From contig NZ_JAAAPN010000002.1 of the NCBI RefSeq assembly GCF_009909205.1, positions 310,001 through 374,000 of the forward strand: a stretch of 64,000 nt of DNA, in the 5' to 3' direction. Below, piece after piece: positions 1 through 64,000 of this stretch; position 1 is the stretch's first letter, and each line of letters starts with the position of its first letter. The position numbers and the translations under genes were made by a program. This stretch comes from Aquabacterium fontiphilum. GTDB taxonomy: Bacteria; Pseudomonadota; Gammaproteobacteria; Burkholderiales; Burkholderiaceae_C. The notes beneath the pieces were generated by a model. It had not been told where the DNA came from and searched no databases. It saw nothing but the letters and a program-made list of their open reading frames with translations.

Positions 1-663
1 GCACGCAGCGCCAGCGTTCAGCGCGCAGCGCAAGTGGACCGAAACGACATCGAGAGTGCGGACCAGGAGTTCGTCGCGGAGATCGCGGCCTTCCAGGCCT
101 GGATGAAGGCACCTTCATTCACCAAGCAGGTGATGGTCTGCCCCAAGCCTGAGATGGGCATCTGCATCGACATGGAGCAAACGGTCAGCAACCTGCCCGG
201 CATCGACCCCGAGCGGCTGCCCGAATGGCGCGATATCGCAGCGTTCTGGCACGAGACCGAGATCCCTGCTGCCATCGCTCATCTGCTCGAGAACTTTGTG
301 CATGACTCCCGCGCCTGGTTCAAGCTCATGCCTGGCTCCACCGAGGCCGCTGATGTTGAGAAAGAACTCAAGCAGTGGGTCAAACTGTACGACAGCTATA
401 CGGCCATTCAGAAAGACCCTGTGGCACTTGGGTTGGCAGGAGGCTACGTACCGCAGCCTCTGAGCAAGGACAAGATCGAGTGGGTCAAGGCTTACAAGCA
501 GAATGGCAAGATCCCACCGATGAAGACAACGGGACGCGAGCCTTTCGAGCTGGGGGCGGGCTACTTGCGCTTCCGACGCGTTTACTCGGGCGCCAGAAAC
601 TGGAGGCTGACACAGCAGTCTCCAGCCACACCAATCGGTGAGCCCATGACAGCGGTGAGCTAG
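1..663 (+). CDS. Hypothetical protein, 5' end outside window
   Basis: The frame is open from the first base, so about 220 residues are visible and the true start is probably off the left edge. A GTG at 34 could start it, but no ribosome-binding sequence precedes it. The protein is soluble-looking and rich in Trp, Lys and Glu, with no signal peptide or membrane segment. I do not recognise the family. The next gene, an AP2-like DNA-binding protein, is on the same strand 25 bases downstream, so the two may belong to one unit that begins further left, possibly accessory DNA; that is inference. Confidence 0.55.
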   Translation, partial: ARSASVQRAAQVDRNDIESADQEFVAEIAAFQAWMKAPSFTKQVMVCPKPEMGICIDMEQTVSNLPGIDPERLPEWRDIAAFWHETEIPAAIAHLLENFVHDSRAWFKLMPGSTEAADVEKELKQWVKLYDSYTAIQKDPVALGLAGGYVPQPLSKDKIEWVKAYKQNGKIPPMKTTGREPFELGAGYLRFRRVYSGARNWRLTQQSPATPIGEPMTAVS

Positions 664-688
664 TTCTGGGCGCCGATCGAGGTCGACC

Positions 689-1258
689 GTGAGCGATCCA
701 TCCCCCTACGCCATGTCGTTGCGCTCCTACCCCGGCGGCCACTGCTGGCGTGTCGAGGTCATGCGCAAGGGCGAAGTGTTTCGCAAATACTTCACGGCGG
801 CCCGCTATGGCTCGGTCGAGCAGGCGAGGGTGGCGGCCGAGGCGTGGCGCAACATGGTTTGCGAGAGGCACCCGCTGCACACCGCTCAGGAAGTATCGCA
901 GCGCTTGACGGTGCGAAACACCAGCGGGTGCCCGGGTGTGTACCGTATCCGAACCCGGCGCAAGCGCCCCGATGGCACGGTGCGCGAGCACTGGCACTGG
1001 GAAGCGCGCACGCCCAACGGGATCAAGCCGACCAAGAAGCGGGCTTTTGCCGTGGAACGCTACGGCGAGCAGGGCGCGTATGACCGCGCGGTTGCGGCCA
1101 GGCAGGAGTTTGTTCAGGCGCTCACTGGTTACTTCGTGGGTGGCTTGCTGACTTGGCACAAGGACGATCTGCCTGGGTTGGCACTCCGGCAAGGGGCTGA
1201 GTCGGCACCGACAGATGCCCCGCTCACACCAGCCCGTTGCGGATCGCGTACACCGTGA
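689..1258 (+). CDS. AP2-like DNA-binding domain protein
   Basis: A 189-residue basic protein with two related segments resembling bacterial AP2/ERF-type domains. Segment one is about residues 9-55 (SLRSYPGG, RYGSVEQARVAAEAW). Segment two is about 76-145 (GCPGVYRI, HWHWEA, RYGEQGAYDRAVAARQEF). The pattern of three beta strands followed by an Ala-rich helix is what AP2 domains show; in bacteria these occur in small DNA-binding proteins and in phage HNH nucleases and integrases. No nuclease motif is visible here. The start is GTG with GAGG six bases upstream. Its last 35 bases overlap the 3' end of the convergent response-regulator gene. Target and role are unknown. Confidence 0.7.
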   Translation: MSDPSPYAMSLRSYPGGHCWRVEVMRKGEVFRKYFTAARYGSVEQARVAAEAWRNMVCERHPLHTAQEVSQRLTVRNTSGCPGVYRIRTRRKRPDGTVREHWHWEARTPNGIKPTKKRAFAVERYGEQGAYDRAVAARQEFVQALTGYFVGGLLTWHKDDLPGLALRQGAESAPTDAPLTPARCGSRTP

Positions 1259-1853
1259 GCTCGGAGTTGTTGCTCAGGCCGAGCTTCTCCAGCACCCGTG
1301 CGCGGTAGACGCTCACGGTCTTGGGACTGAGCAGCAACTGCTCGGCGATGTCCGACAGGCGTTTGCCCGAAGCGATCATCACGAGCGTCTGCAGTTCACG
1401 GTCAGACAGTTTCTGGTGAGCTTCTTCCTGCGCGGGGGCTGTCAGGTTGTCCACCAGCATCTGCGCCATTTCGGGCGTGACGTACTTTTTTCCCTGAGAG
1501 ACGGTGCGCACGGCGGCGACGATCTGCGCCGCGTCGCTGCCCTTGTTGAGGTAGCCGCTGGCGCCGGCCTTCAGGGCCCGCATCGCGTACTGGTCTTCCG
1601 GGTACATCGATACCACCAGCACCTTGACCGGGTTGCCTTCTTCTTTGAGCACGTGCAACACGTCCAGGCCGCTGCGCCCGGGCAGGTTGATGTCGAGCAC
1701 GAGCACATCGCAGCGCTTGTCGCGCAGCAGCGTACGCAATTCACCGTAATCGGCTGCTTCGCCGACCACTTCGATGTCGTCGGCATCGGCCAGGGTGTCC
1801 CGGATGCCACGGCGGATCAGCGCGTGGTCGTCACACAGCATCACTTGGATCAT
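1224..1853 (-). CDS. NarL/UhpA-type response regulator
   Basis: A 209-residue two-domain regulator. The receiver domain is residues 1-120, with acidic D8/D9, phospho-acceptor D54 (LVLDINLPG) and conserved Lys in LNKGS. The LuxR-type helix-turn-helix is about 142-205 (LSDRELQTLVMIASGKRLSDIA, SPKTVSVYRARVLEKL). The chosen ATG overlaps the stop of the upstream kinase gene as ATGA, so the two are translationally coupled. An alternative ATG lies four codons earlier. It probably takes phosphate from that kinase and binds promoter DNA; its targets are unknown. Confidence 0.9.
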   Translation of the reverse strand: MIQVMLCDDHALIRRGIRDTLADADDIEVVGEAADYGELRTLLRDKRCDVLVLDINLPGRSGLDVLHVLKEEGNPVKVLVVSMYPEDQYAMRALKAGASGYLNKGSDAAQIVAAVRTVSQGKKYVTPEMAQMLVDNLTAPAQEEAHQKLSDRELQTLVMIASGKRLSDIAEQLLLSPKTVSVYRARVLEKLGLSNNSELTVYAIRNGLV

Positions 1854-3067
1854 AGTCTGCCCCATGAGGTGGGGTCGTCTGGGTCGGTGTCGGTGTCGGG
1901 GTCGGCGTCGAGATCAGGGAGCAGGCGATCAATGAAGCCATTCTCGGGGCCGGACAGGGGGACTGACAAGATCAGGGTTGTCCCGCCCGGGTTGCTGCTG
2001 ATGTCCACCCAGCCGCCCACGGTTTCGGCGCGCTCGTGCAGGCCGCGGATGCCGAAAGAGCGGGCCTTGGCAAGGTCTTCCGTGCTTAAGCCTCGGCCGT
2101 TGTCGGTGACCTCAATGGACAGCACGCCCCCCGCCTGGGTCACGTCCACGCTGACCCGGGTGGCCTGCGCGTGCTTGGACACGTTGGTGAGCGCTTCCTG
2201 AGCGAAGCGGTAGGCCACCAGCGGCACACCGGGGGGCAGCACGATTTTTTCCTGGCTGGTGCGGAACGCCACCTGCAGCCCGGTGCGCTTGGCGAAGCGG
2301 TCGCTCATCCACTGCAGCGCCGCCACCAGCCCCTGCTCCAGGATGGCGGGCCGCAGGTTGTGCATGATGCGCTGGCTGGCCTCGTGGGCATGATTGACCG
2401 ATTCGAGGGCCTGCTGCACGCGCTCGGCGATCTGGGGGTTGGGTGCATGGCGGGCAATCCAGGCCAGGTCGAACTTGATCGCCGTGAGCGCCCCGCCCAC
2501 GTCGTCATGGATCTCGCGGGCAATGGCGGCCCGCTCCTGCTCGATGCTGGTCTGCAAGTGCTGCGCGAGTTCGCGCAGTTGCTGGCGCGAGCGGCTCAGC
2601 GCATGGTCTGCCCGCTGTTTGGCGATCCGGGTGCGGTTGGCCTCGATGGCCAAAAGCGCCGCCGGCGCCAGACGGGCCAGGTTGCTCTTGAGCAGGTAGT
2701 CGTTGGCGCCGTTGCGCATGGCCTGTACGGCGATGTCTTCGCCGATCTCGCCTGACACCAGGATGAACGGGATCAGCTTGCCGAGCGAACGCACCTTGTC
2801 CAGCGCAGCCAGGCCCGAGTAGCCGGGCAGGTTGTAGTCGGAGAGGATGAGATCCCACTCTTCGGCCAGGGCCTCGGTGAAGGCAGCCTCGGTCTCAACG
2901 CGGTGAATCTCGGCGCGGATGCCGCCCCTGTGAAGGTGGATGGCGACCAGGTCGTGGTCACCCTCATTGTCTTCCAGGTGCAACACGCGTAGCCGCACGG
3001 GTAAGGGTGCGGCTGCCGGGGTGGCTGGCAACGGGGCGTCGGGGAGGTGGGGATGTGGCTCCGGCAC
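1850..3067 (-). CDS. Receiver-histidine kinase hybrid (HisKA_3 type)
   Basis: A 405-residue cytosolic protein with no membrane segment. A receiver domain comes first (about residues 26-145, phospho-acceptor D77 in LSDYNLPG). It is followed by a coiled region, a HisKA_3 dimerisation domain (H187 in REIHDDVGG) and a NarX/UhpB-type ATPase (about 275-375, with TDNGRGL). With the receiver at the N-terminus, the kinase is probably driven by phosphate from another kinase rather than by a ligand-binding domain. It forms an operon with the NarL-type regulator downstream. Start is GTG with AAGG eight bases upstream. The C-terminus is a short Asp/Pro/Thr tract (DPDTDTDPDD). Confidence 0.88.
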   Translation of the reverse strand: MPEPHPHLPDAPLPATPAAAPLPVRLRVLHLEDNEGDHDLVAIHLHRGGIRAEIHRVETEAAFTEALAEEWDLILSDYNLPGYSGLAALDKVRSLGKLIPFILVSGEIGEDIAVQAMRNGANDYLLKSNLARLAPAALLAIEANRTRIAKQRADHALSRSRQQLRELAQHLQTSIEQERAAIAREIHDDVGGALTAIKFDLAWIARHAPNPQIAERVQQALESVNHAHEASQRIMHNLRPAILEQGLVAALQWMSDRFAKRTGLQVAFRTSQEKIVLPPGVPLVAYRFAQEALTNVSKHAQATRVSVDVTQAGGVLSIEVTDNGRGLSTEDLAKARSFGIRGLHERAETVGGWVDISSNPGGTTLILSVPLSGPENGFIDRLLPDLDADPDTDTDPDDPTSWGRL

Positions 3068-3279
3068 GTATGGACCTTCGATCTGGCGATTTGCGCCAAG
3101 TTTTCCCGCGTCATTGTCTCCACCTGACGCGCTGAAGTGGAAAAAATTCTAACAACCGCGCAGAACCGGCAACGGTCAGATGTCCTGGCCTAAGGATTTC
3201 CGGGCATCTGCCGAGAACCATGCTGTATCAGGCTGCCCCACCGGCTGGCCTGACCCGAATCTGGTTGAGTGGAGCCAAG
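3068..3279. other. Divergent intergenic region upstream of chemosensory cluster 1
   Basis: This 212-base gap separates the leftward kinase operon from the rightward chemotaxis genes and must hold the kinase promoter. An outer inverted repeat CAGATG...CATCTG spans about 3176-3212. I see no convincing -35/-10 pair for either strand. Confidence 0.4.
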
Positions 3280-3729
3280 ATGAGCCACGACGATACCGTC
3301 GATCCCCCACATGGCGAGCTGTCCCTGCTGCTGGCCGCCGAGTTGCAGGACCATCTGATGACCGCCAGCAATGATCTGGAGCGGCTTCAGCGCTTGCTGG
3401 ACGACGCCTGCGTGGCGTTGATGGACGGCTTTCATGCCTCCGCCGGCCAGCTGGGCGAGGTCATCGACCAGGGACACGACATTACTCCGAACCTGTTGGC
3501 GGTTCGGCAGCAATTGTTCAAGACCGTGACGGCGCTGCAGTTCCAGGACATGGCCACGCAGCTGATTGCCCACACCAACAAGCGCTTACGCAGCTGCGCG
3601 GACCAGATTGCCCGCGATGCACTTGGCGACGACGACCCTGACGGCGCGGCCGTGGTCGACGAAGGCCCCCTCAAACCCAATCCGGTGACCCAGGACGAAA
3701 TGGACGCCGGATCGGTCGAGCTGTTTTAA
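3280..3729 (+). CDS. Short CheZ-like chemotaxis phosphatase
   Basis: A 149-residue, mostly helical protein. Residues 86-95 (LQFQDMATQL) match the core of CheZ, whose D-x3-Q pair (here D90 and Q94) dephosphorylates CheY-P. The C-terminus is an acidic stretch ending GSVELF, in the place where CheZ carries its CheY-binding peptide. It is much shorter than E. coli CheZ (214 residues). The start at 3280 was preferred over a frame opening 20 codons earlier because the downstream ATG follows a GAGTGGAG-like site. It is first in the cluster with cheY, cheA and cheW, which supports the role. The same tail ends three other proteins in this window. Confidence 0.72.
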   Translation: MSHDDTVDPPHGELSLLLAAELQDHLMTASNDLERLQRLLDDACVALMDGFHASAGQLGEVIDQGHDITPNLLAVRQQLFKTVTALQFQDMATQLIAHTNKRLRSCADQIARDALGDDDPDGAAVVDEGPLKPNPVTQDEMDAGSVELF

Positions 3730-3753
3730 AGATTCCGTCTCATCTGCCGAAAT
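3727..3753 (+). promoter_or_regulatory. Sigma-28 (FliA)-like promoter before cheY
   Basis: TAAA at 3727-3730, fifteen bases, then GCCGAAAT at 3746-3753. The FliA consensus is TAAA-N15-GCCGATAA, so the -35, the spacer and six of eight -10 positions match. The -35 uses the stop codon of the CheZ-like gene. It lies 43 bases ahead of the cheY start, which suggests cheY-cheA-cheW can be expressed with flagellar class III genes. Confidence 0.6.
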
Positions 3754-3795
3754 ACGGTACGCCCACCTGCACCCATCGAAGCCCCGGAGAGCGTC

Positions 3796-4158
3796 ATGCA
3801 CTCGATCCTTGCCGTCGACGATTCCGCATCCATGCGTCAAATGGTCTCGTTCACGCTGAAAAGCGCTGGTTACAACGTGGTGGAGGCCGTGGATGGCCAG
3901 GACGCCTGGGAGAAGGCGGGCTCCCGCAGCTTCGACCTGGTGCTGACCGACCAGAACATGCCGCGCATGGACGGCATCAGTTTGACCAAGAAGCTGCGTG
4001 AAAGCCCCCAGTTCAAGAGCACGCCCATTCTGATCCTGACCACCGAGTCGAGCGATCAGATGAAGCAGGCGGGCCGCGCGGCGGGCGCCACGGGATGGCT
4101 GGTCAAGCCGTTCGACCCCAACAAACTGATCGAAGTGATCCAGAAGGTGATCCGCTGA
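3796..4158 (+). CDS. cheY: Chemotaxis response regulator CheY
   Basis: A single 120-residue receiver domain. It has acidic D8/D9, phospho-acceptor D52 (LTDQNMPRMDG), the conserved Thr in ILTTESS and K104 in LVKPF. There is no output domain, so it should act by protein-protein contact, classically at the flagellar switch. It sits between the CheZ-like phosphatase and cheA and has a FliA-like promoter directly upstream. It is the natural phosphate acceptor from the CheA encoded next. Confidence 0.88.
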   Translation: MHSILAVDDSASMRQMVSFTLKSAGYNVVEAVDGQDAWEKAGSRSFDLVLTDQNMPRMDGISLTKKLRESPQFKSTPILILTTESSDQMKQAGRAAGATGWLVKPFDPNKLIEVIQKVIR

Positions 4159-4210
4159 ACGCGGCAGTCTGATCCGCACCCAGCGCACCCCGACCCATCA
4201 GGAGCCAGAC

Positions 4211-6406
4211 ATGGCAGAGACCAGCACCGACCAAAGCTCTTCCGCGGGCATCGACCTCAGTCAGTTCTACCAGGTCTTCTTTGAAGAAGCCGGCGAGAAC
4301 CTGCAGAACATGGAGCAGCTCCTGCTGGAGCTGGACATTGAGGCCGCCGACGACGAAGAGCTCAACGCCATCTTCCGGTGCGCGCACTCGATCAAGGGCG
4401 GTGCAGCCACGTTCGGTTTCACGGATGTGGCCGAGTTGACCCACCAGATGGAAACGCTGCTCGACAAGCTGCGCAGGCATGAGCTGGTGCCCACGCCGCC
4501 GATGGTGGACGTGCTGCTGCAGTCGGGTGATGCGCTCAAGGCCATGCTGGCCCGCCATCAGGGCTCGGGCGGCGAAGAGGTGGACACGACCGAGTTGCTG
4601 TTCGGCATCCGCGCGCTGGTGGACGGCGGCGCTGCCCCGGCTCCTGCTGCAGTGGCCCCGGCTGCGGTTTCCGCATCTGTCCCTGCGCCTGTGGCCGCGC
4701 CCAAGCCCGCCGCGATGCCGGTGGCCGCCGGGGCTGCGCCGGCACCCACGTCTGGCGACCGCACAGTGGAGCTGCGTGTGGGGCCACTGAGCGACCCGGC
4801 TCAGGCCGACAACCTGGTCGACCTGTTCAAGGAGATCGTCGACCTCGGCAGCATTGAGCCGCTGCCCGATGACCCTGCGCTGGCAGGCGTCCGCCGCTTC
4901 AAGGTCAAGACGGCGACCGAAGAATCTGAATTGCTCGATTTGTTCACCTTCCATGTGGCGCGGGAGCAGGTCAGCTTCGTGGCCATGGGTGGTGCTGCGC
5001 CCGCCCCTGCGGCCGATCCGGGTTATGGCTTCTTCGACGATGCGCCCGGCGCCGCACCGGCTGCACCCGTTGCGCAAGCCGCACCGCCCGAGAACAAGGG
5101 CTACGGCTTCTTCGATGATGCGCCCGGCTCGCCTCAGGCCGCATCGGCCGCCCCGGTGGCCGCATCCGAGCCGCCCGCTGCGCCCAAGCCCACGGCCGCT
5201 GCCAAGCCGGCGCCCAAGGCCGACAAGCCGGCCGCGGGCCTGGAGGCCTCGACCATCCGCGTCTCCGTCGAGAAGGTTGACCAACTCATCAACCTGGTGG
5301 GCGAACTGGTCATCACCCAGGCCATGCTGGCGCAGAACAGCCGCGGGCTGGATCCGGTGATCTACCAGCAACTGGTGTCCGGCCTGACCGACCTGGACCG
5401 CAACACCCGCGACCTGCAAGAGGCCGTGATGTCGATCCGGATGATTCCGATGTCGACGGTCTTCAGCCGCTTCCCGCGCATGCTGCGCGACCTGGCCAAC
5501 AAGCTGGGTAAGAAGGTGGAGCTGGTCACCCAGGGTGAGGCCACCGAGTTGGACAAGGGCCTGGTCGAGAAGATCACCGACCCGCTGACCCATCTGGTGC
5601 GCAACAGCTGTGACCACGGCATCGAAATGCCGGCCGATCGGATCGCCAAGGGCAAGCCTGAGGTGGGCACGATCACGCTGGCCGCCTCCCATCAGGGCGG
5701 CTCCATCGTCATCGAGGTGCGCGACGACGGTCGTGGCCTGTCGCGCGAAAAGCTGCTGAAGAAGGCCCGCGAGAAGGGCATCGACGCACCCGACAGCCTC
5801 ACCGATCAAGAGGTCTGGAACCTGATTTTTGCGCCGGGCTTCTCCACGGCCGAAGAGGTCACCGACGTGTCAGGCCGCGGGGTTGGCATGGACGTGGTCA
5901 AGAAGAACATCACCTCGCTGGGTGGCACGGTCGAGATCGACTCGGCCGAAGGCTACGGCATGCGGGTGGCGGTGCGCCTGCCGCTGACGCTGGCCATCAT
6001 GGACGGCATGAGCGTGGGCGTGGGCGAAGAGGTCTACATCCTTCCGCTGTCGTCGGTGGTCGAGTCGTTCCAGGTCACGCCGGAGATGATCAAGACGGTG
6101 GGTGGCTCCGGTCGTGTGGTCGAAGTGCGCGACGAGTACATGCCGGTGATCGAGCTGGAGAAGGTCTTCAACGTGCCGCGCTTCGACTGGGAGCACAACA
6201 GCGGGATCATGGTGGTGGTCGAGGCCGAGACGGGCCGGGTCGCCATGCTGGTCGACGAGCTGCTGGGCCAGCAGCAGGTGGTGGTGAAGAACCTGGAAAC
6301 GAACTACCGCAAGGTGAGTGACGTCTCGGGTGCCACGATCATGGGTGATGGCCGCGTGGCGCTGATCCTGGACGTAGGCAGCCTGGTGCGTCGGACCCGT
6401 CACTGA
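4211..6406 (+). CDS. cheA: Chemotaxis histidine kinase CheA
   Basis: A 731-residue soluble kinase with the full CheA layout. The P1/Hpt domain is residues 15-120, with phosphorylated H59 in AHSIKGGAATFG. A Pro/Ala-rich linker and a P2-like region follow. The P3 dimerisation domain (about 350-420) and P4 ATPase (HLVRNSCDHG, RDDGRGL, GFSTAEEVTDVSGRGVGMDVV) come next. A C-terminal CheW-like P5 domain ends it (about 590-731). The linker holds two copies of GYGFFDDAPG at residues 271-280 and 297-306. It should autophosphorylate and pass phosphate to CheY. GGAG-like sequence precedes the ATG. Confidence 0.95.
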   Translation: MAETSTDQSSSAGIDLSQFYQVFFEEAGENLQNMEQLLLELDIEAADDEELNAIFRCAHSIKGGAATFGFTDVAELTHQMETLLDKLRRHELVPTPPMVDVLLQSGDALKAMLARHQGSGGEEVDTTELLFGIRALVDGGAAPAPAAVAPAAVSASVPAPVAAPKPAAMPVAAGAAPAPTSGDRTVELRVGPLSDPAQADNLVDLFKEIVDLGSIEPLPDDPALAGVRRFKVKTATEESELLDLFTFHVAREQVSFVAMGGAAPAPAADPGYGFFDDAPGAAPAAPVAQAAPPENKGYGFFDDAPGSPQAASAAPVAASEPPAAPKPTAAAKPAPKADKPAAGLEASTIRVSVEKVDQLINLVGELVITQAMLAQNSRGLDPVIYQQLVSGLTDLDRNTRDLQEAVMSIRMIPMSTVFSRFPRMLRDLANKLGKKVELVTQGEATELDKGLVEKITDPLTHLVRNSCDHGIEMPADRIAKGKPEVGTITLAASHQGGSIVIEVRDDGRGLSREKLLKKAREKGIDAPDSLTDQEVWNLIFAPGFSTAEEVTDVSGRGVGMDVVKKNITSLGGTVEIDSAEGYGMRVAVRLPLTLAIMDGMSVGVGEEVYILPLSSVVESFQVTPEMIKTVGGSGRVVEVRDEYMPVIELEKVFNVPRFDWEHNSGIMVVVEAETGRVAMLVDELLGQQQVVVKNLETNYRKVSDVSGATIMGDGRVALILDVGSLVRRTRH

Positions 6407-6441
6407 GCGCGGGCTGAGCGAGACAACACGGAGTGCAAGCC

Positions 6442-6918
6442 ATGGGCATGATGGAAAAACTGGATGTGCAGGCGGATCTGGCGCGCGAGTACCTGACCTT
6501 CCGTCTGGGCAATGAAGAGTACGGCATCGATATCCTGAAAGTGCAGGAGATCCGCGGCTATGAGAACCCGACCCGCATCGCCAACGCGCCGCACTTTCTC
6601 AAGGGTGTGATGAACCTGCGCGGCACGATCGTGCCCATCGTTGACCTGCGCTTGCGCTTTGGCTGCGAATCGGCCGAGTACAACGGCTTCACGGTGTCGA
6701 TCGTGCTGCACATCGGGCAGCGCACCATCGGCACGGTGGTCGATTCGGTCAGCGACGTGATGGAGATCCCCGCCGAAGCGATCCGCCCGGCCCCCGAGAT
6801 GAACTCGGCCATTGACGCCACCTATATCCGGGGGTTGGCCCAGGTGGGCGAGCGGATGGTGATCCTGCTGGACATCGAGAGCATGCTGATGAGCCCCGAC
6901 ATGGGCCTCATCGACTGA
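6442..6918 (+). CDS. cheW: Chemotaxis coupling protein CheW
   Basis: A 158-residue CheW-domain protein that links chemoreceptors to CheA. Typical motifs are EYGIDILKVQEIRGYENPTRI, FLKGVMNLRGTIVPIVDLR and the C-terminal region around MVILLDIE. The ATG at 6442 was chosen because GGAG lies eight bases upstream; a GTG at 6433 is the alternative. It follows cheA by 35 bases and is closed by a strong terminator at 6921-6941, so it is the last gene of the core unit. No receptor or cheR/cheB gene lies beside it. Confidence 0.93.
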   Translation: MGMMEKLDVQADLAREYLTFRLGNEEYGIDILKVQEIRGYENPTRIANAPHFLKGVMNLRGTIVPIVDLRLRFGCESAEYNGFTVSIVLHIGQRTIGTVVDSVSDVMEIPAEAIRPAPEMNSAIDATYIRGLAQVGERMVILLDIESMLMSPDMGLID

Positions 6919-6920
6919 CG

Positions 6921-6960
6921 GGGCCCTGTGGGGCCCTTTTTCATGCCCGCTTCAGCGGGC
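6921..6960 (+). terminator. Rho-independent terminator after cheW, with second stem-loop
   Basis: GGGCCC (6921-6926), loop TGTG, GGGCCC (6931-6936), then TTTTT form a textbook terminator three bases after the cheW stop. A second perfect stem-loop, GCCCGC-TTCA-GCGGGC (6945-6960), follows at once. Together they separate the che genes from the cache-domain gene. Confidence 0.8.
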
Positions 6961-6993
6961 AGTTTCATTCTCCCTGAGGACTGGAGGTTTCCC

Positions 6994-7452
6994 ATGAAGA
7001 AAGCAGTCAGGCAGTTGTGTGTGGCCGCCGTGGCCGCGCTGGGCGTGGCATCCGTGTGGGCCAATGGCGCGTCCAAGGACGAGGCCGTGGCCATGGTGAA
7101 GAAGGGCGTGGCCTACGTGAAGTCCGCCGGCCCGGAGAAGGCCTACGCCGAGTTCAGCGACAAGGCCAATGCCACCTGGCGCGACCGAGACCTGTACCTG
7201 GTGGTCTATGGTCTGGACGGCACCGTGCACGCCCACGGTGCCAACAACAAGATGATTGGCAAGAACCTGATCGATCTGAAAGACATCGATGGCAAGCTCT
7301 TCGTCAAGGAGCGCGTCGAGCTGGGCAAGGCCAAGCCCTCGTTCTGGCAGGACTACAAGTTCACCAACCCCGAGACCAAGAAGATCGAGCCCAAGACCAT
7401 GTACTGCGAGCGCCTGGCCGAGACGGTGGTCTGCGGCGGCGTGTACCAGTAA
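6994..7452 (+). CDS. Secreted single-cache-domain protein
   Basis: A 152-residue protein with a Sec signal peptide (MKKAVRQLCVAAVAALGVASVWA, cleavage near residue 23). The mature part resembles the small periplasmic cache domain found in sensors (KGVAYVKSAGPEKAYAEFSDK, RDLYLVVYGLDGTVHAHG, GKNLIDLKDIDGK). It is a free-standing ligand-binding module with no membrane anchor or kinase. Lying next to the che cluster, it may present a ligand to a chemoreceptor; that is inference. A strong site (GGAGG) precedes the ATG. Two Cys residues near the C-terminus could form a disulfide. Confidence 0.75.
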   Translation: MKKAVRQLCVAAVAALGVASVWANGASKDEAVAMVKKGVAYVKSAGPEKAYAEFSDKANATWRDRDLYLVVYGLDGTVHAHGANNKMIGKNLIDLKDIDGKLFVKERVELGKAKPSFWQDYKFTNPETKKIEPKTMYCERLAETVVCGGVYQ

Positions 7453-7469
7453 GCCTCGGGCGGTCTGTT

Positions 7470-8351
7470 TCAGAATCTGGCGGTGGGCGCCCGGTACACA
7501 CTGGTCAGCTCGCCTTGCGGGCCGAACAATCGGGTGCGCCACGTGTCCTCCAGCGCAGCCGTCACCTGCTGACGAGGATGGAAGCGCCGCCGCCAGAACT
7601 TGGGCATGTGTCGCAGTACGTTGCTGATCAAAGCTCTCCGGCCGAAGAGTGCCTGGTAGCCGCGTCGGTTTTCCTGGCGATTGAACAGCTGCCCCTCCTT
7701 GATCAGCAGGCGCAACCAGGCAGCCATCACGGGCAGCAAGACGAAAATGCCCACCAGCCAACCCGCCTGTTTACGCTCCTTCTGGGTGCCACCAATCAAC
7801 TCGAACACGTCGTAGGCCACGGACTTGTGTTCAAGCTCCTCCAGCGCGTGCCAGTACCAGAGCTGGAGCATCTGAGGATTCGATGACTCGGCCAGCCGTT
7901 GGTTGGTCAGCCATTCCTCCGCCAGATGGGCGGTGAAGTGCTCCATCATGGTCGTGCAGGCCAGTTGCAGGCGAGGCGAGAATCGCTCAAGCTGGCGCAG
8001 ACCGAAGCGCACGTAGCGCGCCGGTAGGTCCACATCAAACCCGTGTTCACGGAAGACGTCGTTGAGGCGCTCGTGCTCACGCCCGTGCAGGGCCTCCTGC
8101 CCCATGAAGCCCGATACCTGGGCTTTGAGCACTGGATCCTGAATGCGATCCCGGAAGTGGCGCACCGACTCCATGAAGAACCGCTCGCCCGGCGGAAAGA
8201 TTCCGGAGAAAACGACGAACAGCAGGCTGGCCAATGGGTTGCCGTCGTAGAAGAAATAGCGCTCGGTATCGCGGGGAAATTGGAAATCGATATGGCGGGG
8301 CGGGATGCCGACCTCGGCGCTGGTGAGCGGGCGGGTGGTCGTGTCTGGCAT
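7470..8351 (-). CDS. Metal-dependent hydrolase family protein
   Basis: A 293-residue protein of the family annotated as metal-dependent hydrolase (PF10118). Clustered His/Glu motifs, EALHGREHERLND, MMEHFTAHLAEEW and WHALEELEHKS, look like a ferritin-type di-metal site on helices. A hydrophobic segment near residue 205 (AGWLVGIFVLLPVMAAWL) suggests membrane association. The start was placed at 8351 because GGAGAA lies just upstream. It is divergent from a TetR-type regulator with a palindrome between them, so it is the probable target of that regulator. The substrate is unknown. Confidence 0.75.
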   Translation of the reverse strand: MPDTTTRPLTSAEVGIPPRHIDFQFPRDTERYFFYDGNPLASLLFVVFSGIFPPGERFFMESVRHFRDRIQDPVLKAQVSGFMGQEALHGREHERLNDVFREHGFDVDLPARYVRFGLRQLERFSPRLQLACTTMMEHFTAHLAEEWLTNQRLAESSNPQMLQLWYWHALEELEHKSVAYDVFELIGGTQKERKQAGWLVGIFVLLPVMAAWLRLLIKEGQLFNRQENRRGYQALFGRRALISNVLRHMPKFWRRRFHPRQQVTAALEDTWRTRLFGPQGELTSVYRAPTARF

Positions 8352-8417
8352 GGCGGGTTCTCCGGCTGGGCGCTCACACGTACGACTGACGTGCACGATA
8401 ATCAGCGACAGTGTGTT

Positions 8418-8433
8418 CCGAATGTTTGTTCGG
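8418..8433. promoter_or_regulatory. Candidate TetR operator
   Basis: A perfect inverted repeat CCGAA-N6-TTCGG lies in the 118-base gap between the divergent hydrolase and TetR genes. A further TTCGGAT half-site follows at 8440-8446. Position and symmetry fit an operator controlling one or both genes. Confidence 0.5.
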
Positions 8434-8469
8434 ATTCAATTCGGATCACGTGTCCCTCGCCGCAGCCCG

Positions 8470-9129
8470 ATGCCCATGCCCCGCATTCCCCGACAGCAGC
8501 GCGCCAAGTCCACCGTCGATTCCATTGTGGAGGCCGGCTTCATCAGTCTGAGCCGACATGGGCTGGCCGGAACGACCACCAAGCACATAGCCGACATTGC
8601 CGGCGTCAGTGTCGGTTCGTTGTACGAGTATTTCAGGAACAAGGAAGCCATCTACGAGGCCATGCAGGCCCGTTTTGTACGGGACCTGATCGGTGTATTG
8701 CAGCCCCTGACGCCGCGCATCGTGCGGCTGCCGTTGACAGAGGCCATCCCGGTCCTTTTGTATGACGTGCAGGCGCTGCTGCTGCGTGACGACCAGCGCT
8801 ACCTGAGGTATGCCCGCGAGGTGTTCAACGCCGATGTGCGTTTTGAGCTCAACGATGTGTCTCGGTCCTTGGGCGACATCGTTGTGCAGTACCTGCTGCA
8901 TAACCCGCAGTACGCCGGTCTGCAGCGACTGGCGGCCATGAGCTACATCTTCGTCAATGCCGGGATGTATACCGTGATCCGCCACATGTCAGATCCCAAC
9001 CCGCCGGTGACGTATGACGATCTGGTGGATGGTTTGGCGCACATGGTCAGCCATTACGTCCGCATGGAGCGTCAGTTGGCCAGGCGACAGCAGGCGGCAT
9101 CCGAGGGGGGCGTGGCCCATCGCCCGTGA
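8470..9129 (+). CDS. TetR-family transcriptional regulator
   Basis: A 219-residue regulator. The N-terminal helix-turn-helix covers about residues 14-60 (STVDSIVEAGFISLSRHGLAGTTTKHIADIAGVSVGSLYEYFRNKEAIYEAM), the classic TetR signature. The C-terminal all-helical domain would bind an effector. The ATG at 8470 leaves a short basic N-terminus (MPMPRIPRQQRAK); the frame is open further upstream but would run across the operator-like palindrome. Divergent from the metal-dependent hydrolase. Confidence 0.9.
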   Translation: MPMPRIPRQQRAKSTVDSIVEAGFISLSRHGLAGTTTKHIADIAGVSVGSLYEYFRNKEAIYEAMQARFVRDLIGVLQPLTPRIVRLPLTEAIPVLLYDVQALLLRDDQRYLRYAREVFNADVRFELNDVSRSLGDIVVQYLLHNPQYAGLQRLAAMSYIFVNAGMYTVIRHMSDPNPPVTYDDLVDGLAHMVSHYVRMERQLARRQQAASEGGVAHRP

Positions 9130-9132
9130 GGC

Positions 9133-9591
9133 TCAGGGCGTCTGGAGAGCGTCGGCTACGCGCGCGTCAAGTTGCGCCAAAGGCACGGCAAGCCGGGCAG
9201 CCGCATCCGCGACGGTGCGCTGAGCCGGAGCCCAGACAGGGGCCGGCCAGCGGGCATCCCAGTCAAAACGGGCGATCACGTGCCAGTGCAGGTGCGGCAC
9301 CATGTTGCCCAGCGACGCCAGGTTGATCTTGCTGGGCTTGAGGTTGTCGCGCAGGACCGTTTCGACCTTGGCCACCGCCCGCATGAGTTGGCTGCGCTGT
9401 TCGGGCGGCAGATCGGTCCATTCAGCCACGTGTGCGTTCCAGATGACGCGGTAGAAAGCGGGATGATCCGCGTCTTCGGCACGAATGATGCGCAAGTCTG
9501 GCGTACGCAAGATGAGCACGCCACCCGTTTGTTCGCACAGCTCGCAGCCGGGCACCTTGCTTGTCTCTCCACCCGACAACGCCAAGCTCAC
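9133..9591 (-). CDS. HIT-family protein
   Basis: A 152-residue histidine-triad protein. The active-site motif HLHWHV is at about residues 100-105, and an N-terminal CELCEQ pair may bind metal. HIT proteins hydrolyse or transfer nucleotidyl groups; the nucleotide used here is unknown. Start GTG at 9591 overlaps the stop of the upstream FAD/Fe-S oxidoreductase as GTGA, so the pair is translationally coupled. Longer in-frame starts would run deep into that gene and were rejected. Confidence 0.88.
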
Positions 9592-12500
9592 ACCAGCACC
9601 CGTTCGATGCCACCGGCGTTGGCGCGATCCACATACTCGCGCATCCAGTTCTCGCCCAGGATCTGGTTGGCCATCTCGACGACGATGTAGTCCGCTTCGA
9701 GCAAGCCGTTCTGCGTGTCTTCGCCATAGCGGCTCAGGCCTTGCAGACACGCCGGGCACGAGGTCAGGATCTTCACGTTGTCCTTCGGCGCGATCAGGCC
9801 CTGCTCGCGCAGCGCCTTCTCACCCTTGCGGATCTCTTCTTCCTTGCGGAAGCGCACCTGGGTGGAGATGTCGGGGCGGTTCACGGCCAGCGTGCCGGCC
9901 TCGCCACAGCAGCGGTCCGACTTGATCACGCTGTCGCCCACGAGCGCCTTCACCGTTTTCATCGGATCCTGCAGCTTCATCGGCGAGTGGCAGGGGTCGT
10001 GATACAGGTAGGCGTCCTTGCCTTGCAGGGTGATGCCCTTTTCCAGCAGGTACTCGTGGATGTCGATGATGCGACAGCCCGGGAAGATCTTGTCGAACTG
10101 GTAGCCCTGCAGCTGGTCATAGCAGGTGCCGCAGCTCACCACCACCGTCTTGATGTCCAGGTAGTTCAGCGTGTTGGCCACGCGGTGGAACAGCACCCGG
10201 TTGTCGGTGATCATCTTCTCGGCCTTGTCGAACTGGCCGGCGCCGCGCTGCGGGTAGCCGCAGCACAGGTAGCCCGGCGGCAGCACGGTCTGCACGCCTG
10301 CATGCCACAGCATGGCCTGCGTGGCCAGGCCCACCTGGCTGAACAGGCGCTCCGAGCCGCAGCCGGGGAAGTAGAACACCGCCTCGGTATCGGCCGTGGT
10401 CTGCTTGGGGTCGCGGATGATGGGGACGTAGTCCTTGTCTTCGATGTCCAAGAGCGCGCGCGCCGTCTTCTTGGGCAGGCCGCCCGGCATCTTCTTGTTG
10501 ATGAAGTGAATGACCTGTTCCTTGATCGGGGCCGGGCCATGCGAGGCGGGCGGGGCAATCGTCTGCTTGCGCGCCACCACCTTCATCACGTCGTTGGCCA
10601 CGCGCTGCAGGGGCATGGCCACGTCCACCAGCGCCGAGCGGATCAGCTTGATGGTCTGCGGGTTGTTGGTGTTGAGCATGGCCATGCCTGCCGCGCCAGC
10701 CGGGCGGAAGCTCTTCTTGCCCATCTTGCTCAACAGGTTGCGCATGTTCATCGACACGTCGCCGAAGTCGATCTTGACCGGGCAGGGCGTGTAGCACTTG
10801 TGGCAGACCGTGCAGTGCTCGGCCACGTCCTCGAACTCGGACCAGTGCTCGATGGACACGCCCCGGCGCGTCTGCTCTTCGTACAGGAAAGCCTCGACCA
10901 GCAGCGAGGTGGCCAGGATCTTGTTGCGCGGGCTGTAGAGCAGGTTGGCGCGCGGCACATGCGTGGCGCACACCGGTTTGCACTTGCCGCAGCGCAGGCA
11001 GTCCTTGACCGAATCGGCGATGGCGCCGATGTCGCTTTGCTGCATGATCAGCGACTCATGGCCCATCAGGCCAAACGAGGGTGTGTAGGCCTCGGTCAGG
11101 TCGGCCGCGTGCACGTCGTCGCCCAATTGCTTCAGGGCGGCGCCGCGCAGCAGCTTGCCCTTGTTGAAGCGGCCTTCGGGGTCAACTTTCAGCTTGTAGG
11201 CCGTGAAGTTGGCGATCTCGTCGTCGGTCAGGAACTCGAGCTTGGTGATGCCGATGCCGTGCTCGCCCGAGATCACGCCGTCGAGCGAACGCGCCAGCTT
11301 CATGATGCGGGCCACGGCTTCGTGAGCCGTCTGCAGCATCTCGTAGTTGTCGCTGTTGACCGGGATGTTGGTGTGCACATTGCCGTCGCCGGCGTGCATG
11401 TGCAGGGCCACCCACACGCGGCCGCGCAGCACCTGCTTGTGGATGCGCTTGAGCTCGTCGATCACGGCCGCCAGCGCGGCGCCATTGAAGACCTTGGCCA
11501 GTTCGTCGCGGATCTCTTTCTTCCAGCTGGCGCGGATGGACCATGTCTGCAACAAGTTGAAGACCGTGTCCCCGACTGCCGGCGTGTAGCTGCCGTTGCG
11601 GTGCTGCTCGTAGCCCAGGGCCACCAACTGGTCTCCGACCTGGGCGAGTGGGGTGTCGAGGTGGTCGTACAGGAACTGCCACCGCTCACGCACCGCCTGC
11701 AGATGTTGCAGCGCGAAGCCGACCTTCTCGGCCAGGGCTTCGGGGCTGGGGAGTTCGGCCGGGTCTTCGACCTTGCCAAGCGGCAGGTTGCCGGCCTTGA
11801 ACAGCGCCTCGAACGCATCCACCAGCGCGAGCTTGTTGCGCAGGCTCAGCTCGATGTTGATGCGCTCAATGCCCAGGGTGTACTCGCCCATGCGCGGCAG
11901 CGGGATCACCACGTCTTCGTTCACCTTGAAGGCGTTGGTGTGCTTGGCAATGGCGGCTGTGCGCTTGCGGTCGGCCCAGAACTTCTTGCGTGCGTCGGCG
12001 CTGACGGCCACGAAGCCTTCGCCGCTGCGGCCGTTGGCCAGGCGGATGACCTCGCTGGTGGCGCGGGCCACGCGGTCTTCGTCATCGCCCACGATGTCGC
12101 CGATCAGCACCATCTTGGGCAGGGTGCCGCGCTTGCTCTTGGTGGCGTAGCCCACCGCGCGCAGGTATCGGTCGTCGAGGTGCTCCAGACCGGCCAGAAT
12201 GGCGCCACCCGGCTGCTTCATCTCCTCGAACATGAAGTCCTTGATCTCGACGATCGAGGGCACGGCTTCTGTCGGGTTGCCAAAGAACTCCAGGCACACC
12301 GTGCGCGTGTGGCTGGGCATGCGGTGCACGATCCAGCGTGCGCTGGTGATCAGGCCGTCGCAGCCTTCCTTCTGGATGCCGGGCAGGCCGGCCAGGAACT
12401 TGTCGGTGACGTCCTTGCCCAGGCCTTCCTTGCGGAACACGCGCCCGGGGATGTCGAGCTTGTCGGTGCGCAGGTGGGTCTTGCCGTCAGCCGCGTAGTA

Positions 12501-13571
12501 GCGCAGCTCGAAGTTGGCGACCTCCACATCGTGGATCTTGCCCAGGTTGTGGTTGAGGCGCACCACCTCCAGCCATTCGGCGTCGGGCGTGACCATGCGC
12601 CACGAAGCGAGGTTGTCCAGCGCGGTGCCCCACAGCACGGCCTTCTTGCCGCCGGCGTTCATGGCAATGTTGCCACCGATGCACGACGCCTCGGCGGAGG
12701 TCGGGTCGACCGCGAACACATAGCCGCCGCGCTCGGCCGCATCGGCCACCCGCTGGGTGACCACGCCCGCGCCCGTCCAGACGGTGGCCACAGGCTTGTC
12801 CACGCCGGGCAGGTTGACCAGCTCGACCTCGGTCATCTGCTCGAGCTTTTCGGTGTTGATGACCGCGCTCTTCCAGGTCAGTGGCACGGCGCCGCCGGTG
12901 TAGCCGGTGCCGCCGCCACGGGGGATGATGGTCAGGCCAAGCTCGACGCAGCCCTTGACCAGGCCAGCCATCTCTTCTTCGGTGTCGGGCGTCAACACGA
13001 CGAAGGGGTATTCGACACGCCAGTCGGTGGCGTCGGTCACGTGCGAGACGCGGCTGAGGCCATCGAACTTGATGTTGTCGGCCTGGGTGACCTTGCGCAG
13101 CACCTTGGTGGCGCGGTCGCGCAGTGCGGCGACTTCGTCGAAGTTGCGTGCAAAGCGGTCGACCGCCTGGCGTGCGGCGTCCAGCAGTTCGCCCACCAGC
13201 TTGTCGCGGGCGGCATCAGCGGCCGGATTGCGGCGCTTGTTCACCTCGCCCAGGCGATGGTGCAGGGCTTCGATCAACTGGCCGCGGCGCTTGGTGTGCT
13301 TGAGCAGGTCGTCCTGCAGGTAAGGGTTGCGCTGCACCACCCAAACGTCGCCCAGCACCTCGTAGAGCATGCGGGCCGAGCGGCCAGTCTGGCGCTCGGT
13401 GCGCAGCAGGCTCAGCACCTCCCAGGCACGCTGGCCCAGTAGGCGCTGGACGATCTCGCGGTCCGAGAACGAGGTGTAGTTGTATGGAATCTCGCGCAGG
13501 CGGGGCTGGCCGTCGTCGTGGGCGTCGGCGGCCTGGGCGGTCATGTGGGTCAGCTCGGTGGGTGCATTCAT
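9588..13571 (-). CDS. Giant FAD-linked oxidase / Fe-S oxidoreductase (DUF3683 type)
   Basis: A 1327-residue fused flavoprotein. In order: a DUF3683-like N-terminus ([19 protein letters not shown]); an FAD_binding_4 domain near residues 230-420 ([17 protein letters not shown]); the FAD-oxidase C-terminal domain ([13 protein letters not shown]); two 4Fe-4S sites ([22 protein letters not shown]); and two CCG cysteine-rich domains ([21 protein letters not shown]). This combines the parts of D-lactate/glycolate or 2-hydroxyglutarate dehydrogenases with their GlpC-like partner in one chain. It probably oxidises a 2-hydroxy acid and passes electrons to the chain; the substrate is not deducible. Start at MNAPTELTH. 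Confidence 0.9.
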
Positions 13572-13801
13572 GAGGACGCCAGTCGCGACAACCGGAAAAG
13601 GCCGGAAAAACGGTGAAACTGGCGCAGGCGCGGCTGGCGCGTGCTGCCTGTGGGGAGAGAATTTCGCGACTGAGGCGAGATGGTACCGCAGGCCACCTGG
13701 CCCTTCCCTGGAAAAGGGCACTTCAGTCCACCTTGTGGCGCCTTTTGGGGAGCGGGTGGCTTGCTATGCTGAACCACCTTTTTTGACTGGTTGGTAGTTT
13801 C
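13572..13801. other. Divergent intergenic region
   Basis: This 230-base gap lies between the leftward FAD/Fe-S oxidoreductase and the rightward phosphodiesterase. It should hold both promoters. A TATGCT hexamer near 13765 is a possible rightward -10; I could not pair it with a convincing -35. No gene or repeat was seen. Confidence 0.35.
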
Positions 13802-14596
13802 ATGTCGGAATGGCCCTATCCCTGCTGGATCGCGCACCGTGGCGCGGGCACCCTGGCGCCGGAAAACACCCTGGCGGCCTTCCGCATGGGCGCGGACCAC
13901 GGTTTTGCGATGTTCGAGTGCGACGTCAAGCTCAGCGCGGACGGTGAGCCCTTTCTGCTGCACGATGCCGAGCTGGACCGCACCACCAACGGCCAGGGCG
14001 TGGCCGGGCTGCTCAGCTGGGACGCCCTGTCGCGGCTGGACGCCGGCAGCTGGCATGGCCGCGTGCACGCCGGTGAGCCGCTCCTGCGGCTGGAGGCGCT
14101 GTCGCGCTGGCTTCAGGCCTTGGGTTTGCTGGCCAATCTCGAGATCAAGCCCACGCCGGGCGAAGAGTCGCGCACGGGGCGCGTGGTCGCGCAGCATGTG
14201 GCCCGTCTGTGGGGCGGCGCGGCCGTCAAGCCGCTGTTGAGTTCATTCAGTGTGGACGCGTTGGCCGCAGCGGCCGCCGCTCAGCCCGAGTTGCCCCGGG
14301 CCTTGCTGCTGGACCGTTGGCTCGTGGACGGCATTGACCTGGCGCGCCAACTTGGCTGCGTGGCCATGGTGGTGCACCACGCCTTTCTCGATGCCAAGCG
14401 CATCGACGCCATGCACGAAGCCGGTTTCCGGGTGCTGACCTATACGGTCAACGAGTCCAATCGGGCCGACACGCTGTGGGAGGCCGGTCTGGACGGCCTG
14501 ATCACCGACCGGGTGGATCTGTTCGAGCCGCAAGCGCGCCTGGGTGTGCACCCGGGGCGCTTCCTGCAGATTTCGTCGCTGGCCGACGCGGTCTGA
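13802..14596 (+). CDS. ugpQ: Glycerophosphodiester phosphodiesterase
   Basis: A 264-residue cytosolic GDPD-family enzyme that splits glycerophosphodiesters into glycerol-3-phosphate and an alcohol. The signature is clear: AHRGAGTLAPENTLAAF at residues 11-27, FECDVKLSADGEPFLLHD with the acidic pair and second catalytic His, then LEIKPTPG and the barrel-closing LDGLITDRVDLF. No signal peptide, which favours the cytosolic UgpQ type over periplasmic GlpQ. It stands alone between divergent and convergent neighbours. Confidence 0.9.
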   Translation: MSEWPYPCWIAHRGAGTLAPENTLAAFRMGADHGFAMFECDVKLSADGEPFLLHDAELDRTTNGQGVAGLLSWDALSRLDAGSWHGRVHAGEPLLRLEALSRWLQALGLLANLEIKPTPGEESRTGRVVAQHVARLWGGAAVKPLLSSFSVDALAAAAAAQPELPRALLLDRWLVDGIDLARQLGCVAMVVHHAFLDAKRIDAMHEAGFRVLTYTVNESNRADTLWEAGLDGLITDRVDLFEPQARLGVHPGRFLQISSLADAV

Positions 14597-14644
14597 GCAG
14601 TCGGTGGCCCTGGGCCCGCCGGGTGATCACCTCGGCCTGTGCCC

Positions 14645-16033
14645 TCAGGCCAGCGCGCTCAGCAGCTTGCCGTGGATGCCGCCAAACCCGCCATTGCTCA
14701 TGCACAGGATGTGGTCGCCTGGCCGGGCCGCCTTGACCACCTTGGCCACCAGCGCGTCGATGGTGTCGGCCACCACGGCACGCTCGCCCATTTCCGCCAA
14801 TGCCTCATGGGCATCCCAGCCCAGCCCGCCCGAGTGGCAGAAGGCCAGGTCCGCCTCTTCGAGCGACCAGGGCAGTTGGGCCTTCATCGTGCCCAGCTTC
14901 ATGGTGTTGGAGCGGGGCTCGAACACGGCCAGGATACGGGCGTCGGGCCCGACCTTCTGCCGCAGGCCGTCCATCGTGGTGCGGATGGCCGTCGGGTGGT
15001 GGGCAAAGTCGTCGTAGACGGTGATGCCGCGCACCTCGCCTTTGGTTTCCATGCGGCGCTTGACGTTGGCAAAGCGGGCCAGGGCCTCGCAGGCCTGCTG
15101 GGGCGCCACCCCCACGTGCTCGGCCGCCGCGATGGCCGCCAGCGCGTTCATCTGGTTGTGCTCGCCCATCAGGGCCCACTCCACGCGCCCCACCAGCACG
15201 CCGGCCTTGAGCACGTCAAACGCATGCGGCTCGCCACGGGCGCGGAAGCCCGGGGTGTCGCCGCGCACGCCAAAGCGCGCCACGTCGCTCCAGCAGCCAC
15301 GGGTCAGCACGCGCTCCAGTGCCTCTTCGCGGGCGTTGACCACCAGGCGGCCCGAGGCCGGCACGGTGCGCACCAGGTGGTGGAACTGCGTCTCGATGGC
15401 GGCCAGATCGGCAAAGATGTCGGCGTGGTCAAACTCGAGGTTGTTCAGCACCGCCGTGCGGGGGCGGTAGTGCACGAACTTGCTGCGCTTGTCGAAAAAC
15501 GCCGTGTCGTACTCGTCGGCCTCGATCACGAACGGGAAACCGCCAACTGGGCGCGCGGCGCCATCGCCTGAAGCCTCGGTGCGGCCCAGCCGGGCCGACA
15601 CGCCGAAGTTCTCGGGCACGCCACCCACCAGAAAGCCAGGCTCCTGCCCACAGGCTTCCAGAATCCACGTCAGCATCGAGGTGGTGGTGGTCTTGCCATG
15701 GGTGCCGGCCACGGCCAGCACATGGCGGCCTTGCAGCACATGCTCGCTCAGCCATTGCGGGCCGCTGGTGTAGGGCAGGCCGGCGTCCAGGATGGCCTCC
15801 ATCAGCGGGTTGCCGCGGCTGACCACATTGCCGATCACGAACAGATCGGGCTTCAATGCGATCTGGTCGGCACCATAGCCCTCGATCAGGTCGATGCCCA
15901 GCGCCCGCAACTGGTCGGACATGGGCGGGTAGACGCCGGCGTCGCAGCCGGTGACCCGGTGGCCGGCTTCGCGGGCCAGGGCCGCCACGCCACCCATGAA
16001 GGTGCCGCAGATGCCAAGAATGTGGATGTGCAT
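14645..16033 (-). CDS. mpl: UDP-N-acetylmuramate:murein tripeptide ligase Mpl
   Basis: A 462-residue Mur ligase that attaches recycled L-Ala-gamma-D-Glu-meso-DAP to UDP-MurNAc. The N-terminal Rossmann motif is HILGICGTFMGGVAALAREAGH, the ATP loop is AVAGTHGKTTTTSML, and the central FVIEADEYDTAFFDKRSKF is characteristic of Mpl rather than MurC. The C-terminal FEPRSNTMKLG region is also typical. The start at MHIHILG fits the family; the open frame extends 25 codons upstream without support. The hemL stop lies five bases upstream on the same strand, so the two are probably cotranscribed. Confidence 0.93.
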   Translation of the reverse strand: MHIHILGICGTFMGGVAALAREAGHRVTGCDAGVYPPMSDQLRALGIDLIEGYGADQIALKPDLFVIGNVVSRGNPLMEAILDAGLPYTSGPQWLSEHVLQGRHVLAVAGTHGKTTTTSMLTWILEACGQEPGFLVGGVPENFGVSARLGRTEASGDGAARPVGGFPFVIEADEYDTAFFDKRSKFVHYRPRTAVLNNLEFDHADIFADLAAIETQFHHLVRTVPASGRLVVNAREEALERVLTRGCWSDVARFGVRGDTPGFRARGEPHAFDVLKAGVLVGRVEWALMGEHNQMNALAAIAAAEHVGVAPQQACEALARFANVKRRMETKGEVRGITVYDDFAHHPTAIRTTMDGLRQKVGPDARILAVFEPRSNTMKLGTMKAQLPWSLEEADLAFCHSGGLGWDAHEALAEMGERAVVADTIDALVAKVVKAARPGDHILCMSNGGFGGIHGKLLSALA

Positions 16034-16037
16034 GGAA

Positions 16038-17330
16038 TCAGAGCTTTCGGAAGGCATTCGCCGCCGCTGCAAGCGTGTCGGCGATGTCCTGTTCGGTGTG
16101 GGCGGCACTCACGAAGCCCGCTTCGTACATGGCCGGCGCCAGGTACACGCCCTGGTCCAGCATCAGGTGGAAGAAGCGGTTGAAGGTGTCCGTGCCCTTG
16201 GCCATGACCTGCTGGTAGTTCTGCGGCAGCTCATCTGCAAAGAAAAAGCCGAACATGCCGCCTTCGCTGTCGGCCGTCAGTGTGACGCCTGCGCCTGCCG
16301 CGGCCTGCACAAAGCCGTTCATGAGTTGCTGGGTGCGCGCGGTCAGTTGCTCGAAGAAGCCAGGGCGCTGGATCAGCCTGAGCGTGGCCAGGCCGCAGGC
16401 GGTGGCCACCGGGTTGCCTGACAGGGTGCCAGCCTGGTAGACCGGGCCCAGTGGGGCCAGCCGTGACATCACCTCGCGGCTGGAGGCGAAGGCGGCCAGC
16501 GGCATGCCGCCGCCGATGACCTTGCCGAACACGCTCAGGTCAGGCTGGAAGCCGGGGATCAGCTGCGCGTACAGCCCCTGGGCGCTGCCCAGACCCACCC
16601 GGAAGCCGCTCATCACCTCGTCGAACACCAGCATGGCGCCGTGCTGCGAGCACAGCTCGCGCACGCGTTTCATGAACGGCACGCTGGCGCGCACGAAATT
16701 CATGTTGCCGGCAATCGGCTCGATCATCACGCAGGCGATGTCTGCGCCCTGAGAGGCGAAAGCCTGCTCGATCTGCTCGATGTCGTTGTAGGTCAGCACC
16801 AGGGTGTGCTGCACCACCTCGGCCGGCACGCCGGCGCTGGTGGGATGGCCGAAAGTGGCCAGGCCCGAGCCAGCCTTGACCAGCAGGGCATCGGCATGGC
16901 CGTGGTAGCAGCCCTCGAACTTGATGATCTTGTTGCGGCCCGTGGCGCCACGCGCCAGACGGATGGCACTCATGCCGGCTTCGGTGCCCGAGCTGACCAG
17001 ACGCACTTGCTCGGCGCTGGGCACCAGCTTCAGGATCTCTTCGGCCAGTTCGATTTCGCGCTCGGTGGGCGCGCCGAACGAAAAGCCGTCCAGCGCAGCC
17101 TTCTGGACGGCCTCGACCACCTCGGGGTGGCCGTGACCCAGAATCATCGGGCCCCAGGAGCCGATGTAGTCGATGTAGCGCCGACCCTCGGCGTCCCAGA
17201 TGTACGGGCCTTGGGCGCGCTGGATGAAGCGGGGCGTGCCGCCGACCGCCTTGAAGGCGCGTACAGGCGAGTTCACGCCACCCGGGATGACGCGCTGGGC
17301 GCGTTCGAACAGCTGGGCGTTAGTGGACAT
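16038..17330 (-). CDS. hemL: Glutamate-1-semialdehyde 2,1-aminomutase
   Basis: A 430-residue PLP enzyme of the C5 haem pathway that converts glutamate-1-semialdehyde to 5-aminolevulinate. Motifs include [11 protein letters not shown] at the N-terminus, [22 protein letters not shown] and the PLP lysine in [15 protein letters not shown]. The start at [12 protein letters not shown] matches family members. Its first bases overlap the end of the upstream thiD-like gene by 11 bases, and mpl follows after four bases, suggesting one transcript thiD-hemL-mpl. Confidence 0.96.
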
Positions 17331-18279
17331 TGCGGGTGGGGGTAGGGGGATGGTTCCCATCACTCGGGTCGCCGCCGAGGTCGGCGGCCAGTTCAGCTGC
17401 GCCGCCGTCTTCCGGTGCTTCGCCTGGCGGGAGGGCCCAGAAGAAGCGGTCCGGAACGACGCCGCCCATGCCCGGGCGAAAGCCTGCATCCAGCGATTGA
17501 TCCAGGAAGCTCAATGCCTCGGATACGGCGGCATCCAGCGGGGTGCCGCTGGACAGCACGGCCGCCAGCGCAGCCGACAAGGTGTCGCCCGCGCCCACGA
17601 AGCTGGCTTCGAAGCGCTCGAAACGCTCACCCGCAATGGCACCCTCGGGCGAAGCCAGCACGTTGTCGATGAACTGGTCGGGCAAACGCACACCGGTCAC
17701 GAAGACATAGCTGGCGCCATGCTCGGCGGCTGCCACGGCCAGCTCGCGGGCAGAGGGCTGCCGTTCGGCATCCCAGTCGGGGAGCAGAAAGTCGGTCAGC
17801 GTCTTGTGGTTGCCGGACAACACGAAGGTGCCCGGGAGGATGAGTTCGCGAAACGCGTCCAGGTAGGCCATCTGTTCGTCATCGCCCATCCACGAGAGGT
17901 TGGGCAGATGCGCCACAACCGGCACATCGGGGTAGTCGGACACCACTTCGGCCACCGCGCTGACCACGTCGGCGCTGCCGAGAAAACCCAGCTTCCAGGT
18001 GCTGGGTGTCACGTCTTCCAGCACCGATCGGGCCTGTTCGACCACGAGGTCGGCGTCCAGCGCCTGCGAATCGAAGACTTCCGCTGTGTCGCGGACGATG
18101 ACGCCCGTACACACGGGCAGCGCGTGGGCGCCCATGGCCGCCACGGTGGCAATGTCGGCCCCGAGCCCGGAGGCACCCGTGGGGTCGCTGGCGTTAAAGC
18201 ACAGCACGCAGGCCGGGGCCCCGCCGTCGGCGTCGGCTGTGGCGGGGGTGTCATCCGGGGCGTCGGAGGGGCTGGTCAT
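17320..18279 (-). CDS. thiD: Hydroxymethylpyrimidine/phosphomethylpyrimidine kinase
   Basis: A 319-residue ribokinase-fold enzyme of thiamine synthesis. Residues about 28-70 ([33 protein letters not shown]) match the ThiD substrate-binding start, and [12 protein letters not shown] carries the catalytic Asp and anion hole. It is longer than E. coli ThiD (266 residues) owing to a low-complexity N-terminus and a C-terminal extension. ATG at 18279 chosen; other starts only add low-complexity residues. It overlaps hemL by 11 bases. Confidence 0.85.
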
Positions 18280-18356
18280 GCGGGGATGGGGTGAACGTGT
18301 GAGAAAGCTGTCTACCTTGCCCACAAACCCTTGCATTTGCAAGGGTGTGGGCTGGC

Positions 18357-18362
18357 TACAAT
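18357..18362 (+). promoter_or_regulatory. Candidate -10 element for rubredoxin
   Basis: TACAAT at 18357-18362, preceded by TTGCAT/TTGCAA sequences with non-ideal spacing (14-20 bases). It lies 33 bases upstream of the chosen GTG start of the rubredoxin gene and rules out the earlier GTG at 18345 as the main start. Confidence 0.4.
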
Positions 18363-18395
18363 GGATTCATTGTATTCAAGCCGATTCGAAGCAAC

Positions 18396-18569
18396 GTGAG
18401 CGAACTGAGGACCTGGATGTGCCTGATCTGCGGGTGGATTTACGACGAAGCCGCAGGGATGCCTGAGGAGGGCATTGCGCCGGGAACCCGGTGGGAGGAT
18501 GTCCCGGTGAACTGGGTGTGTCCGGAATGCGGCGCACGCAAAGAAGATTTCGAGATGGTTCCGGTGTGA
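18396..18569 (+). CDS. Rubredoxin
   Basis: A 57-residue iron protein with the two CxxC iron-binding loops, CLICGWIYDE and CPECGARKEDF, and the GTRWEDVPVNWVCP core. Rubredoxins carry single electrons. The GTG at 18396 gives the usual short N-terminus (SELRTWMCLICG). The gene lies just ahead of the pilG cluster, an arrangement common in Burkholderiales; a functional link to twitching motility is not shown. Confidence 0.92.
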   Translation: MSELRTWMCLICGWIYDEAAGMPEEGIAPGTRWEDVPVNWVCPECGARKEDFEMVPV

Positions 18570-18653
18570 TGTGCACAACGCAGGCAGCATGCGCTGGCCT
18601 GCGTTTGTCCGTCATGGGCCGCACCAAGACTGTGCACAAGGAGGACCGCATCC

Positions 18654-19049
18654 GTGTCAGATGCCGATCACGCTGAAGCCAGACCTGTCACCAAGGTGCT
18701 GGTGATTGATGACAGCAACACCATCCGGCGCAGCGCCGAGATATTCCTGAAGCAGGGTGGCTACGAGGTGGTCCTGGCGGAAGACGGGTTTGATGCCCTG
18801 TCCAAGGTCAACGATCACGAGCCGAACATCATCTTCTGTGACATCCTGATGCCTCGGCTCGACGGATACCAGACCTGCGCCATCATCAAGCGCAACCCGC
18901 GGTTCGCGCGTACACCGGTCATCATGCTGTCTTCGAAAGATGGCCTGTTCGACAAGGCGCGTGGCCGCATGGTGGGATCGCAGGATTACCTCACCAAGCC
19001 CTTCACCAAAGACCAGCTGCTACAGGCGGTGGCCCAGCACGCCGCCTGA
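18654..19049 (+). CDS. pilG: Twitching motility response regulator PilG
   Basis: A 131-residue receiver-only protein. Acidic pair D19/D20 (VLVIDDSNTIRRSAEIFL), phospho-acceptor D63 (FCDILMPRLDGYQTC), then LTKPF with the conserved Lys. The GTG start has a strong AAGGAGG site nine bases upstream. Identity as PilG rests on sequence style and order: PilG, PilH, PilI, PilJ and ChpA follow one another. In the Pil-Chp system of Pseudomonas, PilG is the ChpA-phosphorylated regulator that promotes pilus extension. Confidence 0.92.
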   Translation: MSDADHAEARPVTKVLVIDDSNTIRRSAEIFLKQGGYEVVLAEDGFDALSKVNDHEPNIIFCDILMPRLDGYQTCAIIKRNPRFARTPVIMLSSKDGLFDKARGRMVGSQDYLTKPFTKDQLLQAVAQHAA

Positions 19050-19120
19050 GCTTTCACCGCAAGCCAGACGGTGCGTGAGACCCGAGACAGGGCGCACGCG
19101 CCAACCTTTGTGAGCCAGTC

Positions 19121-19486
19121 ATGCCGATCCAGAAGATTCTGCTCGTCGACGATTCCAAGACCGAACTGCACGTGCTGTCCGAACTGCTGAGCAAGAAGGG
19201 CTACCAGGTCCGCACCGCAGAAAACGGCGAGGAGGCCTTGCGCCGCCTGCAGGAAGAGGTGCCCGATCTGATCCTGATGGATGTCGTCATGCCCGGGCAG
19301 AACGGCTTTCAGCTGACCCGAACCATCACCCGCGACCCCCAGTTCGCCAATGTGCCGGTGATCATCTGCACCAGCAAGAACCAGGAAACCGACCGTGTCT
19401 GGGGCATGCGTCAGGGCGCGCGCGACTACGTGGTCAAGCCCGTCAATCCTGACGAGTTGCTGGCCAAGATCAAGGCCTTCGGCTGA
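19121..19486 (+). CDS. pilH: Twitching motility response regulator PilH
   Basis: A 121-residue CheY-like protein. D10/D11 in LLVDDSKTEL, phospho-acceptor D54 in LMDVVMPGQNGFQL, Thr/Ser in CTSKNQ and Lys in VVKPVNP. It follows pilG by 71 bases and precedes the CheW-like pilI, as in other Pil-Chp loci. PilH acts against or balances PilG, favouring pilus retraction or acting as a phosphate sink in the best studied species. Confidence 0.93.
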   Translation: MPIQKILLVDDSKTELHVLSELLSKKGYQVRTAENGEEALRRLQEEVPDLILMDVVMPGQNGFQLTRTITRDPQFANVPVIICTSKNQETDRVWGMRQGARDYVVKPVNPDELLAKIKAFG

Positions 19487-19493
19487 CGCGCCC

Positions 19494-20036
19494 ATGGCAA
19501 ACAAGGAAGCCCTCAAGGCCCTTCAGGAACGGCTTGCGCAACGGCTGCAGGATGCCCGTCAGCAGGCGCCCGCGCGCAGTTGGCTGGCCGTCGACATCGC
19601 CGGCCAAGGCTTCCTGCTGCCGCTGGATCAGGCAGGCGAGATCTTCTCCCCCAGTGCGCTGCACGCCGTGCCGCACAGCCGCCCCTGGTTCCTGGGTGTG
19701 GCGAACTTGCGGGGGCAACTTCATGGCGTGGTCGATCTGGCCAGCTTCCTGGGCATGCCCCGCCTGCAGCCGGCGTTGCCGGCTGTGCCCGAAGGGCGCG
19801 ACCCGAGCCGTCTCGTGGCGTTCAACGCAGCGCTTCAGGTCAACGCCGCGTTGTGGGTCGACCGGTTGCTGGGCCTGCGCAACGCCGCTGCGTTGCAGCT
19901 TGCGCCGCAGGGCGGGGCAGGCGAGAAGCCGGGCTTCATGGGGCAGACCATGCGCGACGATCAGGGGCGCACCTGGTATGAACTCAATCTGGCCGCGCTG
20001 TCGGCCGACGACGCTTTTCTGAGAATCGACGCCTGA
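19494..20036 (+). CDS. pilI: CheW-like coupling protein PilI
   Basis: A 180-residue CheW-domain protein that would join the PilJ receptor to ChpA. The domain begins around residue 30 ([22 protein letters not shown]) and contains [26 protein letters not shown] at 19494 lies seven bases after the pilH stop. The N-terminal 27 residues are a charged helix ([21 protein letters not shown]). Confidence 0.9.
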
Positions 20037-20086
20037 CCGGCCCAGAGGGCCCGCAGGGTGGCAACAAACGTTTGGAGTGTGGACAC

Positions 20087-22420
20087 ATGAGCATCCTGAG
20101 CCGCATCAAGGATCTGGGCAAGAAGCAGGACGAGGAAGAGGTTCAGCCCGACGCCTTGAGCACCGAAGGCATGGTGACGGCCAATGGCGCCCAGGCGGTG
20201 GACACGCAGTCTGCCGGGTCCACGATCTCTCCACCCTCCACGACGGCGTCGACCGACTCCATCATTTCGGAAGCTGCGCCATCCGAGTTTCCGCCGGATT
20301 ACCTGGATGCCCGCAACACGGAGTTGGCGCCGGACGCCGCGTTGTCCGAGCCGCGCACGGGCCTGCCGCTGATCGGCCATCTGCGTCTGGACCGGCAGCA
20401 GCGCGCGCTGGCGGGTGCCTTGGCTGTCGGTGTGGTCGGGCTCGTCATCAGTGCGGTGCTGTCGGTCAACTCCGCCGACCGTCGTGCAGCCCAGGCCGGT
20501 GCGACCGGTCAGGCGCTCATGCAGTCGCAGCGTCTGGCCAAGTCGGTGTCACAGGCGCTGGTGGGCCGCGATCAGGCTTTCCAGGAGGTGTCCGAGAGCG
20601 CCCAGGTGTTGGCCACCAACGTGCGTGGCCTGGCTGAAGGCAACCCCGAAGCCGGGATTGCGCGGCTGGGCGGCGATGCGGCCGAGGCGTTGACGCCGCT
20701 GCTGCCGCTGGTGACCCGTGCCGAACAGAATGCCAAGTTCGTGCTGGATCAGAAGCAGACGCTGACCAAAGTGAGCGCCGCGCTGCGCGAGGTCAATGGC
20801 CAATCGTCCGAGTTGCTGGATCTGGCGGAAGGCATCGCCACAACCCGCATCGAGGGGGGCACGCTGACGGCCGCCGAGGCGGCTGCACTCAACCAGCTTG
20901 TGATGCTGACCCAGCGCATTGGCAAATCGGCCAACGAGTTTCTGACGGTGGAGGGCGTGTCCACTGAGGCCGTGTTCCTGCTGGGCAAGGACTTGAACGC
21001 GTTCAAGGAACTGGCCGAGGGCCTGCTCAACGGCAACGCAGATCTCGGCCTCACCGCAGCGCGCAATCCGGACATCAAAGCGCAGTTGCAAGACCTGCTC
21101 AAGATTTTCGAAGACACGCGCGCGCAGGCGTCTTTCATTCTGGGCTCGCTGCAGGGGCTGGTGGCCGCTCGCGACGCGCAGGTGGCCGTGATCGACGACA
21201 GCGAACCTCTGCGCAAGGGCCTCGAAGCCGTGCAGACGCGGCTGGCAGAGGGGGCCGGCATCGGTGGCATCAACGTTGCGCTGATCTTGCTGTCGCTGCT
21301 GGTCACGGGTTGTGCGGCCTACGGCCTGCTGCGCGTCTTCCTGACCGACCAGCGTCACCGCGCCCAGGTTGCAGAGTTCCAGCGCCAGGAGGCCGAACGC
21401 CAGGAGCGCGAAGCCAAGCGGGTGAACGATGCCAACCAGGCGGCCATTCTGCGTTTGATGAATGAGCTGCAACAGGTGGCCGAAGGTGACCTGACGCAAC
21501 AGGCCACTGTGACCGAGGACATCACCGGCGCCATCGCCGACTCGGTGAACTTCACCGTGGAGGAACTGCGCACACTGGTGTCGCAGGTGCAGAGCACCGT
21601 GCAGCGCGTGACCGACACCACCGGCCAGGTGGAAGCCACGTCGACCGAGCTGCTGGCCGCCTCCGACGAGCAACTGCGCGAGATTCGCGAAACGGGCGAA
21701 TCGGTGCTGCGCATGGCCGGCCGAATCAACGACGTGTCCGGACAGGCCCAGCAGTCTGCCGAAGTGGCCCGCCAGTCGCTGAGTGCGGCCGAATCCGGCT
21801 TGCTGGCCGTGCAGAACGCCATCGGTGGCATGAACACCATCCGCGAGCAGATTCAGGAAACCTCCAAGCGCATCAAGCGGCTGGGCGAGTCGTCTCAGGA
21901 GATCGGCGAAATCACCGAGCTGATCTCCGACATTACCGAACAGACCAACGTGCTGGCGCTGAACGCCGCCATCCAGGCGGCGTCTGCAGGTGAAGCCGGT
22001 CGGGGCTTCTCGGTGGTGGCCGAAGAAGTGCAGCGCCTCGCTGAACGCTCGGCTGATGCGACCCGCGAAATTGCTGCACTGGTGCGCACCATTCAGACCG
22101 ACACGCAAGACGCTGTGGCCGCCATGGAGCGCTCCACGCAAGGTGTGGTCGAAGGGGCCCGCCTGTCTGACGCCGCCGGCACCGCACTGAACGACATCGA
22201 CCGCGTGTCGCGTCGTCTGGCCGAGCTGATTGAAGAGATTTCCGATCAGGCACTGAAAGAGGCAGAAAGCGCCAATGTGGTGGTGGCCAACATCCAGCAC
22301 ATCTTTGCCGTGACCGAGCAGACCGGTGAGGGCACGCGCTCCACCACCCAGCTGGTGCGAGAGCTGTCCCGGATCGCCCAGGAACTCCAACAGTCGGTGG
22401 CCCGATTCAAGATTGCCTGA
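20087..22420 (+). CDS. pilJ: Methyl-accepting chemotaxis protein PilJ
   Basis: A 777-residue chemoreceptor of the Pil-Chp system. An unusual cytosolic N-terminus of about 100 residues comes before TM1 (about 107-128, [19 protein letters not shown]). A helical periplasmic PilJ-type region follows, then TM2 near residue 400 ([24 protein letters not shown]), a HAMP-like linker and the signalling hairpin with tip [37 protein letters not shown] lies ten bases before the ATG. No methyltransferase gene (pilK) accompanies it, so adaptation enzymes must be encoded elsewhere or be absent. Confidence 0.93.
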
Positions 22421-22423
22421 TCC

Positions 22424-28674
<6,251 letters not shown>

Positions 28675-28675
<1 letters not shown>

Positions 28676-29772
28676 TGCACGACCAGTCCCCTCTTGCCGT
28701 TCCTGACGGCCGCCCGGAAGCCAGTGACGCCATGGCTCACCTTGCTGCGCTGACCGCGCAGCGAGACCGCGAGTTGCTCGATGTGTCGCTGGCTCAGGGG
28801 GTGCTGGAATTGCTCGGGGCATGCAGCGCCGGTGTGTACCGCCTGGTGGGACGGGAAGATGAGCAGCGGCATTGGTATCAGTGCGGGCTGGCGCGCAAGG
28901 GGCAGATTGCGGTCAGCGATCCCGCCTGGATTGACCTGCACGATCTGCCGGACGAGGCCGCTTATCCGGTTCGCCAGCAGGCGCTGGCCGCGCGCGCGCT
29001 GGCCCAGGTCGAGGTGCATGCCACCCCGCTGGACCCCGGCCCTCACCTGACGGTGTTGCCCCTGCTGGTCGAGTTGGGCCTGCCCGGCGTGTTGGAAGTG
29101 CGCACCGAGCAGCCGCTGACGGCGGCTGCATTGCGGCCGATCCAGACTTTGTTGAAGGTGTTCGGTAACTTCCAGAATCTTCTGGAATCGAGCCAGCGCG
29201 ATGCGCTGACGGGCTTGCTCAACCGGCAGACGTTTGATGCGACCTTCCTGAAGGCCTCCATGCCGGCCAGCAGGATGGGCGCTGGCGGGCCTTCGGATGA
29301 TCGGCGGACGAACCCCGCGACCGGCTACTGGCTGGGCGTGGTGGACATCGACCATTTCAAGTTGGTGAATGACCGCTTCGGCCACTTGATTGGCGACGAG
29401 GTGCTGGTTCTGGTGGCGCGCATCATGCGGCAATCCTTCCGGCACTATGACCGGCTGTACCGCTTCGGTGGCGAGGAATTCGTTGTCTTGCTGCGCGGCG
29501 GCATCGAGTCGGATGCGCAGGGGGCGTTCGAGCGCTTCCGTCAGAACGTGGCGTCCTACCCCTTCCCCCAGGTCGGGCAGGTCACGGTCAGCGTGGGCTT
29601 CACTGAGGTGCGCCACCAGGACACGCCCAATGTCGCCTTCCAGCGCGCAGACGAGAGCGTCTACGTGGCCAAACACCAGGGGCGCAACCGGGTGCTGGGC
29701 TACGAAGGCCTGGTGCGCGACGGCGTGCTGAGATCCGGCGACGCCGTCATCGGCGACGTCGAGCTCTTCTGA
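28675..29772 (+). CDS. GGDEF diguanylate cyclase with C-terminal -DVELF tail
   Basis: A 365-residue protein. The N-terminal ~165 residues look like a non-catalytic sensory or GAF-like domain. The GGDEF domain follows (DALTGLLNRQTFD, DIDHFKLVNDRFGH) with active motif GGEEF at residues 265-269, so it should make cyclic di-GMP. It ends GDVELF, the same tail as the CheZ-like and CheX proteins in this window. The ATG overlaps the last base of the chpA stop (TGATG), so its translation is coupled to ChpA. This suggests cyclic di-GMP output tied to twitching signalling. Confidence 0.9.
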
Positions 29773-29775
29773 ACG

Positions 29776-29797
29776 CGCGCCGCTGATCAGCCGCGCG
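29776..29797. terminator. Dyad between convergent GGDEF and photolyase genes
   Basis: The palindrome GCTGATCAGC (29782-29791) extends after one mismatch to five more pairs on each side. It sits between two converging stop codons and could end transcription from both sides, but it lacks a T tract. Confidence 0.35.
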
Positions 29798-31313
29798 GGG
29801 CGGCGCCTTCCTTGACCACGGCAAACCGGGCCAGTGTTTCGGTTCGGGCCTCGTCGTGCTGCACGATGGGTTGCGGATAGTCCCGCCCGATCACCACGTC
29901 GTCACAGGCGGCCAAGTCGGCTGGCCGAGCGAGCCAGGGGGCGTGCAGCGCCTTGTCGGGCAACCCGGCCAGTTCCGGCACATAGCGACGGATGAACTTG
30001 CCTTGCGGATCGAAGCGCTCGCTCTGGCTCACAGGGTTGAAGATGCGGAAGTAGGGCTGCGCGTCGCAGCCGGTGGAGGCCGCCCACTGCCAGCCGCCAT
30101 TGTTGGCGGCCAGGTCGTAGTCCAGCAACTTTTCGGCGAAGTAGGCCTCGCCCTTTCGCCAGTCGATGCCCAGATCCTTGGTCAGGAAGCTGGCTGTGAC
30201 CATGCGCAGCCGGTTGTGCATGTAGCCGGTCTGGTTGAGTTGCCGCATGGCCGCGTCCACCAGCGGGTAGCCGGTCCGACCCTCGCACCAGGCCTGGAAA
30301 TGCGCGTTGGCGCGCGCGCCATGGGCCCATTTGATGCGGTCGTACTCGGGCTTGAAGGCGTGTTCGACCACGCGCGGGTGGTGGAACAGGATTTGGTGAT
30401 AGAAATCGCGCCAGATCAGCTCCGACAGCCAGCCCTCGGCACCCTCGGTGTCCTTTGATGCCTGCGACCTGGCCTGCATGCGCTCCCAGGCCAGCCCTGC
30501 CAGTTCGCGGATGGAGACGGTGCCAAAACGCAGGTGGGTAGACAGGTAGCTGGGCCCCTTGACGCCTGGGAAGTCGCGCGTCTCGCGGTAGCGGTCCAGA
30601 CGGGGCAGGAAATCGGCCAGCAGGCTGGCGGCACCCGACATGCCGGTGGGCAGCACCAGGTCGTCCACCGGCTCGAAGCCGATCTCGGTCAGCGTGGGCA
30701 CCGCCTGGCCAGCCGGGCGCCGCAGCGCCTCTGGCACCGGTGCCAGGTGACGCGCGTGCGCCTCGACGCCGTATGGTTTCAGGTAGAAGGGCTCCAGCTT
30801 CTTGAGCCAGGCGCGCTTGTAGGGGGTAAAGACGCTGTAGGGCGTGTCGTTGCCTGTCAAGACCTCATCACGCTCGAAGACCACGTGGTCCTTGAAGGTG
30901 TACAGCATGATGCCGTCGTCGCTCAGGCGCCCCCGCACCTGGGCGTCACGCGCCAGCGCCACCGGATCGTCGTCATGGTTGGCGTAGACGTTCTGCACCC
31001 CCAGTTCGCGAGCCAGGCGGGGAATCTCGGCGCGGGCCTTGCCGTGGCGCACGATCAGCCCGACATGCTCAGGGTGTGGCACGCCCGTGGTCAGCGCAAG
31101 CTGCCGCAAGCCCTGGTCCAGCTCGACCAGGCTTTCGCGGATGAAGGCCACGCGTCGGTCGCGGCGGGGCAGGGCGTCCAGGATCGCGGTGTCGAACACG
31201 AATGCGCACCACACCCTGCGGGCGCCTTTCAGGGCGTGAAAGAGCGCAGCGTGGTCGGTGTGGCGAAGGTCTCGCCGGAACCACACCAGCGCGGACAACA
31301 TCGGCTCGCTCAT
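29787..31313 (-). CDS. phrB: Deoxyribodipyrimidine photolyase
   Basis: A 508-residue class I photolyase, which repairs UV pyrimidine dimers using light. The N-terminal antenna domain begins LVWFRRDLRHTDHAALFHA. The C-terminal FAD domain carries WLSELIWRDFYHQIL, GRTGYPLVDAAMRQL, MHNRLRMVTASFLTKDL and NNGGWQWAASTGCDAQPYFRIFNP. Length fits the family. It is divergent from the algH operon 53 bases away. Confidence 0.96.
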   Translation of the reverse strand: MSEPMLSALVWFRRDLRHTDHAALFHALKGARRVWCAFVFDTAILDALPRRDRRVAFIRESLVELDQGLRQLALTTGVPHPEHVGLIVRHGKARAEIPRLARELGVQNVYANHDDDPVALARDAQVRGRLSDDGIMLYTFKDHVVFERDEVLTGNDTPYSVFTPYKRAWLKKLEPFYLKPYGVEAHARHLAPVPEALRRPAGQAVPTLTEIGFEPVDDLVLPTGMSGAASLLADFLPRLDRYRETRDFPGVKGPSYLSTHLRFGTVSIRELAGLAWERMQARSQASKDTEGAEGWLSELIWRDFYHQILFHHPRVVEHAFKPEYDRIKWAHGARANAHFQAWCEGRTGYPLVDAAMRQLNQTGYMHNRLRMVTASFLTKDLGIDWRKGEAYFAEKLLDYDLAANNGGWQWAASTGCDAQPYFRIFNPVSQSERFDPQGKFIRRYVPELAGLPDKALHAPWLARPADLAACDDVVIGRDYPQPIVQHDEARTETLARFAVVKEGAAPRG

Positions 31314-31366
31314 GGTGATGCGTTGATTTAAGGGCGCAAGGGGGCAGGGCGTCTAAAATCCGGGTC

Positions 31367-31957
31367 ATGTCTGCCGGCACCGCCTCATCCCCCATCGATC
31401 TGACCAATCAGTTTCTCATTGCCATGCCCAGCATGCGCGATGATCATTTTGCCGGCACGGTGGTCTACCTGTGCGAGCACAACGAGCGCGGTGCGCTGGG
31501 CTTGGTCATCAATCGTCCCACCGACATCGGGCTGGCCCACCTGTTCGACAAGGTTGACCTCAAACTGGCGCGAGCTGACTTGAGCGAGGCGCCGGTGTTC
31601 TACGGCGGGCCTGTGCAGACCGAACGCGGCTTCGTGCTGCACGAGCGACTGGACGAAGAGGGCGGTCACTACGCCTCGACGCTGAAAATCGACGGCGGCC
31701 TGGAGATGACCACTTCGCGGGACGTGCTCGAGGCCATGGCCAGCGGGGCAGGCCCGCGCAAGGTGTTCGTGGCGCTGGGTTACTCCGGCTGGGGCGCAGG
31801 CCAGCTCGAAGACGAGATCAGCCGCAACGGCTGGCTGACGGTGCCGGCCCAGACTGACCTCATCTTCGACACCCCTGTCGACGAGCGCTACGACCGCGCG
31901 CTGTCGCTGCTGGGCGTCGACCGCCATTTCCTGATGGGCGAGGCAGGCCACGCATGA
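31367..31957 (+). CDS. algH: YqgE/AlgH family protein
   Basis: A 196-residue protein of the UPF0301/YqgE (AlgH) family. Family motifs: NQFLIAMPSMRDDHFAGTVVYLCEHNERGALGLVINRP near the N-terminus and VFYGGPVQTERGFVLH. In Pseudomonas it was named as an alginate regulator; its biochemical role remains unclear. It is the first gene of a tightly packed operon with ruvX, pyrR, pyrB, pyrC' and plsC. A TAAAAT hexamer at 31354-31359 is very close to the ATG and may not be the true -10. Confidence 0.93.
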   Translation: MSAGTASSPIDLTNQFLIAMPSMRDDHFAGTVVYLCEHNERGALGLVINRPTDIGLAHLFDKVDLKLARADLSEAPVFYGGPVQTERGFVLHERLDEEGGHYASTLKIDGGLEMTTSRDVLEAMASGAGPRKVFVALGYSGWGAGQLEDEISRNGWLTVPAQTDLIFDTPVDERYDRALSLLGVDRHFLMGEAGHA

Positions 31958-32394
31958 GCGCGTCTCCGGCCGCGCGGGCACAGACCTTTCTGGCGTTCGA
32001 TTTCGGTTTGAAGCGTGTGGGGGTGGCCACCGGCAACACCCTGCTGGGTCAGGCCCGACCGCTGCGCACGATTGCGGCCGAGGGCGACGCCCGGTTTGCC
32101 GCCATCGGCAAGCTCATCGAAGAATGGGCGCCTGACGCCCTGGTCGTGGGCGTGCCCTTCCATCCCGACGGCGCCGAGCATGAGAACACGGTGCGTGCGC
32201 GCCGTTTCGGGCGGCAACTGCACGGGCGGTTTCGTCTGCCTGTCATCGAAGTCGACGAACGTTACTCGACCACGGAAGCACAATCGGCCCAGGCGCGCGA
32301 TCTGGATGCCGCCTCGGCGGCCATCATCCTGCAGCAGCACCTCGATGCGCTGGCATCGGCGGCCGTGATTCCTGACGAACCAAGCGAGGCCTGA
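31954..32394 (+). CDS. ruvX: RuvX/YqgF Holliday junction resolvase family nuclease
   Basis: A 146-residue RNase H-fold protein (FLAFDFGLKRVGVATG with the first catalytic Asp; VVGVPFHPDG; VDERYSTTEA; late Asp in ARDLDAASAAIIL). The YqgF family was proposed to resolve Holliday junctions and also functions in 16S rRNA processing. It overlaps algH by four bases (ATGA) and is followed directly by pyrR. Confidence 0.92.
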   Translation: MSASPAARAQTFLAFDFGLKRVGVATGNTLLGQARPLRTIAAEGDARFAAIGKLIEEWAPDALVVGVPFHPDGAEHENTVRARRFGRQLHGRFRLPVIEVDERYSTTEAQSAQARDLDAASAAIILQQHLDALASAAVIPDEPSEA

Positions 32395-32907
32395 GTGAAC
32401 ACCCCCCATACCCTGCGGCTGGACGCCGAAGCCCTGTACGACAACCTGCTGCAAGGCGTGCGCCGCCTCGTCGAGCCCGGCACCGTGCTGGTGGGCGTGT
32501 GGTCGGGCGGGGCCTGGCTGGCCGAGCGGCTGAGCCGCGACCTGGGCCTGAACGCGCCACATGGCGTCATCTCGTCGGCCCTGCACCGCGATGATTTCGG
32601 TTCGCGTGGCATGACGGCCACCAAGGCCGCGAGCACGCACCTGCCCTTCGAGGTCGATGGCCAGCGCATCCTGCTGATCGACGATGTGCTCTACACCGGG
32701 CGCACCACGCGGGCCGTGATCAACGAGCTGTTCGATTTCGGCCGGCCTGCCAGCGTGACACTGGCCGTGCTGGTGGATCGCGGTGGCCGCGAGCTGCCCA
32801 TCGAGCCCGCCTTTTCTGCTGCCCGCATCACCCTGCCGGCCAACGAGCGTGTGTCGCTCGACCGCGCCGAGGACGGCCGCTTCCAGTTTCATTTCGAGAG
32901 GGTCTGA
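32395..32907 (+). CDS. pyrR: PyrR bifunctional pyrimidine regulator/uracil phosphoribosyltransferase
   Basis: A 170-residue phosphoribosyltransferase-fold protein with the PRPP loop [21 protein letters not shown]. PyrR proteins bind pyr mRNA in Gram-positives and have uracil phosphoribosyltransferase activity; in proteobacteria the regulatory role is less clear. GTG start directly follows the ruvX stop. The pyrB ATG shares a base with its stop codon. I saw no obvious PyrR-type attenuator in the tight junctions around it. Confidence 0.9.
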
Positions 32908-33890
32908 TGTCCACCCCCGCCCCCTTCCGCAAACCGCAGCGCAACCCGCAGCTCAACAGCCACGGCGAGCTGATCCACCTGCTGTCCACCGAGGGCCTGC
33001 CCAAGGCCATCATCCACCAGATCCTGGACACGGCCGAAACCTTTCTGAGCGTCAACGACCGCGAGGTCAAGAAGGTGCCGCTGCTGCGCGGCAAGAGCGT
33101 GTTCAACCTGTTCTTCGAGAACAGCACCCGCACGCGCACCACCTTCGAGATCGCGGCCAAGCGCCTGTCGGCCGATGTCATCAACCTGGACATCGCGCGG
33201 TCATCGGCGGCCAAGGGCGAAAGCCTGCTGGATACCATCGCCAACCTGTCGGCCATGAGCGCCGACATGTTCGTGGTGCGTCATTCCGAGTCGGGTGCCC
33301 CTTACCTGATTGCCCAGCATGTGGCGCCGCATGTGCACGTGGTCAACGCCGGTGATGGGCGGCACGCACACCCGACGCAGGCGCTGCTGGACATGTACAC
33401 CATCCGGCACTACAAGAAGGACTTCACCAACCTGACCGTGGCCATCGTCGGTGACATCGTGCATTCGCGCGTGGCGCGGTCCAACATCCACGCGCTGACC
33501 ACGTTGGGCGTACCCGAGGTGCGCGTGGTGGGTCCACGCACGCTGGTGCCCGGTGACCTGCGCGAGATGGGTGTGCGGGTGTGCCACAGCATGGAAGAGG
33601 GCATCAAGGATGCCGACGTCGTGATCATGCTGCGCCTGCAAAACGAGCGCATGAGCGGCGGCATGCTGCCCAGCTCCGGCGAGTTCTTCAAGGAGTTCGG
33701 CCTGACGGATGCCAAGCTGGCGCTGGCTCGGCCGGATGCCATCGTCATGCATCCGGGCCCCATCAACCGCGGGGTGGAGATCGCCTCGTCGGTGGCCGAT
33801 GGCAAGCAGAGCGTCATCCTGCCGCAGGTCACGTTCGGCATCGCCGTGCGCATGGCCGTGATGTCCATTCTGGCTGGTAACGAAGCATGA
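32907..33890 (+). CDS. pyrB: Aspartate carbamoyltransferase catalytic chain
   Basis: A 327-residue enzyme that makes N-carbamoyl-aspartate from carbamoyl phosphate and aspartate. The phosphate loop is [13 protein letters not shown], followed by [12 protein letters not shown] and [14 protein letters not shown]. No pyrI regulatory chain is encoded. Instead the next gene encodes a dihydroorotase-like protein lacking metal ligands, matching the Pseudomonas-type PyrB-PyrC' dodecamer, where PyrC' supports ATCase assembly. The two genes overlap by four bases. Confidence 0.96.
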
Positions 33891-35233
33891 GCAGCAAGAT
33901 CCTCATTCGCAACGGTCGCCTGGTCGACCCCGCTTCCGGCCTGGATCAGGTCGGTGACCTGGCCATCGCCGGTGGCCGCATCAGTGCGATTGGCAGCGTG
34001 AGCGCCGATTTCGCTCCCGACCGGGTGATCGATGCCACCGGTCTTGTCGTGGCGCCCGGCCTGGTCGATCTGGCGGCCCGCCTGCGTGAGCCCGGCTACG
34101 AGCACGAAGGCATGCTCGAGTCGGAGCTGGCGGCGGCGGCAGCCGGCGGCGTCACCAGCGTGGTGTGCCTCCCTGATACCGACCCGACGCTCGACGAGCC
34201 TGGCCTGGTCGAGATGCTCAAGCTGCGTGCGCGCAAGCTCAGCCGTTGCCGCTTGTTCCCGTTGGGCGCGCTCACGCGCGGCCTCAAGGGCGAGGCGCTG
34301 ACCGAGATGGCCGAGCTCACCGAGGCGGGCTGCGTGGGCTTTTCTCAGGCCGAGGTGGCGGTGCGCGACACCCAGGTCCTGCAGCGCGCACTGCAGTACG
34401 CCGGCACCTTTGGCTACAGCGTGTGGCTGCGCCCGCAAGACCCCTGGCTGGGCAAAGGCGTGGCGGCCAGCGGCCCCGTGGCCACCCGGCTGGGGCTCGC
34501 GGGCGTGCCCGTGGCCGCCGAGACCGTGGCGCTGCACACCATGATCGAGCTGGTGCGCGCCACGGGCGCGCGGGTGCACCTGTGCCGCATCTCGAGTGCG
34601 GCGGGCGTTGAACTGGTGCGCCAGGCCAAGGCGCAGGGCTTGCCCATCACGGCCGATGTCAGCATCAATTCGCTCATGCTCACCGATGTGGACATTGGCT
34701 ACTTCAACCCCGCCATGCGCCTGAACCCGCCGCTGCGCCAGGGGCGCGACCGCGATGCGCTGCAGGCCGGCCTGGCCGACGGCACGCTGGACGCGCTGGT
34801 GTCCGACCACACCCCGGTGGATGCCGATGAGAAGACGTTACCGTTCGGCGAAGCCACGCCGGGCGGGACCGGGCTGGAGCTGCTGCTCAGTCTGGCGCTG
34901 AAGTGGTCGGGCGCCGACGCGCAAGACCAACCTGATGCCGAGCGCCTTCGCCAGGCGCTGGCCGTGGTCACGCAGGGGCCGGTCAAGGTGCTGGGCGAGG
35001 CGCTGGGCTCCTTGTCATCCAGCGCGGGCCGGCTTGTCTCTGGCGGCGTGGCCGATCTGGTGTTGTTCGACCCGGCCGCACGCTGGCGCGTCGAGCCGGA
35101 TCAGCTCATCAGCCAGGGCAAGCACACGCCGTTTGCCTTCCAGACCACCGGGTTCGAGCTGGCGGGTCGCGTGCGTGCCACGCTGGTGGCCGGGCAGGTG
35201 GCCTACGAGCAAGAGGGCGGCCTCGGCGCATGA
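33887..35233 (+). CDS. pyrC': Inactive dihydroorotase-like PyrC' (PyrB partner)
   Basis: A 448-residue amidohydrolase-fold protein similar to class I dihydroorotases. Where active enzymes have the metal motif D-x-H-x-H before LREPG, this one reads D61-L-A-A-R-L-REPG, so both His ligands (positions 63 and 65) are replaced by Ala and Arg. The later [11 protein letters not shown] region is kept. Following pyrB with an ATGA overlap, it is best explained as the structural pseudo-dihydroorotase described in Pseudomonas. A functional pyrC must lie elsewhere. Confidence 0.85.
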
Positions 35234-36045
35234 GCGCAACGGCGCCCGGCTCCCAGCGCAGCGCGTCCGCGAGCAGCAGGGCGCCGCGCTCACGCTGGCC
35301 CCTGCCGCTGGCCGTTCCCGTTGCGACCTGGCGCCTGCTGAGGGTGTGGATCCATGTGCTGGGCGCGCTGGCGCGCACCTACACTGTCTGGCGGGCGCTG
35401 GATCGCCCTCGGCTGGAGGCGGTCACCCGTGTCTGGTCGGGGCAGTTGCTGGCGATCCTTGGGCTGCGTCTGGTGGTTCACGGCACGCCCCGTCCCGGCG
35501 CCAAGTTGATCGTGTCCAACCATGTGTCCTGGCTCGACATCGTGGCCATCAACGCGGTGGCGCCTTCCCGGTTCGTGTCCAAGGCCGAGGTGGCCCGCTG
35601 GCCGCTGGTGGGGCGCCTGGTGACCTATGCCCGCACGCTGTACCTGGTGCGCGAGCGCCGACGCGATGCCATGCGCGTCCTGGGCCTCATGGCGCAGGCC
35701 ATGAAGGACGGGGACACCGTGGCCGTGTTTCCCGAGGGCACCACAGGCCCAGGCGACCACGTCATGCATCTGCATCCCAATCTGTTGCAGGCCGCCATTG
35801 ACGCCCACGTGCCGGTCCAGCCCGTGGTGATTCGCTACGAAGACCCCTTCCACCGCTTCAGTCCGGAGCCCGCCTACGTGGGCGACACCAATCTGCTGCA
35901 GTCGCTGTGGTGGGTGGTCAGCGCGCGCGACGTCACGGTGCACGTGGGCTTTCTTGCCCCGCAAGCCGTCGCCCATGCGGACCGCCGCGCCCTGGCCGCC
36001 CGCCTTCATGAAGGCATGTCCGCATATCTGGAGCAGACTCCATGA
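35230..36045 (+). CDS. plsC: 1-acyl-sn-glycerol-3-phosphate acyltransferase
   Basis: A 271-residue membrane acyltransferase that makes phosphatidic acid from lysophosphatidic acid. The HX4D catalytic motif is NHVSWLD, and the substrate motif FPEGTTGPG is present. A hydrophobic N-terminal segment (LPLAVPVATWRLLRVWIHVLGAL) anchors it. It overlaps pyrC' by four bases and is last in the operon. Confidence 0.9.
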   Translation: MSATAPGSQRSASASSRAPRSRWPLPLAVPVATWRLLRVWIHVLGALARTYTVWRALDRPRLEAVTRVWSGQLLAILGLRLVVHGTPRPGAKLIVSNHVSWLDIVAINAVAPSRFVSKAEVARWPLVGRLVTYARTLYLVRERRRDAMRVLGLMAQAMKDGDTVAVFPEGTTGPGDHVMHLHPNLLQAAIDAHVPVQPVVIRYEDPFHRFSPEPAYVGDTNLLQSLWWVVSARDVTVHVGFLAPQAVAHADRRALAARLHEGMSAYLEQTP

Positions 36046-36077
36046 GGGTCTGACGTTCTGGCGCTGTGCGTGAAGAA

Positions 36078-36132
36078 TTGCACGTGGTGCAACAGCCTTT
36101 TCGGACAAAAGGTGTCAAGTAGTAACACTACT
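36078..36132. promoter_or_regulatory. Three successive inverted repeats upstream of the porin
   Basis: Within 55 bases lie TTGCAC-GTG-GTGCAA (36078-36092), CCTTTT-N5-AAAAGG (36096-36112) and AGTAGT-AAC-ACTACT (36118-36132), all perfect. They sit in the 208-base gap ahead of the porin gene and could be operators or mRNA structures. No T tract follows any of them. Confidence 0.5.
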
Positions 36133-36253
36133 CTGACGACAACCGCTCAGCCTTTCGGCAAAGTGGTTGCGCACCCGGACTGACGCGCGTCGCGCATTCA
36201 GGCGCGGCGTCGGACGAGGTGGCGCACCGTCAACCCTGTTGAGGAGTCACTCC

Positions 36254-37552
36254 ATGTCCGATAAATCCCTCCGGCGCCTTCCCCTGGCGGCCGCGGCCCT
36301 GCTTGTGTGCGTGAGCGCGCAGGCTGACTACACGTCTCCCGATGGCAAGTTCCACATGTCTGGCTTTGGCACGGTGGGCTACAGCCGCTCGTCGACAGAT
36401 GACGTGCTGTTTAACTACAAGGGTCAGGGCGGCGGGTCCAAGAAGTCCGGCAGCTTCCATCCGGACTCCAAGATCGCCGTGCAGGGCACGTACAGCATCA
36501 CTGACAAGGTGTCTGGCACGGCGCAGATCATGACCAAGTACAACGCCGAAGGCGACTATGTGCCGACCTTCGAGTGGGCTTTTGCCAAGTGGCAGGCGCT
36601 TCCCTCATTGGCTTTGCGAGGCGGCAAGATGGGCGCGCCCTTCTTCATGATCTCGGATTTCCGCGACGTGGGTTATGCCAACACCACCGTGCGCCCCCCT
36701 CTGGACGTCTATGCCCAGGTGCCTGTCAGCAACTTCGAGGGGGTCGATGCCACTCACCAGTTGTCCTTGGGCGCCATGACGCTGACCTCCAGTCTTTGGC
36801 TGGGTGAAGCGCGTGCCGATTACACCAACTCTTTGAGCAGCGCACCCGCCACCATCAAGATCAAGAATCTGACGGGCCTCAATCTGCTGGCAGAGTTTGA
36901 CAACGGCATCTCATTGCGGTTTGGCCACGCGCAAGGCAAGTTGAGCATCGGATCGCCGTCGTCTGATCAGATCAAGGCGGGTCTGGCACCTGCGCTGGCG
37001 GGCCTGGCTGGTCCAGCAGTGCAAGCGCACGCCCAGGCTTTGGCCGCGGCCATCACCCAAGATGACGATGACGCGTCATTCTCCGGTGTCGGTATCTCCT
37101 ACGACCAAAATGACTGGGTGCTGTCTGCCGAGTACACCAAGCGTCGCATCGATGGCGGTTACGTCGCAGAGACCACAGGCTGGTATGCCACGGTGGGACA
37201 TCGGTTCGGTGCCTGGCTGCCCTACGTCGGGTATGGCAAGGTGAAGGTGGATGACCCGAACGCAGTGATGCCCAGTGGCCCGCTGCCGGCCAACAACCCC
37301 GCGGTCGTGGGTGTTCAGGCCACGCTCAACACCCAAAAGGTGAGTCAGAAAACTGCCACGGTCGGGGTCCGCTGGGATGCCAAGCCCGGACTGGCAGTCA
37401 AGGCCCAGTTCGACCGCGTCAGCAAGCCGGCGAACTCGTACGGTATGTTCCTGACCGCTGACCCTGTGGGAGACATTGCCGGCGGTAGCCAGTTCCTCAA
37501 CGCCAAGAAGAACATCAACGTCGTGACCCTCTCGGTCGATTTCGTGTTCTGA
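36254..37552 (+). CDS. Outer-membrane porin-like beta-barrel protein
   Basis: A 432-residue exported protein. The signal peptide covers about residues 1-24 (LPLAAAALLVCVSAQA). The mature part has alternating hydrophobic strands typical of beta barrels (GFGTVGYSRSS, SLALRGGKMGAPFF, WVLSAEYTKRR, WYATVGHRFG) and ends in Phe (LSVDFVF), the usual BAM signal. GAGGAG lies eight bases before the ATG. The partner gene 19 bases downstream encodes a small phosphate-binding-like protein, so anion uptake is a reasonable but unproved guess. The exact porin class is not certain. Confidence 0.8.
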   Translation: MSDKSLRRLPLAAAALLVCVSAQADYTSPDGKFHMSGFGTVGYSRSSTDDVLFNYKGQGGGSKKSGSFHPDSKIAVQGTYSITDKVSGTAQIMTKYNAEGDYVPTFEWAFAKWQALPSLALRGGKMGAPFFMISDFRDVGYANTTVRPPLDVYAQVPVSNFEGVDATHQLSLGAMTLTSSLWLGEARADYTNSLSSAPATIKIKNLTGLNLLAEFDNGISLRFGHAQGKLSIGSPSSDQIKAGLAPALAGLAGPAVQAHAQALAAAITQDDDDASFSGVGISYDQNDWVLSAEYTKRRIDGGYVAETTGWYATVGHRFGAWLPYVGYGKVKVDDPNAVMPSGPLPANNPAVVGVQATLNTQKVSQKTATVGVRWDAKPGLAVKAQFDRVSKPANSYGMFLTADPVGDIAGGSQFLNAKKNINVVTLSVDFVF

Positions 37553-37571
37553 ACCGAAGGGAGTCCACATC

Positions 37572-38003
37572 ATGAAACTCACACACACCCTTCATGCCCT
37601 GGCCGCTGTCGGCCTGCTGACCCTGGCCCAGGCTGCCAGCGCGCAGATCGCTGTGATCGTCAATCCCAAGAGCCAGATGGCTTCCATGACACAGGAGCAG
37701 GTCGCGGCCATTTTCCTGGGCAAGAGCAACCGCCTGCCTTCCGGTGCCACCGCTGTGCCAGCGGATCTGCCTGAGTCCAGCGCCGTGCGGGAGCAGTTCT
37801 ACAGCAAGGCAGCAGGCAAGAGCTCGGCTCAGGTGAAAGCCACCTGGGCGCGGCTGACGTTCTCCGGCAAGGCAACGCCACCTCGCGAGATGTCCACGGC
37901 CGCCGATGTCAAGAAGCATGTGGCCAGCAATGTGGACGCGATCGGCTACATTGAGCAGTCGGCCGTGGATAACACGGTCAAGGTGGTGCTGGTCGTCGAC
38001 TGA
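37572..38003 (+). CDS. Small periplasmic phosphate-binding-like protein
   Basis: A 143-residue exported protein. Signal peptide ends near residue 23 (LTLAQAASA). The mature part resembles one lobe of PstS-type binding proteins (IAVIVNPKSQMASMTQEQVAAIFLGK, AVREQFYSKAAGKSSAQVKATWARLTFSGKATPP, NVDAIGYIEQSAV). It is less than half the length of PstS and has no transporter genes near it. Cotranscription with the porin is likely (19-base gap), and a strong terminator follows. Confidence 0.78.
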   Translation: MKLTHTLHALAAVGLLTLAQAASAQIAVIVNPKSQMASMTQEQVAAIFLGKSNRLPSGATAVPADLPESSAVREQFYSKAAGKSSAQVKATWARLTFSGKATPPREMSTAADVKKHVASNVDAIGYIEQSAVDNTVKVVLVVD

Positions 38004-38025
38004 GAAAGGCCCGCATCAGCGAACA

Positions 38026-38060
38026 GGGGTGCCGATGTCCTGAGCATTGGCACCCCTTTT
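38026..38060 (+). terminator. Rho-independent terminator after porin operon
   Basis: GGGGTGCC (38026-38033) pairs with GGCACCCC (38049-38056), extended by ATG/CAT inside, followed by TTTT. It closes the porin plus binding-protein unit 23 bases after the stop. Confidence 0.85.
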
Positions 38061-38093
38061 GCCATGGCGCAAGCTACAGTCATCTACGACACC

Positions 38094-38099
38094 TACAAT
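38094..38099 (+). promoter_or_regulatory. Candidate -10 element for the desaturase
   Basis: TACAAT lies 28 bases before the chosen desaturase ATG and after the terminator of the previous operon. No good -35 is seen at 17 bases. It supports the start at 38127 over an ATG at 38064, which would lie upstream of it. Confidence 0.4.
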
Positions 38100-38126
38100 C
38101 CCGCATCCTCTTACTGGTTCTCTCGC

Positions 38127-39356
38127 ATGTCTGATTTTCTGTTGTCCGGGCCCGTCCACGACGCCCTGGTGAACTGGGCGATACAAGGCCTGGCCGACGC
38201 CAGCTGGTGGCAAATTGTTGCCTTCACCTTGCTGGTGACGCACATCACGATCGCATCTGTCACCATCTTCCTGCATCGTGCTCAGGCTCATCGCTCGCTC
38301 GAGCTGCATGCCGCTCCGTCACATTTCTTCCGCTTCTGGCTGTGGTTGACGACGAGCACGGTGACCAAGCAATGGGTGGCGGTCCACCGCAAGCACCACG
38401 CCAAGTGCGAAACCGACGAAGATCCGCACAGCCCGGTGGCCCATGGCATCCGCAAGGTGCTGCTGGAAGGGCGTGAGCTTTATCGCGAAGAGGCGCTCAA
38501 GGAAGACACGCTCAAAAAGTACGGCCACAACACGCCCGACGACTGGCTTGAGCGACACCTCTATACCCCGCGCAACAACTGGGGCCCGATCCTGATGCTG
38601 CTGATTGATGTGGCGCTGTTCGGCGCCATCGGCATCACCGTCTGGGCGGTGCAGATGTTGTGGATTCCCATTTTTGCTGCCGGTGTCATCAATGGCCTGG
38701 GGCATTTCTGGGGCTACCGCAACTTCGAAGCGCCGGACGCGTCCACCAACGTGTCGCCGTGGGGCATCCTGATTGGCGGCGAAGAGCTGCACAACAACCA
38801 CCACACCTATCCCACATCGGCCAAGCTCTCGGTCAAGCCCTATGAGTTCGACATCGGCTGGGGCTACATCCGTCTGATGGAAATGGCGGGGCTGGCGAAG
38901 GTGCGCAAGACGCCGCCTCGCCTGCAGTTGGGCGACATCAAGCCTGTGGCCGACGCCAAGACGCTCGAGGCCATCGTGGCCAACCGGTATGAGCTGATGG
39001 CTGGTTACGCCCGCGAGGTGCGGCTGGCCTGCACGGCAGAGGTGCAGCGTTTGAAGGCATCGGGTGAGACTTCTGCCGCACGTCAGCTGGAACGCGTACG
39101 AAAGTGGCTGCACCGCGACGTGGCCCAAATGCCGGAAGGCATGCCCCAAGCGGTGGACCAGGCGCTCGCCGAGCACCCCAAGCTGGCCAAGTTGATCGCC
39201 ATGCGTGAAGAGTTGCGGGCGCTGTGGACGCGTACCAATGTGTCCGCTGAGCAGCTCGTGCTGGACCTTCAGGCATGGTGTCACCGTGCCGAATCCAGCG
39301 GCATCGCCGCCCTGCAGGAGTTCTCCCACAAGTTGCGAGCCGCACACGCCACCTGA
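38127..39356 (+). CDS. Fatty-acid (acyl-CoA delta-9 type) desaturase
   Basis: A 409-residue integral membrane di-iron desaturase. The three His boxes are present: HRAQAH, HRKHH and HNNHH. Two hydrophobic pairs (WWQIVAFTLLVTHITIASVTIF and GPILMLLIDVALFGAIGITVWAVQMLWIPIFAAGVINGLGHF) fit the fold. A long C-terminal part after the third box (about residues 240-409) is soluble and charged. It should introduce a double bond into acyl chains and so adjust membrane fluidity. The gene stands alone between two terminators. Confidence 0.9.
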   Translation: MSDFLLSGPVHDALVNWAIQGLADASWWQIVAFTLLVTHITIASVTIFLHRAQAHRSLELHAAPSHFFRFWLWLTTSTVTKQWVAVHRKHHAKCETDEDPHSPVAHGIRKVLLEGRELYREEALKEDTLKKYGHNTPDDWLERHLYTPRNNWGPILMLLIDVALFGAIGITVWAVQMLWIPIFAAGVINGLGHFWGYRNFEAPDASTNVSPWGILIGGEELHNNHHTYPTSAKLSVKPYEFDIGWGYIRLMEMAGLAKVRKTPPRLQLGDIKPVADAKTLEAIVANRYELMAGYAREVRLACTAEVQRLKASGETSAARQLERVRKWLHRDVAQMPEGMPQAVDQALAEHPKLAKLIAMREELRALWTRTNVSAEQLVLDLQAWCHRAESSGIAALQEFSHKLRAAHAT

Positions 39357-39381
39357 TCCGCGCCTTCGCTCTACTCCAAGG

Positions 39382-39413
39382 GCCGCTGACGTCGTCGACG
39401 CAGCGGCTTTTTT
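39382..39413 (+). terminator. Rho-independent terminator after the desaturase
   Basis: GCCGCTG (39382-39388) and CAGCGGC (39401-39407) form a 7-bp stem with a 12-base loop, followed by TTTTTT. It insulates the following kinase cluster from read-through. Confidence 0.88.
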
Positions 39414-39579
39414 CATGGCGTCGTCTCGTTCCCGGGCTCGCACCGCAATCACGTGTCGTGCTGCAGCGTGAACGATGTCGCGCGTTTGTCCGTTTTGGGC
39501 CGGGCAGACGCCGCTTTTCCGTTTCAGTTTTGCGTGCCTGTCCCGTAATCTGGGATGGACTTCGACAAGGCAGAACAAG

Positions 39580-41877
39580 ATGGACGAAGCAGTGATGCGC
39601 CAGACCGGACTGCAGCAGCGGGGTGCGTCGACACAGAGCGGCGCAGGGGCCTCTCCGAACCCGATGCGCAAGATCATCATCATGGTCGGCGTGGCCATTC
39701 TGGTGTTCCTCGGCGTAACCACGCTGAGCGTTCAGAACTCGTTTCGCAGCAGCGACCAGCTGACCGGCGTGAAGGAAGTCTATTTCCCGGTGCTGCAGAA
39801 GATCGAGGCCAACATCGTGCGCCTCGACAAGATGGAAGAGCTGTTCATGCGCTCCGTCATGATTGGCGAGACCGATCCGCTTGACGAGGCGCAGGACTTC
39901 TATCAGCAGGCAGACGCAGCCTTTGTCGAGATCGAGACCATCTATCCGGCCCGTAAGGCAGACTTGGAGGCCTTGCGCAAGGAGTTCCGGGCCTACAACG
40001 AGCTGGCGCTGTCGACTGCCAAAGCCTTTCTGGACAAGGCCGACATCGACATGCCCACGCAGACGCGCCGCATGAACGATGCGCTGAACGCGTTGCGCGA
40101 GTCCATCAAGCGCTTCCGCGAATCCAGCTACGACAACTTCGTCAGCACGCTGGCCGACTCGCAGGCCACGGTCAAGCTCAATCTGTACATGGGCATGGCG
40201 CTGGGCGTGATGAACCTGTGTTTCATGGGGGTGCTGGTCTTCTTCATTCGCAACAACGTGCGCATGATGGCGGTCATCGCGGAGCAGAACGCGACCCTGG
40301 AGCGGCGCGTCGCCGAGCGCACATCGCAGCTGCGTCAGAAGACGAACGACATCCAGGCCATGTTGCAGAACATGCCGCAGGGCGTGATGACGGTGATGCC
40401 GGGTGGGGTCATCCATCCAGAGTACTCAGCCTATATGGAGGCGATCTTTGGCACCCGCGAGATTGCGGGACGCCAGGTGATGGATCTTGTGTTCGCCAAC
40501 TCCAGTGTGGGCTCCAATGACCTGTCACAGGTGGATGCGGCGATCGGTTCGTGCATCGGCGAAGACGTGATGAACTACGAGTTCAACGCCCACCTGCTGG
40601 TCACCGAGTTTGACAAGACCCTGCCTGACGGCAGCGTCAAGAGCCTGGAGCTGAGCTGGTCGCCGATCGCCGACGACAACGATGTGGTCGAAAAGCTGAT
40701 GCTGTGCGTGCGCGACGTCACCGAGCTCAAGCGGCTGGCGAGCGAAGCAGGTGCCCAAAAGCGCGAGCTGGAAATCATCGGGCAGATTCTGGCGGTCAGC
40801 CAGGAGAAGTTCCAGGAGTTCATCGACAGCGCCCACCGCTTCATCGCCGAGAACGAAACACTGGTCCGCGAGGCCACCGGCAAGGATGCGGACACCATCG
40901 GCCTGCTGTTCCGCAACATGCACACCATCAAGGGCAACGCACGCACCTACGGCCTGCTGCACATGACCAATATCGTGCACGAGACCGAGCAGGAGTACGA
41001 CGCCCTGCGCAAGGACGACGACAAGCCGTGGGACGCGGACCACCTGCTGGCCCAGCTGGCTGCAGTCAAAGCACTGGTCGACGAGTACCAGAAGGTCAAT
41101 GAGGTCAAGCTGGGCCGCAAGGGCCCGGGCCGCCGTGGCAGCGTGGAGCGCTTCCTCATGGTCGAGAAGGACCAGGTGGCCCGCGCGCTGGCCTTGATCG
41201 AGTCGGCCCACCAGGCAGAAAGCCGTGACGTGCAGTCCGTGCTGAAAGAGGTCGGGCAGACCCTGCAGCTCATCGGCACCGACAGCATGTCTCACGTGCT
41301 GGCAGGCATTGTCGAGTCCTTGCCTTCGCTGGCACGGGAGCTGGGCAAGGAACCGCCCAAGGTCACCATCGACGACCATGGCATCGCCGTGCGCAACCAG
41401 GTCACCGGTCTGCTGAAGAACGTCTTCACCCACCTGTTGCGCAATGCCATGGACCACGGCCTGGAAACGGCGGAGGCACGGCTGGCCGCCGGTAAGGATC
41501 CAGCCGGACACATCCACCTGACACTGGCGCTGGACGGCGACACGCTGACGATGCAATTGGGCGACGACGGTCGCGGGCTGGCTGTGGGCAAGATCCGCGA
41601 GAAGGCCATGGCCCGAGGTCTGGTCAGCGAGGGCGCGCTGCCCGATCCGGAAACCGCGGCCAACCTGATCTTCGCCTCCGGTTTCTCCACCGCTGAACAG
41701 GTGACCGAGGTATCGGGGCGCGGTGTGGGGATGGATGCCGTCAAAGGCTTCCTGCAGAAGGAGGGCGGCGACGTGGCCATTCGCTTCACCGGCGGGCGCG
41801 CTGAGGACGAGTGGCGCCCGTTCGAGCTGTTGATCACGCTGCCTGCCCGTTTCGCCGTGAAGACCGGTGTGGCCTGA
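39580..41877 (+). CDS. Membrane-bound CheA-like kinase, four-helix sensor
   Basis: A 765-residue kinase. TM1 (about 30-50) and TM2 (about 200-223) enclose a helical periplasmic domain of four-helix-bundle style. A coiled coil (LERRVAERTSQLRQKTNDIQ), a PAS-like domain (about 260-375), an Hpt domain with H448 (NMHTIKGNARTYG) and a CheA-type ATPase follow (N622 in LLRNAMDHG; DDGRGL; SGFSTAEQVTEVSGRGVGMDAV). The chain stops right after the ATPase: the CheW-like P5 domain of CheA is missing. The output half closely matches the 44760-47630 kinase. The likely partner is the CheY in the cluster. AAGG precedes the ATG. Confidence 0.88.
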   Translation: MDEAVMRQTGLQQRGASTQSGAGASPNPMRKIIIMVGVAILVFLGVTTLSVQNSFRSSDQLTGVKEVYFPVLQKIEANIVRLDKMEELFMRSVMIGETDPLDEAQDFYQQADAAFVEIETIYPARKADLEALRKEFRAYNELALSTAKAFLDKADIDMPTQTRRMNDALNALRESIKRFRESSYDNFVSTLADSQATVKLNLYMGMALGVMNLCFMGVLVFFIRNNVRMMAVIAEQNATLERRVAERTSQLRQKTNDIQAMLQNMPQGVMTVMPGGVIHPEYSAYMEAIFGTREIAGRQVMDLVFANSSVGSNDLSQVDAAIGSCIGEDVMNYEFNAHLLVTEFDKTLPDGSVKSLELSWSPIADDNDVVEKLMLCVRDVTELKRLASEAGAQKRELEIIGQILAVSQEKFQEFIDSAHRFIAENETLVREATGKDADTIGLLFRNMHTIKGNARTYGLLHMTNIVHETEQEYDALRKDDDKPWDADHLLAQLAAVKALVDEYQKVNEVKLGRKGPGRRGSVERFLMVEKDQVARALALIESAHQAESRDVQSVLKEVGQTLQLIGTDSMSHVLAGIVESLPSLARELGKEPPKVTIDDHGIAVRNQVTGLLKNVFTHLLRNAMDHGLETAEARLAAGKDPAGHIHLTLALDGDTLTMQLGDDGRGLAVGKIREKAMARGLVSEGALPDPETAANLIFASGFSTAEQVTEVSGRGVGMDAVKGFLQKEGGDVAIRFTGGRAEDEWRPFELLITLPARFAVKTGVA

Positions 41878-41909
41878 GGGCTCATCCCACTTCACCTTCC
41901 TGTCGCGCA

Positions 41910-41917
41910 GCCGATAA
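41910..41917 (+). promoter_or_regulatory. Exact FliA-type -10 octamer GCCGATAA
   Basis: GCCGATAA matches the sigma-28 -10 consensus at all eight positions, 43 bases before the mini-receptor start. The -35 position 15 bases upstream reads TTCA rather than TAAA, so this is only a possible internal promoter for the rest of the cluster. Confidence 0.35.
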
Positions 41918-41960
41918 CGGGACAGACTGATTGGAATTCAGGACAAGGCAAAGGTTCAAG

Positions 41961-42689
41961 ATGTGGCTAGACCTCGGATTGTTCTTGATCGGCGGCCTCG
42001 CTGGCTGCCTGATCACTGGCTGGTGGATGCGACGCATGCTGCGCGCACGCGGTGAACTGGTGCCGGCTGCCGTCGCCGCAGAACGTGAGCGGGAGCTGCT
42101 GGTGCGCATCAGCGAGCTCGAAGGCGAGCTGCGTGAGCACCAACAGACGCTGGAGTCCCGCCACGCCACGTCTCAGGCCGAACTCGCCCAACTGCGTGAC
42201 AACCTGGAGCAGCAGCTTCAGCATGTGCAAAGCGGCGCAGCAGGTACGCGCGAGCAGGCCTTGGTAGCCTGCAACCAGCTCGCTGAGTCCATCACCAAGC
42301 TGCTGGGTCTGATCAAGACCTTCGAGCGCTGGCATGCGGACATGAGTGTGCTACTGACCCACAACCGCGAGATGCACGAGCGCAATGACGAGTTTGCCGC
42401 CATCGTCCGCCAGGTCGTCATCGTCGCGCTGAATGCGTCGATCGAAGCGGCGCGAGCCGGGGAGATGGGCAAAGGTTTTGCGGTGGTGGCCAATGAGGTG
42501 CGCGCGTTGGCCAATCGGGCTGAGGCCTTGTCGAATGACTACCGCAATAACCTCCATAAGAACGACCTGATCACCACCACGACCTTCCAGGACCTGCAGG
42601 CTGGCGGCAAGATGATCATTGGTGCCGTCACAGAGCTGCAGGTCATCAACAACCGGACGCGCAGCGCGCTCGTGACCGAGCTTGCGTGA
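41961..42689 (+). CDS. One-TM mini-chemoreceptor-like protein
   Basis: A 242-residue protein with one N-terminal membrane helix (residues 3-21), a coiled coil (about 35-95) and a chemoreceptor hairpin tip at 156-186 (ALNASIEAARAGEMGKGFAVVANEVRALANRA). There is no periplasmic domain, no HAMP, and the helices on either side of the tip are far shorter than in normal receptors. It could scaffold or switch the two membrane kinases, although these lack the CheW-like domain that normally docks receptors. Position between the kinases and CheX supports a role in this system. Confidence 0.8.
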   Translation: MWLDLGLFLIGGLAGCLITGWWMRRMLRARGELVPAAVAAERERELLVRISELEGELREHQQTLESRHATSQAELAQLRDNLEQQLQHVQSGAAGTREQALVACNQLAESITKLLGLIKTFERWHADMSVLLTHNREMHERNDEFAAIVRQVVIVALNASIEAARAGEMGKGFAVVANEVRALANRAEALSNDYRNNLHKNDLITTTTFQDLQAGGKMIIGAVTELQVINNRTRSALVTELA

Positions 42690-42695
42690 CACCCC

Positions 42696-43250
42696 ATGAT
42701 CAGTCAGCAAGCCAAGGACGCGTTCGAGTTCTTTGTGTGCAATGCGCTCAAGGGCGCGTTGGTGTCGGCACCGGACGACCGCTGCGAGGTGACGGTCATA
42801 GACGACCCCGGCGAGATCAAAGAGCAGAAGTTCGTGCTGTTGACGGTCTCGTCTTACCTCTTCCGCGCGATGACGCTGGTGCACTTTACGTTGGATGCGC
42901 CCACGCGCTTGCACTTGGCTGCCATCAACCGCGCTGAGGTGGGCAGCATGAGCCAGGATGACTTCTTGGACGTCATCGGCGAGGTGGGCAACATCTTCTG
43001 CGGCGCGCTCAACCGGGACCTGGCGCACCACTTTCCCTACCTGGGCATGTCCACACCCAATGTGCTGGACCGCCACTGCATCGACTACCTCGACGAGCTG
43101 GATGCGAGCTACATCCGGCATTTCCGTGTCGTCGTCAATGACGCGCTCACGCTGCATGCCAGCCTGTGCGTCTGCGATTTCGCCGACATCGATTTCCATG
43201 TCGACACCACCGCGGTCGAAGAGAGCAACGGCGAGCTGGAGTTGTTCTGA
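42696..43250 (+). CDS. CheX-type phosphatase
   Basis: A 184-residue protein with the CheC/CheX/FliY catalytic pattern D-x3-E-x2-N at D92, E96 and N99 (LDVIGEVGNIFCGALNRDL), followed by P121 in GMSTP. In the family these Glu and Asn residues remove phosphate from CheY-P. The C-terminus is GELELF. It starts six bases after the mini-receptor and precedes a second CheX-like gene. Its probable substrate is the CheY at 44288-44656. Confidence 0.82.
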   Translation: MISQQAKDAFEFFVCNALKGALVSAPDDRCEVTVIDDPGEIKEQKFVLLTVSSYLFRAMTLVHFTLDAPTRLHLAAINRAEVGSMSQDDFLDVIGEVGNIFCGALNRDLAHHFPYLGMSTPNVLDRHCIDYLDELDASYIRHFRVVVNDALTLHASLCVCDFADIDFHVDTTAVEESNGELELF

Positions 43251-43291
43251 GCGTAGCTCGCATCTTCCATTCATCACGAGAGGAATCACCC

Positions 43292-44260
43292 ATGGTCGAA
43301 GCCGCGCAACTGGTCAGCAAGGTCCTGGTACTGGACGATGACCCTGCCGCGACTCAGCGCATCAAGGCCTTCTGCGACGACAACAACCTGGTGGGCGTGA
43401 AGACGCAGTCAGCCAGCGTGATGTCGGTGCTGCGCTCCAACGTGGACCTGGGTGCGATCTTTCTGTCAGAGACCTATCGCAACGACGGTGAAGACGCGCT
43501 CGCGTTCGCGCGGGAGATCCACACCATTCGTCCTGAGTTGCCGGTGTTTCTGCGTCGCGAAGCCTTTTCGCGTCTGGATGATCTTTCCGAGCGCGACCAG
43601 ACCTTGTTTTCCAAGGCCTACACGCTCAATGACATCGAGGCGCTGGTCCCGGTGCTGTCGGAAACCATCTTCAGTCTGGTTTACCCCAATGGGCTGGTGC
43701 GCGGCATTACCGAAATCACCAAGGCGGCACTCGAAAGCCAGTTCAAGGGCGTGGAGGTGCACACCGAGGCGCCCTACATCGTCCGCGATCGGATCATCTT
43801 TGGTGAGCTGTTCACGCTGATCCCGCTGGAGAGCAACTGGTGCCGCGGCTACATGATGCTGCAGACAGAAGAAAAGCCCCTCATCGGATTCGTCGAGCGC
43901 GACAAGACCCACATCGTTACCGATGCGGTCAACTTTCGCGACATCAATCACGTGCTGGGCGAGGTCACCAACCTGGTGTGGGGGTCGTTCAAGAACCGCT
44001 ACATCGCTTTCGAGCCACTCGAAGGCCGGCAATCGCAGGTGCCCATCATCGTCAATCACCTGCACCGCTACATCTCATTTGGATCCGAGGACCCGCAGCT
44101 GTGCTTCAAGTACATGCTGACCGACACCGACGGTGGTGGTCCTTCGCTCGTGATCTATCAGCGCTTTGTTTTCAACCTCAGCTGGGCTCCGGAGAAATTC
44201 AAGGAGAACGAGGCCGTGGCAGAGGATCTGTTTGACTCGGGTGAGCTGGAGCTCTTCTGA
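43292..44260 (+). CDS. Pseudo-receiver fused to CheX-like domain
   Basis: A 322-residue fusion. Residues 10-125 are receiver-like: acidic D15-D17 (VLVLDDDPA) and a Lys near 108 (FSKAY) remain, but the phospho-acceptor position reads S59 (IFLSETYR), so normal phosphorylation is not expected. Residues ~140-310 are CheX-like with E224 and N227 (HVLGEVTNLVWGSF); the usual Asp/Ser at E-4 is H220. It ends GELELF like the CheX upstream. GAGAGGA lies ahead of the ATG. It may be an adaptor or a phosphatase regulated through its receiver. Confidence 0.78.
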   Translation: MVEAAQLVSKVLVLDDDPAATQRIKAFCDDNNLVGVKTQSASVMSVLRSNVDLGAIFLSETYRNDGEDALAFAREIHTIRPELPVFLRREAFSRLDDLSERDQTLFSKAYTLNDIEALVPVLSETIFSLVYPNGLVRGITEITKAALESQFKGVEVHTEAPYIVRDRIIFGELFTLIPLESNWCRGYMMLQTEEKPLIGFVERDKTHIVTDAVNFRDINHVLGEVTNLVWGSFKNRYIAFEPLEGRQSQVPIIVNHLHRYISFGSEDPQLCFKYMLTDTDGGGPSLVIYQRFVFNLSWAPEKFKENEAVAEDLFDSGELELF

Positions 44261-44287
44261 ACTGTTACTGCATGAGAGGTGAACACC

Positions 44288-44656
44288 ATGGCACAAGTGC
44301 TTGTCGTCGATGACTCTGCCACCGTCCGCAACGAGGTCGGTGATTTCCTGAAAAAGAACGGCCTGGACGTGATCACGGCCGTGGACGGCCGAGACGGTCT
44401 GGCGAAACTCAAAGCCGATCCGCGCGTCAAGCTGATCGTCAGCGACGTGAACATGCCCAACATGGACGGCCTGACCATGGCCGAGAAGATCCGGGGCGAG
44501 TTGGGCAACAGCACGGTCAACATCATCATGCTGACCACCGAGAACACCCCGATCATGAAGGAGCGCGGCAAGGCCGCGGGCATCAAGGGGTGGATCGTCA
44601 AGCCCTTCAAGGGCGATGCCGTGATCGCCACATTCAAGAAGCTGGCCGAAGGCTGA
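44288..44656 (+). CDS. CheY-like response regulator of cluster 3
   Basis: A 122-residue receiver-only protein with D8/D9, phospho-acceptor D53 (IVSDVNMPNMDGLTM), Thr in MLTTENT and Lys in IVKPF. All residues for phosphorylation are present. It lies between the CheX pair and the second membrane kinase, so it is the natural output of the system. GAGAGGTG precedes the ATG. It is distinct from the CheY at 3796. Confidence 0.88.
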   Translation: MAQVLVVDDSATVRNEVGDFLKKNGLDVITAVDGRDGLAKLKADPRVKLIVSDVNMPNMDGLTMAEKIRGELGNSTVNIIMLTTENTPIMKERGKAAGIKGWIVKPFKGDAVIATFKKLAEG

Positions 44657-44683
44657 TTTTCTCGGCAGCTCGGCACGCCACAT

Positions 44684-44730
44684 GCAAGACAAGCCCGCCT
44701 GGAAGGAGACACCACGCGGGCTTGTCTTGC
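44684..44730 (+). promoter_or_regulatory. Perfect 15-bp stem-loop ahead of second membrane kinase
   Basis: GCAAGACAAGCCCGC (44684-44698) and its exact complement (44716-44730) enclose a 17-base loop containing GGAAGGAGA. It lies between the cheY stop and the kinase ATG at 44760. The 3' arm is not followed by a T tract, so an mRNA control or partial terminator is more likely than a full terminator. Confidence 0.7.
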
Positions 44731-44759
44731 GCCATCGCTTTGTCACAGGAAGCCGAATC

Positions 44760-47630
44760 ATGATGTTCTTCCGTGTTTTGATGATGACCCTGCTGGGTCT
44801 GCTGCTGGCGCTGCCGGCAAGGGCAGCCGATGCCCGTCCGGGTTGCGACTCCTGTCGCATCGACGTGCGGTCGCTGGATGAGCCAGTCAAGCTGGCCGGG
44901 ACGTGGCTGTTCACGCGCGATGACCGCCCCGAGAACAAGAATCCCGGCATCAGCACGCAGGACTGGAAGCTCGTCAAGGCGCCCGGCCCCTGGAAGGAAG
45001 CTTATGGCGACGGCAAGATCTTCACGGTCGGCTGGTACCGTGGCGAGATGCAGTTTGACCCGGCCCTGGTGGGTCAGGAGGTGGTGTTGCTGGTCAACAC
45101 CTACATGGCGCGCATGAATGTCTACGTAGACGGCCAGGAGGTGTACCAGCGCCCCCGCAACATCAACGTCGAGCGCTATTACTCGATTCAGCCCATCCCG
45201 GTGCGCTTCAAGGTGACGCAGCCCTCGCATGTCGTCGCGTTCCGTGTAGAGACCCCGCTGATGACGGGCGTGTACCAGCTGCCGTTCGAGATGCATCGCT
45301 ATGACCAGGCCGACACCAGCCTGGCCTGGTGGCAGATCTGGGGCGGTGAGGCCCGCACGATCGCGGCTTACACGATGCTGGTGTTCGGCCTGTTCTTCCT
45401 GCTCGTGTACTCCAAGACCCAGTACCCGCTTTATCTGATGGCTGCTCTGGCGGGTATCTTGATCTTCCCGTTCTTCGGGTCGCCAGGTGACTACTTCCTG
45501 AAGCTGTTCAGCCCCGAGGTGATGCTCTACTCGCACTACACCGGGCTGATGGGGGTGTTCATGTTCTACATGTTCGCCCAGTACATCGCCGGCCGCTTTC
45601 TTCCAAAGCTGAACTGGCTGTTCGGCGCGATCTATCTGGGCCTGTGTGTCACCATCGGCAGCATGATGTGGGTTCCCAATGTGGAGCTGTTCCAGAAGGT
45701 TCGCCCCATCCTCTTCATTCTGACCCTGGTCTCGGGCTTCATCGGGCTCGGCATTCTGAGCATGGCCTGGCGTGAGGGCAAGAGCGGCGCAGCCACTCTG
45801 GTGCTGGGCATCTGCGTGTTCCTCGTCACCGGCGTGAACGACGTGGCCCTGGCCCTGGGCAAGATCTCCTCTGTCTCGCTGATCTTCAGTGGCACGGTGT
45901 TCTTCGCCTGCACCATGATGTATGTGGCTTCCACCCGGTTTGCCAACACGTTCATGGAGAATCGCCAGCTGGTCAAGGACCTCAAGGTCATCAACGACAA
46001 CCTGGAAGACCTCGTCTCCGAGCGCACCGAACAGCTGCGTGAGAAGACACAGGACATCGAGAGCATGCTGCAGAACATGCCCCAGGGGGTGCTCACGATC
46101 ACCGGCCAGAACCAGGTCCACCCCGAGTATTCGGCTTACCTGGAGACCATTCTCGAGACCAAGGACATTGCCGGTCAGAGCCTGATGGCACTGATGTTTG
46201 CCAACACCAACCTCGGCTCGGACGCGTTGTCGGCGGTGGAGACCGCGGCGGGCGCCTGCATCGGCGAAGACGTCATGAACTTCGAGTTCAACAGCCACCT
46301 GATGGTGACCGAGTTCGACAAAACCATGCCGGATGGCCGGGTGAAGTCGCTGGCCTTGAGCTGGTCACCCATCTGCGACGACAAGGACACGGTCGAGAAA
46401 CTGATGATCTGTGTGCGCGATGTCACCGAACTCAAGCGCCTGGAACAGGCCGCCAGCGAGCAAAAGCGCGAACTGGACATCATTGGCGAGATCCTGGCCG
46501 TGACACAAGAGAAGTTCTCCGACTTCATTGATGGCGCGCGCGGCTTCCTGGCCGAGAACCGCCAGCTGATCGAGCGCACGCAAACCAAGGACCTGGACGT
46601 GGTGGGCCTGCTGTTCCGCAACATGCACACCATCAAGGGCAATGCGCGCACTTATGGTTTCGTGAACCTGACCAACCTGGTGCACGAAGCCGAGCAGGCT
46701 TACGACGTGCTGCGCAAGGATGCGGAATCCGTTTGGGATGGCGCGGCCCTGCTGCACGCGCTCGACCAGGTGCAGGCCATGGTCGACGAGTATGCTCGCA
46801 TCAACGAGCATGTGCTGGGCCGCAAGGGGCCCGGCCGCCGGGGCAGCGTCGAGAAGTACGTCATGGTCGAGCGTCACCAGGTTGCCGAGTCGCTGGCCAT
46901 GCTGTCGAGCGTGGATCTGGACGATGTGGTGGCACTGCGTCGTGCACTCAAGCAGGTCGGCCTGACGCTCAGCCAGATCGGCACCGAGCGGCTGGATGCC
47001 ATCCTCGCCGGACAGGTGGATTCGCTGCCCTCGCTGGCGCGTGAATTGGGCAAAGAGCCGCCCGTGGTCCGGGTGGACGACCGCCAGATCGTGGTCCACA
47101 ACCAAGTGGCGCCGCTGCTCAAGAATCTCTTCACGCACCTGCTGCGCAACAGCATGGACCATGGCCTGGAGCCTGCGGACGTGCGCCGGGCGGCTGGCAA
47201 GCCCGCTGCGGGTCTGATCCAGATCGACATGGCGCTGGATCCCGAGCGCCTGCAGATCCGGTTGCGCGATGACGGCCGTGGGCTGGCGCTGGGGCGCATC
47301 CGTGCGCGGGCCATCGAGCAAGGGCTGCTGAGTGAGGATGAAGCCCGATCCGATGTCGAAGTGGCTCAGACCATCTTCCGCTCGGGCTTCTCGACGGCCG
47401 AACAGGTCACCGAGGTGTCGGGCCGTGGGGTCGGCATGGACGCCGTCCGTGGCTTCCTGCAGAAAGAGGCCGGCGAGATCGACATCCGCTTCCTGGATGA
47501 CAAGGACGGGGCCGAGTACCGCGCGTTCGAGCTGGTGGTGACCTTGCCTGCGCGCTTTGGCACGCAACTCGACCACGCCACCGTCGAGCGCATGGCCGCA
47601 CCGGGCGTGACGCCTGCCGTGGCTGGCTGA
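44760..47630 (+). CDS. Membrane-bound CheA-like kinase, 7TMR-DISM sensor
   Basis: A 956-residue kinase. Signal peptide (about 1-23), an extracytoplasmic jelly-roll-like domain (about 25-200; WLFTRDD, GWYRGEMQF, NVYVDGQEVY), seven membrane helices (about 205-400), a coiled coil (LVSERTEQLREKTQDIE), a PAS-like domain, an Hpt domain with H623 (NMHTIKGNARTYG) and a CheA-type ATPase (N797 in LLRNSMDHG; RDDGRGL). It ends shortly after the ATPase without a CheW-like domain. From the coiled coil onward it is a close paralogue of the 39580-41877 kinase. Ligand unknown. Confidence 0.88.
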   Translation: MMFFRVLMMTLLGLLLALPARAADARPGCDSCRIDVRSLDEPVKLAGTWLFTRDDRPENKNPGISTQDWKLVKAPGPWKEAYGDGKIFTVGWYRGEMQFDPALVGQEVVLLVNTYMARMNVYVDGQEVYQRPRNINVERYYSIQPIPVRFKVTQPSHVVAFRVETPLMTGVYQLPFEMHRYDQADTSLAWWQIWGGEARTIAAYTMLVFGLFFLLVYSKTQYPLYLMAALAGILIFPFFGSPGDYFLKLFSPEVMLYSHYTGLMGVFMFYMFAQYIAGRFLPKLNWLFGAIYLGLCVTIGSMMWVPNVELFQKVRPILFILTLVSGFIGLGILSMAWREGKSGAATLVLGICVFLVTGVNDVALALGKISSVSLIFSGTVFFACTMMYVASTRFANTFMENRQLVKDLKVINDNLEDLVSERTEQLREKTQDIESMLQNMPQGVLTITGQNQVHPEYSAYLETILETKDIAGQSLMALMFANTNLGSDALSAVETAAGACIGEDVMNFEFNSHLMVTEFDKTMPDGRVKSLALSWSPICDDKDTVEKLMICVRDVTELKRLEQAASEQKRELDIIGEILAVTQEKFSDFIDGARGFLAENRQLIERTQTKDLDVVGLLFRNMHTIKGNARTYGFVNLTNLVHEAEQAYDVLRKDAESVWDGAALLHALDQVQAMVDEYARINEHVLGRKGPGRRGSVEKYVMVERHQVAESLAMLSSVDLDDVVALRRALKQVGLTLSQIGTERLDAILAGQVDSLPSLARELGKEPPVVRVDDRQIVVHNQVAPLLKNLFTHLLRNSMDHGLEPADVRRAAGKPAAGLIQIDMALDPERLQIRLRDDGRGLALGRIRARAIEQGLLSEDEARSDVEVAQTIFRSGFSTAEQVTEVSGRGVGMDAVRGFLQKEAGEIDIRFLDDKDGAEYRAFELVVTLPARFGTQLDHATVERMAAPGVTPAVAG

Positions 47631-47673
47631 GCGCCGGATGCCGGCTTGGCCGGCATGCGTACATCCGGTCAAC

Positions 47674-47706
47674 AAAAAACCCGCCTGGTCGCCCGGCGGG
47701 TTTTTT
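47674..47706. terminator. Bidirectional terminator
   Basis: AAAAAA, CCCGCC (47680-47685), loop, GGCGGG (47695-47700), TTTTTT. The A tract on one side and T tract on the other let it serve both the rightward kinase cluster and the leftward rpmB-rpmG transcript. Confidence 0.9.
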
Positions 47707-47739
47707 CATGCGGCCTGCATGTGCAGGCTGCGAGCCGAA

Positions 47740-47910
47740 TCACTTCAGCTTCACTTCCTTGTACAGCACGTGCTTGCGTGCCTTCGGGTCGAACTTCATG
47801 AATTCCAGCTTTTCAGGCGTGGTCTTCTTGTTCTTGGCCGTGGTGTAGAAGTGGCCGGTACCCGCGGTGGATTCCAGCTTGATCTTTTCGCGTCCGCCTT
47901 TAGCAGCCAT
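47740..47910 (-). CDS. rpmG: 50S ribosomal protein L33
   Basis: A 56-residue basic protein, [19 protein letters not shown] to the C-terminus [11 protein letters not shown], with the L33 core [23 protein letters not shown]. It lacks the zinc-binding Cys pairs, so it is the Cys-free form. It lies 14 bases after rpmB on the same strand, the standard order, and ends at the bidirectional terminator. Confidence 0.97.
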
Positions 47911-47924
47911 GGTTCAGTCTCCGA

Positions 47925-48158
47925 TCACAGTTCGCCACGGGCGCGCAGGTCAGCCAGGACCTGATCGATGCCCACCTTGTCCACCAGGCGCAGGCCAGCA
48001 GCGCTGACGCGCAGGCGAACCCAGCGGTTCTCGCTCTCGACCCAGAAACGGCGGTACTGCAGGTTGGGCAGGAAACGACGCTTGGTCTTGTTGTTGGCGT
48101 GGGACACATGGTTCCCGACCATCGGGCCCTTGCCCGTGATTTGACAGACGCGTGCCAT
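47925..48158 (-). CDS. rpmB: 50S ribosomal protein L28
   Basis: A 77-residue protein with the L28 pattern [34 protein letters not shown]. First gene of the rpmB-rpmG pair. It is driven by a near-consensus promoter at 48355-48383, leaving an unusually long leader of about 190 bases. Confidence 0.97.
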
Positions 48159-48354
48159 GACGCTTCTCCGTTCGCTTGTATGCGTAGTGTTGCGATCGGT
48201 GCCCAGAGCAGGGGTGCGGCTGACCTCGAGAGGCCCGGCGCCGCAAACGCCTGATGGATCACCCTTCCGGCAGCGTGTGCGCCCTGATGCGGTCGATCAT
48301 ATCGGCGCGCGACTGGCTCACCCACTCCGGGACGAATTTTGCGAAAACCGAGAT

Positions 48355-48383
48355 TATAGCCAGTTTCCGCGTCTTTGGCAAAA
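48355..48383 (-). promoter_or_regulatory. Sigma-70 promoter for rpmB-rpmG
   Basis: Read on the minus strand: TTGCCA (48383-48378), exactly 17 bases, then TATAAT (48360-48355). The -10 is perfect, the -35 matches four of six positions and the spacing is ideal. The transcript would start near 48348. Confidence 0.85.
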
Positions 48384-48394
48384 CGCCCGCATGC

Positions 48395-49580
<1,186 letters not shown>

Positions 49581-50252
49581 ATGGCCATGTTGTCCAATCT
49601 TGATCTGATTCGCCGCGTACCGTTGTTTTCCATGTTGACCCAGGCGCAGGCGGAGTCCATCGCCGACGGCGTGGTGAAGCGGCGCTACCGCCGGGGCGAG
49701 TTGATCGTGGAGCGCGGGCGCAAGACCAATTCGCTGTTCATTTTGCTGACCGGCCGAGCGCGCGTGGTCGCATCGGACGAGCGCGGCCGCGAAGTCATTC
49801 TCGCCGTGCTCGAAGCGGGTGATTACCTGGGCGAGATGAGCCTGATCGACAACGAGCCGCATTCGGCCACGGTTCGCGCCGAGGTGCAGACCGACGTGCT
49901 GGTGCTGGGTCGCACCGAGTTCGCCCGTTGCCTGCCCGAGAATTCGTCGCTGTCTTACGCCATCATGCGCGGCCTGGTGCAGCGTCTGCGCAACGCCGAC
50001 CGCCAGATCGAGTCGCTGGCGCTGCTGGACGTGTATGGCCGCGTGGCCCGCGCCTTGCTGGACATGGCCGACGAAGACCACGGTGAGAAGATCATCCGCG
50101 GCAAGGTTTCCCGTCAGGATCTCGCCAAGCACGTGGGGGCCTCGCGCGAGATGGTCTCGCGCGTCATGAAGGACCTGGAAGAGCGCGGCCTGATCGAAAC
50201 GCAGGAAACCGGCAGCGTGGTGCTCAAGGACAGGCTGGCAGCCACTGCCTGA
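49581..50252 (+). CDS. Crp/Fnr-family transcriptional regulator
   Basis: A 223-residue regulator. The cyclic-nucleotide-type beta-roll covers about residues 12-125 (RRYRRGELIVERGRKTNSLFILLTGRARV, AGDYLGEMSLIDNEPHSATVRA). The dimer helix and the winged helix follow (SRQDLAKHVGASREMVSRVMKDLEERGLIET, about 175-210). It lacks the N-terminal Cys cluster of oxygen-sensing Fnr, so it is Crp-like; the effector is unknown. GAGGAG lies close upstream of the ATG. In Burkholderiales this gene regularly sits between trxB and ftsK. Confidence 0.9.
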   Translation: MAMLSNLDLIRRVPLFSMLTQAQAESIADGVVKRRYRRGELIVERGRKTNSLFILLTGRARVVASDERGREVILAVLEAGDYLGEMSLIDNEPHSATVRAEVQTDVLVLGRTEFARCLPENSSLSYAIMRGLVQRLRNADRQIESLALLDVYGRVARALLDMADEDHGEKIIRGKVSRQDLAKHVGASREMVSRVMKDLEERGLIETQETGSVVLKDRLAATA

Positions 50253-50278
50253 GCGTCGTCTGCCTGATGGTGGCCCCC

Positions 50279-50330
50279 GGCCCGCCGCTGTTGCGTTCGG
50301 CAACGCGGTGGGCCGTGTCGTTTGCGACAC
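50279..50330 (+). promoter_or_regulatory. Two adjacent strong stem-loops upstream of ftsK
   Basis: Stem one pairs 50279-50294 with 50300-50314 (GGCCC/GGGCC, CCGC/GCGG, GTTGC/GCAAC with one wobble and one bulge, loop GTTCG). Stem two is perfect: GTGTCG-TTTG-CGACAC (50315-50330). They fill the crp-ftsK gap up to ten bases before the ftsK ATG. There is no T tract. Confidence 0.6.
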
Positions 50331-50339
50331 AATGCGGCC

Positions 50340-52811
50340 ATGACCTTTCCTCTTGGCTCCATGACCGACGATGCGCCTGCTTCCCGACGCAAGAAGCGGG
50401 TGGCTGAGCGCGGTGTTGAAGCGGCGCCTCCGCTGCCCGCGCCCCCGGTGCGCTTGAACCGCACTGCCGGTCCCGTCGGGGCGCCCGTGGCCCCGCCTAG
50501 CCAGGACACTGGCCTGCGCGCGCAGGCGGCGTTGCTGGCAGGTGCGGTCGGTCTGGTCTTGCTGGTGCTGGCCCTGCTCACGCATGACCGTCTCGACCCC
50601 GCCTTCAGCACATCCGGCGAGCGAGTCATCGCTCAGAACTGGGTGGGTGCGCTGGGCGCCCATGCCTCCGATCTGCTGTTCGTGACCTTCGGTCTGTCTG
50701 CCTGGTGGCTGGCGCTGTTTGCAGGCCGGCTGTGGCTGTCTGCGCTGGCTGACTGGTTGCGCCGAGACGCCGCCGTGCCCGCGCAGGCCGGCGCCGCGCC
50801 AGTGCGGCCACGCTGGATGGCCGCGCTGGGCTTGGGGATGCTGATGTCCGCCAGCTGCGCGCTGGAGTGGTCGCGCCTGTATCGCCACGAGTCCGCGCTC
50901 GCAGGTGAGCATGCCGGCGGCGTGCTGGGCATGACGCTGGGGCAGTGGGGCACGACCTGGCTGGGCTTCAACGGCTCAGGCGTGTTCTGGGTGGCCATGC
51001 TCGTGGCCGGGCTGGCCCTGGCTTTCCGTTTTTCGTGGCTCACGGTGGCCGAGCGCATCGGCGAGCGGCTCGAGCGCCTGCGACAGCGGCATGAAGCACA
51101 GCGTGAGGTTGAGCACGACCTGCGCATCGGCGAGAAGGCCGCCATTGAGCGCGAACGCGTGGTCGAAGAAGTGCGCCATGAACTGCCGTCCGAGCCCGTG
51201 CCCATCATCATCGAGCAACCGGTGATCGAGGTGCCCAAGTCCGAGCGTGTCGTCAAGGAAAAACAGAAACCCCTGTTCGCCGAGATGGGCGACAACAAGC
51301 TGCCCCAGATCGACCTGCTGGATGCCGCCACCGGCCGCATGGAGACCGTGACGGCCGAGTCCCTGGAGATGACGTCTCGCATGATCGAGAAGAAGCTCAA
51401 GGACTTCGGGGTCGACGTGCGCGTGGTTGCGGCTTCGCCGGGTCCTGTCATCACCCGTTACGAAATCGAGCCGGCTACCGGCGTGAAGGGCTCGCAGATC
51501 GTCAACCTGGCCAAGGACCTGGCGCGCTCTCTGTCGCTGGTCAGCATCCGCGTGGTCGAGACCATTCCAGGCAAAAACCTCATGGCGCTGGAGTTGCCCA
51601 ACGCCAAGCGCCAGATGATCCGCCTGACCGAGATCCTGGGCTCGCAGGTCTACCACGAGGCCCAGTCCATGCTGACCATCGGCCTGGGCAAGGACATCGT
51701 GGGGGCACCCGTCGTGGCCGATCTGGCCAAGATGCCACACTGCCTGGTGGCTGGTACCACCGGTTCGGGCAAGTCGGTGGGGATCAACGCCACCATCCTG
51801 AGCCTTCTGTACAAGGCCGAAGCGCGCGATGTGCGCCTCATCCTGATCGACCCGAAGATGCTCGAAATGAGTGTCTACGAAGGCATTCCACACCTGCTGT
51901 GCCCGGTCGTGACCGACATGAAGCAGGCCGGCAATGCGCTGAACTGGGCCGTCGGCGAGATGGAGCGGCGCTACAAGCTCATGTCCAAGATGGGTGTGCG
52001 CAACCTGGCCGGCTACAACAAGAAGATGGACGAGGCCAGGGCCCGCGGTGAACTCATTCCCAATCCGTTCAGTCTGACGCCCGACGAGCCCGAGCCGCTG
52101 GACCGCTTGCCGCACATCGTCATCGTGATCGACGAGCTGGCTGACCTGATGATGGTGGTGGGCAAGAAGATCGAAGAGCTGATCGCGCGCCTGGCCCAGA
52201 AGGCCCGTGCGGCCGGCATCCACCTCATTCTGGCCACGCAGCGCCCCTCGGTCGATGTGATCACCGGCCTGATCAAGGCCAACATCCCGACGCGCATCTC
52301 CTTCCAGGTCAGCAGCAAGATCGACAGCCGCACCATCCTCGACCAGATGGGGGCTGAGGCCTTGCTGGGGCAGGGCGACATGCTGTATCTGGCTCCGGGA
52401 ACGGGCTTGCCCGTCCGCGTGCACGGCGCGTTCGTGTCGGACGACGAGGTTCACCGCGTGGTCGAGTACCTCAAAACCCAGGGCGAGCCCAATTACATCG
52501 AAGGCATTCTGGAAGGCGGTTCGCTCAGCGACGAGGGCAGCAACCTCGACGGCTCGCCCGCCGGCGGCGGCGATGGCGAGCAGGATCCGATGTACGACAA
52601 CGCCGTGGCCGTGGTGCTGCAGCACCGCAAGGCCTCGATCTCACTGGTGCAGCGTCACCTGCGCATTGGCTACAACCGGGCCGCGCGTCTGCTGGAGCAG
52701 ATGGAGAAGTCGGGCTTGGTATCAGCCATGTCGACCAACGGCAACCGCGAGATCATCACGCCGGCCCGCGGCGGCGACGGTGGCGCCACGGCCGCCCCGT
52801 GGGACAACTGA
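50340..52811 (+). CDS. ftsK: DNA translocase FtsK
   Basis: An 823-residue divisome protein that pumps chromosome DNA during cell division. An N-terminal FtsK membrane region (about 60-230, several hydrophobic helices) is followed by a short linker, the alpha/beta motor with Walker [14 protein letters not shown] at about 472-484 and Walker [15 protein letters not shown], and the C-terminal gamma winged helix ([18 protein letters not shown]). The linker is far shorter than in E. coli FtsK (1329 residues). ATG at 50340 chosen; ATG at 50361 is the alternative and neither has a clear ribosome site. Confidence 0.95.
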
Positions 52812-52881
52812 CACGGGGCGGGCCGGCAGGGTATGCCGGTTGCTCGGGGAACCCCGAACGGCTGACACGATCACATCGCAC

Positions 52882-53577
52882 ATGACACATCAGAAGCATT
52901 TGCCCCGGCGCGCCTGCCTGATTCTTGCTGCCAGCGCCTTGGTGGGCTTGGCGACGCCGTCCCATGCGGTGGACGCCGGTGCCGTGCAAACCTTGCGCGG
53001 CTTCGTCAAGGAAGCCCAGTCCGGTCGTGCCGCGTTCACGCAGACCGTGATTTCGCCCGATGGCAAGCGCCAACGGCGCTCGACCGGCACGCTCGAATTC
53101 CAGCGGCCAGACCGTTTCCGGTTCGCGTACACCACACCATCCGAGCAGCTCATTGTGGCCGACGGCCAGCAGGTCTGGCTGCACGATGTGGATCTGGAAC
53201 AGGTGACGGTGCGGCCGGTGGCGCAGGCCATGGGCAGCACGCCTGCGGCCATTCTCTCGTCCGAGGCGCTTGAGCGCGATTTCGTGCTCAAGGCCATCCC
53301 GGCGCCGACGGCAGGTGCGGTGTCCGCGACCCCGTCGCCAGCACCGGGGGCGCTGAAATGGGAATGGGTGGAAGCAACGCCACGTCGCAAGGACGGCGCC
53401 TTCCAGTCTGTCGAAGTGGGATTTGCCAACGGCCGCCTCGCGGCCCTGGACATCCTTGACGGGTTCGGCCAGCGCACGCGCCTGTCGTTCTCGCGTTTCG
53501 AGACCGGCGTGCGCTTTGCGCCGAACCACTTCCAGTTCACGCCACCCGCGGGGGTGGACGTGTTGCGTCAGCCCTGA
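52882..53577 (+). CDS. lolA: Outer-membrane lipoprotein carrier protein LolA
   Basis: A 231-residue periplasmic chaperone that carries lipoproteins from LolCDE to LolB. Signal peptide ends near residue 27 (LVGLATPSHA). Typical core: FTQTVISPDGKRQRRSTGTLEFQRPDRFRFAYTTPSEQLIVADGQQVWLHDVDLEQVTVR. A Pro/Ala insert near residue 145 is unusual in length. Its stop codon directly abuts the stop of the convergent helicase gene with no spacer. Confidence 0.92.
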   Translation: MTHQKHLPRRACLILAASALVGLATPSHAVDAGAVQTLRGFVKEAQSGRAAFTQTVISPDGKRQRRSTGTLEFQRPDRFRFAYTTPSEQLIVADGQQVWLHDVDLEQVTVRPVAQAMGSTPAAILSSEALERDFVLKAIPAPTAGAVSATPSPAPGALKWEWVEATPRRKDGAFQSVEVGFANGRLAALDILDGFGQRTRLSFSRFETGVRFAPNHFQFTPPAGVDVLRQP

Positions 53578-55461
53578 TCAGCCTTCGCGCTTGCCGAAAC
53601 CGGCGCGCTTCGGGCCGCCGAAGCTCGGCTTGCCGCCCTGCTTGAAGCCTGGCTTGCCACCAAACGGCTTGCGGTCACCGAACGGCTTCTTGTCGCCGAA
53701 CTTCTCACCGAACGCCTTCTTCTCGCCGAAGGGCTTGTTCTCGCCAAACGACTTGTTTTCGCCGAAGGCCTTGCGTTCGCCAAAGGTGCGTTCGCCCTGC
53801 GGCTGACGGTCACCAAACGGCTTGCCGAACGGCTTCTTGTCGTAGGGCTTACCGAAGGGCTTGTCCTGGCCGCGATCCTGGAAGCCACGGCCCGCATCGG
53901 CGCGCTGCTCGAAGCGCGGGTCAAAGCGCTGTTCGCCGCGTTGCTCGAAACGGTTGTCCGATCGGCTGTCAAAGCGGTTGTCACCACGGTGATCGCCGCG
54001 GTTGTCGAAGCGAGGCTCAGCTGCGCGATCGCGGAAGGGCGCCTCGCCGCGGCCGTCACGACGGCGGTCGTCAAAGCGGTTCTCACCCTGACCACGCGGG
54101 CCGCCAAAACGCGGACCACGGTCGTCACGATGACGTTGACCGGGCATGGGCTTGCCGAAGCGGCCGCCGGTCTTCTCAGGCGCGAGCTTGGTCTTGGGCT
54201 CCAGGCCGGCGATGACCGCCTCGGGAATGCGTTGCGTCGTGAAGCGCTCGATGCGGCGCACCATCGGGATGTCGCGGCGCTCGGCCAGCGTCAGGGCCAG
54301 GCCACTGCGGCCCGCGCGGCCGGTGCGGCCGATGCGGTGCACGTAGTCTTCGGCCTTCATCGGCATGCCGTAGTTGATCACGTGGGTGATCGTGGGCACG
54401 TCGATGCCCCGAGCGGCCACATCGGTGGCGACCAGCACGCGCAGCTGGCGCATGCGCAGCGCCTGCAGCACGCGGTTGCGACGGCCTTGCGGCATGCCGC
54501 CGTGCAGGGCTGCCACGGCGTGACCCATCTCGGCCAGGCGGTCTGCCAGCACATCGGCGTCGCGCTGCGTGCTGGTGAACACCACGGCCTGGTCCACTTC
54601 GCGCGACGTCAGCACGTGGTCCAGCAGGTCGTTCTTGTGGTGCAACGAATCGGCCACGTGCAGACGTTGCTCGATGTTGTCATGGCTGTCGGTGTGCGAG
54701 GCCACCGAGATGTCCTGCGGGTCGCGGGTCAGGCGGTGTGCCAGTTGGCCGACGTGCCCGGCGAAGGTCGCGCTGAACATCCAGGTCTTGCGCTCGGCCG
54801 GCGTCTGGGCAGCGATGGCCTCGATGTCTTCGATGAAGCCCATGTCCAGCATGCGGTCCGCCTCGTCAAGCACCAGCACCTCGAGGTTGTTCAGCACGGC
54901 AGCACCCGTACCCAGGTGGTCCAGCAGACGGCCGGGGGTGGCGATTAGCACGTCCAGCGGGCCCTTCAGCGCTTTGAGCTGGGCGCCATACGGCACGCCG
55001 CCCACGATGGTGGCCACACGCAGGCCTTGCACATGGCGGCCATAGGTCGTGGCCGCCTTGGCGACCTGCATGGCCAGTTCACGGGTGGGTGCCAGCACCA
55101 GCACGCGCGGGCCATGCACGATGCCCTTTTCGCGGCGCTTGGTGTTTTCGCCACGGGCGGCGAGCACCTGGGCCAGAGCCGGCAGCATGAACGCGGCGGT
55201 CTTGCCGCTGCCGGTCTGCGAGGCGACTTTCAGGTCGGCGCCACCCAGCGCGGCCGGGATAGCCAGGCTCTGAACAGGCGTGGGCGAGGTGTAGCCCGCA
55301 TCTGCGAGCGCGCGGCACAGCGCCTCGGGCAGACCCAGGTCGTCAAAGCGCACACCCTCGTCTTGCGCCACTTCGGGCGTGGTGGCGGTGTCCATGGGGA
55401 GCCCCTGTTCGTCCAGGGTCACGGCTTCGCGGTCGGCGGTAATTTGGTTCGAGTTCGACAT
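53578..55461 (-). CDS. DEAD-box ATP-dependent RNA helicase
   Basis: A 627-residue RhlE/DeaD-like helicase. Q motif around [19 protein letters not shown], Walker [22 protein letters not shown] (DEAD), SAT in FSATFAG, and [10 protein letters not shown]. The last ~200 residues are a disordered basic tail: Arg/Asp-rich ([14 protein letters not shown]), then repeated F-G-[E/D/K]-x-K units such as [16 protein letters not shown], likely RNA binding. Start at [13 protein letters not shown] long leader with hairpins suggests cold or self control. No terminator separates it from lolA. Confidence 0.93.
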
Positions 55462-55862
55462 CACAACTTTCTCAAGCAAAAGCGGCCCAGCGACCTCACA
55501 AGGAGGTCGACAAAGGGCCATAACGCAGCGTGGTTCCAGCACGGAACGCGCGTCAGGGCAGGTCGCTGTGGAACGTGTCCAGACTTCGTGGCAAGGGGCC
55601 AGTCGTGCTTGCACGCTGGGGTACCCGGACGGGGCCACGTCGAGTCGGCTGAAAGCGACGGCATCGCCGCCAACCGGAACTCAAGACACGTTGAAATCGG
55701 TTGCGATGCGCTGTCTGGATGACAGGTGCAACCCGGCTTGAAAAAGGTCAGTGGGGATGAACGAATCTGCGGATCAAGCCGCAGAAGCTCGCATTGTGGC
55801 AGATCGGCGCGGTTTTGCCTAGGGGTTACCCTGTTTGCGGGGGCTGCTGCCAAAATGGGGGC
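55462..55862. other. 401-base divergent intergenic region with two hairpins
   Basis: Between the leftward helicase and rightward rarA. CGACCTC-ACAAG-GAGGTCG (55491-55509) lies in the helicase leader about 30 bases from its start. TCTGCGG-ATCAAG-CCGCAGA (55766-55785) lies nearer rarA. I see no gene in it; frames that run across it are extensions of its neighbours without start support. Promoters could not be placed with confidence. Confidence 0.5.
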
Positions 55863-57215
55863 ATGCAAGAGACCCTCTCGCTCGACCTTCCGGAGCCGCC
55901 CGGTCGCCCCACGCGGGCTGATTCAGGGCCCGCCGGCCCTGCTGCGGACCCGACGACTGCACCGCTGGCCGAGCGCCTGCGTCCGCAGACGCTGGACGAT
56001 GTCGTGGGGCAGGATCACCTGTTGGGCGCAGGACAACCGCTGCGTGTCGCGTTCGAGTCCGGTCAGCCGCACTCGATGATCCTGTGGGGCCCGCCCGGCG
56101 TGGGCAAGACCACGCTGGCACGCCTGATGGCCCATGCGTTTGACGCGCAGTTTCTGGCCATCTCGGCTGTGTTGGGTGGGGTCAAGGACATCCGGGAAGC
56201 CGTCGAACAGGCGCAGCTTGCCCGGCGCGCCGGACGCCGCACCATCGTCTTCGTTGACGAGGTCCATCGATTCAACAAGGCGCAGCAGGATGCTTTTCTG
56301 CCGCACGTCGAATCCGGCCTGTTCACCTTCATCGGTGCCACGACCGAGAACCCTTCGTTCGAGGTCAACGCCGCCTTGTTGTCGCGCGCCACGGTGCATG
56401 TGCTGCGGTCCATGGATGATGCGGCCATGGCGCGCCTGCTGGACAAAGCCCGCACGGCCATCGCCGGGCCGGCGCTGACGCCAGCCGCGCGCGAGCGCCT
56501 GATCGCATACGCAGACGGTGACGCACGGCGACTGATTAACACCTATGAAACCTTGGCCGGCTTGCTGCGGGGCCGGGACGAGGTCGACGAAGCCATGCTG
56601 CAGCAGGCCCTGGGCGAGCAGCTGCGACGCTACGACAAAGGCGGCGACCAGTTCTACGACACCATCTCGGCGTTGCACAAGTCTGTCCGAGGCTCCGACC
56701 CGGACGCGGCGCTGTACTGGTTCGTGCGGATGCTGGATGGCGGTGTCGACCCGCGCTACATCGTGCGCCGCCTCATCCGAATGGCCAGCGAAGACATTGG
56801 CCTGGCCGACCCGCGGGCGCTGCGCATGGCCCTGGATGCAGCCGAGACCTATGAGCGCCTGGGCTCGCCCGAAGGCGAGCTGACGCTGGCGCAGTGCGTG
56901 CTGTACCTCGCCATCGCGCCCAAGAGCAATGCGGCTTACATCGCCTACAAGTCGGCGCGCGCCTGGGTGCAGCAGGACGTCAGCCGACCGGTGCCCATGC
57001 ATCTGCGCAATGCACCGACCAAGCTGATGAAAGAGTTGGGGCACGGCCACGGTTACCGCTACGCCCACGATGAGCCGGGCGGCGTGGCCGCTGGTGAGCG
57101 GTATCTGCCCGATGGGATGACGGCGCAGCGCTTTTACGAGCCCGTACCGCGCGGGCTGGAGATCAAGATCGGCGAGCGACTGGCGCAGCTGCGGGCGCAG
57201 ATACAGGAAACATGA
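55863..57215 (+). CDS. rarA: Replication-associated recombination protein RarA (MgsA)
   Basis: A 450-residue AAA+ ATPase that acts at stalled replication forks with SSB. LAERLRPQTLDDVVGQDHLL, Walker A WGPPGVGKTTLARL, Walker B FVDEVHRFNKAQQDAFLPHVE, sensor FIGATTENPSFEVNAALLSR, and the C-terminal tetramerisation region (DALYWFVRMLDGGVDPRYIVRRL) are all present. ATG at 55863 gives an N-terminus with a short Pro/Ala leader. In Burkholderiales rarA follows ftsK and lolA, as here. Confidence 0.95.
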   Translation: MQETLSLDLPEPPGRPTRADSGPAGPAADPTTAPLAERLRPQTLDDVVGQDHLLGAGQPLRVAFESGQPHSMILWGPPGVGKTTLARLMAHAFDAQFLAISAVLGGVKDIREAVEQAQLARRAGRRTIVFVDEVHRFNKAQQDAFLPHVESGLFTFIGATTENPSFEVNAALLSRATVHVLRSMDDAAMARLLDKARTAIAGPALTPAARERLIAYADGDARRLINTYETLAGLLRGRDEVDEAMLQQALGEQLRRYDKGGDQFYDTISALHKSVRGSDPDAALYWFVRMLDGGVDPRYIVRRLIRMASEDIGLADPRALRMALDAAETYERLGSPEGELTLAQCVLYLAIAPKSNAAYIAYKSARAWVQQDVSRPVPMHLRNAPTKLMKELGHGHGYRYAHDEPGGVAAGERYLPDGMTAQRFYEPVPRGLEIKIGERLAQLRAQIQET

Positions 57216-57275
57216 CCAAATGCCCCCACAAGGGGGTATCGATTCGGATGCTGCGAGCATTCAGAATGCGCGCTC

Positions 57276-58844
57276 ATGATCCCTAGCAGTGCCTTGACAC
57301 AATTCGGCAGAGCCGCGGCGCTCGTTATCGCGGGAGCAGTTAAGGCGTTTGGTTTCGCCCCTTATGACCTGTGGGGCGTGGCAGTGCTTTCCTACGTCAC
57401 GCTTTTCTATATCTTGGCGCGAAGTGAGTCAGTGGCGCGCACGGCGATTTACGCGCTGATTTTCTTCTGCGCGTCGCAGCTGTCGGGGCACCACTGGATA
57501 CTTCACGCACTGAGTGCCGAGGTGGGATGGCCAGATACCTACTCAATCGTCGTGCTGTTCCTGCTGGCGCTCTACTTGGCGCTGCCGGTGGCATTGGCTT
57601 TAGCCATCTGGCGTGCGCTTTATCACAGTCTTAGGCGGCGTATTGCCTGGACTGTATGGCTTGGGGCCGCGGCATGGTTCCTGATGATCGGCGAGTTCGT
57701 GCGTAGCTGGGCTTTCGGCGGCTTTTCCTCGTTGTTCATGGGTTACGTCGCGCTGGAAACGCCGCTCGCGGGCGTTTTTCCTATTGGCAGCGTATGGGGA
57801 GCAGGGTGGGCCTTGCTCATCACCGCCTATGCGATCTACCTCTGGCTTGAGCCGAGAGCAGTTGCCCCGCTGGCCCTCAAGCTGGTCGTACTTGTCGTGG
57901 CGACCGTTTTGTGGGCTGGTGGCTGGTGGAGCGCGCAGCGTGAATGGGTGCACGTGGATGGCGCGCCGCTGCGTGTCACGCTTCTACAGACCGACATACC
58001 GCAAGGGGACAAGTTCAACGAGCAGAAGATGGGCCAACTATGGGCCCAGATCAAGCAGCTTGCCGCGCAAGCAGAGGGGCAACTCTGGGTGGCGCCAGAA
58101 ACCGCCATACCGGTTCTTCTGGCAGACGTTCCAATTGACGTCCATCGGGCGATCAGTAGCCGGCTGGGGCGCCTTCAGGCCCGAGGCTACTTCGGCGCCC
58201 CAGTCGAGCAGCATGGGAGCCTGTACAACGCCGTGGTGGAATTTGGCGCCGAGGGGCCGACAGGTCTCGCATATCGCAAGGCGGTGCTGATGCCTTTCGG
58301 TGAGTACGTGCCCCGTGGCTTCGGGTGGCTGGCGCCTGCCCTGGACATCCCTCTGAAAGACCTGAGCCCCGCGCCAGACGACGCACCGGCTGACATGAGC
58401 TTCAGTGCCACGCGTCTCGCTTTCTTGGTTTGTCATGAAGACCTTGATCCAGCGCTTGGGCGCCGTGCCGCAGCGCACGCCGGCTTGATACTGAACCCCA
58501 CAAATCTTGCCTGGTTTGATAGCTTGGCAGGCAAACAGCGTTTGCAGATCTCTCGTGTCAGAGCGGCAGAGGTGGGAAGACCGGTGCTGCGAGCGGCGAA
58601 TCGCGAAGGGTCCGCTGTCATTGATCACAGGGGCCGCGTGTTGGTCCAGGCACCGGCGGGCGCCCGCGCATTGCAGGCCGAAGTGTGGCCCGCCCACGGA
58701 TCAACACCGTTCTCGCAAGCTGGCCTGCTCGGGGTGCTTCTGATTGTTGCCGCTGCGCAGGCGACCCTTACGTTCGCTTACGGGTTTATCGCCGGAATCC
58801 CCAAGGAGGGGGAGGGCTCCCCCAGCTCGACCTCAATAGCATAG
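57276..58844 (+). CDS. Apolipoprotein N-acyltransferase (Lnt)-like protein
   Basis: A 522-residue membrane enzyme. About six hydrophobic helices (residues 10-225) precede a nitrilase-fold periplasmic domain and a last helix near residue 490. The catalytic triad of Lnt is kept: E275 (APETAIP), K335 (YRKAVLMPFGEY) and C386 (VCHEDLDP). Lnt adds the third acyl chain to lipoproteins. It lies directly before the Tad pilus genes rather than beside corC/ybeX, so it may be an extra, locus-specific copy. GC is lower than in rarA upstream. Confidence 0.82.
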   Translation: MIPSSALTQFGRAAALVIAGAVKAFGFAPYDLWGVAVLSYVTLFYILARSESVARTAIYALIFFCASQLSGHHWILHALSAEVGWPDTYSIVVLFLLALYLALPVALALAIWRALYHSLRRRIAWTVWLGAAAWFLMIGEFVRSWAFGGFSSLFMGYVALETPLAGVFPIGSVWGAGWALLITAYAIYLWLEPRAVAPLALKLVVLVVATVLWAGGWWSAQREWVHVDGAPLRVTLLQTDIPQGDKFNEQKMGQLWAQIKQLAAQAEGQLWVAPETAIPVLLADVPIDVHRAISSRLGRLQARGYFGAPVEQHGSLYNAVVEFGAEGPTGLAYRKAVLMPFGEYVPRGFGWLAPALDIPLKDLSPAPDDAPADMSFSATRLAFLVCHEDLDPALGRRAAAHAGLILNPTNLAWFDSLAGKQRLQISRVRAAEVGRPVLRAANREGSAVIDHRGRVLVQAPAGARALQAEVWPAHGSTPFSQAGLLGVLLIVAAAQATLTFAYGFIAGIPKEGEGSPSSTSIA

Positions 58845-58888
58845 GCGTGCTGTTTTTAACACTCAACTTCGTACACCAAGGGGTCAAC

Positions 58889-59158
58889 ATGAGCAAGCAA
58901 TCCGTTAAGAAGTCACAACGCGGTCAGGGCATGACTGAGTACATCGTCATCGTCGCACTGATCGCCGTGGCGGCTATCGCCACCTACCAGTTCTTCGGTC
59001 AAACCGTGCGCACACAAACCGCTGGTATGGCGCAGGAATTGGCAGGCCGCTCCGCCCAGCAGACGATCCGTGCTGCAGGCGACAACGCCCAACAGGCCGT
59101 CCAAGAGGGCAACCGAGCCAAAGGCCTCAACGCCTACAACAACGAAGCTGCTCGCTGA
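58889..59158 (+). CDS. flp: Flp-type pilin
   Basis: An 89-residue prepilin. Cleavage after G12 (QRG/QGMTEYIVIVALIAVAAI) puts Glu at +5 and Tyr at +6, the Flp class signature, followed by a 20-residue hydrophobic helix. The mature tail (TAGMAQELAGRSAQQTIRAAGDNAQQAVQEGNRAKG) is longer than in most Flp pilins (usually 50-70 residues in total). It would be the major subunit of the Tad pilus. AAGGGG lies before the ATG. Confidence 0.88.
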   Translation: MSKQSVKKSQRGQGMTEYIVIVALIAVAAIATYQFFGQTVRTQTAGMAQELAGRSAQQTIRAAGDNAQQAVQEGNRAKGLNAYNNEAAR

Positions 59159-59223
59159 GTCAAGTGTCATGTCTTATTGATGTGGTCACCATGCATGCGT
59201 CCAACCCCCGCAGGGGTTGGTCC

Positions 59224-60633
59224 GTGAAACATGAGCGACGCCATCAACGCGGTCAGGCAATGGTCTTCGGGCTGTTCGTGCTGGTGGCGGGGCTGGCGTC
59301 TCTATTCTTCATGTTCAACGCGGGCCAGCTGGTTCATGACAAAGGCAAGCTGGTTAACACAGCTGATGCGGTCGCGTACAGCGCTGGGGTGATGCATGCC
59401 CGCGCGCTGAACTACGCTGCCTACACCAACCGCGCATTGTTGGCCAATGAAATGACGGTGGCGCACGTCGTCAGCGTGTCTTCGTGGCTCAGATTCATGG
59501 AGCGGCATGCGGTAATGGCCAACGCGTTCAACTGTCGCACGCCCTATAACCTTCCCTTTGCAGACTCTATGGCACGTTATGGGTTGGTGTGCATGGCGCT
59601 AGCCAACGCACAGCTCCAAATCAGCCAAGGGTCAATGAATTTTGGGTGGATTGCCGGCCCCCTTTTGGGGTTTGTCGAGGCATCAAAGCTAGCCCTCCAG
59701 GCAGGGCAGACCGCCATGCTGGCGCGGATGATTCCAGAGCGGCAACGCGTGATGCAGGAGGTGGCTGACGCCAACTTCAGAGACGACGGCGCAGTCGAGG
59801 TTCAAGTTCTGACTGACGACTACGCTCTGTTTGATGGCGCGCCTCTGTTGAGATCGAACACTGGCGACAGACGGGTTCGCTTCGCGGACGCTGCGCGACA
59901 AAGCGCATCTCGAGACAGCTTCATGAATAGCCGACGTTGGCGCGACGAAAGTCTTCTGCCAAGCTGTTTTGGCACAAATGGAATTCGGCGTAACCGGGTT
60001 GACCGTGCCGGGGGCACTTCGCTGATTGGACTTGATGAATGGAAGGCCATTGACTCGGCGTCGCGCTACACATATCGCCACGACAAACGTGGGAGGTGTG
60101 TGCAGCGCCGCGAGCAGGTCATTGCGGGGGGACGGGGGGCAGCCTACCGTGACGCTGACGTTGAGTCCAACAATCGAACTGCATTTGGGCGCTCCCGTGC
60201 TATCAACCCGCGTGCTAGTCGATCCGCTTCGTCGAGTGGCGATTGGCGGATTTATTCAGGCTTGCCAACCTTCTTGTCTTTGTCGGATCGTGCGCAGGCC
60301 TATTCGCCTACCAATGCCAATCCCGATCGCCGGGCGGTGAATGTGCGCTTCTCTGTGCGACTGGCCCGTCGCCCTGCAGAAATCCGAAACTCGGAAGGGC
60401 GGTCATTGATCCGATCGTCGCCAGACCCGGTCTATGGCATTAACAGCTACCGTGGCGCGCCGCTGCGCGGGCGTTATACGGCTGTCTCTACCTCTGAAGT
60501 GTTTTTTGATCGTCCTTCAGCTCGCCAAGATGGTCGGACAGAACTTGCCAACGCCTTCAATCCTTATTGGCAGGTCAGGCTGGTGCGATCCGAGGCGGCC
60601 ATCGCAGCTGCCACGGCCCTGCAAATAAACTGA
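59224..60633 (+). CDS. TadG-like pilus assembly protein
   Basis: A 469-residue protein with a prepilin-type N-terminus (RHQRG/QAMVFGLFVLVAGLASLFFMFNAGQLVHDKGKLVNTADAVAYSAGV), the Flp-assembly TadG-type domain. It lacks the Glu +5 that the neighbours have (Phe instead). The rest is Arg-rich, with no von Willebrand domain that I can see. GTG at 59224 has AGGGG nine bases upstream; ATG at 59191 and GTG at 59164 are alternatives. It probably forms a minor inner-membrane part of the Tad machine. Confidence 0.75.
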   Translation: MKHERRHQRGQAMVFGLFVLVAGLASLFFMFNAGQLVHDKGKLVNTADAVAYSAGVMHARALNYAAYTNRALLANEMTVAHVVSVSSWLRFMERHAVMANAFNCRTPYNLPFADSMARYGLVCMALANAQLQISQGSMNFGWIAGPLLGFVEASKLALQAGQTAMLARMIPERQRVMQEVADANFRDDGAVEVQVLTDDYALFDGAPLLRSNTGDRRVRFADAARQSASRDSFMNSRRWRDESLLPSCFGTNGIRRNRVDRAGGTSLIGLDEWKAIDSASRYTYRHDKRGRCVQRREQVIAGGRGAAYRDADVESNNRTAFGRSRAINPRASRSASSSGDWRIYSGLPTFLSLSDRAQAYSPTNANPDRRAVNVRFSVRLARRPAEIRNSEGRSLIRSSPDPVYGINSYRGAPLRGRYTAVSTSEVFFDRPSARQDGRTELANAFNPYWQVRLVRSEAAIAAATALQIN

Positions 60634-60646
60634 AAGGTGTGGCGAA

Positions 60647-61627
60647 ATGTTTGCTGTGCCACTGATTTTTGCATGGAGGATGGGTGTCCCGGGCCTTTGC
60701 GTGGTTGCGGGAGCGCTGATCTCCGTCGCCGTTCCGTTTGGTGCCAATGCCACGACCGCTGCAGAGAGGCGCCTGCTTGCTATCGAGGCGCCACATGAGG
60801 CAGTCGTCTCGGGAACGAAAATGCGCGCTCACTGGGTTCGGCAGATCATTTTCCCGGGCGATGCCAAAAGCCGCGAGGGGGCATTGGAGTTGAAGCGGCA
60901 GTATGAGGAATGCGCTCGCACGGCATCACCTCGTGCCACAGTCAAGCCCGTCCAAGAGTGGCCCGAACGTTCGGCTTTCTCAATCAAAGACTTTTATCTC
61001 GCTGAGGGCGTATTTGTAGAGTACGGGTACTCTGTGAGCTACATGGTTGGGCCGACTGCAGATTTCGGGTGTCAGTTGGCTGAGGTTACTCAATTTGAGG
61101 CGCGTGGGCGCCTATTGTCCGAGAAAGGGCTGTGTTCCTTTGACTTGTCCTCCAAGAAGGCCGATGGTGAATGCAGGGCGCAATTGGCAAAGGCTTCTTC
61201 GACGCCCGCGGCAAGGGCGCGGCGCATAGTTCCTGCGCGTAACCCGGCCATGCCCGGCGCTGTGCTGGGGCTTTTTAGCGTAACCGAGGAAGTAAAGCGG
61301 GTTAACAGAGTGCCCTGTAGAGTGGTCAAAGCAAGGTTCGGAGAGAGTTCAATATCGCATTGCTTCGCCCAGATGGGAACCTTTAAAGGCTTTCACGCCG
61401 GCGCCCCGCGCCCGGATGACACTATTGCTTTGAGTTTGGAAGATGTCCACGAAGACGCATCGGGCGTTTATTTCGAAGGGCGCGCATTGAAAGCGGTTCC
61501 GGATATGCTCATCTCGGCGGCGGTTTTCTTTCCTTTCCTCAATGGTGGTTTCGACATCTCTGAGTCATCCTCCTTTTCAGGTGGTTTCTATTCCGATGAT
61601 GAAGGCCCAGACGAGGTGGCTGAATGA
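60647..61627 (+). CDS. Unrecognised exported protein in Tad locus
   Basis: A 326-residue protein with an N-terminal hydrophobic stretch (VPGLCVVAGALISVAVPFGANA), likely a signal peptide or anchor. The body has few Cys (YEECARTA, DFGCQLAE, GLCSFDLSS, VPCRVVKA, SHCFAQMG) that could form disulfides, and ends in an acidic Ser/Gly-rich tail. I do not recognise a family. It lies between two prepilin-like genes and overlaps the next by ATGA, so it is very likely part of the Tad operon. Confidence 0.7.
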   Translation: MFAVPLIFAWRMGVPGLCVVAGALISVAVPFGANATTAAERRLLAIEAPHEAVVSGTKMRAHWVRQIIFPGDAKSREGALELKRQYEECARTASPRATVKPVQEWPERSAFSIKDFYLAEGVFVEYGYSVSYMVGPTADFGCQLAEVTQFEARGRLLSEKGLCSFDLSSKKADGECRAQLAKASSTPAARARRIVPARNPAMPGAVLGLFSVTEEVKRVNRVPCRVVKARFGESSISHCFAQMGTFKGFHAGAPRPDDTIALSLEDVHEDASGVYFEGRALKAVPDMLISAAVFFPFLNGGFDISESSSFSGGFYSDDEGPDEVAE

Positions 61628-62433
61628 GGCGTCGTCACCCTCATTATCCGCGGCGTGCGAAAGGTCAGGCACTCACAGAGTTCCTGGTTGCTGCGCTGGC
61701 ACTCGTTCCGCTATTTCTGTTGGTGCCCATGATCGCGAAGTATCAGGACGTATCGCATAGCACACTGATGGCGAGTCGTTATGTGGCTTTTGAGGCCACT
61801 AATAGACACCCCGGCATCAGTTCATGGAAACCTGAGGCCCAGCTCGCACAAGAAGTGAGGCGGCGCTTCTTTAGCAACAGCGACGCACCCATCAAGACCG
61901 GTGATTCGGCAGGAAATTTTGACGCCCATCGGAACCTGATGTGGACCGATGGCTTTGGGAACCACCTGCTCCGGGACGTGGATAGGGACGTCACGGTGAC
62001 GTTCGGCCCCTCTCGAAGCGCCTCCCATACCGGTGCTTTTTCCGCGGCGCGGGACGGGCGACCTTTCCTAGAGTTTGGCCGTTTCGGGCTTTCTCGCCAA
62101 GGAATCTACACAGCCAATGTGAGCGTGTCTCTTGCAAACCTTCCTGGCGGCTTGAGGTTCATCCAACCGTTCGACGACATCAATCTCGTGATCACTAGAT
62201 CATCGAGTCTGCTGATCGACGGGTGGGCGTCTCCCTCCCCGCAGGAGACACAACAGCGCCTCACTAATACTGCAGTCAATCCTGGCAGAGCGTTGGCTAA
62301 TTTTTCAACGTTTCTTGACCCTGTCGTGATGGCACTAGACGGTAGCGCGGTGGGTTTGGGAAATATCCGCGCTCCCCGGCTTGGTCAACTGGACTATTGG
62401 CGCGACGTGGTGCCTTCAGACCGATTGCGCTGA
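61624..62433 (+). CDS. TadE-like minor pseudopilin
   Basis: A 269-residue protein with type III signal: RRAKG/QALTEFLVAALALVPLFLLVPMIAKYQ, giving Glu +5 and Phe +6 after cleavage. The TadE-like helix is followed by an extracytoplasmic region of about 230 residues. Larger than typical TadE (~150-200). It overlaps the preceding gene as ATGA. A role in Tad pilus biogenesis is inferred from the signal and position. Confidence 0.78.
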   Translation: MRRRHPHYPRRAKGQALTEFLVAALALVPLFLLVPMIAKYQDVSHSTLMASRYVAFEATNRHPGISSWKPEAQLAQEVRRRFFSNSDAPIKTGDSAGNFDAHRNLMWTDGFGNHLLRDVDRDVTVTFGPSRSASHTGAFSAARDGRPFLEFGRFGLSRQGIYTANVSVSLANLPGGLRFIQPFDDINLVITRSSSLLIDGWASPSPQETQQRLTNTAVNPGRALANFSTFLDPVVMALDGSAVGLGNIRAPRLGQLDYWRDVVPSDRLR

Positions 62434-62443
62434 CATCGTTCTC

Positions 62444-63199
62444 ATGCTGAATAAACCCATTCGACGCACGGCAAGCGCGATTAGTCATTTTTTTTTCGTG
62501 ATGCTCTTGACTGCGCATGGCATGGTTGCCGCGCAAGATTTGCCGGGGGGGCTCCCCATCTTGCCTCAGGATGCCGAGATATTTTCGGTTCCTGGCGAAA
62601 CGACGGTGAATGGGAATCCTTCGCGTCTTTGGGGGTTTCGTAGTTGGCGAAAGTCATCTGACATTGCCGACATCTACCTGCAGCGATGGGGTGCGCCGCT
62701 TGTCCGAGAGTCGGTGGCCGGTTCGATAGTCTTAGGCAAGATGATTGGCAACGATTTCATCACAGTTAAGCTAAGCCCAACAACTTCGGGTGGCACTCAA
62801 GGAATTCTCTCTGTTGTGAATCTTCGGTCGGCAGGTTTCCAAAGAGATCGCCTGCTAGAGGAGGCCGAAACGTGGCGTAAGCGCATGGGGCCGGACGCTA
62901 GGCTGATTGATTTTTCTCAGTCAACCGAGGCAAACGCCCGGTCGCTGTTGTTCGTTTTTTCGACTGGCGGCACGCTGGAGGAAGCGGCGCGTAGAGCGAC
63001 TCAGCATTTGCAAAGCCTTGGCTATGTTTTGGAGCGAGATATTAGAGACCCCATCAAAGGACGCGACGGGAATCAGCGTCACGGCAGTTCAGCGGTGCGT
63101 TTGTTCAAGCGGGCTGACGGTGCGGAAGCACAAATCACGGTGCACAGGCAGGAGGACGGGCGCACCTACTCGACGATCACCATGATCACAAAGAAATGA
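62444..63199 (+). CDS. Unrecognised secreted protein in Tad locus
   Basis: A 251-residue protein with a signal peptide (SAISHFFFVMLLTAHGMVAA, cleavage near residue 30). The mature part has mixed alpha/beta character (IADIYLQRWGAPLVRES, LQSLGYVLERDI, EAQITVHRQEDGRTYSTITMI). It is not assigned to a family. It follows the TadE-like gene by ten bases and overlaps the next by ATGA. The AT-rich stretch TTTTTTTT near 62489 stands out against the GC-rich window. Confidence 0.7.
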   Translation: MLNKPIRRTASAISHFFFVMLLTAHGMVAAQDLPGGLPILPQDAEIFSVPGETTVNGNPSRLWGFRSWRKSSDIADIYLQRWGAPLVRESVAGSIVLGKMIGNDFITVKLSPTTSGGTQGILSVVNLRSAGFQRDRLLEEAETWRKRMGPDARLIDFSQSTEANARSLLFVFSTGGTLEEAARRATQHLQSLGYVLERDIRDPIKGRDGNQRHGSSAVRLFKRADGAEAQITVHRQEDGRTYSTITMITKK

Positions 63200-63447
63200 A
63201 GCATTCTTATCCTAACCCATCCGCGGACGCCTCGCGCAAACTCGCCATGACCTTCAGGGCCCGCGCCGCAAGGGGGCAGTCCATGATTGAATTTGTTGTC
63301 ATTTGCGCAGCGCTGGTTGCTGCACTGTTCGTGCCGGTGATCGACGATGTCAGCGGTGGGCGCCGCCTGTCCACCGCCCAGTTGTTGATTGACAGCTTGC
63401 AGCAGGGGTACCAGAGAACCTCTGGTGCGCTGTCGTTACCGGAGTAA
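63196..63447 (+). CDS. Small TadE/TadF-like pseudopilin
   Basis: An 83-residue protein. Type III signal AARG/QSMIEFVVICAALVAALFVPVIDDV with Glu +5 and Phe +6. After the helix only about 35 residues remain, so it is a minimal pseudopilin. ATGA overlap with the preceding gene; cpaB follows four bases later. Confidence 0.75.
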   Translation: MKHSYPNPSADASRKLAMTFRARAARGQSMIEFVVICAALVAALFVPVIDDVSGGRRLSTAQLLIDSLQQGYQRTSGALSLPE

Positions 63448-63451
63448 AGCT

Positions 63452-64000
63452 GTGATCAATAGGTTTAAATCGTTCCGGCCCAACAAGTCTGTTGTTGTAC
63501 TGATCATTTCGGTCGTGTTGGGTTTGGTGGCGGCACTCGTGGCACGCTCGTACATGAGCAACAGAATTGAAGAAATTGAGTCTGGCTTCAAGGGCAAGCT
63601 GGTCGAGGTTGTGGTGGCCAAGGCGGATCTTGAGCGAGGGGCCATCCTGACGCCCGAAACCGTGGCGATCCGCCAAGTGCCCGTCGAATTTGCTCATGAA
63701 CAGGCCATTACGCCCTCTAACTACGAGTCGGCCGCAGGTGAGACGTTGGCCTTTGGGGCCAAAAGTGGGCAGCTCATCCTGTGGCCCATGCTGCAAGAAA
63801 AGAAAGCGCCAGCGTTCTCTCATCGAGTTGAGGTCGGCCGTCGCGCCATGACGGTGCCTGTAGATGAAATCAGCTCCATTTCTGGCATGTTGGAGCCCGG
63901 CGACATGATCGACCTCATGGTGACGGTAGATCGGTCGGGGCGCAAGATCACGTTGCCGTTGCTGCAAAACGTTCAGGTGCTTGCTACGGGTCAGCGGTCG
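63452..64000 (+). CDS. cpaB: Flp pilus assembly protein CpaB (RcpC), 3' end outside window
   Basis: 183 codons are visible before the window ends. GTG start with GGAG eight bases upstream; N-terminus MINRFKSFRPNKSVVVLII with one membrane helix (about 13-33). An SAF-type domain follows (VEVVVAKADLERGAILTPETVAIRQVPVEF) and then GRRAMTVPVDEISSISGMLEPGDMIDLMVTVD, the CpaB signature. CpaB is an inner-membrane-anchored periplasmic part of the Tad secretion channel. The rest of the tad genes should follow to the right. Confidence 0.92.
   Translation, partial: MINRFKSFRPNKSVVVLIISVVLGLVAALVARSYMSNRIEEIESGFKGKLVEVVVAKADLERGAILTPETVAIRQVPVEFAHEQAITPSNYESAAGETLAFGAKSGQLILWPMLQEKKAPAFSHRVEVGRRAMTVPVDEISSISGMLEPGDMIDLMVTVDRSGRKITLPLLQNVQVLATGQRS

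Follow-up and report, generated by a model that had tools for sequence, protein, structure and literature searches.

In the canonical MCP-CheW-CheA-CheY chemosensory system, the kinase CheA is taken to need its P5 domain, CheW and receptor arrays. A membrane sensor combined with PAS is a common layout of histidine kinases, and 7TMR-DISM histidine kinases are a known sensor kinase type. The phosphatase CheZ carries an acidic C-terminal peptide ending in Phe, which docks CheY. In the excerpts of PMC10782961, a CheW domain is reported for 100% of its CheA set, and HATPase together with CheW serves as the identifier. The excerpts of PMC8789113 deal with a Vibrio cholerae CheX-family gene that was mutated in one suppressor strain and describe no cluster like the one reported here. 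No named pathway or description of this module was found in the open-licence literature, where most subscription journals are missing.

The window (the whole 64,000-nucleotide stretch of Aquabacterium fontiphilum DNA that was analysed) contains six ORFs on the + strand, in which the Pfam domains claimed in the preliminary description were found and to which its positions 39580, 42696, 44288 and 47630 fit. The start codons of five of them (K1, mini-MCP, RecX2, CheY and K2) were set from relatives and differ from the mechanical ORF list; 44760 is most likely the start of K2. The genes and the hairpins between and around them are as follows.

39378..39416, +: terminator-like hairpin with U-run (annotated as 39378..39413), upstream edge, 3' of the desaturase gene; z -5.2 (folding)
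39580..41877, +: K1; TM, periplasmic helical stretch of ~150 residues, second TM, PAS, Hpt (His codon 40921-40923), P3-like part, P4 ATPase; stops at the P4/P5 boundary
41961..42689, +: mini-MCP; single N-terminal hydrophobic segment, coil, MCP hairpin without QTN; second invariant patch E122, W124, N135, N142 / D202, F209, Q213
42696..43250, +: CheX1; divergent stand-alone CheX; ExxN (E96, N99); GELELF C-terminus
43292..44260, +: RecX2; pseudo-receiver (Ser59/Glu60 at the expected acceptor Asp site) and CheX (E224, N227); GELELF C-terminus
44288..44656, +: CheY; CheY-type single-domain response regulator; acceptor Asp, Thr, Lys
44684..44730, +: hairpin with 15-bp arms, without U-run, between cheY and K2; -34.6 kcal/mol, z -8.1 (folding)
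44760..47630, +: K2; N-terminus resembling a signal peptide, extracellular part, 7TMR-DISM_7TM, PAS (from similarity to K1), Hpt (His codon 46626-46628), P4 ATPase, without P5
47668..47712, +: terminator-like hairpin with U-run (annotated as 47674..47707), downstream edge, 3' of K2; z -3.9 (folding)

We interpret these genes, with a probability of roughly 0.55, as a sensory phosphorelay of chemosensory type that works without CheW and adjusts flagellar behaviour. The same desaturase and thioredoxin reductase genes flank the module in many Aquabacterium relatives. The idea that the six genes form one unit between two strong terminators has some support at the edges, where both hairpins fold well and have U-runs, although a simple terminator scan showed no excess (5 found against 6.6 expected from shuffles), with only the upstream edge hairpin listed. 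The hairpin in the gap between cheY and K2 is stronger than either of them. Given this strong hairpin at 44684-44730, the six genes may not share a single transcript, and K2 may be expressed apart from the other five genes. No comparable perfect stem was found when the gap was folded in two K2 relatives.

A one-genome-per-species scan found 209 relatives, and 80 named loci were kept. They yielded 80 RecX2, 73 mini-MCP, 71 kinase and 75 CheX1 proteins, which were thinned by likeness and length to 52, 47, 32 and 48, respectively; the alignments comprise 39 RecX2, 33 mini-MCPs, 29 kinases and 37 CheX1 picked by hand, plus the window's own proteins. Recurrence in other genomes, which the preliminary description had named as a check on its proposal, was found: all five gene types are present in 70 of the 80 loci, and CheX1 occurs in 13 of 300 genomes in an even sample of the order. 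The module was seen in Aquabacterium, Herbaspirillum, Paraburkholderia, Caballeronia, Pandoraea, Dechloromonas, Pseudogulbenkiania, Paludibacterium, Methylobacter and others, mostly Betaproteobacteria; Methylobacter and a few other bins that carry it are presumably gammaproteobacteria. The module is real and widespread, is no accident of one genome and extends beyond Burkholderiales.

The commonest gene order is kinase-mMCP-CheX1-RecX2-CheY (58/80 loci). Among the module genes, RecX2 and CheY are consecutive in 74 loci and mini-MCP and CheX1 in 71, the gap between the latter two ranging from -4 to 55 bases (a 4-base overlap in 22). Five of the ten incomplete loci (L073, L078, L081, L110, L116) run into contig ends, and three (L083, L095, L136) have RecX2 only, with both flanks covered. 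L138 is a 3.4-kb contig with a lone RecX2, labelled Akkermansia and perhaps misbinned. L119 (Burkholderia multivorans WS-FJ9) has all five parts, with the kinase split over two frames (3256-6423, 4805-5671), and falls outside the 70, its mini-MCP lying inside an ORF counted as kinase; the kinase may be broken in this strain.

RecX2 is present in 20 of the 42 genomes of the genus Aquabacterium (alone in a few) and in 5 of 398 genomes of a phylum sample. At the 12 order-sample loci outside the window's own genome, kinase, mini-MCP and CheY are found in 12/12 and RecX2 in 10/12; its absence from two of these clusters, together with its solitary occurrence in several genomes, counts against the phosphorelay reading. 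Since some of the lone RecX2 genes are in genomes that also carry the full module, RecX2 may act on its own. RecX2 without other module genes in the covered DNA was seen in L161 (6010-6990), L162 (6506-9580), L163 (6962-7933) and L164 (2948-3973).

Pfam identifies Hpt (9.6e-8), HATPase_c (1.3e-9) and, weakly, PAS_9 (0.0072, below its cut-off) in K1, and 7TMR-DISM_7TM (3.3e-7), Hpt and HATPase_c in K2. Among 31 kinases (29 relatives plus K1 and K2), Hpt and HATPase_c were found in all 31, HAMP in 21, 4HB_MCP_1 in 15 and 7TMR-DISM_7TM in 3. The earlier claim that the sensors are built into the kinases is well supported. A CheW domain in either kinase would have spoken against that description; Pfam found CheW in none of the 31 kinases and, at E <= 10, in none of the six module proteins, K1 and K2 included. 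The phospho-His and the ATP-box residues are invariant over the 31 aligned kinases. The chains stop after P4: 68 of the 71 kinase ORFs have an LP motif 6-49 residues before the C-terminus (the remaining three gave no clear call), which is a crude sign that no P5-like part follows.

The AlphaFold model of K1 (mean pLDDT 80.9, pTM 0.38, so that the relative placement of its domains is unsure) was matched by Foldseek to CheA P3P4 (4xiv, 237 columns, TM by target 0.60) and to CheA P4 structures. P3-like helices align with CheA both in this model and in a profile comparison (the CheA profile comprised ten CheAs and, as eleventh member, the P5-less kinase of L112), although Pfam detected H-kinase_dim in none of the 31 kinases. 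This lack of an H-kinase_dim match is a point against our reading, as is the periplasmic region of K1, delimited by two hydrophobic segments ~150 residues apart, in which Pfam found no sensor. A P4 tree, intended to show where the kinases stand relative to CheA and ChpA, left 13 of its 19 inner branches open. The constant presence of Hpt and HATPase, the lack of CheW and the sensor domains define the kinase as a CheA truncated at the P4/P5 boundary and joined to a sensor.

If the locus were a plain two-component system, K1 and K2 would be membrane histidine kinases of the usual kind, accompanied by CheX and MCP pieces that are decoration or decaying remnants. Its layout of membrane sensor and PAS, and the fact that RecX2 and family kinases also occur alone, would agree with this, but no HisKA match was found in these kinases, their core is Hpt plus a CheA-type P4, catalytic and tail residues are invariant over distant relatives, and the gene set is constant; we regard this explanation as very improbable. 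A divergent family kinase (~44% identity) is encoded in L043 at 8016-9650 (G008), with no module partner matched within 16 kb.

Two CheA-type kinases, as first described, are both present in the window, but one kinase is usual and the second is a local extra. Of 17 stretches from the genus, 10 have the module with K1 (seven with the downstream side visible and no K2, three ending at contig ends), two carry it with K2 but lack K1, and five have a kinase without the module in the DNA covered, three of these being interrupted by contig ends. K1 and K2 form two neighbouring groups beneath one supported fork (100/94), and the second kinase therefore appears to be a duplicate bearing another sensor. 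Within the genus, the mMCP-CheX1-RecX2-CheY set is the same whether K1 or K2 accompanies it, an indication that the two kinases feed a single CheY.

Both CheX proteins match Pfam CheX below its curated cut-off (CheX1 0.0022, RecX2 1.6e-5); 25 of 38 CheX1 and 40 of 40 RecX2 sequences reach Pfam CheX at 0.01. When the CheX1 profile was compared with the PDB, CheX structures were matched weakly (best 0.084). In the RecX2 model (mean pLDDT 75.5), a CheX domain, whose fold was supported by Foldseek, comes after a receiver-like domain. The ExxN motif is present in 38/38 CheX1, and in RecX2 its Glu is kept in 39/40 (one Asp) and its Asn in 40/40. Where receiver strand 3 ends, position 59 of RecX2 is Ser in 20 of 40 sequences and Asp in one, and position 60 is Glu in 36 of 40 and Asp in two; with Ser59/Glu60 placed there by the model, the acceptor Asp appears to be missing in the RecX2 of the window, and it is perhaps kept in up to three relatives.

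The two CheX proteins share a C-terminal hexapeptide. It ends all 75 CheX1 proteins (GELELF in 53), and the same type of tail ends 79 of 80 RecX2 (GELELF in 47, GELDLF in 22; the 80th ends at a contig end), counts that include many close kin. In a thinned CheX1 set (identity to the first down to 30%), the Gly, the second Glu and the final Phe of the tail are as invariant as the catalytic residues. That two different proteins carry so strict a tail suggests that both dock to the same partner, most likely CheY, with the kinase or the mini-MCP as alternatives.

The mini-MCP (Pfam MCPsignal 5.9e-16) is the weakest of the 26 MCP domains of its genome. It consists of a single N-terminal hydrophobic segment, a variable coil and a strongly conserved hairpin. 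The canonical tip FQTNILALNA, which contains the QTN tip motif, was present in all 12 own MCPs that were read of the 26; in the mini-MCPs the T position is Val, Met or Ile in 34/34, and none of the 34 therefore has QTN. The second invariant patch (E122, W124, N135 and N142 on one helix, D202, F209 and Q213 on the other, each in 34/34) is about 25-45 residues away from the turn on each helix, and its two halves would face each other. TFQD was found within 90 residues after the tip in none of the 12 own MCPs read, and the patch may mark a partner site that has no counterpart in those 12; the coupling of the mMCP and cheX1 genes suggests CheX1 as the partner. An FQD motif in the mini-MCP was weighed as a CheZ-like site and rejected, because Gly stands where CheZ has Gln, four residues after the Asp.

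The earlier statement that CheW, CheR and CheB are absent is accurate for the six module proteins (Pfam), and CheW exists elsewhere in the cell. The genome has seven CheW domains, 26 MCP domains and one FliM, and the window itself contains two further clusters, one cheY-cheA-cheW (3796-6918) and one Pil-Chp-like (18696-28675; in both clusters CheW and kinase domains come from searches and the other labels were given by eye). No adjacent MCP, CheR or CheB was noticed by eye at the former. With its own genes, and with CheW and MCPs elsewhere in the genome, the module lives in a cell with ordinary arrays.

The mini-MCP might plug into canonical MCP-CheW-CheA arrays as part of an accessory arm, with the fused kinases as an additional phosphate source or the mini-MCP recruiting CheX to the arrays as a local phosphatase. 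This would be in line with its kept hairpin turn and with MCP-like genes near L066 and L067. CheW was found in all 13 positive genomes outside the genus, so coupling to arrays is possible and gene content leaves array independence unproven; at L112 (Methylobacter psychrophilus), a CheW-bearing CheA-type kinase (3-2069) directly adjoins the module upstream. These two observations favour the accessory arm and, like the MCP-like genes near the cluster in 2 of 12 loci, weigh against the phosphorelay reading. The absence of QTN from all 34 mini-MCPs and of P5 from the kinases argues the other way, as does the detection of CheW in the covered DNA of L112 only among the 80 loci, many of which cover <7 kb per side. 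The CheW profile used there was built from seven own CheWs, six of which were recovered well in a leave-one-out trial, the PilI-like one scoring 0.0047, above threshold, so a divergent CheW near some loci could be missed. On balance, an accessory arm seems unlikely to us.

The CheY of the module (Pfam Response_reg 2.8e-23) is 70-86% identical to relatives from other families. Acceptor Asp, Thr, Lys and the acidic pair are present in 12/12 of the CheY rows listed, and its best PDB matches are chains named CheY. FliM was found in 13/13 positives of the order sample against 199/300 genomes overall (hypergeometric 0.004, uncorrected for kinship) as well as in another positive genome, from the phylum sample; PilT reached its cut-off in 12 of 14 genomes, both others being from one family, which favours the flagellum over pili as output. 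As FliM is present in all 42 genomes of the genus, with or without RecX2, the genus is uninformative, and the evidence for a flagellar link comes from the broader set of related genomes. Output through surface behaviour (pili, exopolysaccharide or c-di-GMP), as in alternative-cellular-function chemosensory systems, has for it that the module CheYs of relatives are 40-44% identical to the CheY of the other che cluster of the window and that the Pil-Chp-like cluster is ~10 kb away. We consider it improbable, given FliM in all positives examined and PilT below its cut-off in two, and because the neighbours at 12 loci of other genera match the pil/chp proteins of the window only weakly.

For the phosphorelay, we infer the following course of signal, docking and output. 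The built-in sensor (of 4HB/HAMP type in many relatives and 7TMR-DISM in K2) and, as a further input, PAS would set the autophosphorylation of the Hpt His by P4, and the phosphate would move from Hpt to the CheY of the module. CheX1 and RecX2 would reset the system by dephosphorylating CheY-P via ExxN, held by their shared tails to a common partner, most likely CheY, much as the C-terminal peptide of CheZ docks CheY. The mini-MCP, its gene paired with cheX1, may anchor or gate CheX1 at the membrane, and K1 and K2 would be two sensor versions feeding one CheY. CheY-P would then act on the flagellar motor beside the canonical arrays and not through them; for this bypass of arrays, the anatomy of the module is the ground.

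More tentatively, at somewhat less than even odds, the module may represent a separate CheW-free signalling class, in which a receptor-CheA fusion replaces the array, the mini-MCP has been repurposed so that it holds or gates a CheX phosphatase instead of controlling a kinase, and the G-E-L-E-L-F C-terminal peptide common to the two CheX proteins is a new CheY docking tag. That it forms a class of its own within chemosensory signalling is plausible. A conserved module with a CheA core, without P5 and CheW, would show that a fused sensor can replace array control, and it would be a minimal system in which to ask what arrays add; two ideas also become testable, that of a tail common to both phosphatases and that of an MCP hairpin with a role other than serving CheA.

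Compared with the canonical system, the module is alike in its CheA-type Hpt and P4, its CheY and its MCP hairpin protein, and differs in that its genes do not include CheW, the kinase has its own sensor and no P5, and the mini-MCP lacks a ligand domain and QTN. The sensor of K2 resembles that of 7TMR-DISM histidine kinases, whereas its Hpt and P4 are of the CheA type and no HisKA match was found. The CheX tails resemble the acidic CheZ peptide that ends in Phe, although fold and catalytic motif are unrelated and tail docking would apply here by analogy. CheX/CheC phosphatases (PDB 3h4y, 3iic, 1xko; CheX-CheY complex 3hzh) share fold and ExxN with the module proteins, but the module has two, one of them fused to a pseudo-receiver, and both carry a G-E-L-E-L-F-like tail. 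With CheA as characterized in the excerpts of PMC10782961, the module kinases share a phosphotransfer domain, HATPase and, in the model, P3-like helices; they lack the combination of HATPase and CheW and are thus not CheA by the definition given in those excerpts, whereas by anatomy they are CheA minus P5 plus a sensor.
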